DNA of 35,275 nucleotides from Pseudomonadota bacterium (GTDB lineage Bacteria > Pseudomonadota > Gammaproteobacteria > Burkholderiales > Rhodocyclaceae): positions 1-35,275 of the forward strand of contig JAFEDI010000127.1 of assembly GCA_018241725.1 (NCBI GenBank). Reading direction: 5' to 3'. This document shows, piece by piece, positions 1-35,275 of the stretch; the first letter of the stretch is position 1, and each line of letters begins with the position of its first letter. A program made the position numbers and the translations under genes. The notes beneath the pieces were generated by a model, which saw only the letters and a list, made by a program, of their open reading frames with translations, was not told the origin of the DNA and did not search any database.

Positions 1-73
1 CACTGCGCTGCTCGAACACCATCCGCACTGAACGCTCACGTACTTCCGGGGCGTATTTCGTTGTCTTCTTCAT
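1..73 (-). CDS. IS3-family transposase OrfA, N-terminus only (cut by window edge)
   Basis: The ATG at 73 on the minus strand starts a peptide beginning MKKTTKYAPEVRERSVRMVF. The lysine-rich start and the PEVRERSVRMV run are typical of the helix-turn-helix domain of IS3-family OrfA proteins, which bind the element ends. Only 24 codons are inside the window. The start sits about 50 nt inside the inferred inverted repeat, the usual place for orfA in this family. Confidence 0.7.
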   Translation of the reverse strand, partial: MKKTTKYAPEVRERSVRMVFEQRS

Positions 74-123
74 GGCTCCATCTTCTCAAGAGTGGGAGCC
101 TCCGCAAAACCCGGGGCGATTCA
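1..123 (-). mobile_element. End of an IS3-family insertion sequence (partial)
   Basis: Reading the minus strand from 123, the DNA begins TGAATCGCCCCGGGTTTTGC and continues into a GGAGGCTCC stretch, which looks like an IS3-family terminal inverted repeat. About 50 nt later an orfA-like transposase start follows at 73. The rest of the element lies left of the window, so the other end and any target duplication cannot be checked. The exact outer boundary (about 123) is my estimate. Confidence 0.65.
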
Positions 124-350
124 TCTCACACGCGTGCACGTTGATCGCGCAGTCGTGCACGTTGATCGTGCACGCGCCGTAGCTCTTGTTCACGCCGCCA
201 AACATCAACTTCGCGCCACCGTAGAACATCCCTAGTCCCATCGGACGATGGTTCCACCGCCCATACCTAATGGTCTGCTTCCCGCAGGCTGGGCCGGGGT
301 GGGGTGGGCTTGTGTCGCCCAGGGCGGGTGGGAGGTTCAGGAGACAGACA
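124..350. other. Intergenic remnant with a short direct repeat
   Basis: I see no convincing gene here. The 15-mer CGTGCACGTTGATCG occurs twice in direct orientation (133-147 and 154-168, period 21 bp), and a degenerate third copy starts around 168. G-rich tracts lie at 290-335. The stretch lies between the insertion sequence and the truncated dehydrogenase and may be debris of a rearrangement. Confidence 0.4.
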
Positions 351-608
351 ATGGCTTTTCGCTCGCAGGACAAGGTCGCTCTCGTAACGGGCGGTGGTAC
401 GGGCATTGGTGCGGCGACGGCGGTCCGTTTTGCGCAGGAGGGTGCGACGGTGGTGGTCTTCGGTCGGCGTCGTGATCCGCTGGATGCGGTGGTGGCGTCC
501 ATCGTGGCGGTGGGTGGCAAGGCCGAGGCGGGCTTTACCGGCGCGCTGCCGGATTGCGCGGCACGCCGTGGGCAGCCGGACGAGCTGGTCAGCGCGCCCC
601 TGTTCTGA
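351..608 (+). pseudogene. Truncated short-chain dehydrogenase/reductase (SDR) fragment
   Basis: The 85-codon reading frame starts at an ATG preceded by CAGGAG. It encodes the classical SDR N-terminus: a [17 protein letters not shown] nucleotide-binding motif (TGxxxGIG) at residues 8-24, followed by the second strand and an arginine-rich FGRRRD turn that is usual in NADP enzymes. SDRs are about 250 residues, so the YxxxK catalytic region and everything after the first two Rossmann repeats is missing. The last 25 residues do not look like SDR sequence. The reading frame ends one base before the stop of the convergent kinase gene. It is most likely an internal deletion remnant next to an insertion sequence and not a functional enzyme. 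Confidence 0.7.
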
Positions 609-3212
609 CTAGGGTTTAGGCGCGGATAGCCAGTGGAGCATGGTGGCGAACAGCGCGGCCGGTTCGACCGGTTTGGCCAGGTGGTCGTTCATGCCCGCCG
701 CCAGGCAGCGCTGGCGGTCTTCGTCGAAGGCGTTGGCGGTCATGGCCAGGATGGGCGTCGCCGTGTGGGCGGGCTGGCGACGGATCGCCGTGGTGGCGTC
801 GAGGCCGTTCATGCGCGGCATCTGCATGTCCATCAGGATCAGTGCGTAGGCGTTGGCGCCGGCCATGGCTACGGCCTGTTCTCCGTCGGCCGCCAGGTCG
901 ACGCGCAGGCCGGCGTCCTCCAGCATCTCGCGGGCGACTTCCTGGGTGACCGGTTCGTCCTCCACCAGCAGCACGCGGGTGCCGGCGTAGTTGCTGCGGA
1001 TCAGCGCTTCGGCGTCTTGTTTCTGCACGGGCGCGGCGGTGCTTTCGTCGGCCAGCGTGTCGAGGGGCAGTACCAGCCAGAAGGTGCTGCCGTCGCCCGG
1101 GCGGCTGTCGACGCCGAGCTGCCCGCCCATCAGGTGGGCAAGACGCCGGCTGATGGCCAGGCCGAGCCCGGTGCCGCCGTACTTGCGGGTCATCGAGCCG
1201 TCGGCCTGTTCGAAGGCATTGAAGAGGCGCTCTTGATCCTGTGGGGCGATGCCGATGCCGGTGTCGGTGACCGCGAAGCGCAGGCGGGCGTGGTGAGCTG
1301 CGTGTTCGATGCTGTGCACGCTGATCGTGACGGAGCCTTGCTCGGTGAACTTGATGGCGTTGCCGGTCAGGTTGAGGAGGATCTGGCCGATGCGCAGCGG
1401 GTCGCCTTGGCAGCGTAGCGCGCCGAGCTCCGGCGCCATGTCGATGCGCAGTTGCAGGCCCTTGTCTTCAGCCTGGCGGCCGATCAGTGCGATCAGGCTG
1501 TCCACCACGTCGCGCACGGTGAAGGGCATGTGCTCCAGTACCAGGCGGTCGGCTTCGATCTTCGACAGGTCGAGGATGTCGTTGATGACCTGCAGCAGAT
1601 GCCGCGAGGCCTGGCCGATCTTGTCGAGGCGGTCGCGCAGGCGCGGGGTGGTGGCTTCGCGCAGGGCCAGGCTGGTCATGCCGAGGATGGCGTTCATCGG
1701 GGTGCGCAGCTCGTGGCTCATGTTGGCGAGGAACATGCTCTTGGCACGGCTGGCCGCTTCGGCGGCTTCCCGCTGGTTGCGGGTGCGCAGGGCCTCGATG
1801 CCGAAGCCGAGGTTGCGGGCCAGTTCTTCCAGCAACACCACTTCCTGTGGGTTGAATACGTCCCGGTCGGCGGCGTACAGGGTCAGCGCGCCGATGGTGG
1901 TGCGGGCGACGTTGAGGGGCAGGGCGATGCAGGAGCGAAAGCCAGCCTGGTTGCCGCAGTCGCGCCATGGGGTCATCCGCGGGTTGGTCTGAAAATGCTG
2001 GATGATCTGGGTGAGGCCGGTCCGCACGGCGGTACCGGTGGGCCCGCGCCCGATCGGGAGGGCTTCGTCCCACGACACGCGGATGTCCGCCAGGTATTCG
2101 GTGGCGTGTTCTCCGAACTGGGCCACCGGGCGCACCGAGCGCGCTTCGTCGTGCTCGGGGACGCCGACCCACACCATCTGGTAGCCGCTGGTTTCGACGA
2201 TCAGGCGGCATACGTCGGACAGCAGCTGCGCCTCGCTTTCGGCGGAGAACAGGGCCAGGTTGCAGTCGCTCAGCAGGCGGAGCGCGCGGTTCAGGCGGAG
2301 TTGCTCGCGGATCGAGTCGTCACGTTCCTGGTTGAGCTGGTGCAGGCCGTTCTGGGTATCGGCCAGGCGGCTGAGGACGCTGCCTTGGGCACCCTTCACG
2401 GGGGCGATGAGCTTGGGGGTGTCGCTTTTGCCGAGCTCGGCGATGGCGGCATAGACCTCGAGTACCGAGCCGCCCAGGATCTTCTTCTGGCGGCGATGGA
2501 CGCTGTACGCGAGGGCGACGAGCAGCACCAGCATCAGCCCGAAGGCGGAACGGATCTGGAGGGCCTGGTCCTGTGCGGCCTGCACGTCTTTCAGCGTGCG
2601 TTGGTCGAGCATTTCTTCGAATTCGCCTATCGGCGCCATGATGCCGGCCTTGGCCTGATGGTAGGCGGTGTCGTGGAGCATCAGGATCGCCCGCTCCCGT
2701 CGGGCCGCGAGCTCGGGGCCGTCTGCCTCGATCAGGGCCATCGCTGCGATCTCTGTACGGGTCAGAGCGTCGGAGTTGATCTTGGCTTCCTGCAGCTTGG
2801 CGAATTCCTCGTCGGTGACGCCGGCGCGATGCATCAGGGTGAGCAGCGGCACCGCTTCGCCGCCGGGGCGAGGGCGACGGTCATCGGCCAGGACCAGGTC
2901 CCAGTAGATGTTCTTGTAGTCTATCGGGCGGGCGTGGCGACCGTCGCGGATGTCGAGGATTTCCTGATAGTGGGCCTTGTAGAGCGGGGCGCCGGTGACG
3001 ATGTAGGTGCGTACCATCCGCGTCAGATCGTCGGAGGACTGGCGCAATTCTTCTGCGAGCTGGAAGGAGTGCTGCCGCAGGTCATTGGCGCGGTCGACCT
3101 GCTTCTCGGCCCGCACATAAGCCATGAAGGTCATCACCATTACGACGAACAGGCCGAGGGTCAGCCAGATGTGGCTGGAGAACCGGGGCAGGGTGCCTTG
3201 GACTGGCGGCAT
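609..3212 (-). CDS. Membrane hybrid histidine kinase with GAF and receiver domains
   Basis: This 867-residue sensor has a transmembrane segment at about 14-33, a periplasmic domain of about 180 residues, and a second membrane segment at about 222-237. A GAF domain follows (about 310-475). The HisKA domain carries the phosphorylated His500 in [12 protein letters not shown], and the ATPase domain has the GTGLGLAI G-box. The C-terminal receiver domain has the phospho-acceptor Asp795 in [11 protein letters not shown] and the conserved lysine in AKP. There is no output domain, so the phosphate must go to a partner response regulator or Hpt protein not found in this window. Its GAF, kinase and receiver parts closely resemble those of the kinase at 7268-10315, suggesting duplication with swapping of the sensory part. 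The ligand is unknown. Confidence 0.93.
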
Positions 3213-3366
3213 ACGGGCAAGAGCGTGCGCGATGAAACGGACTGGGCAGGAGACAGAGCCATTATCGCCGATATGGGTATGCGCTCACCCTCGGGAAGTG
3301 TGTCCTGCGACACGCCGGGCAGCAGGAACAACGCTTCTTGTATGTCCGTCAGCACCGGGGCGCGGC

Positions 3367-4323
3367 TTACCGACGCGGCTCCAGCCTGATCTGCCGGTAG
3401 GGCAGGTCGTCCGTCAGGGCGCCGTCGCGCAGCCAGTCCAGCGGGATGCGCCACAGGGAGTCGGCGAAACGGGCGTTGAAGAAGGCGAAGTGGCCGATAG
3501 ACTCGAGCCCGAGGGCTTCCGGCTCGATGCGCAGGTGGGTGGACGGGCTGCGCTCGTAGTAGCGGAGCAGCCGGTGAATGGCCGGCACGGTGCCGAACTC
3601 GTCGTCGCTGGTCGACAGGGCCAGCGTGGGTGCGGTGACGCGGGAAAAGGATTCGACCAGCTGCGTGCGCGCTTCGGCCGACAGGGCCTGCGGACCGGAG
3701 CGGTAGATGTCCTCGAAGCGCGGATGGGGCGCGACCCAGTCGCGCACGACGCCCCGCGGCGTGTCCTCCAGCCAGCCGAGCCGCTTGCCCGGGAAGTAGC
3801 CGAACAGGGCGGTCAGGGTCGGCATCACCACGTGCCAGCGCAGGTACATCGCCAGCCGTTTGTGCTCGGCGTAGTCCCGCCAGTAGGCAAATTGCGAGCC
3901 CATCGTGAAAACGCGCTCGATCAGGTGGTTGGACGGTGCCATGCCGACCAGGAAGCCGCCGACGCTGTGGGCCACGACGTGGATGGGATGTCCCGCGAAG
4001 CGCTGGCTTGCGAAGCGGAGTACGCCTTCGAAGTCCTTGCTGCCCCAGTCCAGCCAGCTGGCCTCGAAGCCGCGCATCCGATGCGGCCGCGAGCCGCCGA
4101 TGCCGCGGTAGTCGTAGGTGATGACGTTGAATCCCCAGCCATGCAGAAAATCTGCAAAGCGGCTGTAGTAACGGCTATGGACGGAGGTGGCCGGGTTGAT
4201 GACGACGACCGGCGCGGGGCCGTGGCCTTCGCTGGGGCTGCGCGCCCAGACGTGGGCCTGGAGACGGAAGCCATCTACCGCGGGGATGGCCACCTTTTCG
4301 GGGGTGATGGGTGTTGCTTGCAT
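3367..4323 (-). CDS. Alpha/beta hydrolase (serine hydrolase fold)
   Basis: The 318-residue product has the alpha/beta hydrolase pattern. An early strand-oxyanion region (PVVVINPATSVHSRYYSRFA) is followed by the nucleophile elbow AHSVGG (GxSxG-type) near residue 130, then a late acidic stretch STSDDEF and a histidine in SIGHFAFF that can complete the triad. The run VITYDYRGIGGSRP is characteristic of the family. The substrate cannot be told from sequence. I chose the ATG at 4323; a TTG start 20 codons upstream is open, and neither has a clear ribosome binding site. It sits between the kinase (gap 154 nt) and the magnesium ATPase (gap 132 nt), all on the minus strand, so co-transcription is possible but unproven. 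Confidence 0.85.
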   Translation of the reverse strand: MQATPITPEKVAIPAVDGFRLQAHVWARSPSEGHGPAPVVVINPATSVHSRYYSRFADFLHGWGFNVITYDYRGIGGSRPHRMRGFEASWLDWGSKDFEGVLRFASQRFAGHPIHVVAHSVGGFLVGMAPSNHLIERVFTMGSQFAYWRDYAEHKRLAMYLRWHVVMPTLTALFGYFPGKRLGWLEDTPRGVVRDWVAPHPRFEDIYRSGPQALSAEARTQLVESFSRVTAPTLALSTSDDEFGTVPAIHRLLRYYERSPSTHLRIEPEALGLESIGHFAFFNARFADSLWRIPLDWLRDGALTDDLPYRQIRLEPRR

Positions 4324-4455
4324 GATTGGGGCAGGGGGTATCGGGATGGCCTTGAGCCTACGGCCGCCGATGCGTGGGTTCAACCGAGTTTTTTGTCAGC
4401 ATGCATTCCTCTCCAGAATGCAGGACCGTCGCCCGCCGCGCCGGTCCTGCATCCG

Positions 4456-7221
4456 TCATTGCCAGCCGAAGCGCCGACTGTAGAAGCTCTTCATGGCCTG
4501 GGTCAGCACCATGTAGCCGGCCAGGATCGCCGCCAGGATCGGGAAGTAGGACCACGGCAGGGCCTGCAGCTTGAAGTAGTGGGCGACCGGCCCCATCGGG
4601 ATGAAGATGCCGATGGCCATGATAAGGCCGGTGGCGATCATCAGCAGGCCGCCGGGACGGCTCTGCACGAAGGGGATCTTGCGGGTGCGGATCATGTGCA
4701 CCACGAGGGTCTGGGTCATCAGCCCTTCGACGAACCAGCCGGACTGGAACAGGGTCTGGTGTTCCGGTGTGTTGGCGCCGAAGACGAACCACATGACCAG
4801 GTAGGTGGTGATGTCGAACACCGAGCTGACCGGTCCGAAGAACAGCATGAAGCGGCCGATGTCGGCCGGGTTCCAGCGCTGGGGGTCGCGGACCAGCTCC
4901 TCGTCCACGTTGTCGAAGGGAATTGCCACCTGCGAGAAGTCGTAGAGCAGGTTCTGCACCAGCAGGTGCATCGGCAGCATCGGCAGGAAGGGGATGAAGG
5001 CGCTGGCCACGAGCACCGAGAAGACGTTGCCGAAGTTGGAGCTGGCCGTCATCTTGATGTACTTGAGCATGTTGGCGAAGGTCTTGCGGCCCTCGATGAC
5101 ACCTTTCTCCAGCACCATCAGGCTCTTTTCCAGCAGGATGATGTCGGCGGCCTCTTTGGCGATGTCCACCGCGGTGTCCACCGAGATGCCGATGTCGGCG
5201 GTGCGCAGGGCCGGCGCGTCGTTGATGCCGTCGCCCATGAAGCCGACCACGTGGCCGTTGCCCTTGAGCACGCGGACGACCCGTTCCTTGTGGGCCGGTG
5301 TGAGCTTGGCGAAGATGTCGTGGGTTTCCACGGCCTCGGCGAGCTGGGCGTCATTCATACGCTCCAGGTCGGAGCCGCGCAGCACCTGCTGGGTCGGCAG
5401 GCCGACTTCGCGGCAGATCTTGGCGGTGACCAGCTCGTTGTCGCCGGTCAGCACCTTGACCTTCACGCCGTGGGCGAACAGGGCGTTGAGGGCCGGTTCG
5501 GTGGACTCCTTGGGTGGATCGAGGAAGGCCACGTAGCCGATCAGGGTCAGGCCGGCCTCGTCGGCGACGCCGTAGGATTCCTTGTGCGGGGGCAGCTCCC
5601 GCGCAGCGACGGCCACCACGCGCAGACCGTCCTCGTTGAGGTCGGCGGTCACCTCGCGTACGCGGGTCAGCAACTCGGGCGTCAGCGCCTCGTCGACCTC
5701 GCCGTGGCGGACCCGCTCGCATACCGCCAGGATCTCCTCGACGGCGCCCTTGCAGATCAGCAGGTGATGATCTTCGTGCTCGGCAACGACCACCGACATG
5801 CGGCGGCGCTGGAAGTCGAAGGGAATCTCGTCCACCTTCCGAAAGTTGCTGGCCGGGTTGAGCTCCCGGTGCACCTCGGTGTGCTCCAGCACCGCCACGT
5901 CGAGGAGGTTCTTGAGGCCGGTCTGGTAGTAGCTGTTGAGATAGGCCGCTTCGAGCACGTCGTCCGACTCCTCGCCCCACACGTCAGTGTGGCGGGCCAG
6001 GAAGATCTTGTCCTGGGTCAGGGTGCCGGTCTTGTCGGTGCACAGCACGTCCATCGCGCCGAAGTTCTGGATCGCGTCCAGGCGTTTGACGATGACCTTC
6101 TGGCGGGACAGGATCACCGCGCCCTTGGCGAGGGTCGAGGTGACGATCATCGGCAGCATTTCCGGGGTCAGGCCGACGGCGATGGACATGGCGAACAGGA
6201 AGGCCTCAGTCCAGTCGCCCTTGGTGAAACCATTGATGAACAGTACCAGCGGCGACATCACGAACATGAAGCGGATCAGCAGCCAGGCGACCTTGTTGAC
6301 GCCGGCCTGGAACTGCGTCGGGGCCCGGTCGGTGGCGGTCACGCGCTGGGCGAGGGCGCCGAAATAGGTGCGTGCGCCGGTGCCGACGACGACGGCAGTC
6401 GCCGAGCCGGACACCACGTTGGTGCCCATGAAGACGATGTTGTCCAGCTCAAGCGGATTGGTCGCCGACAGGTCGCGCAGGCGTGGGAACTTCTCCACCG
6501 GCAGGGATTCGCCGGTCATCGCGGCCTGACTGACGAACAGATCCTTGGCTGACAGCACGCGGCAGTCGCCGGGGATCATGTCGCCGGCCGACAGGGCCAC
6601 CAGGTCGCCGGGCACCAGCTGGGCGATCGGCACTTCCTCCCGGTGGGCCGGATGGACGTGCAGCTGGATGTCGAAGTAGCGGCGGGCGTCCTCGGCGGCG
6701 TCCTCGCTGAGATCGCGGCGGATCACCGTGGCGGTGTTGCTGACCATCGCCTTCAGCTTGTCGGCGGCGATGTTCGACTTGCGCTCCTGCCAGAAGCGGA
6801 TCGCCACCGACAGCACGACCATGGTGCCGATCACCAGGGTGGCCTTCATGTCCTCGGTGACGTAGGAGATGACTGCCAGCAGGGTCAGGAGCAGGTCGAA
6901 GGGCGTCCTGTAGCAGTGCCACAGGTGCAGCCACCAGGGCAGCGGTTTTTCCTGTTCGACCTGGTTGAGGCCGAGCTGAGCACGGATCAGCTCTGCCTGG
7001 GCGGCGCTGAGGCCGTCCGGATGGCTGTCGAGCTGCTTGAGCAGCACATCGGGCTTGCTGCGGGCAGCCGCCGCCAGGGTCTGGGCCAGGGACGGCGGGA
7101 CCTCGCGGCTGACCGTGGTGCGCGACAGGCTGTCGAGCAGCGCGAGTCGACGGAAATGACGGCCGAAGCCGCGGCTGCGGACGAAGGCCGCAAAGAGTTC
7201 CTTGAGAAACGTGAGACGCAT
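4456..7221 (-). CDS. mgtA: Magnesium-importing P-type ATPase (MgtA/MgtB type)
   Basis: The 921-residue inner-membrane pump has an N-terminal cation-ATPase domain and the actuator TGES motif at 236-239. The segment GLTPEMLPMIV at 350-360 is typical of the MgtA/MgtB group, and the phosphorylated Asp396 lies in CTDKTGTLT. A TGDN motif, a GDGINDAPAL hinge and several C-terminal membrane helices follow. Known family members import Mg2+ down its gradient using ATP. The start at 7221 is chosen because GGGAGG lies 5 nt upstream; the reading frame is open 20 codons further. It lies 46 nt after the upstream hybrid kinase on the same strand, so the kinase may belong to the same transcript. No magnesium-sensing leader is visible in the short gap. 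Confidence 0.93.
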   Translation of the reverse strand: MRLTFLKELFAAFVRSRGFGRHFRRLALLDSLSRTTVSREVPPSLAQTLAAAARSKPDVLLKQLDSHPDGLSAAQAELIRAQLGLNQVEQEKPLPWWLHLWHCYRTPFDLLLTLLAVISYVTEDMKATLVIGTMVVLSVAIRFWQERKSNIAADKLKAMVSNTATVIRRDLSEDAAEDARRYFDIQLHVHPAHREEVPIAQLVPGDLVALSAGDMIPGDCRVLSAKDLFVSQAAMTGESLPVEKFPRLRDLSATNPLELDNIVFMGTNVVSGSATAVVVGTGARTYFGALAQRVTATDRAPTQFQAGVNKVAWLLIRFMFVMSPLVLFINGFTKGDWTEAFLFAMSIAVGLTPEMLPMIVTSTLAKGAVILSRQKVIVKRLDAIQNFGAMDVLCTDKTGTLTQDKIFLARHTDVWGEESDDVLEAAYLNSYYQTGLKNLLDVAVLEHTEVHRELNPASNFRKVDEIPFDFQRRRMSVVVAEHEDHHLLICKGAVEEILAVCERVRHGEVDEALTPELLTRVREVTADLNEDGLRVVAVAARELPPHKESYGVADEAGLTLIGYVAFLDPPKESTEPALNALFAHGVKVKVLTGDNELVTAKICREVGLPTQQVLRGSDLERMNDAQLAEAVETHDIFAKLTPAHKERVVRVLKGNGHVVGFMGDGINDAPALRTADIGISVDTAVDIAKEAADIILLEKSLMVLEKGVIEGRKTFANMLKYIKMTASSNFGNVFSVLVASAFIPFLPMLPMHLLVQNLLYDFSQVAIPFDNVDEELVRDPQRWNPADIGRFMLFFGPVSSVFDITTYLVMWFVFGANTPEHQTLFQSGWFVEGLMTQTLVVHMIRTRKIPFVQSRPGGLLMIATGLIMAIGIFIPMGPVAHYFKLQALPWSYFPILAAILAGYMVLTQAMKSFYSRRFGWQ

Positions 7222-7267
7222 GGGAACCTCCCGCTCCGCGTTCCTTCCTTCCGGGAACGTGGAATGG

Positions 7268-10315
<3,048 letters not shown>

Positions 10316-10425
10316 GATTGTGTGCAGGCTCTCCAGCGCGTATGCGGCGAACTATACGCCAAAAAAAATCCGGCCGATCAATCGCTGCCGGCAGCCGGAA
10401 GTAGAGGTTTCTGAGCTTCTTGATC

Positions 10426-10465
10426 GGGGCACCATAACTTCTGAAAATTACTGTTTTCAGAAGTT
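10426..10465 (+). repeat. attL: left prophage junction
   Basis: This junction contains the host-side arm (GGGGCACCATAACTTCTG and four A, 10426-10447) followed by the 18-bp core TTACTGTTTTCAGAAGTT shared with the right junction. The arm and the core together keep an inverted repeat around the hexamer TTACTG. The stop codon of the leftmost phage gene (10465-10467) falls at the edge of the core. Confidence 0.75.
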
Positions 10466-10746
10466 CAGTCTTCAGGAAACTCAAGGCCCTGCTGTCGCGG
10501 CTGCTCTCGATCCCCTACCAGATCCGACACGGTTACGCCTAACACCTGAGCGTATCGAAACAGTGCAAAGGCCGGCATTCGCCGGCCTTCTCGTATGTAC
10601 CGGGCCGTCAGCGTGAACTGAACGCCAGACAGATGGGAAAGCCGGTACAGCGTGACGCCCCTGGCCGACATTTCGGCCATCACGCGCCGGGCGAGCCCGG
10701 CGTACCAGTCCTCTTGAAGTTCCCAGGGTTTCGGTTTGGCAGCCAT
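10465..10746 (-). CDS. Small helix-turn-helix (XRE-like) protein of the prophage
   Basis: The 93-residue product contains a Cro/CI-type helix-turn-helix at about 30-75. Visible landmarks are VTLYRLSHLSGVQFTLTARYIREGRRMPAFALFRYAQVLGVTVSDLVG, written here as the helices YRLSHLSGV, YIREGRRMPAF and YAQVLGVTVSDL. The N-terminus is basic and the C-terminal tail is charged. I start it at the ATG at 10746. It is the last minus-strand phage gene before attL and lies beyond the terminator at 10888-10909, so it is probably transcribed from its own promoter. It may be a second regulator acting with the repressor at the other end. In the circular phage genome it would converge on that repressor. Confidence 0.72.
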   Translation of the reverse strand: MAAKPKPWELQEDWYAGLARRVMAEMSARGVTLYRLSHLSGVQFTLTARYIREGRRMPAFALFRYAQVLGVTVSDLVGDREQPRQQGLEFPED

Positions 10747-10887
10747 AGCGGCAAACCCTATCAAGCCCAAGTGCCGCGCTGCTGCGACACAGTTCATTGC
10801 AAGCCGAACCGGTTATCTGTTCGGCAGCGCGCGGGCCGCTGGACGGCCCGGCGGCTGGCCGATCCCCTCGCAAGATCGACTCATAAA

Positions 10888-10909
10888 AAACCCGGCGCGG
10901 GCCGGGTTT
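10888..10909 (-). terminator. Rho-independent terminator of the phage late genes
   Basis: A perfect 9-bp stem AAACCCGGC/GCCGGGTTT with a 4-nt loop is followed on the minus strand by six T. It lies about 25 nt after the stop of the DUF1640-like gene and separates the phage operon from the leftmost regulator gene. Confidence 0.8.
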
Positions 10910-10913
10910 GATT

Positions 10914-10930
10914 TTCGTCACAGTTACGAA
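10914..10930 (-). repeat. Phage palindromic box, copy A
   Basis: TTCGTCACAGTTACGAA lies between the stop of the DUF1640-like gene (10934) and the terminator. It is one of seven copies; this one does not precede a start codon. Confidence 0.7.
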
Positions 10931-10933
10931 AAT

Positions 10934-11209
10934 TTAGAGCAGCTTGACCAGGGCGGCGATCAGGGCTGCCTGGCCGAGCAGCAGGCCGGCAACCCACTTG
11001 ATGATGTCCGCCTTCGCTTCCGCAATCGACGTCTGAACGTCGGCACGTAGAGCCGTGACATCTTCCTTGGTTGCCAGGCTGCGCAGCTCGACCAGTTCGC
11101 CCAGGGCGTCGCGCAGGGCTTCGGCCTCGGCTTTGGCGTGAGCCTCGGGCATGCCGGCATCCTTCAGGCGCTCGACGTATTTCAGGGTGTCAAAGGTGAT
11201 CGTGCTCAT
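10934..11209 (-). CDS. DUF1640-like small coiled-coil membrane protein
   Basis: The 91-residue product begins MSTITFDTLKYVERLKDAG, followed by a charged helical region with heptad character (about 22-68) and a C-terminal membrane segment, WVAGLLLGQAALIAALVKLL, at about 72-91. This layout fits the DUF1640 family of small bacterial proteins whose role is unknown. It is the last gene of the phage late operon, just before a strong terminator, so it is probably an accessory (moron-type) gene and not a virion protein. A copy of the phage palindromic box ends 11 nt before its ATG, and no Shine-Dalgarno is obvious. Confidence 0.75.
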   Translation of the reverse strand: MSTITFDTLKYVERLKDAGMPEAHAKAEAEALRDALGELVELRSLATKEDVTALRADVQTSIAEAKADIIKWVAGLLLGQAALIAALVKLL

Positions 11210-11220
11210 GATGGCTAATT

Positions 11221-11237
11221 TTCGTCACTGTTACGGA
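11221..11237 (-). repeat. Phage palindromic box, copy B
   Basis: TTCGTCACTGTTACGGA lies 11 nt upstream of the start codon of the DUF1640-like gene (ATG at 11209, minus strand). One base differs from the consensus in the outer arm. Confidence 0.7.
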
Positions 11238-11239
11238 TT

Positions 11240-11460
11240 ATGGACTATGTGAGAGGACAAGGTAAGGCAGGAAAGACAAGGCGAGGGGTTGAAGCAGAGG
11301 GAACAGGAAAGGCAAGGAAGAAAAGAGAGGGAGAAACAGCAAGGTCAAAAGCAGGAAAGGCAAAAACAACGGCGAGGGCAAAGAGCGAGGCGGCAGAACT
11401 GAAGCGGAAAGGCGGCAGCTGGACGAAGCGCGGGCGCCCTGCTCTGCGTTACGACTGAGC
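11240..11460. other. 220-bp purine/pyrimidine strand-asymmetric tract
   Basis: The plus strand is almost purely A and G from about 11248 to 11420 (GGAAAGGCAAGGAAGAAAAG and similar). Both strands are open. Plus 11240-11458 would give a 72-residue Lys/Arg-rich peptide; minus 11238-11495 would give an 85-residue Leu/Phe/Pro-rich hydrophobic peptide starting at a GTG that overlaps the previous stop as GTGA. Neither resembles a known phage protein, and low complexity makes open frames expected. A structural or packaging role of this DNA, or a short hydrophobic peptide, are both possible. Confidence 0.45.
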
Positions 11461-11487
11461 GGGTCAAGCACCGAGCCGATTTTGTTT

Positions 11488-11504
11488 TTCGTCACTGTGA
11501 CGAA
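11488..11504 (-). repeat. Phage palindromic box, copy C
   Basis: TTCGTCACTGTGACGAA is a perfect 17-bp palindrome around a central T. The stop codon of the gene at 11492-11767 lies inside it, together with an overlapping GTG that could start a further short reading frame. Confidence 0.75.
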
Positions 11505-11767
11505 TTATGAACCATCCGCTTGCGGAGTTCAGCCACACACCGCTCAAAGAGGTTTTCCTGGCCTTTGGCGTGGACGCTGGCCAGGAGTTCGTACAGGCCA
11601 GTATTGGTCAGGCCGTCGAAATCGTCACCGATGGCCCAACCATTGCGGCGGCGCAGCTCCCGCATCCGTTCGGCAGAGGACTTGGCCTTACCCGTCGACG
11701 GACGGCCGCGACGCTTCGGAGCATCACCGATCAGATCCGCCGTTGCCTTGTCGTTCGCATCAATCAT
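11492..11767 (-). CDS. Small basic phage protein, possible DNA-binding
   Basis: The 91-residue product has an AT-hook-like stretch RRGRPSTGKAKSSAERMREL (about 19-38), then a basic region LRRRNG and a helical C-terminus. RGRP-type motifs followed by SAERMRELRRR occur in small phage regulators that bind DNA, but I do not recognise a named family. The ATG at 11767 is preceded by a palindromic box ending 1 nt away; no Shine-Dalgarno is seen. An upstream in-frame GTG lies inside the box. It follows zot by 125 nt, an interval holding two boxes. Confidence 0.65.
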   Translation of the reverse strand: MIDANDKATADLIGDAPKRRGRPSTGKAKSSAERMRELRRRNGWAIGDDFDGLTNTGLYELLASVHAKGQENLFERCVAELRKRMVHNSSQ

Positions 11768-11768
11768 T

Positions 11769-11785
11769 TTCGTCACTGTTACGTT
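11769..11785 (-). repeat. Phage palindromic box, copy D
   Basis: TTCGTCACTGTTACGTT lies 1 nt in front of the ATG at 11767 on the minus strand. It occupies the position where a ribosome binding site is expected. Confidence 0.75.
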
Positions 11786-11803
11786 AATTCGATGAGGTTA
11801 TTT

Positions 11804-11820
11804 TACGTCACAGTGACGAT
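11804..11820 (-). repeat. Phage palindromic box, copy E
   Basis: TACGTCACAGTGACGAT lies 35 bp upstream of copy D in the zot to 11767 interval. It forms a tandem pair with copy D, spaced at about three helical turns. Confidence 0.7.
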
Positions 11821-11892
11821 AAATCAAACTATGCATTTTGGGATACCGATAGGGAAGGGGCGCCCTACTCCACTCGACGCCAGCGCCCTGCC

Positions 11893-12714
11893 CTACACGG
11901 CACCGGAGAGGACCAGGCGCCGGGCCTCGGCGAAGGCTTGATCGGCCGGCAGGCTGGCCAGGGCGGCGACCTGGGGACGCTTGGGCTTCAGAGCCGGCTT
12001 GGCGGGCGCTTTGCGCCGCAGGAAGGCCACCAGCGAAGCGAGGAAGGACCGGGGACGCTTCGGCACCCAGTAGCCAGGCGGAAGCAGGCTGTGGACGCCG
12101 TGAGGGTACTCGGAGCGGAACACCTGCTCCGTGTCATACGCGTCGAACAGATCATTGCCGCGGTACAACCACCGATCGGAGAGCAGCGCATGCTGATCGA
12201 CCCCATAGCGGACATAGGCAATGTGCAGACGTGGAGGCTTGAGACCGATCACCGGAATGCGAATCCGGTCAGCACGCCGGCAAATGACATGGAACTCGGC
12301 CAGCGCTTCACGGACCTGCTTATCAATCTGATTCGGATGCTGGGCGATCAGGTACGTATCCCAGTGCAGTTTGCGAGAGTGCGCCAACCACTCCAGCACG
12401 CCCTGCCGATCCTTGTCCTGAAAGGTACGAGCGTTGAGCCAGGTCGCCAGCTCATCGAGCACCAGGACACCAAACCGGCCCTCGTCATACTTGCCCTCAT
12501 AAGCCGAACCGATCAACTCCAGATCGGCCCGAGTCGGCTTGTCCGGCAGGCGAATGACCCGCGCCGAACGGTTATCGGCGGGCAGCAGCTTGTCGAGGCG
12601 CAAGTCAAGGTTGGTAGCCACACGAGCGCCCCGCCGGAGCGCCTCGCGAATACGAGCCACACACACCAGGCTCTTACCGTTGCCCTTCTTCCCCGTAACA
12701 AGATAATCAGCCAT
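11893..12714 (-). CDS. zot: Zot/pI-like phage assembly ATPase
   Basis: The 273-residue product starts MADYLVTGKKGNGKSLVCVA, with the Walker A motif GKKGNGKS at 8-15, and continues with the Zot-domain pattern including a Walker B-like VLVLDELATWLN near residue 80. Family proteins (pI in Ff phages, Zot in CTXphi) sit in the inner membrane and drive extrusion of the filament. The usual single membrane helix is not conspicuous here; the C-terminal part has only a weak hydrophobic run (SFLASLVAFLRR), so membrane attachment is uncertain. It follows the pVI-like gene by 21 nt, filled by palindromic box F. The ATG lies 2 nt from the box and has no Shine-Dalgarno. Confidence 0.9.
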   Translation of the reverse strand: MADYLVTGKKGNGKSLVCVARIREALRRGARVATNLDLRLDKLLPADNRSARVIRLPDKPTRADLELIGSAYEGKYDEGRFGVLVLDELATWLNARTFQDKDRQGVLEWLAHSRKLHWDTYLIAQHPNQIDKQVREALAEFHVICRRADRIRIPVIGLKPPRLHIAYVRYGVDQHALLSDRWLYRGNDLFDAYDTEQVFRSEYPHGVHSLLPPGYWVPKRPRSFLASLVAFLRRKAPAKPALKPKRPQVAALASLPADQAFAEARRLVLSGAV

Positions 12715-12716
12715 TT

Positions 12717-12733
12717 TTCGTCACAGTGACAGT
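12717..12733 (-). repeat. Phage palindromic box, copy F
   Basis: TTCGTCACAGTGACAGT lies 2 nt in front of the zot ATG (12714, minus strand). It fills the gap after the pVI-like gene. Confidence 0.75.
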
Positions 12734-12735
12734 AA

Positions 12736-13062
12736 TTAAGTGCTCTGCACGATGTAGCCAAGGTTCTTCATGGACCAACGATAAAGCGCCACCGTCGTAT
12801 CGCAAGACAGAATGGCGGCATAGCAGGCCGGCAAATTCGCCGGGCAGGCAACCCACATGCCAATCTGTGCGCCAGGCATGTCCGGCACCTGCATGGCAAT
12901 ACCGTTGAGTAGCGCCGACATCGAACCATAAAACGTCGCAGTCATCGCCCCAAAAGTCGCCACTGCCGACAATCCAATGGCCAACTTCTTTCCAACGAAC
13001 TGAGCCAGCCAACCAGCGAGCGATCCAAAAAGATTGGTCAGAAGAGTTGCAAGTAATGGCAT
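12736..13062 (-). CDS. pVI-like minor coat protein
   Basis: The 108-residue product has an amphipathic N-terminus (MPLLATLLTNLFGSLAGWLA), a long hydrophobic stretch at about 28-55 and a polar cysteine-containing C-terminal part. Its size, hydropathy and position between the attachment protein and zot match the pVI-like (DUF5455-type) minor coat proteins of inoviruses, which sit with pIII at the terminal end of the filament. AAGGA lies 7 nt before the ATG, and the start lies 9 nt after the pIII stop. Confidence 0.82.
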   Translation of the reverse strand: MPLLATLLTNLFGSLAGWLAQFVGKKLAIGLSAVATFGAMTATFYGSMSALLNGIAMQVPDMPGAQIGMWVACPANLPACYAAILSCDTTVALYRWSMKNLGYIVQST

Positions 13063-13071
13063 GGCAATTCC

Positions 13072-14409
13072 TTACACAATGTTCATGGCGTCACGTGCGG
13101 AGCGCCAGATATAAAGGCCGGTCATCACATAAATAACGTAACTCCACAAATCGCGGATATAGCCAAGCGGCTTGCAAATATCAATCGAGAATTTGTGCAG
13201 AGACGTACCGTATTGCAACGCGGAACACGCACCAGCAGGAGGTTGATAAACCCACGTCACGCCCCAGCGCTGCGGACGCGTAACCTCCTCCATTTTTTGG
13301 CGCACTTCGTCATACGCCTCCAAGATTTTTTGCTTGGCACTCTGATCGACAGCAGAAACATCGCTCGATACGCCCGTTTCATCGACCTTGACACCACAAG
13401 GAGGCTTTCCAGCCACGCCGCATTCGGCGCCCTGCTGCTGACCATTACCAGAACCACCAGAACCTAAACCAGAATTCGGGTCAGGCTTGGTAGATGTCTC
13501 AGAGGTAATAGACGTGCCCGTCGCTGAGCCCGAGCTGTTGTATTGCGTCGTGGTCGTGGTCGTTGTGGTCGTACAAACGCCCGATGCACACACGGTGCTG
13601 TCTGTCTTATTGACCGTCGTGCGAGTTCCATCGGCATTGGTCGTTTGCGTCGACTTGGTTTCGCTAGCCTTCGAGGATGTCTTGGCAACACATTTCACCG
13701 CATTATCCACATAGCCATAACCCATGCCACTGGAAACGCAGTCGTATTCAGGCGTGTTCTTCGGAATCAATGCAGGCGTGGTTTTGGGCGTCGCAGCCGC
13801 TTGACCGGATTCACAGCTTTGGCCGGAGAATTTAGCGGAAAACTGCCCATAGTAAGAGCCATCCACCGTCATGCCGGCCGATCCGACTTCCCTATCAACC
13901 GCCGCCTTGCAACCGCCAGAACAAAACGTCTGGCCGACATAATTGTCATCGGATCGCGTCGGAAATGACATCGAAAGCTTCTTATTTGAACCGTCGCCAA
14001 AATCAATCGAGCCATCATCAACCGACTGGCCAGACTTTGCCGAACAAGGATCGGTCTGCACACACGTCGTTCCATTCCACTTTGGGGCGGAATCCGGACA
14101 ATAGTTATATGTGCTCGTCGTGTAATCCAAAAACTCATTCGGCGAATTAGATGCCAATTTATAATTCCACATCGCGGTTTCCGTGCACGTCCCTCCATCC
14201 TTCGAAGCGGGACAAGCACCGCGAGAATCGTAATAGCACGCTTTTACAATAATCGGATAAGTGGCGGTATTGGCCGACAAGGACGTACAGCGGTCCATCG
14301 CAGGCGTAGGAATTGGTGGTTTTCTATCACCAGCAAAAGACAAAACCGAAACGGCAGAAAAAAACACGCCGATCACGAAATATAAAATAAGCCGAAATTC
14401 CCTAGTCAT
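13072..14409 (-). CDS. pIII-like attachment/minor coat protein (TspB-like)
   Basis: The 445-residue secreted protein has an N-terminal signal segment (about 8-26, ending VLSFAG) and a cysteine-rich extracellular region. A Thr/Ser/Gly-rich linker with nine consecutive Thr (about residue 283) and GSGGSGNGQQQG follows, and a C-terminal membrane helix near 420-438 (LWSYVIYVMTGLYIWRSA) anchors it. This is the layout of inovirus pIII adsorption proteins and of the TspB-like proteins in Neisseria inoviruses. Its GC content is visibly lower than that of neighbouring genes, as is usual for host-range genes. The ATG overlaps the preceding TGA as ATGA, so translation is probably coupled. Confidence 0.85.
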   Translation of the reverse strand: MTREFRLILYFVIGVFFSAVSVLSFAGDRKPPIPTPAMDRCTSLSANTATYPIIVKACYYDSRGACPASKDGGTCTETAMWNYKLASNSPNEFLDYTTSTYNYCPDSAPKWNGTTCVQTDPCSAKSGQSVDDGSIDFGDGSNKKLSMSFPTRSDDNYVGQTFCSGGCKAAVDREVGSAGMTVDGSYYGQFSAKFSGQSCESGQAAATPKTTPALIPKNTPEYDCVSSGMGYGYVDNAVKCVAKTSSKASETKSTQTTNADGTRTTVNKTDSTVCASGVCTTTTTTTTTQYNSSGSATGTSITSETSTKPDPNSGLGSGGSGNGQQQGAECGVAGKPPCGVKVDETGVSSDVSAVDQSAKQKILEAYDEVRQKMEEVTRPQRWGVTWVYQPPAGACSALQYGTSLHKFSIDICKPLGYIRDLWSYVIYVMTGLYIWRSARDAMNIV

Positions 14410-14633
14410 TGAAATGAATCCATGTCATCGATTGCGAACAACGCGAACGCAATCATAGCCAGGGCGTAAAAAGCTGCGGCAATCCAGTACATACGATTCA
14501 GGGAACAACGCGGAAACGTCTCGCGAAGGACGAGAGTCAGACTGGAGGCAGTTATCTGAATAGACGCCACGAGCACAACGAAAAGCAGAAGTGCGAGGAG
14601 CTGTAAGAACAGAATCAGAAGTTCTTCGAACAT
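14406..14633 (-). CDS. Small two-helix membrane protein of the prophage
   Basis: The 75-residue product consists of two hydrophobic segments (about 4-30, rich in Leu/Val, and about 50-68) joined by a short basic, cysteine-containing turn. AGGTGG lies 8 nt before the ATG, and the stop overlaps the pIII start as ATGA, which argues that it is translated. Most of it overlaps the secreted-protein frame 14425-14769 in another frame. It is probably a minor virion or assembly protein; I recognise no family. Confidence 0.65.
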   Translation of the reverse strand: MFEELLILFLQLLALLLFVVLVASIQITASSLTLVLRETFPRCSLNRMYWIAAAFYALAMIAFALFAIDDMDSFQ

Positions 14634-14769
14634 TTTTGGACCCACCTGAAGACGCCGCTTTGGCCGGTGCAGGAGCCGGCAGCGGCGCATTGTCTTCTTG
14701 AGCCGCCGCCGACTGGCTCAAGAAGAAAGCGGCCACGAGGGCCGCGATCCTGCATGACAAGGATGTCAT
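14425..14769 (-). CDS. Small secreted cysteine-containing phage protein
   Basis: The 114-residue product has a signal peptide (CRIAALVAAFFLSQSAAAQE, cleavage near residue 24). A Pro/Ala linker and a C-terminal domain with four cysteines (CARGVYSDNC, LDC, YDC) follow, suggesting two disulfides in the periplasm or on the virion. Its ATG follows the pVIII stop by 10 nt without a clear Shine-Dalgarno, and a GTG two codons upstream is possible. The C-terminal 70 codons overlap the two-helix membrane protein in another frame, so one of the two could be spurious; the signal peptide and the cysteines make me keep it. Confidence 0.6.
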   Translation of the reverse strand: MTSLSCRIAALVAAFFLSQSAAAQEDNAPLPAPAPAKAASSGGSKNVRRTSDSVLTAPRTSAFRCARGVYSDNCLQSDSRPSRDVSALFPESYVLDCRSFLRPGYDCVRVVRNR

Positions 14770-14779
14770 GCGCACAGCA

Positions 14780-15025
14780 TTACACCTTGGAGGCGCCGCG
14801 CTTGAAGAGGCTGATCAGAACGAAGCCGACGGTGATCGCGCCGACAACCGGCCACACCAGATCGATGAGGGACAGCGCATCGGCCTTGAGGTTGGTGAAA
14901 GCTTCCGTCGCAGCAGTCGGCAGTGCGGCATGCGCCTGCACGGCCACCACCGAGGCACCAGCAGCCACGGCTTGAGCGATACGACGACGGATAGAGCCCT
15001 TCTGGGCGACGTGGGTGGTTTGCAT
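14780..15025 (-). CDS. pVIII-like major coat protein
   Basis: The 81-residue precursor has a basic N-terminus and signal peptide cleaved at or near VQAHA/ALPTA (about residue 33). The predicted mature coat of about 48 residues has an amphipathic acidic start (LPTAATEAFTNLKADALSLI), a membrane helix VWPVVGAITVGFVLISLF and a basic tail KRGASKV. This acidic-hydrophobic-basic order is diagnostic of filamentous phage major coat proteins, whose basic end faces the DNA. GGAG lies 8 nt before the ATG. It is followed after 10 nt by the secreted-protein frame. Confidence 0.9.
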   Translation of the reverse strand: MQTTHVAQKGSIRRRIAQAVAAGASVVAVQAHAALPTAATEAFTNLKADALSLIDLVWPVVGAITVGFVLISLFKRGASKV

Positions 15026-15113
15026 TTCATTTGCTCCTAAGTGAGCCCTTACGGGCGGGTTATCGGCTGTCTGCTCCCGTCACGGCCGGCCCGGCGGGCC
15101 GTCCATTCCGGGA

Positions 15114-15233
15114 TCACACAGCCTGGTCGGCAAGGCGCCGAAAAAGTCTGACCAAGTAGCCAGCGCAGAAGCCAACGGCCCAGGCGCCCAGGTACAGGCC
15201 TATCAGTTCGGGGGTGTCGGTGATGTCAGTCAT
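15114..15233 (-). CDS. pIX-like 39-residue membrane protein
   Basis: The product begins MTDITDTPELIGLYLGAWAV, continues with FCAGYLVRLFRRLADQAV and has a single membrane helix at about 10-28 with a basic C-terminus. The ATG overlaps the previous stop as ATGA. Position just before the major coat gene, size and hydropathy match the pVII/pIX minor proteins found at one end of the filament. Sequence similarity cannot be judged at this length. Confidence 0.65.
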   Translation of the reverse strand: MTDITDTPELIGLYLGAWAVGFCAGYLVRLFRRLADQAV

Positions 15234-15304
15234 GACCAGAGCCCCGAGAGGTAGCCGGCGGCGAACGCCAGCACCAGAAAACCGGCGTGGAGGTAGGCTT
15301 CCAT
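15230..15304 (-). CDS. pVII-like 24-residue membrane peptide
   Basis: This is a 24-residue peptide with a single hydrophobic helix (HAGFLVLAFAAGYLSGLW). Its ATG shares one base with the rep stop (TGATG) and its own stop overlaps the next start (ATGA), so it sits in a tightly coupled series. The location corresponds to gene VII in Ff-type phages. It is too short for a confident family call. Confidence 0.55.
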   Translation of the reverse strand: MEAYLHAGFLVLAFAAGYLSGLWS

Positions 15305-16335
15305 CAGGCAACGGCCCTCAGTTCCGCCCAGGAACGAACCGGCTGAGCGATGCAGATTTCGCGGCGGCGGAACGGCAGGACGTTGCCAGCGCCGATGTCG
15401 GCGTCGGAGAGGCCGGCGGCACGGAGGTATTTCAGGTGCAAGAACCACGTGGCACGCGGCATCGATTCGCGGGCCAGCTCATAACCAATCGCCTTGATCA
15501 TGGCCCAGGTGCGATGCGCGGCCAGTGCGCGCCCTTTGGTCGGAGCGACCTTTTCGAGTTCTTCCAAGAGCATGCCCATGTCCGTGACCTCCTGCTTTCC
15601 GATGAATCGTTCGAAATACTGTTCGTGCTGTTTCTGCAGTTCTTCGGTGGTGAGATCCCACCAGTTGCGACCCTCTTCAGCCAGCCGGCGGAACCAGCGG
15701 GCGCCGAGAGTCAGTTCCAAACGGGCAAGGCGGTCGGCCAGCTCGAGGAGATCGTCAGATATCTCGGCTTTGCGATCATTGACCAGCTTGCGGAGCTGAT
15801 CGCCCTTGCCGTAGCCCTTGCCCTTGCGCAGGTCCGAGCCCTTGTTCCAATAGACGCTATCGCCTCCCCCGCTGGTCGCTTTGGCGCGGCCGGCATCGGC
15901 GGTAATGAGCTGCCGAAGGAACTGCTTCACCTCGCGCTTGCTGGAGAGGGCATAGTTCTCGGTGAAGTCAATCCGGCGGCATTCCCATTCGTGGGCTGGC
16001 GGCAAGATCGACGCGAGGCACTTGGAGGCGAAGCGCGTCAAGACGCCCGCACACTCGCGGACCTCGGAAGAGCCAAAAACGTTGTTGCCGTAGGTGATGA
16101 AGGCCGGTGAGGCGCCGATGGTCAAACGCATCTCACCATCGGCGCCGCCGGTGACGGTCCAGCACAGGCCAGGCGTATCGGAGCGCAGCGCATCGAGATC
16201 CAGAACGGGTTTTTCCCAGCGGATTTCGCCGTCAGGCGACACGCAGGTGATGCGGCCGAGGGCGGACAAGACACGATCCTGAATGGCGGGCGGCAGCTTC
16301 GCCAAGGGATAACGGAGGGTCATCCAGTCAATCAT
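15304..16335 (-). CDS. Phage replication initiation protein (gpII-like Rep)
   Basis: The 343-residue product resembles the inovirus/plasmid replication initiators that nick the double-stranded origin to start rolling-circle replication. Features include an aromatic and charged N-terminal domain (MIDWMTLRYPLAKLPPAIQD), a central RRIDFTENYALSS block, a GGGDSVYWNKGSD loop and RLELTLGARWFRRLAE with conserved acidic and basic positions. Internal Met codons near MGMLLEELEK could give a shorter gpX-like product. The ATG follows the preceding gene's TGA directly (TGAATG). It is the largest gene of the replication module. Confidence 0.85.
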   Translation of the reverse strand: MIDWMTLRYPLAKLPPAIQDRVLSALGRITCVSPDGEIRWEKPVLDLDALRSDTPGLCWTVTGGADGEMRLTIGASPAFITYGNNVFGSSEVRECAGVLTRFASKCLASILPPAHEWECRRIDFTENYALSSKREVKQFLRQLITADAGRAKATSGGGDSVYWNKGSDLRKGKGYGKGDQLRKLVNDRKAEISDDLLELADRLARLELTLGARWFRRLAEEGRNWWDLTTEELQKQHEQYFERFIGKQEVTDMGMLLEELEKVAPTKGRALAAHRTWAMIKAIGYELARESMPRATWFLHLKYLRAAGLSDADIGAGNVLPFRRREICIAQPVRSWAELRAVA

Positions 16336-16683
16336 TCAGACCCCCTCGGCGAGCTCGAAAGTGCCATCCATGGCACTAAGTCCGGCCCCCTCAAAAACCG
16401 CCGAAATCTGGTCGGGAGTCCAACCCGTTAGACTAAGTCCGGGTGTTACAACGGACCCGGACTTTTTTTCCGTGCCTTCGAAGACCGGCCGAGAGGACCG
16501 AGCACACGGCGGCAGCGGATCGATACGCGCCTCCAGATCACCACGACCGTTCAGGATCATCTGAACGAACTGGAAGCCGCGACGCGCACGCGTAGCCGCT
16601 TCCGTCCGGGCGTCGATGAACGACGAGAACGGCGGATCCGCGAATGCGCCGCTCTTGGTCAGGGTGTAGAGGGTGAAGGACAT
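16336..16683 (-). CDS. Unrecognised phage protein in the replication module
   Basis: The 115-residue product has no signal peptide or membrane segment. It shows two short related segments, VFEGTEKKSGS with PGLSL, and AVFEGAGLSA, near the C-terminal half. The ATG is preceded 2 nt away by palindromic box G and no Shine-Dalgarno is present. The gene carries a strong hairpin at 16435-16464, which is odd inside a coding region. It sits between a 64-residue gene and rep. I cannot assign a function. Confidence 0.6.
   Translation of the reverse strand: MSFTLYTLTKSGAFADPPFSSFIDARTEAATRARRGFQFVQMILNGRGDLEARIDPLPPCARSSRPVFEGTEKKSGSVVTPGLSLTGWTPDQISAVFEGAGLSAMDGTFELAEGV
16435..16469 (+). terminator. Perfect hairpin with T tract inside a phage gene (plus strand)
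   Basis: AAGTCCGGGT (16435-16444) pairs perfectly with ACCCGGACTT (16455-16464) around a 10-nt loop and runs into seven T on the plus strand. On that strand it reads as an intrinsic terminator against antisense transcription. In single-stranded phage DNA the same hairpin could serve as an origin or packaging structure. Confidence 0.6.
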
Positions 16684-16685
16684 TT

Positions 16686-16702
16686 TTCGTAACAGTGACG
16701 AA
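16686..16702 (-). repeat. Phage palindromic box, copy G
   Basis: TTCGTAACAGTGACGAA lies 2 nt in front of the ATG at 16683 (minus strand) and directly after the stop of the 64-residue gene. Spacing to the start is the same as for copy F at zot. Confidence 0.75.
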
Positions 16703-16704
16703 AA

Positions 16705-16899
16705 TCAGTCTTGGAGGCACACGCCGAGGTCACGAAGCGCAAGACCGTTGGCGACCGAGTGCAGCCAGTCGAGGAACTGCACGTCGTCACCGAAGAAATC
16801 GGCATCGCGGATCTGCGACAGCAGTTCAACGAAGGTCGGCCACTTGTCTTCGGCCATGCCGAGACTGCGAAGCGCATCGACCACCTGTGCGGGAGCCAT
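16705..16899 (-). CDS. Small acidic phage protein
   Basis: The 64-residue product beginning MAPAQVVDALRSLGMAEDKW is acidic and mostly helical, with no membrane segment. GAGGAG lies 8 nt before the ATG at 16899. The stop of the ssDNA-binding protein gene lies 5 nt upstream of the start, so the two are probably translated together. I recognise no family. Confidence 0.6.
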   Translation of the reverse strand: MAPAQVVDALRSLGMAEDKWPTFVELLSQIRDADFFGDDVQFLDWLHSVANGLALRDLGVCLQD

Positions 16900-16904
16900 G
16901 GCCG

Positions 16905-17237
16905 TCACTCCTCGACGGCGAACAGGCGGTTGTCGGCGGTCTGGACCTTGGTGATCTCGCCCGTGTCCTTGTCGCGGGATTCATAGCTGCGGCGGAAACC
17001 GGCAATGCGGACGCGGACACGGATGTCTTCCTCGACAGCACCGAGGCGGGACTTGGCAACGACCTCGACGGTGGACGGGGCGCTGAACGGGTCGGGCGCG
17101 GGAAGGATGATCAGGTGAGAAAAGCCGATGGTGCCGGCTTTGCGAACCAGGGAGATACGACCTTGGAGAACGGCCTCACCGAGGCCGAGGGGACGGCCTT
17201 TGGATTGCGTGCTATCGACGGGGGCTACGTTGGACAT
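16905..17237 (-). CDS. Inovirus ssDNA-binding protein (gpV-like)
   Basis: The 110-residue product is beta-rich with alternating charged and hydrophobic residues (LQGRISLVRKAGTIGFSHLI, VEVVAKSRLG, IRVRVRIAGFRRSYESRDKD), consistent with the OB-fold ssDNA-binding proteins of inoviruses. It sits two genes upstream of rep. Such proteins coat the viral strand, and in Ff phages gpV also represses translation by binding mRNA leaders. GGAG lies 8 nt before the ATG at 17237. An in-frame start 10 codons upstream is less likely. Confidence 0.75.
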   Translation of the reverse strand: MSNVAPVDSTQSKGRPLGLGEAVLQGRISLVRKAGTIGFSHLIILPAPDPFSAPSTVEVVAKSRLGAVEEDIRVRVRIAGFRRSYESRDKDTGEITKVQTADNRLFAVEE

Positions 17238-17293
17238 GACGGGGACTCCAGAAAAAGTAAATGACATTCGGAATTAGTTCGAGGCGAACCAAT

Positions 17294-17731
17294 TCATTTC
17301 GGTGCTTCGAAAAAAAGAACAAGTTGAAGAGCTGCCAAGAACCCCGCCGACCAGCCCGCAAGGCCACAGGCCAAGGGGAAAAGAGCTACTTCCGAAAAAT
17401 ACATAAGGGATCTGAAATGAGTGTTCCGATTCACGCGTATGACGCGTTCAATTTGCTCTTCAATTCGGGCATAGGTCTCTTGATCAAAATCGGAGCCGCC
17501 GCTGGCTTTGTCGCCCTGATCGGTGTCGGGCTTAAAAAGCTGTACGTGAATCACGGCATAGGGTGGGCGACCGTCGTATTCATCGCCGTGATTGGGCTTG
17601 GGATAGCGAGTACGAAGGCGTTCCAGGGCGGCTGACCAACGACTCAGACGAGGCTGCGGAACTTCGATGGGGGGATGGCCGCAGCGGAGGTCTTCGGGCG
17701 GTGACGGGGACGTGCGATCTGCGAGGGACAT
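17294..17731 (-). CDS. First gene of the phage operon, membrane-anchored, unrecognised
   Basis: The 145-residue product has a polar proline-rich N-terminal half, a charged helical region (YARIEEQIERVIRVNRN, about 87-103) and a C-terminal membrane helix (ALFPLACGLAGWSAGFLAALQLVLF, about 115-139). GGAG lies 9 nt before the ATG, in a context very similar to the ssDNA-binding protein gene. It is the first reading frame downstream of the minus-strand promoter in the operator region. It overlaps a plus-strand frame (17417-17635), so at most one may be real. I give this one slight preference for its position. Confidence 0.5.
   Translation of the reverse strand: MSLADRTSPSPPEDLRCGHPPIEVPQPRLSRWSAALERLRTRYPKPNHGDEYDGRPPYAVIHVQLFKPDTDQGDKASGGSDFDQETYARIEEQIERVIRVNRNTHFRSLMYFSEVALFPLACGLAGWSAGFLAALQLVLFFEAPK
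17417..17635 (+). CDS. Small two-helix membrane protein, antisense to the first phage gene
   Basis: The 72-residue product has two hydrophobic segments (about 18-38, rich in Gly/Ala/Ile, and about 48-66) and a small polar tail. AAGG lies 8 nt before its ATG. Composition resembles small coat- or pilin-like membrane proteins, but the strand is opposite to all virion genes. It overlaps 17294-17731 completely, so it may be a chance frame or a real antisense gene. Confidence 0.4.
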   Translation: MSVPIHAYDAFNLLFNSGIGLLIKIGAAAGFVALIGVGLKKLYVNHGIGWATVVFIAVIGLGIASTKAFQGG

Positions 17732-17751
17732 GACGGGGGGCTCCGGAATAC

Positions 17752-17816
17752 CTCGGAATCCGAGGCAACCGGAAGCTATCTCGGAATCCGAGGTATTGTC
17801 AATCTCGGATTCCGAA
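17752..17816. promoter_or_regulatory. Three operator palindromes in the phage switch region
   Basis: The 13-bp palindrome CTCGGAATCCGAG occurs at 17752-17764 and 17780-17792, and a near copy, CTCGGATTCCGAA, occurs at 17804-17816. Spacings are 28 and 24 bp. They lie between the divergent repressor and the phage operon and are the obvious binding sites for the XRE repressor. Confidence 0.8.
17774..17802 (-). promoter_or_regulatory. Phage lytic-operon promoter (minus strand)
   Basis: A perfect TTGACA (17802-17797) is followed after 17 bp by ATAGCT, a poor -10 box. The middle operator palindrome fills the spacer. The -35 box overlaps that of the divergent repressor promoter. Confidence 0.55.
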
Positions 17817-17823
17817 CTACACT
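17796..17823 (+). promoter_or_regulatory. Repressor promoter (plus strand)
   Basis: TTGTCA (17796-17801) and TACACT (17818-17823) are separated by 16 bp. The third operator lies in the spacer, which predicts autorepression. The repressor ATG is 28 nt downstream. Confidence 0.6.
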
Positions 17824-17850
17824 GAGCCCACTAGCACAAGGATCGCCGTC

Positions 17851-18231
17851 ATGGATATGTCAAAAGTTATAGACGAAGCAAAGAAAGCGCTTGACGTGGA
17901 AAGCGATTACGCGTTGGCGAAGAAATTGGATATACCCAATCCGCGTATCAGCGAATACAGAAGCGGAAAGGCGCGGCCCGACGCCTACGCGTGTGCGCGG
18001 CTGGCCGAAGTGCTGGGGATGGACCCGTTCGAGCTGCTCGCCCAGGTGGAGGCGGCGACGGAGAAGAATGAAGGCCGGCGGGCCTACTGGACGAAGGTGG
18101 CGGCGAAGATGGCCACAACGAGCTTGGCGGTTTTTTTCGTGCTCGCCGTTCTACCCGAAACAAGTAAAGCGGCGCAAAATATCGTTAAAGATCAGGATGT
18201 TACTGTTTTCAGAAGTTATGGTGCCCCCTAG
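17851..18231 (+). CDS. Prophage XRE-family repressor with C-terminal membrane segment
   Basis: The 126-residue product has a Cro/CI-type helix-turn-helix in its first 65 residues (YALAKKLDIPNPRISEYRSG, then ARPDAYACARLAEVLGMDPFELL). A linker and a hydrophobic segment TTSLAVFFVLAVLPE (about 90-104) follow. It is transcribed away from all other phage operon genes behind three operators, as expected for the lysogeny regulator. The last ten residues (VTVFRSYGAP) and the stop are encoded by the attR core and host flank. In the circular phage the frame would read through into the sequence now at 10466 and end differently. Confidence 0.85.
   Translation: MDMSKVIDEAKKALDVESDYALAKKLDIPNPRISEYRSGKARPDAYACARLAEVLGMDPFELLAQVEAATEKNEGRRAYWTKVAAKMATTSLAVFFVLAVLPETSKAAQNIVKDQDVTVFRSYGAP
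18200..18227 (+). repeat. attR: right prophage junction
   Basis: The core TTACTGTTTTCAGAAGTT (18200-18217) is identical to that in attL and continues into the host arm ATGGTGCCCC. The segment 18206-18227 is the exact reverse complement of 10426-10447. Confidence 0.75.
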
Positions 18232-18331
18232 TTTAAAACCGGTACCTGTGTGCCAGCACTGTTGACATCTGCATGGACTTTGCTGAAAAATCCTCCCCAC
18301 TTTCCAACCACCCCTTTCAAAGGAGACCTCA

Positions 18332-18370
18332 ATGCCTGCTGCAGCCAACTTGAAGGAAACAACGCGCTGA
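18332..18370 (+). CDS. Possible 12-residue leader peptide
   Basis: The peptide MPAAANLKETTR is preceded by a strong AAAGGAG at 6 nt spacing and ends 62 nt before a terminator stem. It has no run of one regulatory amino acid, so a classical attenuation signal is not evident. The strong Shine-Dalgarno is the only reason to list it. Confidence 0.3.
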   Translation: MPAAANLKETTR

Positions 18371-18432
18371 GACCGTAGGCATTGTGCTGCCCGGAACTCG
18401 CGCAAGGCGAATCCGGGCTGGGAAGAAGCTAA

Positions 18433-18464
18433 ACCCCTGGCCATTGCCGGGGGTTTTTGTTTTG
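18433..18464 (+). terminator. Intrinsic terminator upstream of rtcB
   Basis: A 9-bp GC-rich stem with one G-U pair and a CATT tetraloop (18433-18454) is followed by TTTTGTTTT on the plus strand. It precedes rtcB by about 70 nt and would end a short leader transcript. Confidence 0.7.
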
Positions 18465-18531
18465 GGCTTCCCTTTCCGTCCCGGATTCCATGAAGAGCGG
18501 CAAAGCCGCTGCAAGAAATTCAGGAATCACC

Positions 18532-19740
18532 ATGGGCATACAAATTGAGTTGAAGAAAAGTCGCGTGCCTGTCAAGGTCTGGACGCGCGACATTGATCCG
18601 GAAGCAATCCAGCAACTGCTGAACGTTGCTTCATTGCCGATCGTGCATGGCCATGTGGCCGCCATGCCGGACGTACATGCAGGTATCGGCGCCACCGTCG
18701 GTAGCGTCATTCCTACGCTACGCGCCATCATCCCTGCCGCAGTCGGCGTCGACATCGGCTGCGGCATGAACGCCGTGCGTACTTCGCTGATCGCCAGTGA
18801 GCTTCCGGATAACCTGCGCGGCCTGCGGCTGGGCATCGAAAGCGCAGTACCGGTCGGTTTCAACCAGCACGCGGCCAGTCGCATGCGTGGAAGTGCGCTG
18901 CAACGCGTCGGACGGGTGCTGAACGACCGGCTGGATGTGGTCGTCGGCAAGCATCCGGGGCTGATGAAGATGCAGCGCCGCTTCAACGAGACCTGGCTCT
19001 GCCAGATCGGCACGCTGGGTGGCGGCAATCACTTCATCGAGTTGTGCCTCGACGAGGCGGACCGGGTGTGGATCATGTTGCACTCAGGCTCGCGCGGCAT
19101 TGGCAATGTGCTGGGGCGCTATTTCATCGCCGCGGCACAGAAGGACATGCTGCGGCATCAGATTCATCTGCCAGACCAGGACCTCGCCTATTTTTCCGAA
19201 GGCTCGGACCTGTTCGACGACTACGTCGAGGCCGTCGAATGGGCGCAGGACTACGCGCTGCTGAACCGTAACCGGATGATGGCGGCGATCATCGAGGCTT
19301 TGAAGCCGCTTTTGCCACCTTTCAGGCTTGAAGACGAAGCGATCAATTGCCACCACAACTACGTGGCGCGGGAGGAACACCTCGGGGAACGCCTTTTCAT
19401 CACTCGCAAGGGCGCCATCTCGGCCCAGGCTGGAGAATTGGGCATCATCCCCGGCAGCATGGGGACAAGGTCCTACATCGTCCGTGGGCTGGGCAATGCC
19501 GAGTCATTTTGCTCGTGTTCCCATGGTGCAGGCCGACGGATGAGCCGCAGTGCGGCCAAGCGCCGATTTAGTCGCTTCGACCTCGAGGCGCAGACTGCCG
19601 GCGTCGAGTGTCGGAAGGACGGCGGCGTGGTCGATGAGATTCCCTCCGCCTACAAGGACATCGACCAGGTGATGGACAACCAGCGCGATCTGGTGGAGGT
19701 CGTCCATGGACTGAAACAGATCCTTTGCGTGAAAGGATAA
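18532..19740 (+). CDS. rtcB: RNA-splicing ligase RtcB
   Basis: The 402-residue enzyme matches RtcB (about 400 residues), which joins RNA 2',3'-cyclic phosphate or 3'-phosphate ends to 5'-OH ends using GTP and Mn2+. Visible family motifs are AAVGVDIGCGMNAV (metal-binding Cys at about 81), TLGGGNHFIEL, MLHSGSRGIG, CHHNYV, IPGSMGTRSYIV and the C-terminal SHGAGRRMSRSAAK, which carries the histidine that accepts GMP. The ATG at 18532 is preferred because MGIQIELKK matches the short N-terminus of the family; an ATG 14 codons upstream is also open. It is followed without gap by a small gene. Confidence 0.95.
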   Translation: MGIQIELKKSRVPVKVWTRDIDPEAIQQLLNVASLPIVHGHVAAMPDVHAGIGATVGSVIPTLRAIIPAAVGVDIGCGMNAVRTSLIASELPDNLRGLRLGIESAVPVGFNQHAASRMRGSALQRVGRVLNDRLDVVVGKHPGLMKMQRRFNETWLCQIGTLGGGNHFIELCLDEADRVWIMLHSGSRGIGNVLGRYFIAAAQKDMLRHQIHLPDQDLAYFSEGSDLFDDYVEAVEWAQDYALLNRNRMMAAIIEALKPLLPPFRLEDEAINCHHNYVAREEHLGERLFITRKGAISAQAGELGIIPGSMGTRSYIVRGLGNAESFCSCSHGAGRRMSRSAAKRRFSRFDLEAQTAGVECRKDGGVVDEIPSAYKDIDQVMDNQRDLVEVVHGLKQILCVKG

Positions 19741-19938
19741 ATGATGGCGACCAAGAAGACCCTCCTCATCCTGCCCCAGACCAAGCCGCGCAATCCCTTG
19801 CTGGTGCCGGGCCTGATGCGCCGCGCTGGCCCGCACGGCAAGACACGCAAAGCCGTTCGCCAGCAGATGCGGCAACGTACCCAGCAAGCCATCGCCGCTC
19901 TGTTGAACGGCGACAAAACGGAATTCGAAATCGACTGA
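19741..19938 (+). CDS. Small basic protein in the rtcB operon
   Basis: The 65-residue product starts directly after the rtcB TAA (TAAATG); a second ATG is the next codon. It is strongly basic in the middle (RRAGPHGKTRKAVRQQMRQR) and ends acidic (NGDKTEFEID). No membrane segment is present. Such composition would suit RNA binding or interaction with RtcB substrates, but I recognise no family and this is inference from position and charge only. Confidence 0.65.
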   Translation: MMATKKTLLILPQTKPRNPLLVPGLMRRAGPHGKTRKAVRQQMRQRTQQAIAALLNGDKTEFEID

Positions 19939-19983
19939 CCCTGCCTGCTCCACCTCGGAGCGGCCTTCTTGAAGGAGAAAACC

Positions 19984-20061
19984 ATGAAACCATCTATTGC
20001 TGAAGACAGGGAGGTTCAGCACCTTCTGCGGCAGTATCCAGAGGCGAGTTCTTTTGCTTGA
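19984..20061 (+). CDS. 25-residue reading frame with strong ribosome binding site
   Basis: GAAGGAG lies 6 nt before an ATG that opens a frame of only 25 codons (begins MKPSIAEDREVQHLLRQYPE). The strong initiation region and the abrupt end suggest either a short peptide or the N-terminus of a gene since deleted. It follows the small basic gene by 45 nt. Confidence 0.35.
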   Translation: MKPSIAEDREVQHLLRQYPEASSFA

Positions 20062-20106
20062 GCCCGACAGGGTCAGTAGCCGGTGATTGACCCGGTATCC
20101 TGACGA

Positions 20107-21150
20107 TTACGCGTTTTGTTTCTTGAGCTGGCCGATTTCGGCCAGCGCTTCAGCCAGCAGGGTTTCTGCACGTTGGGCGCGTGCGGTTTCTGCAAGGCGC
20201 ACTTCATCGATGACACGTGCCCTGGTTTCGGCGGCGGCTACCGCGGACTCCTTGCCGTGTGCGGCTTCGGTTGCAACCTTGAGCTGTGCCTGCAGGCGTT
20301 CGATCCGGCCTTCCGCGGCGGCCAGGGATGTTTCGATCTGACGCGTCTTGGACAAGGCTTCGCGCAGCGCCGCCTTGGCTTCCTCGGTCTGCTCACGCAG
20401 CTTGCTTTCGCGCTCCTCCCGGTTGGCAAGTTGCTGGCGCATTGCCGTGATGTCGCCGAGCTTTTCCTGACGGACCTGATCGATCTGCTTGACCAGCAGT
20501 TCGCGCTCGAGTGCGCTGCGATCCTGTTCATCCTTCAAGGACGTGCTGTAACGATCACGATCGGTCTGCAGCATTTTGGTCAGCCGTTCGGATTCCGCGG
20601 CAAACTTCTGCTCGCGAACCTCTGCCGCATCCTCGAGCTGCTTGATCCGGCCATCCTGCACATCCTTCTGGCGCTGGGACTCCTGCACCTGCTGTCGCAG
20701 TTCTGCGATCGTTGCATCGCGGACGCGTTGTGCCTCGTTCAGGGCTTCGAGTTGTGCGGCTGCCTGCACCGCGGCGGCATCCTGTTGTTCGATTCGCTGC
20801 TCGGCGGCCAGCAGACGAACCCGATAAGCGTCCTGCTCCTGCTCCAGCGCCTGACGCTGGGCTGCAAAGAGTTGCTCCGCGTGATTGAGCGCCAGGGACC
20901 AGATCCGGGACATGAAGCCGTCCGCTGAAGAAACCAGTTCATCCGGCATGCCTGGGACGCTGCGCTTCCGGAAGAAGGTCGCGCCGGTCTCACGACGCCA
21001 TTGGTCGATATAGCGCTGAACAACCTCGCTGGATCCCTTGTTGCCAAGCTCGGCATAGACAAGGTTGAACGACGGGTTTTCGCCTTGGGCGAGCAATTGA
21101 AAGCAGATTTGCTCGACGGCTTCGAAGTTGACGCTGCTGCTGCGTGCCAT
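20107..21150 (-). CDS. KfrA-like DNA-binding coiled-coil protein
   Basis: The 347-residue product has an N-terminal KfrA-type domain of about 100 residues (VEQICFQLLAQGENPSFNLV, then GNKGSSEVVQRYIDQWRR, a helix-turn-helix layout). A very long charged coiled coil (about 115-340, rich in Glu, Gln, Arg, Ala) follows. Plasmid KfrA proteins bind their own promoter and help partition or nucleoid organisation; chromosomal relatives are common in betaproteobacteria and poorly understood. GGAGGGG lies 8 nt before the ATG at 21150. A 22-bp palindrome about 75 bp upstream is a candidate operator. I see no plasmid partition genes nearby. Confidence 0.85.
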   Translation of the reverse strand: MARSSSVNFEAVEQICFQLLAQGENPSFNLVYAELGNKGSSEVVQRYIDQWRRETGATFFRKRSVPGMPDELVSSADGFMSRIWSLALNHAEQLFAAQRQALEQEQDAYRVRLLAAEQRIEQQDAAAVQAAAQLEALNEAQRVRDATIAELRQQVQESQRQKDVQDGRIKQLEDAAEVREQKFAAESERLTKMLQTDRDRYSTSLKDEQDRSALERELLVKQIDQVRQEKLGDITAMRQQLANREERESKLREQTEEAKAALREALSKTRQIETSLAAAEGRIERLQAQLKVATEAAHGKESAVAAAETRARVIDEVRLAETARAQRAETLLAEALAEIGQLKKQNA

Positions 21151-21223
21151 GGACTGTTCCCCTCCGCACAAACACGACTGAATATAGAGATGGTCTGGAA
21201 GATAACATACGTTTAAATCCGGT

Positions 21224-21245
21224 TACCGTTATATTTATAACGGTA
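21224..21245. promoter_or_regulatory. 22-bp palindrome upstream of the KfrA-like gene
   Basis: TACCGTTATA and TATAACGGTA form perfect 10-bp arms separated by TT. The site is AT-rich in a GC-rich region and lies 74 bp upstream of the KfrA-like start, so it may be an autoregulatory operator. It also lies upstream of the VnfA-type sites serving the divergent TPR-like gene. Confidence 0.55.
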
Positions 21246-21263
21246 TGGGTGTGCAAAATTAAA

Positions 21264-21307
21264 GTCCCATCTGGTACGCATTTCACTGCGACTGTTCCCC
21301 GCCGTAC
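21264..21307 (+). promoter_or_regulatory. VnfA-type activator sites upstream of the TPR-like gene
   Basis: GTTCCCCGCCGTAC (21294-21307) is the reverse complement form of GTAC-N6-GAAC. GTCCCATCTGGTAC (21264-21277) is a weaker copy with one half-site mismatch. They lie 45 and 75 bp upstream of the -24/-12 promoter at 21353. Confidence 0.6.
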
Positions 21308-21352
21308 GTAGTCGTTTCCTTGCCCATACCCAGCTGCGGCGCGGGATGCGGC

Positions 21353-21368
21353 TGGCACTCATATTGCC
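21353..21368 (+). promoter_or_regulatory. Sigma-54 (-24/-12) promoter of the TPR-like gene
   Basis: TGGCACTCATATTGCC matches TGGCACG-N4-TTGCW with the invariant GG and GC 10 bp apart and only two consensus differences. The ATG follows 64 nt downstream. Confidence 0.75.
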
Positions 21369-21432
21369 AGGTCATGGAGGGCTTGGCCCGCCTCTTGCCT
21401 GCCCATGGGGTAAATCCTCATTCAGGTATGCC

Positions 21433-22026
21433 ATGAATCAGACCACGCCTGCGCCCTCCTCCGGCTCCCCGCATCAAGTTCCCTGCAACGCTGATGGAGC
21501 TTCGGCTCGTATCTTCCGACTGGAGCCTTACCACTACACCCGAAACCTCCCTCCGGATGTTCGCGACAGACTGAAGGATATCTTTGCCAACTGGTCCGAC
21601 GACGCTTATACGGAGGCGCGCGTCCAGGAGATTATCGAGCAGGCGCCGGACTCACTCGGAATCCGGATCGTGGCGTACCGCTTTTATTTCTATCGTCGCC
21701 GCTCAAGCGATGCAGCACAGTGGGCATTGGCCTGCCTCGACTGGTTGTCGGCGCGCCTGGAATTGCCCACGGACTGGCGCCACGTCACACCGGACATGGC
21801 GGATTTCAATGAATGGCACGCATTTCCGCGCCTGTGGTTGCAGTCCCTGACCGCCTATGCCTACAACCTCGCTCGTCTGCAACGCATGGATGAGTCCCTG
21901 GCCGCGCTGGCGAAGGTCGAGGAACTGGACCCCAGCGGCCGCCTCGGTGCGGCCAGCCTGCGCGAAGTCTTCATCGCTCCCGATCCCAGCGCAGGCATGG
22001 TATTTCCGAAACCCTTCGAGGCATGA
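21433..22026 (+). CDS. TPR-like protein, candidate member of the VnfA regulon
   Basis: The 197-residue soluble product has a proline-rich N-terminus and then helical pairs of tetratricopeptide type, clearest at about 138-170 (LTAYAYNLARLQRMDESLAALAKVEELDP). No signal peptide or metal-binding motif is seen. It stands alone between a divergent KfrA-like gene and the convergent vnfA gene. A sigma-54 promoter and VnfA-type sites lie upstream, which is the main reason to connect it with vanadium nitrogenase. A scaffold or chaperone role for cofactor or subunit assembly is a guess. The ATG at 21433 has only a weak AGG nearby. Confidence 0.75.
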   Translation: MNQTTPAPSSGSPHQVPCNADGASARIFRLEPYHYTRNLPPDVRDRLKDIFANWSDDAYTEARVQEIIEQAPDSLGIRIVAYRFYFYRRRSSDAAQWALACLDWLSARLELPTDWRHVTPDMADFNEWHAFPRLWLQSLTAYAYNLARLQRMDESLAALAKVEELDPSGRLGAASLREVFIAPDPSAGMVFPKPFEA

Positions 22027-22042
22027 TCGTCCGCAAGACCCG

Positions 22043-22072
22043 GCCCGGCAGCGCTGCAACGCTGATCCGGGC
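22043..22072. terminator. Hairpin between convergent TPR-like gene and vnfA
   Basis: GCCCGGCAGCG pairs with CGCTG and CCGGGC, with a 2-nt bulge and a 6-nt loop. It lies 17 nt after the TPR-like stop and 36 nt after the vnfA stop. No T tract follows, so it may be a weak bidirectional terminator. Confidence 0.5.
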
Positions 22073-22107
22073 TCAGGCTGATGGCGCGGGCACGGTTGAT
22101 CAAGGGC

Positions 22108-23772
22108 CTAGCGGAAATCCTTATGGTTCAGCTTGTATTTGCTCAGACGCAATCCGAGGATCCTGCGGGTCAGCCCCAGCTGGATAGCCGCCTCCGTCGT
22201 ATTGCCGTGACTGGCTTTCAGAGCATCCACGATCATCTCGTACTCGATCGCATTGAGTTTGGCGTCCAGGGAGCCGAGCATCGAAGACTCGGAAACTACC
22301 GGCGTCTGCAGCGAGGGCGGCAGGTTATAGCCGTGGATCACGCCGTCCTCAGCAAGGATGATTGCCCGCTCGACGACGTTTTCCAGTTCCCGCACATTGC
22401 CCGGCCAATGGTAGCTCAGCAGCATGTTGATCGCTGGGGTGGAAATGCGCTGGATGTCGACACCCATTCCACGGGAAAACTTGGATACGAAATGGTCGGC
22501 CAGGGCGACGACGTCGTTGCCCCGTTCGCGCAGTGGCGGAATGGTGATCGGGAAGACATTGAGCCGGTAATACAGGTCTTCGCGGAACGTACCCTTCGTG
22601 ACCATCTCGACGAGATCCCGGTTGGTGGCCGCCAGGATCCGGATGTCCACGCTGATCGGCACATTGCCACCGACCCGTTCGAAGGTCTTTTCCTGCAGGA
22701 CCCGCAACAGCTTGGCCTGCATCGGCAACGACAGTTCGCCGACTTCGTCGAGGAAGATCGTGCCGCCGTCGGCCTCTTCGAAGCGCCCTTTGCGCTGGCT
22801 CGCCGCGCCTGTGAACGAGCCCTTCTCGTGGCCGAACAGCTCGCTCTCTATGACGCTTTCGGGCAGTGCCGCACAATTGAACTTGATGAAGGGGCCGGAT
22901 GAGTTCGGGCTGTTGTAATGGATGGCACTGGCCACCAGTTCCTTGCCGACGCCGCTTTCGCCGAGAATCAGGACCGTCGTCTTGGAGCGCGTGATGCGCT
23001 CGATCATCCGGTAAACCTCTTTCATCGGCTTCGAATTGCCAATGATGTTGGCCGGCTTGAATTTTTCCTTGAGGGCGGTGCGCAGCCGTTGATTCTCGTC
23101 CTCCAGCGCCACCTTCTTGACGTTCTCGAGCAGGTACAACTCGACGGCCTGGGCCGTGGTGGCGGCCAGGATGGACAGAACTTCAACGTCCAGCTTCAGC
23201 AGCCGGCGGTTGTCGTAGATCCGCTCCGCGCTGATCGTGCCCATGACCTTCTTGCCACGCAGAATCGGCACGCACAGGAAGGACAAGCGGGTGTCGCCGA
23301 TGTTGCTGCGGCTGCCGGTACGGTTCAGGAAATTCGGTTCGTCGCTGATCTTCGGCACGACAATGGGCTGTCCGGTCTCCACCACCCGGCCGGTGATGCC
23401 CTCCCCGAGGCGGTAGATGCCCCTCGCCTCCTCCTCCTCCGTCAGGCCGAAACTCTCGTGGATGAATATCTTGCCAGAGTCCGTGTCGTAGAGGCTCACC
23501 ATGCCGCGGATCACCTTCATGTGACGCTTCATCAACTGCAGCAGGATGTTGAGGATCTGCGAGAGATTGCCCGTCTCGGTGACGATCCGGCTGATCTCAT
23601 ATAGCAGCGGCAGCAGGTCGGTACGGCATTCTCCGAGGTTGCATTCGCACAGATGGGGTAGCACGTCCCGGTCCGCAAAGTCCGATATGCCGGGCGACAG
23701 CTTTGCGGTGCTGCCGGCCGGTTTCGCTTCGGACCCGATGCCGGATCCCTTTTCGACCACACGATCACTCAT
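22108..23772 (-). CDS. vnfA: VnfA, sigma-54-dependent activator of vanadium nitrogenase
   Basis: The 554-residue activator has an N-terminal Cys motif C-x-C-x4-C (Cys42, Cys44, Cys49, in LCECNLGECRTD), a GAF domain (about 55-215), and an AAA+ domain. The latter has Walker A GESGVGKE at about 271-278, the sigma-54 contact loop GSFTGA at about 318-323 and Walker B TIFLDE. A C-terminal Fis-type helix-turn-helix (TEAAIQLGLTRRILGLRLSKY) follows. A. vinelandii VnfA carries the same Cys spacing near its N-terminus, reported to hold an Fe-S cluster that senses redox state. The second ATG (23772) is chosen because AAGGAG lies 7 nt upstream of it and only 1 nt from the first ATG. Assignment to VnfA, not AnfA or NifA, rests on the Cys motif and the vnf context. 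Confidence 0.9.
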   Translation of the reverse strand: MSDRVVEKGSGIGSEAKPAGSTAKLSPGISDFADRDVLPHLCECNLGECRTDLLPLLYEISRIVTETGNLSQILNILLQLMKRHMKVIRGMVSLYDTDSGKIFIHESFGLTEEEEARGIYRLGEGITGRVVETGQPIVVPKISDEPNFLNRTGSRSNIGDTRLSFLCVPILRGKKVMGTISAERIYDNRRLLKLDVEVLSILAATTAQAVELYLLENVKKVALEDENQRLRTALKEKFKPANIIGNSKPMKEVYRMIERITRSKTTVLILGESGVGKELVASAIHYNSPNSSGPFIKFNCAALPESVIESELFGHEKGSFTGAASQRKGRFEEADGGTIFLDEVGELSLPMQAKLLRVLQEKTFERVGGNVPISVDIRILAATNRDLVEMVTKGTFREDLYYRLNVFPITIPPLRERGNDVVALADHFVSKFSRGMGVDIQRISTPAINMLLSYHWPGNVRELENVVERAIILAEDGVIHGYNLPPSLQTPVVSESSMLGSLDAKLNAIEYEMIVDALKASHGNTTEAAIQLGLTRRILGLRLSKYKLNHKDFR

Positions 23773-23932
23773 TTCCATGCTCCTTCACTGTCCATTCGTG
23801 AACAGGGCGAAAACGCCATCGCAGCACTCGGTGCTCCAGCGTTACGGGCTATCGGGCCAAATCAAAATATAAGCAAGTATATAGCGCTGACTGCTCATCA
23901 TTCATGGATAACCATTATTACGATATGGCTAT

Positions 23933-24211
23933 CTAGTCGATGGGGACAGGCACGATACGGACCGGTTCGTTCAGGGCTGCCATCAATTCGCGCCGGACGC
24001 CGCCCAGAGTCTGGCCGGCCAGCGTGCAGCTGACACAGGCTCCGGACAGGCGGACACGGACGAACAGGCCGTCCACTGCAATCAACTCTATGTCGCCGCC
24101 GTCTTTCTGCAGGCGGGGGCGAACACTCTGGATCGTTTCGGCAATCAGCTTCAGGCGCGCTTCGTCGCTGGAGGCTGTAGTAGGTGCGTCCGTGGAAAAT
24201 TCGGTAGTCAT
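23933..24211 (-). CDS. NifU-like (Nfu-domain) Fe-S scaffold protein
   Basis: The 92-residue product is a single NifU C-terminal (Nfu) domain: IRPRLQKDGGDIELI-type start (here VRPRLQKDGGDIEL, about 30-43) and the cluster-binding C-x2-C as GACVSCTLAG (Cys59, Cys62). Such proteins carry a transient [4Fe-4S] cluster to target apoproteins, here plausibly vanadium nitrogenase components or NifB-type enzymes. A vnfU gene is known in A. vinelandii, and this could be its counterpart. A -24/-12 promoter lies 36 nt upstream of the start and vnfA follows 160 nt downstream, so the two may share a transcript. No clear Shine-Dalgarno precedes the ATG. Confidence 0.85.
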   Translation of the reverse strand: MTTEFSTDAPTTASSDEARLKLIAETIQSVRPRLQKDGGDIELIAVDGLFVRVRLSGACVSCTLAGQTLGGVRRELMAALNEPVRIVPVPID

Positions 24212-24246
24212 GGCGGCGGTGCCCGGAATGTAGTGCCTTCCGTGGC

Positions 24247-24262
24247 AGCAAGCCGCGTGCCG
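24247..24262 (-). promoter_or_regulatory. Sigma-54 promoter of the NifU-like gene
   Basis: On the minus strand CGGCACGCGGCTTGCT matches TGGCACG-N4-TTGCW at all but the first base, with GG and GC correctly spaced. Transcription would start about 25 nt before the ATG at 24211 and may continue into vnfA. Confidence 0.75.
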
Positions 24263-24363
24263 GAAGCGTGTTGGGGCGCCCATGGAGCATAGCGCCGCAG
24301 CCTGAACGTGCCCTACTCCCGCCGCCGCCTGCCGTATCCGATGAGGATGGGGCACACGAAAGC

Positions 24364-24377
24364 GTACCGCAGCGTAC
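24364..24377. promoter_or_regulatory. VnfA-type site, perfect GTAC-N6-GTAC
   Basis: GTACCGCAGCGTAC has both half-sites intact. It lies 102 bp upstream of the NifU-like gene's promoter and 245 bp upstream of the importer operon's promoter, so it could serve both. Confidence 0.7.
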
Positions 24378-24478
24378 GCGACCGATATTGCATCGCACAA
24401 GAAAGAACGGTCGCCCTCTTTGCGAATGGGGCATCGAGCGGCGTCGAAACGTCCCTTTCCGTTCATCTCGCCCGGAAC

Positions 24479-24492
24479 GTACTTTCCCGAAC
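24479..24492. promoter_or_regulatory. VnfA-type site, GTAC-N6-GAAC
   Basis: GTACTTTCCCGAAC has the second half-site type that I recall from one of the A. vinelandii vnfE upstream sites. It lies 130 bp upstream of the importer operon's sigma-54 promoter. Confidence 0.65.
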
Positions 24493-24621
24493 CCCACCGG
24501 CATGCGCCCCGGACCCAGTCCGTTCCCCCGCCGTATCCTGCGTGCAGCAAGGCTTGCGAGCCTGTGGCCACAGCGATCCTGGGCACATCACTGCAACAGG
24601 GCGCCAGGCCGGCTGCTCCCT

Positions 24622-24637
24622 TGGCATAGCGCTTGCC
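24622..24637 (+). promoter_or_regulatory. Sigma-54 promoter of the Phn-type importer operon
   Basis: TGGCATAGCGCTTGCC has the -24 GG and -12 GC at the right spacing and a full TTGC; only two -24 flanking bases and the last base differ from consensus. The first gene's ATG is 61 nt downstream. Confidence 0.75.
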
Positions 24638-24697
24638 ATTTCCTCCCCATATGGCAGCCGCACTGTGCTGTCTGCCAAGTCCAGCGGGAGTTCCACC

Positions 24698-25564
24698 ATG
24701 ACCAGTCTTGTTGTCGGATCCGCCTTCATCTCGCGCCTGTGTTCAGTGCTGTCCCCACGGCGCAAGCCCCTCCTTCCCTCCCGTGCCATGGCTGCCGATG
24801 GGGCCACGGTGGGTGGGCTGTGCCTGGAGCATGTCACCGTCCAGCGCGGGCAGAGATGCATCCTCACAGACGTTTCCATGCCGATCCGGGAAGGCGGTGT
24901 GACCGCTATTGTCGGCCCGTCCGGTGCAGGCAAAACGACCCTGCTCGGCGTGCTTAACGGCCTCATCCGGCCGACGGCCGGGCAGGTCGTGCTGAACGGA
25001 ATGGGCTGCCTGTCGTCGCCGGAAACATTGCAGATCCACAGACGGCGGACTGCCACGGTGTTCCAGGAACACGCCCTGATCGATCGCATCAGCGCCCTCG
25101 ACAACGTATTGCTCGGCCTAGCCGACCGCCGTCATCCCCTCAGCCCCCTGCCCTGGCCGGCCGAGCTTCAGGAACAGGCCGCCGCTGCTCTGCAGGAAGT
25201 CGGTCTGTTGCCCCACGCTCATGCTCGCGCGGCGAATCTCAGCGGCGGCGAGCGCCAGCGTGTCGGCATCGCCCGTGCCATGGTGCGGCAGCCGCGCCTG
25301 CTGCTCGGTGACGAACCCTTCTCGGCGCTGGACCCCGGGCTTGCAGCATCGCTCGGCAGCCTGCTCAAGGGATATGCACAGGCTTCGGGCGTCACCGTCG
25401 TGCTCGTCTTGCACCAGTTGGACATGGCCCGCCGCCTGGCCGATCGCATCGTCGGATTGCGGGATGGCCGGGTCTGCTTCGATGGCCCGGCGTCGGATTT
25501 CGACCTCGCCGTGCAGCAACACCTCTTTGCATCCACGCCTTCCCTTTCCGGAGAACCGACATGA
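24698..25564 (+). CDS. PhnC-type ABC transporter ATPase, putative vanadate importer
   Basis: The 288-residue ATPase has Walker A GPSGAGKT (73-80), Q-loop Gln123 in VFQEHALID, signature LSGGE (181-185), Walker B LLLGDEP (201-207) and the H-loop LHQLD. The ALIDRISALDNVLLG region is typical of the PhnC group (phosphonate/phosphite importers). It would power the permease encoded two genes downstream. The ATG at 24698 has GGGAG 7 nt upstream; it gives an N-terminal extension of about 35 residues over usual PhnC, and Met31 is an alternative. The stop overlaps the next start as ATGA. The sigma-54 promoter and VnfA-type sites point to vanadate and not phosphonate as substrate; this is inference. Confidence 0.88.
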   Translation: MTSLVVGSAFISRLCSVLSPRRKPLLPSRAMAADGATVGGLCLEHVTVQRGQRCILTDVSMPIREGGVTAIVGPSGAGKTTLLGVLNGLIRPTAGQVVLNGMGCLSSPETLQIHRRRTATVFQEHALIDRISALDNVLLGLADRRHPLSPLPWPAELQEQAAAALQEVGLLPHAHARAANLSGGERQRVGIARAMVRQPRLLLGDEPFSALDPGLAASLGSLLKGYAQASGVTVVLVLHQLDMARRLADRIVGLRDGRVCFDGPASDFDLAVQQHLFASTPSLSGEPT

Positions 25565-26451
25565 TCAAGCTCGCTCAAGGGGCGCGTCTTCTTTGCGCCT
25601 TCATCCTTATTTGCATCGGCATTTCCGCTGGCGCCGCCGAAACCGCCGCACGGCCCGACAAGCTGGTGCTCGGCCTGCTGCCAGGCGAATCCGCACCCAC
25701 CGTGATGCGCCTGAACGAAGCCCTGCGGGCCCACCTCGAAAAACGCCTAGGCCTGCCTGTGGAGCTGATGGTCGGCGCGAGCTACGCTGCCACCGGCGAG
25801 GCCTTGCGCTTCGGGCGTATTGACATCGCCTATCTTGGGCCCGTCACCTACATCCTGCAAAGTCGGCGGGCCAAGCTGGAGCCGTTCGCCCGGCCCTCCC
25901 ACCCGCAGGTTGGCCCGTCCTTCCAGGCCGTGATCATCGTCCCGCAGGACAGCCCCGCCCACGTGCTCGCCGACCTCAAGGGCAAGGACATCGCTTTCGG
26001 CGACCCAGCCTCGACCTCGGGCACATGGGTGCCGCGTTACCAGTTGCTGGACTCCGGTCTGGTGGCCGGGCGCGACTACACCTTGCGCGTTCTCGGTGCC
26101 CACGATGCGGTCGCATTGGCGGTGGCGAACAAGCAGGTTGCCGCCGGCGGCCTGTCCCTGCCGATCTATCAGCGCCTGTTGAAGGAAGGACGTATCGACG
26201 CTGGACGCGTGCGCATCCTGGCGGAGTCCCCGGCGATTCCCGAATACATGTGGACCTTCCGTGAGGGCCTCCCTCCTGCCCTGAAGGACGAGATTCGCCA
26301 GGCATTCCTTGACATGCACGACGGTGCGGCCCTGGCAGTGTTCCGGGCCGAGGCCTTCGTACCGGCCGCGGATGGCGATGTGGACAAAGTCCGCGGCTGG
26401 ATCGAGGCGATCCGGAAGAGTTCTCCCGACGCTGTGCCCGCCGCCCGCTGA
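25561..26451 (+). CDS. PhnD-type periplasmic binding protein, putative vanadate-binding
   Basis: The 296-residue product has a signal peptide (LLCAFILICIGISAGAAE, cleavage near residue 26) and a PhnD-type periplasmic fold: LVLGLLPGESAPTVMRLNEA, GRIDIAYLGPVTYILQ, FQAVIIVPQDS, ADLKGKDIAFGDPASTSGTW and PEYMWTFREGLPPALK. The STSG loop and the YLGP segment are the parts that contact the phosphonate in known PhnD proteins. It would deliver ligand to the permease downstream. It is a close paralogue of the protein at 27298-28194. No phosphonate lyase or phosphite dehydrogenase genes accompany the operon. Confidence 0.88.
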   Translation: MIKLAQGARLLCAFILICIGISAGAAETAARPDKLVLGLLPGESAPTVMRLNEALRAHLEKRLGLPVELMVGASYAATGEALRFGRIDIAYLGPVTYILQSRRAKLEPFARPSHPQVGPSFQAVIIVPQDSPAHVLADLKGKDIAFGDPASTSGTWVPRYQLLDSGLVAGRDYTLRVLGAHDAVALAVANKQVAAGGLSLPIYQRLLKEGRIDAGRVRILAESPAIPEYMWTFREGLPPALKDEIRQAFLDMHDGAALAVFRAEAFVPAADGDVDKVRGWIEAIRKSSPDAVPAAR

Positions 26452-26455
26452 CATC

Positions 26456-27301
26456 ATGCAGCCCAATCGCCCAACTCCGCTCCGGGACGTCGATCCGGCC
26501 ATCGAAGCCGTGCTGTGCTGCGGCCACCAGCAACACCGGCGCAGGCTGCTCCTTGCCAGCCTGCTGGCTTGCACCGTCGTGCTACTGGCGGTGTTCGGTG
26601 GCGCCTTCGACCTGCCCCGTTATCGCGACACGCTGCCCACCATCGTCCAACTGTTGGGGGACGCCTGCCCGCCAGATTTCAGCCGCTGGCCCCGGTGGGG
26701 ACGCCCCTTGCTGGATACCTTGAGCATGAGCGTCGTCGGCACCTGCTTCGGCCTGATCGTGGCCATCCCGCTGGGCGCGCTGGCGGCCCGCAACATTGCA
26801 CCGAGCTGGCTGGGCAGCCCTGTGCGTCTGGCGCTCAACGCCATTCGCTCCATTCCGGGGTTGGTGTGGGGAATCATGTTCGTCGCCGCGGTGGGTTTCG
26901 GCCCGCTACCCGGTATCCTGGCCCTCGCCAGCCACTCAACGGGCATGCTCGGCAAATTCTGCGCCGAGATCCTCGAGCACGTGGACGCCGCACCCGGCAA
27001 CGCGCTGCGCGCCCAGGGCGTTTCGCCGCTGGGCGTGCTGCGTTTCTCGGTGCTACCGCAGATCCTGCCGCGCCTCGTGGACGTCACGCTGTACCGCTGG
27101 GAGCACAACCTCCGCGCTGCCACGACCCTGGGCGTCGTCGGCGCCGGCGGGATCGGGCTGGAGATCGTCACCGCCTTCCATCTCTTCGAATACCAGGAGG
27201 CCAGCGCGCTGATCCTGCTGTTGCTCGGCCTGGTTTCGGTGATCAATGTCCTTGGCGGCCGCCTGCGCCGCCATTTCGTCGACGGACTCGCGCAGCCATG
27301 A
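26456..27301 (+). CDS. PhnE-type ABC transporter permease
   Basis: The 281-residue inner-membrane protein has about six hydrophobic segments (first at about 36-56) and the permease EAA-like loop in NALRAQGVSPLGVLRFSVLP. The stretches TLSMSVVGTCFGLIVAIPLGALAARN and GVVGAGGIGLEI are typical of PhnE. It begins 4 nt after the PhnD stop and its own stop overlaps the next start as ATGA. It would form the homodimeric channel for the ATPase at 24698. Substrate assignment follows the whole operon. Confidence 0.88.
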   Translation: MQPNRPTPLRDVDPAIEAVLCCGHQQHRRRLLLASLLACTVVLLAVFGGAFDLPRYRDTLPTIVQLLGDACPPDFSRWPRWGRPLLDTLSMSVVGTCFGLIVAIPLGALAARNIAPSWLGSPVRLALNAIRSIPGLVWGIMFVAAVGFGPLPGILALASHSTGMLGKFCAEILEHVDAAPGNALRAQGVSPLGVLRFSVLPQILPRLVDVTLYRWEHNLRAATTLGVVGAGGIGLEIVTAFHLFEYQEASALILLLLGLVSVINVLGGRLRRHFVDGLAQP

Positions 27302-28194
27302 GCACACCCCTGCGCTGTGGCCTGCTGCCAGGTGAGTCGCCTCCCGTCGTGCTGACCCGCAATGCGCCGCTGAAAGCCTATCTGGAGGAGCAGCTGGCAA
27401 TGCCGGTCGAGCTGATCGTCGGTGAAACCTATTCCGCCACCGGCGAGGCGCTGCGTGCCGGCCGGCTCGACATCGCCTATCTGGGCCCCGTCACCTACAT
27501 CCTGCAGAGCCGCAAGGCCGAGCTGGAACCCTTCGCGCGGCCGACGCACGGCGGCAGCACCGGCCCAACCTTCCAGGCCGTCATTGTCGTCCCCCATGCC
27601 AGCCCCGCCACCTGCCTCTACGACCTGCGGGGCAAGGAGATCGCGCTGGGCGACCTGGCCTCCACGTCCGGCAGCTGGGTGCCCCGCCACCTGCTGCTGG
27701 AGGCGGGGCTGGTCGCCGAGCGGGATTACCGCAGGCGGCACTTCGGCGGCCACGACCAGGTGGCCAGCGCCGTAGCGGAAATGCGCGTCCCGGCCGGCGG
27801 CATGAGCAGGGAGGTTTATACGCGGCTGCTCGGCGAGGGGGGCATCGCGCCGGGCAGCCTGCGGGTGCTGGCTACATCCCGGCCGATCCCCGAATACATG
27901 TGGACCTTCCGCGCCGGGCTCGACCCTTATCTGAAGGAAGACCTGCGCCAGGCCTTCGTCCGTCTGCGCCTGCCCGCACCCTTACGCGCCTATCGCGCCG
28001 ACGCCTTCATCCCGGCCGTGGATGCAGACGTGGACCGGGTTCGCCAGTGGATGGAGGACATCCTGCAGGCGCGCCTCATCCCCGGCAGTCTGCCGCTGGC
28101 CTTCAGCGAGCCCGGCCTGAATGCGCGGGCCGCCTCCCCTTTCACCCATCCCTTCACCAATGCTTCACAGCCGGAGATCAATCCATGTCCGTAG
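27298..28194 (+). CDS. Second PhnD-like protein without signal peptide (cytoplasmic)
   Basis: The 298-residue product begins MSTPLRCGLLPGESPPVVLT, that is, directly at the first strand of the PhnD fold with no signal peptide. It keeps the ligand-region blocks GRLDIAYLGPVTYILQ, FQAVIVVPHAS, LASTSGSWVPRH and PEYMWTFRAGLDP seen in its neighbour. Its start overlaps the permease stop as ATGA, so a missed upstream signal sequence is unlikely. A binding protein held in the cytoplasm cannot serve import; storage, delivery to cofactor synthesis, or sensing of the oxyanion are possible. Its last 3 codons overlap the Nif11 gene. The C-terminal tail of about 30 residues is extra and Pro/Ala-rich. Confidence 0.85.
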   Translation: MSTPLRCGLLPGESPPVVLTRNAPLKAYLEEQLAMPVELIVGETYSATGEALRAGRLDIAYLGPVTYILQSRKAELEPFARPTHGGSTGPTFQAVIVVPHASPATCLYDLRGKEIALGDLASTSGSWVPRHLLLEAGLVAERDYRRRHFGGHDQVASAVAEMRVPAGGMSREVYTRLLGEGGIAPGSLRVLATSRPIPEYMWTFRAGLDPYLKEDLRQAFVRLRLPAPLRAYRADAFIPAVDADVDRVRQWMEDILQARLIPGSLPLAFSEPGLNARAASPFTHPFTNASQPEINPCP

Positions 28195-28382
28195 AGTCCG
28201 CCGTGTCCTATATCCGCCGCATGCGTTCCGACGCCGACTTCCGCGAGGCCGTGCAGGCCCTGTCCGAGGATGAGCCCGCCTCCTGGGCCTTCCTGAAGGA
28301 AAGCGGCTATGCCTTCTCGATGGAGGAGTTCCGCCTCGCCCAGGACGAGATCTACAAGGAGTACGGCATTACGCCGATGTAG
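28185..28382 (+). CDS. Nif11-domain protein
   Basis: The 65-residue product begins MSVESAVSYIRRMRSDADFR and continues with a WAFLKESGYAFSMEEFRLAQ segment. Both are hallmarks of the Nif11 domain, found in nitrogen fixers and as leader segments of some peptide precursors. No Gly-Gly cleavage site or core peptide follows, so this is the stand-alone nitrogen-fixer type, whose function is unknown. GGAG lies 8 nt before the ATG, inside the upstream gene, and the frames overlap by 10 nt. It ends the importer operon; a long hairpin follows. Confidence 0.85.
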   Translation: MSVESAVSYIRRMRSDADFREAVQALSEDEPASWAFLKESGYAFSMEEFRLAQDEIYKEYGITPM

Positions 28383-28410
28383 CCTGCCGTCGCTGCGCCC
28401 AAGCCGGGGG

Positions 28411-28460
28411 CAGCAATGCCAAGGGCCCGCTCCGGGAGGAACGGGCCCTTGGCATTGCTG
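28411..28460. terminator. 19-bp perfect hairpin between convergent operons
   Basis: CAGCAATGCCAAGGGCCCG (28411-28429) pairs perfectly with 28442-28460 around a 12-nt loop. It lies 28 nt after the Nif11 stop and 22 nt after the stop of the last vnf-operon gene. It lacks T tracts, so it may stop both transcripts or protect their 3' ends. Confidence 0.75.
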
Positions 28461-28482
28461 GCTTCACAAATACTGGAGGACG

Positions 28483-28719
28483 TCAGCGCGGCGGCGTGCC
28501 GAACAGGGTCACTTCCAGCTCCAGCACCGCCTTCACCACTTCGCCATGGCGTTCGTCCGAGGTCGAGGCATCGCCCAGGCCGGCACGTTCCATCCATACG
28601 CGCGCCTGCTCCAGGGTTTGCCGCGCCTCCCTTTCCGCCTGGGCCAGCAGCGTCATGCTGCCGAACTTGCGGGCGCCCTTCAGGCGATTGATTGCATTCT
28701 GCAGACCACGGGTCTTCAT
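28483..28719 (-). CDS. Small helical protein, last gene of the vnfDGK operon
   Basis: The 78-residue product begins MKTRGLQNAINRLKGARKFG, is predicted largely helical, basic at the start and acidic later, with no Cys motif or membrane segment. GAGGAG lies 6 nt before the ATG, which itself is 10 nt after the previous stop. I do not recognise the family. Position at the end of the vnf operon suggests a role in vanadium nitrogenase assembly or stability, which is inference only. Confidence 0.75.
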   Translation of the reverse strand: MKTRGLQNAINRLKGARKFGSMTLLAQAEREARQTLEQARVWMERAGLGDASTSDERHGEVVKAVLELEVTLFGTPPR

Positions 28720-28729
28720 CGTCGTCTCC

Positions 28730-29203
28730 TCAGCAGGTTTCCGCGTATTCGGCCGGCGCCTCGACGCCCAGCGCGCGACGCATCCACAAGGGCGGACGCT
28801 CCAGCATGCGCTGCACGTATTCGACAACCTCGGTGATGTCCCGGCTGTTCTCCATCTTCACCGGATATACGCCCATGTTCTTGACCGTTACCGCGTGCAG
28901 ATCGGACAAGCCCTTGCTGAACAAGATCGCGCAGCCGCGTACCGCCTCGATGCGGGCCGTCATGTGCTCCGCGCTGGCGCCGCCACTCGGGTCGCCCATC
29001 GAACAGCCCATGCCGCCGCCGGGCCCCTTGCTGCCATTGCCCTTGCCGGCAGCCGCGCCGCGGAACTGGATGCTGTCGACGAACTCGCCGCCCTGCAGGC
29101 CGACTTCATAGATGACAAGCTGCCGCGCCGCGGCGAAGTTGGCATTGACCTGCAGCAGATCGTTGGTGGCGATGGCGATCCTGAGCAAACCGTTCTTTTC
29201 CAT
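28730..29203 (-). CDS. NifX-like nitrogenase cofactor-binding protein
   Basis: The 157-residue product shows the dinitrogenase cofactor-binding fold: LLRIAIATNDLLQVNANFAAARQLVIYEVG at the start (first strand, loop, then VIYEV) and, after a Gly/Ser/Met-rich insertion (about 48-75), ARIEAVRGCAILFSKGLSDL and a GVYPVKM segment. NifX/VnfX and NafY proteins bind FeMo-co, FeV-co or precursors. The usual His of the DQHF-type loop is replaced (NANF), so ligand binding may differ. AGGAG lies 7 nt before the ATG. It lies in the vnfDGK operon, 38 nt after the unknown gene upstream. Confidence 0.78.
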   Translation of the reverse strand: MEKNGLLRIAIATNDLLQVNANFAAARQLVIYEVGLQGGEFVDSIQFRGAAAGKGNGSKGPGGGMGCSMGDPSGGASAEHMTARIEAVRGCAILFSKGLSDLHAVTVKNMGVYPVKMENSRDITEVVEYVQRMLERPPLWMRRALGVEAPAEYAETC

Positions 29204-29241
29204 GATGCGCTCCTAGAAGTTGGGGACGATGTGGGATCGGG

Positions 29242-30135
29242 TCAGGTCATCGGCAGGCCGACGACGTTCACTTCGCGTCCGAAGCGGGCCCGGAAGCGCT
29301 CCGGCAGGTGCACGCCATCCGCCATGCGGGCGCGCCACAGGGGTAGCCGGTTCAGGGCCAGCCGACCTTCCTTGAGCGCCTCCACGGGGATGATGTGCAG
29401 CACGTTGTCGAAGACGAGGTAGAAATCCACCGGATAGCGCGCCGGGTCGGCAAAGCGCTTGCCGATCTCGATGCACAGCTGCTCCCCGTCGATGCGGAAG
29501 CCCGGGTTGTCGTTGTCGAAACGGAAATGCCGGTTCATCGGCAGGGTCTGGTTGAACTGGTAGAGGATGCGGTCCTCATCGTTGAAGCCCTTGATCTCCG
29601 CGACGATGTCGGTGAAGTACTGGGCCAGCATGGCCTCGACGTAGGCCTGCCCATGGGGCTGGTTGAAGGAGTCGAGGTAGAACAGCACGAAGGATTCGAG
29701 CAGTTCCAGCCCCATCGTGCTCAGCGTGATGAACTGGGCGCAGCGCCCATGCACGCAACGGATGCGCACCAGGCCGTCGTCCAGTTCGATGTGGCCATCC
29801 GGCAAGGCCCAGGCCAGGTGGCAGACGCGCAGGATGCGATAGACCTCCGCCACGACCTTGTCGAGCCCGCTGCGGCGCGGTAGCGCCAGGTATTTCTTCC
29901 AACTGGGAAGGTCTTCAATGTCCGGATGGGCGGAGGTCAGCAAGCCTTCGAGCAGCGAGAAGGCCATCTCGGTGGCCAGCAGCCCGGGCAGCTGGATCGG
30001 GGCGTCGGGCTCGGACGTGCCGAAGGAGAGCTTCTTCTTCTTGCTGCAGAACTCCACCTGGCGATACTCGGGCAGGTGGTGGCGGCGGCCAAAACAGGCG
30101 GCGAAGTCCTTCGCCAGATCGTCGTGCGAGAGCAT
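29242..30135 (-). CDS. Unrecognised protein encoded directly after vnfK
   Basis: The 297-residue soluble product has no signal peptide. It starts MLSHDDLAKDFAACFGRRHH and contains a basic run SKKKKLSFG (about 31-39), a helical region, and alternating strands near FYLVFDNVLHIIPVEAL. Cysteines are few (FC near 29, RVC and IRCVHGRCA near 100-130), with a C-x5-C in RCVHGRCA. The ATG at 30135 has GGAG 8 nt upstream, and the gene begins 106 nt after vnfK. I do not recognise the family. Its place inside the vnf operon suggests a dedicated role in vanadium nitrogenase maturation or control. Confidence 0.78.
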   Translation of the reverse strand: MLSHDDLAKDFAACFGRRHHLPEYRQVEFCSKKKKLSFGTSEPDAPIQLPGLLATEMAFSLLEGLLTSAHPDIEDLPSWKKYLALPRRSGLDKVVAEVYRILRVCHLAWALPDGHIELDDGLVRIRCVHGRCAQFITLSTMGLELLESFVLFYLDSFNQPHGQAYVEAMLAQYFTDIVAEIKGFNDEDRILYQFNQTLPMNRHFRFDNDNPGFRIDGEQLCIEIGKRFADPARYPVDFYLVFDNVLHIIPVEALKEGRLALNRLPLWRARMADGVHLPERFRARFGREVNVVGLPMT

Positions 30136-30241
30136 GGGGGCGTCTCCGCGGTGGGTTGAGGGCGGAAACGGGGCGTAGCCCCGTTCCGTTCCAGCCGGCT
30201 CCGCCTGCACGGAACCGGCGCCTGACAAGGCCGTGGCTGGA

Positions 30242-33544
<3,303 letters not shown>

Positions 33545-33564
33545 TCAGGAAGGCAATTCCATTT

Positions 33565-33580
33565 AGCATCGAGCGTGCCA
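33565..33580 (-). promoter_or_regulatory. Sigma-54 promoter of vnfDGK
   Basis: On the minus strand TGGCACGCTCGATGCT has a perfect -24 element TGGCACG and the -12 GC at the right spacing, with one consensus difference (A for T). Transcription would start about 70 nt before vnfD, so vnfDGK can be expressed independently of vnfH. Confidence 0.85.
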
Positions 33581-33688
33581 CGTCATTCAAATAAATCCAG
33601 AAAAAAATAATTTACTGGAAAATCAAAGCATTGAAAGACTTGTTCGTAAAACTCAATTTCGGCTCTATTTTTTAGGGCTTTTAAATCC

Positions 33689-33702
33689 GTTCGCCCGCGT
33701 AC
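33689..33702 (-). promoter_or_regulatory. VnfA-type site upstream of vnfDGK
   Basis: On the minus strand this reads GTACGCGGGCGAAC, that is GTAC-N6-GAAC. It lies 109 bp upstream of the -24 box, a usual distance for an enhancer of a sigma-54 promoter. Confidence 0.65.
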
Positions 33703-33758
33703 CAAGCACAATTAGGTGTTCGCGATTGTGCGCGCGGATTTTTCGGATGAAATAAGAA

Positions 33759-33788
33759 ACCCGTCGCACCAATTCCGGCGGGACGGGT
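33759..33788 (-). terminator. Terminator after vnfY
   Basis: On the minus strand ACCCGTC and GACGGGT form a 7-bp stem, extended after one mismatch by CGCC/GGTG around a 6-nt loop, and TTTCTTATTTC follows. It lies 24 nt after the vnfY stop and separates the vnfH group from vnfDGK. Confidence 0.6.
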
Positions 33789-33811
33789 CGATATGGGCTA
33801 TCGGGAAATTT

Positions 33812-34522
33812 CTATTGCAGGCTCGATCCGCAATGGATGGCCAGCGGGCGTGGCCGCTCGAGCCTTCCGGCTTTCACGAGCCAGGGCGGCGGCGTGCCCT
33901 GCAGGACCAACTGGATCTGATCCAGGGCCCAGGGCGCGTCCATCGGGCTCCCATAACCCAGCGGATGGACGCCGAGGCGCATGAGGCGCGCCGCATTGGA
34001 TGTGCCCACGCCGACGGTCAGCAGCAGATGGCAATCGGCAATGCACTCCGCCCGCCATCGGTTCCCGTCGTCGGCGGCCTTGGCGGCCGCCGTTCCGCGC
34101 ACGTCGATCAGCCGCCTTTCCGTCGCGCTCAACTGGAAGATCAGGAAACGCAGGCAGGCGTTGAAGAAGCCGTCCAGCTGCAGCCCCGAGTCGGACGCAA
34201 TGGCGATGCGGATGGAGCCTGGCATGTCGCCATCCTCATAGCGCTGGATCGGCGGAATCGTGGTGTCGATGATGTTCACGGTAGCCCGGTCCGCCAGAAA
34301 GGCCAGCGCCTCCCGCAGCTGCGGCCGCGGCAGCTGCTGCAGTCGTCCGCCTGGTGCGGCCCGCAATTGCGCCACTGTCAGCGAGCGGAGCTTGCGGTCG
34401 GTCAGCGGAAATCCCAGTAGCGCGATCAGGGTTTGAACCACGTCGGCCACTGGCACCCCCGGTAACGCGCGGGCCGCCAGGCCGATGCGCAGCGCGAGCT
34501 CCGCCGAAAGTCTGGACGTCAT
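33812..34522 (-). CDS. vnfY: NafY-type cofactor-binding protein, VnfY candidate
   Basis: The 236-residue protein has the two-domain NafY layout. An N-terminal helical domain (about 1-80) is followed by a NifX-type cofactor-binding domain (about 103-222) starting SIRIAIASDSGLQLDG and ending APWALDQIQLVLQGTPPPWL. NafY is 243 residues. In A. vinelandii, VnfY is a NafY relative needed for full vanadium nitrogenase activity. The NafY His121 motif (DGHF, from memory) is DGFF here, with Phe119 in place of the His. The start 9 nt after the ferredoxin stop has no strong Shine-Dalgarno; the gene is probably cotranscribed with vnfH and the ferredoxin. Confidence 0.8.
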   Translation of the reverse strand: MTSRLSAELALRIGLAARALPGVPVADVVQTLIALLGFPLTDRKLRSLTVAQLRAAPGGRLQQLPRPQLREALAFLADRATVNIIDTTIPPIQRYEDGDMPGSIRIAIASDSGLQLDGFFNACLRFLIFQLSATERRLIDVRGTAAAKAADDGNRWRAECIADCHLLLTVGVGTSNAARLMRLGVHPLGYGSPMDAPWALDQIQLVLQGTPPPWLVKAGRLERPRPLAIHCGSSLQ

Positions 34523-34530
34523 ACCGCGGC

Positions 34531-34713
34531 CTACAGCGGCGTAATGGCGCCGGACGCGCATTCGGCGAGGCAGGCCGGATCGCCATCGCATTCGGTGCAG
34601 GTTTCGGGGTTGATGGAATAGACGCCGCTCTTCTTCAGCACCGAGCGGGTCGGGCACACCGGCTTGCAGTCGCCGCACAGGCTGCAGGCATCCGGATCGA
34701 TCATCATGGCCAT
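34531..34713 (-). CDS. vnfF: 2[4Fe-4S] ferredoxin of the vnfH operon
   Basis: The 60-residue ferredoxin starts MAMMIDPDACSLCGDCKPVC. The first cluster motif is C-x2-C-x2-C-x3-C-P (CSLCGDCKPVCP); the second is C-x2-C-x5-C-x3-C (CTECDGDPACLAEC), so two [4Fe-4S] clusters are expected. A ferredoxin follows vnfH in A. vinelandii as well; it is thought to serve vanadium nitrogenase maturation or electron supply. I start at the ATG at 34713 because GGAG lies 7 nt upstream and the protein then begins like the A. vinelandii one; 14 more codons are open upstream. Confidence 0.9.
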   Translation of the reverse strand: MAMMIDPDACSLCGDCKPVCPTRSVLKKSGVYSINPETCTECDGDPACLAECASGAITPL

Positions 34714-34795
34714 GGCGAACTCCAGGCTGCGGTCCGGCGCGGCATTCGGGGGCATTAGCCCCCGTGCCTGCCGGACAGGGTGGGCGGGACGGGCC

Positions 34796-35275
<480 letters not shown>

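Follow-up and report, generated by a model that had tools for sequence, protein, structure and literature searches.

High-affinity vanadate binding has been shown for RPA1385, a PhnD-family protein of the vnf cluster of R. palustris (PMC3223731), a phosphonate-type transporter behind vnfDGK was suggested to serve vanadate uptake in the A. chroococcum genome paper (PMC4465626), and the importer genes of A. vinelandii carry the names vodABC (PMC9542535). A further A. vinelandii protein, VnfZ (Avin_47110), is described as a regulator of VnfA paralogs with a role tied to VnfA3 and the Fe-only nitrogenase; it co-precipitates with VnfA3 under Fe-only conditions, and two-hybrid tests show contact with VnfA1 (PMC9542535). 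How VnfA1 senses vanadium is called currently unknown by the same authors, who also considered that vanadium status reaches VnfA1 through VnfDGK (PMC9542535). The original prediction for the locus analysed here asked whether a Phn-type importer had already been described for vanadium, which it has (PMC3223731, PMC9542535). The new element is the packaging of the importer together with a putative sensor; the pump itself is known.

Operon layout and control region

In the window, the whole stretch of 35,275 nucleotides that was analysed, five genes occupy 24698-28382 of the + strand; they encode an importer of the PhnCDE type, followed by another PhnD and a Nif11 protein of 65 aa. Family-profile matches to all five, together with the layout, confirmed the PhnC-PhnD-PhnE-PhnD2-Nif11 operon of the original prediction. 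PhnC (VodC, the ATPase; 24698-25564), whose start is ambiguous between 24698 and 24788, matched PF00005 and, as its top NCBIfam family, TIGR02315, under the cut-off. PhnD1 (VodA; 25561-26451) is a periplasmic binding protein with a signal peptide and the conserved pocket (PF12974; TIGR01098 over cut-off), PhnE (VodB; 26456-27301) the permease (TIGR01097 over cut-off), and PhnD2 (VnfZ; 27298-28194) a leaderless VodA paralog whose start overlaps the permease stop (ATGA). The Nif11-domain gene (28185-28382; TIGR03798 and PF07862 over cut-offs) comes last. The junctions are, in gene order, a 4-nt overlap, a 4-nt gap, a 4-nt overlap and a 10-nt overlap, and this tight spacing makes the five genes, by layout, a single transcription unit, best explained as vodC-vodA-vodB-vnfZ-nif11.

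In a survey of vnfD loci, limited to the best 80 of the 108 that were confirmed, Nif11 homologues were found in 31 vnf loci: 12 directly behind vodB, one (L009) behind vnfZ in the vod operon and 18 elsewhere. The 18 weaken a role as importer component, and the gene, present at the end of the operon as predicted, reads rather as a general vnf-cluster gene. A RiPP precursor, with leader and variable core peptide, was rejected, the proteins of the 31 loci and the window being 64-72 aa long and conserved to near the C-terminus, with no core.

The two VnfA-type sites and the -24/-12 promoter that had been proposed were located upstream of vodC. The first site, GTACCGCAGCGTAC (24364-24377), is a perfect palindrome and the sole exact GTAC-N6-GTAC in the window, where the relaxed form GTAC-N6-GTWC has 4 matches against 0.40 expected, two of the 4 being this one palindrome. 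The second, GTACTTTCCCGAAC (24479-24492), reads GTAC-N6-GAAC and matches the published motif GT(T/A)C-N6-GTAC on the opposite strand (PMC9542535). The sigma54 box, TGGCATAGCGCTTGC (24622-24636, + strand), came from a TGGC-N7-TTGC scan that gave 8 matches in the window against 2.11 expected, so that by itself the box is weak evidence. All three elements are kept in the close relative L009, the promoter block without change, the second VnfA-type site with a changed spacer, and spacers and flanks altered. With GT(T/A)C-N6-GTAC sites preceding a sigma54 promoter, the operon has the arrangement of a VnfA regulon member, and binding of VnfA is predicted. Among the surveyed loci, only 6 of 25 vodC genes had a VnfA-type site within 500 bp (background from single-base shuffles); 15 of the other 19 sit behind vnfDGK in the same direction.

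The flanking genes lie on the - strand. Divergent to the importer operon is a NifU C-terminal-domain gene, probably vnfU (23933-24211; PF01106, partial TIGR02000 match under cut-off), followed by vnfA (22108-23778), which encodes a sigma54 activator with GAF, AAA+ and Fis-type HTH domains. Between the two, upstream of vnfA, is a ModE-type site, CGCTATATACTTGCTTATAT (23867-23886, - strand), so named from the ModE consensus that we take to be CGNTATATA-N6-TATAT; it has 0 mismatches, with 0.01 matches expected at ≤2 mismatches. On the other side vnfK (30242-31666), vnfG (31719-32063) and vnfD (32060-33484), each over its NCBIfam equivalog cut-off, converge on the importer operon, in the predicted orientation. 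Conserved genes lie downstream of vnfK (28483-30228) and encode a small MKTRG protein, a NifX-family protein (28730-29203) and an ORF without Pfam or NCBIfam match (29242-30228). A strong hairpin between the convergent operons (28412-28461, bounds by eye from the fold) is likely a shared terminator; the fold of 28383-28470 has -56.5 kcal/mol (z -4.91).

The importer, its relatives and the anion pocket

By record title, 48 loci of the survey are proteobacterial (L009-L054, L061 and L072). A separate set of 48 genomes was searched whole (L009-L055 minus L047, plus L060 and L061); L047 (by title the same bin as L039), L072 and the remaining non-proteobacterial loci lay outside that search, and loci L205-L208 outside the analysis. 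In the surveyed loci a D1 match was present in 27, of which that of L053 is VnfZ, so 26 hold VodA. VodA rows came from 37 of the 48 whole-searched vnfD genomes, with one unplaced second match in G024 that was left out of the binding-protein tree. In the other 397 genomes of a phylum draw, no match exceeded 47% identity. The 56 vod/vnfZ rows split from 7 outgroup PhnD rows with support 100/100 in the tree, in which long branches were flagged, and the window binding protein grouped with those of other vnf genomes. The vnf-linked PhnC-, PhnD- and PhnE-type trio is that expected of VodABC. Taken together with the published homologues (RPA1385, A. chroococcum, vodABC), these findings support the original reading of a Phn-type vanadate importer under vnf control, in which binding and transport of vanadate are predicted by homology to RPA1385.

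VodABC of A. vinelandii (Avin_02540-02560) has the same three components, and in A. vinelandii CA (L013) PhnC, D1 (70% identity), E and Nif11 follow vnfDGK in the same direction, whereas in the window vodCAB runs towards vnfDGK from a VnfA/sigma54 promoter of its own, with vnfZ inside the operon. The RPA1385 system of R. palustris, likened by description and outside the sequence comparison, also has its PhnD-family protein in the vnf cluster (PMC3223731). Among the 32 non-proteobacterial vnfD loci of the survey, no PhnC or D1 match was found in the fetched flanks; in G047, a Myxococcales genome, a D1-type gene lies ∼12 kb from vnfD. The vanadate importer of Anabaena variabilis is known as VupABC. 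It is cited as an earlier case of high-affinity vanadate transport, unlike the present type in being of separate origin (PMC3223731).

The closest solved structures are phosphite-binding PtxB proteins, and identity to them makes the fold clear enough; PtxB proteins and HtxB share the fold family and the STS-H-Tyr pocket (PMC5700983). Equivalents of Y55, S130, T131, S132, H160, S178 and Y208 (Te_PtxB numbering) are invariant in all 56 rows (38 VodA and 18 VnfZ). Relative to phosphite-binding Te_PtxB, by contrast, Y100F and Q207E occur in 56/56 rows, and the D22 position is occupied by G in 52 and by T in 4. This signature (F, E and a lost cap aspartate) provides a rule to spot vanadate-type PhnD proteins annotated as phosphonate binders. 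The earlier statement that phosphonate catabolism genes are missing holds for C-P lyase, which was the scope of the search and would be expected in the same genome as a phosphonate importer: the marker PhnG was matched nowhere in the genome (of 14 control genomes, E. coli alone was positive), and phosphonate use by the operon is disfavoured. One other strong PhnD-type system is encoded in the genome; its scores point to a putative selenate type.

A leaderless paralog related to VnfZ

PhnD2 and VodA are paralogs with 61% identity. Export was called from the peak of the hydrophobic stretch before the mature start. Such a stretch precedes all 38 VodA rows, PhnD1 included, with a peak of at least 2.08; in the 18 VnfZ rows the peak is at most 1.83 and the start codon lies 7-14 residues before LLPGES. 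An upstream PhnD2 start that would add a leader was rejected, the sole in-frame start codon within 70 residues being 8 residues before LLPGES and more distant ones falling inside phnE. The VnfZ clade (support 100/100) includes PhnD2 and, from A. vinelandii CA (L142), a leaderless copy at 4.78 Mb, identified with VnfZ (Avin_47110) from its position, the adjoining VnfA paralog and the missing leader; the window pair is on a long branch. Since PhnD2 has no signal peptide, the leader being missing in 18/18 rows, and groups with the regulator VnfZ, a role as a second importer protein was rejected; the original prediction placed the gene in the operon but missed the lacking leader and the grouping with VnfZ. 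Cys7 is present in 18/18 VnfZ and 0/38 VodA rows, and since the pocket and the two substitutions are common to both, VnfZ probably binds the ligand of VodA inside the cell.

VnfZ rows were found in 17 of the 48 whole-searched vnfD genomes, and 7 of the 48 gave no PhnD2 match at 1e-60. A VodA match at 1e-60 was absent from 3 of the 18 VnfZ genomes (G010, G013, G044), so the putative sensor and an importer of the VodA type are not always together. The A. vinelandii vnfZ is coupled to vnfA3, and an AnfD match is present in that genome. The window copy instead follows vodB, to which it is coupled, and its genome yielded a single VnfA-type activator (next match 43%), nothing AnfD-like (next 35%) and no VnfA3. 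Co-transcription with vnfA3 was not treated as defining VnfZ because 10 of the 18 VnfZ genomes were without detected VnfA3; 13 were without detected AnfD. Several are drafts or MAGs, in which either absence may reflect incompleteness, and G010 is counted among the 10 provisionally because its vnfZ is near a contig end and no VnfA matched at 1e-120. The VnfA tree had 50 rows; L187 was too short to be included, and several other matches were left out. In 8/18 VnfZ genomes vnfZ adjoins vnfA3; in G048 the only VnfA found falls outside the VnfA3 clade, and its gene lies 0.7 kb from vnfZ on the same strand.

Proposed circuit and rival readings

We consider it likely that importer and intracellular vanadate sensor share one VnfA-controlled operon and that the sensor acts on the lone VnfA. 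Under molybdenum limitation vnfA should be freed from ModE, and VnfA, by analogy with A. vinelandii, would bind at 24364 and 24479 and drive the sigma54 promoter at 24622. VodA would capture vanadate in the periplasm for import by VodB and VodC, while VnfZ, a binding protein with its pocket kept and no export signal, would stay in the cytosol, bind incoming vanadate and alter the activity of the single VnfA, closing a loop of importer, sensor and activator. More tentatively, VnfZ may sense intracellular vanadate generally in the V-nitrogenase systems of beta- and gammaproteobacteria, acting directly on the primary VnfA, the VnfA3 partnership in Azotobacter being a later specialisation after VnfA duplication and the window organism a minimal circuit, with importer and sensor from one VnfA-driven operon. 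By having a single VnfA and by encoding VnfZ within the importer operon, this natural genome avoids the paralog redundancy that complicates work in A. vinelandii, and offers a direct test of whether VnfZ reports vanadate to VnfA.

Four other readings, which can hold together, were weighed. VnfZ might instead act as a vanadate buffer or chaperone in the cytosol, carrying vanadium to cofactor assembly and shielding phosphate enzymes, with the importer unchanged and no regulatory role here. The retained pocket would suit this, as would the coupling of vnfZ to the permease gene in the window, its place beside that gene in L009 and, in G011, directly before a gene that reads by eye as NifH family, and the window genome has no match to VnfA3 or AnfD, known partners in VnfZ regulation. 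We nevertheless think it unlikely, given the regulatory phenotypes and VnfA contacts of A. vinelandii VnfZ (PMC9542535) and the genomes in which vnfZ adjoins vnfA3 or, as in G048, lies near the sole VnfA. The VFe protein itself might inform VnfA of vanadium, as suggested in PMC9542535, VnfZ having a side role or none here; that paper cites the expression of anfHDGK that vnfDGK deletion permits with vanadium present. This reading would leave unexplained the retention of a leaderless VodA paralog with a conserved pocket in 18 genomes, 10 of them without detected VnfA3, and appears very unlikely to account for the locus.

An operon that imports phosphite, phosphate or phosphonate and is merely co-regulated with vnf would agree with the phosphite-binding PtxB structures and with the curated family names, which refer to these three anions. 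It is very improbable beside the vanadate binding of RPA1385 (PMC3223731), a clade present in vnf genomes and absent from the 397 other drawn genomes, the lack of PhnG, and a pocket that departs from Te_PtxB at 22, 100 and 207. Finally, PhnD2 could be a degenerate or spare copy of the binding protein, functionless in its own right, as its paralogy to VodA and the long branch of the window pair might suggest; this we hold to be almost certainly wrong, the leaderless form, the pocket and Cys7 being kept across 18 genomes in a single clade. Cys7 and the missing leader together give a sequence rule for recognising VnfZ.

The vod operon and its control region

Five closely packed genes on the plus strand (window 24698-28382) encode, in order, an ATPase (PhnC, or VodC), a leader-bearing binding protein (PhnD1, VodA), a permease (PhnE, VodB), a second binding protein (PhnD2) and a Nif11 protein of 65 aa. 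The assignments from Pfam and NCBIfam agree: both binding proteins belong to PF12974 and score above the cut-off of TIGR01098, the permease scores above that of TIGR01097, and the best match of the ATPase is TIGR02315, below the cut-off. A NifU-domain gene and vnfA are found upstream and divergent. Downstream and convergent lie vnfK, vnfG and vnfD, each passing its equivalog model and separated as a unit from the operon by a strong hairpin. The family assignments and the convergent vnf genes bear out the original prediction of a five-gene operon facing vnfDGK. The Phn-type importer it proposed was also correctly spotted and is of a kind already described, a phosphonate-type vanadate importer having been proposed and named (PMC3223731, PMC4465626, PMC9542535) and one homologue, RPA1385, tested experimentally (PMC3223731). 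PMC9542535 was the only relevant paper found for vodA, vodB and vodC together with vanadate. While the importer is of a known kind, its arrangement together with the recently described regulator VnfZ is new.

The VnfA1 motif, GT(T/A)C-N6-GTAC, has been reported as mostly paired upstream of sigma54 promoters (PMC9542535). As predicted, the window contains two VnfA-type sites, a perfect palindrome at 24364 and a second site at 24479 that fits the published motif, and a sigma54-type box, TGGCATAGCGCTTGC, at 24622; all three are kept in the close relative L009, where spacers and flanks are altered. A vodC match was present in 25 vnf loci, and 6 of these have at least one VnfA-type site within 500 bp upstream of the gene, with nine sites in all versus about 0.3 expected from the sum over per-locus shuffles. 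Such sites occur in 4/8 loci where vodC does not run with vnfDGK and in 2/17 where it does; in these 17, vodC is probably transcribed together with vnfDGK. A further site just upstream of vnfA, between it and the NifU-domain gene (window 23867-23886), has 0 mismatches to the ModE consensus and is presumably a ModE-type operator. This is in line with the repression of vnfUA by molybdenum in A. vinelandii.

Linkage of the importer to vanadium nitrogenase

The vnfD survey covered the best 80 of 108 loci, 48 of which are proteobacterial by record title. A VodA-type gene lies within the fetched flanks of 26 of these 48 and a complete set of C, D and E in 23, consistent with the expectation that Phn-type operons would be found near vnf genes in other genomes. 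No PhnC or PhnD1 match was detected in the fetched flanks of the other 32 loci at the thresholds used; in one of their genomes (G047, from the Myxococcales), vnfD and a D1-type gene are about 12 kb apart. Searching 48 whole genomes with PhnD2 at 1e-60 gave a match in 41, and VodA sequences for the tree were obtained from 37; the VnfD query, as a control, matched in 48 of 48 vnfD genomes. Within a phylum draw (n=398 including the source), identity to PhnD1 above 47% was seen only in the source genome, and the five other genomes with a PhnD1 match had no VnfD match at 1e-110. An order draw (n=200 including the source) yielded seven other PhnD1 matches at 1e-50, 40-42% identical. By these locus, whole-genome and draw counts, the PhnD1-type protein is, as far as sampled, a marker of V-nitrogenase genomes.

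Another PhnD-type system, with a PhnC-like and two PhnE-like genes, occurs in the source genome (locus L204, 4351-7810; G000 C4), and its binding protein scores above the cut-off for the putative selenate type.

VnfZ and the VnfA-type activators

PhnD2, at window 27298-28194, is 61% identical to PhnD1, lacks a leader, and has a start that overlaps the permease stop (ATGA). A leader scan of 56 vod-type sequences, 38 VodA and 18 PhnD2-type, separated the two groups cleanly: 38/38 VodA sequences show a hydrophobic stretch in the 49 residues upstream, peaking at 2.08 or higher, and the peak is 1.83 or lower in 18/18 of the PhnD2 type, all 18 of which have a start codon 7-14 residues ahead of an LLPGES motif. 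These 18 form one clade in a maximum-likelihood tree (100/100), in which the window protein and its relative diverge first (94/85 for the other 16), an order that long branches make unsure. The clade takes in the A. vinelandii CA copy at 4.78 Mb, beside a VnfA paralog, which was identified by position and features as Avin_47110, or VnfZ, a VodA paralog without a leader that is coupled to vnfA3 (PMC9542535).

The phosphite contacts of the related protein Te_PtxB (PMC5700983) were mapped onto the 56 sequences through the alignment. Y55, S130, T131, S132, H160, S178 and the cap residue Y208 (Te_PtxB numbering) are unchanged in all VodA and VnfZ sequences; Y100 is replaced by F and Q207 by E in 56/56, and the cap partner D22 by G in 52 sequences and by T in the other 4. 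In Pm_PhnD, F likewise replaces Y100 and is paired with an acid, D205, that touches the ligand (PMC5700983). D205 precedes the cap tyrosine Y206, and E, which precedes the cap tyrosine in VodA and VnfZ, is probably its counterpart. Since this modified pocket is common to both, VodA and VnfZ should, judging from sequence, bind one ligand; by homology with RPA1385 (PMC3223731) it is probably vanadate. Cys7 is present in 18/18 VnfZ versus 0/38 VodA sequences, the latter all carrying I, V or L at this position.

Besides the source genome, 17 of the 48 searched whole carry VnfZ; by record title their genera belong to the beta- and gammaproteobacteria. In eight of these 18, a VnfA-type activator match begins within about 0.35 kb behind vnfZ. 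The eight activators and an A. vinelandii sequence taken for VnfA2 form one fork of nine (100/99), the VnfA3 fork, and all eight genomes having a VnfA3 sequence have it beside VnfZ. VnfA3 was undetected in 10 of the 18 VnfZ genomes (in G010 provisionally, at a contig end), and an AnfD-like match, at 56-58% identity, occurs in five of the 18. The source genome, 100% complete by estimate, has a VnfA outside the VnfA3 fork, and its next matches to VnfA and VnfD are at 43% and 35%. In another genome, G048, vnfZ lies 0.7 kb before the sole VnfA found, also outside the fork. The published role of VnfZ is with VnfA3, for Fe-only conditions (PMC9542535); if these absences of VnfA3 and AnfD are real, that role cannot be the whole story, and the simplest reading is that VnfZ acts on the primary VnfA. 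An unlikely alternative is that the VFe protein relays vanadium status. A strict pairing of importer and sensor is argued against by G010, G013 and G044 (locus L053), in which VnfZ is present with no VodA match at 1e-60. Among the 18 genomes, vnfZ lies inside the vod operon only in the window and L009; elsewhere it stands before vnfA3 or at other places, in G011 before a gene that reads by eye as NifH family. A whole-word search gave PMC9542535 and a review, PMC13102585, as the only relevant treatments of VnfZ, and no description of vnfZ within a vod operon, or of the protein in genomes lacking VnfA3, turned up in the main-text passages covered. The vod-vnfZ arrangement offers a simpler system in which to test vanadium sensing.

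Nif11 and neighboring genes

Homologues of the Nif11 protein (65 aa; window 28185-28382, plus strand) occur in 31 of the 48 proteobacterial vnf loci, behind vodB or ahead of vnfD, and are conserved nearly to the last residues. In many alphaproteobacterial-titled loci the gene is ahead of vnfD rather than behind the importer. No RiPP core was found in the Nif11 protein of the window or of the 31 loci; the protein is a conserved vnf-cluster companion in proteobacteria. Nif11 was not mentioned in the vnf and vanadium nitrogenase literature among the matches listed.

The protein encoded at window 29242-30228, conserved immediately downstream of vnfK across many loci of proteobacteria, has no match in Pfam or NCBIfam. 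Between the vnfH and vnfD regions, 33812-34522 encodes a NafY/NifY-like protein with DIMCO_N and Nitro_FeMo-Co domains. Near the vnf island, a Zot-domain ATPase and a G2P-type replication gene (window 11893-16335) look like a filamentous-phage (inovirus) provirus. A KfrA_N plasmid-type DNA-binding protein (20107-21171) is encoded near an RtcB ligase gene (18457-19740), and these two genes hint at past mobility of the vnf island.
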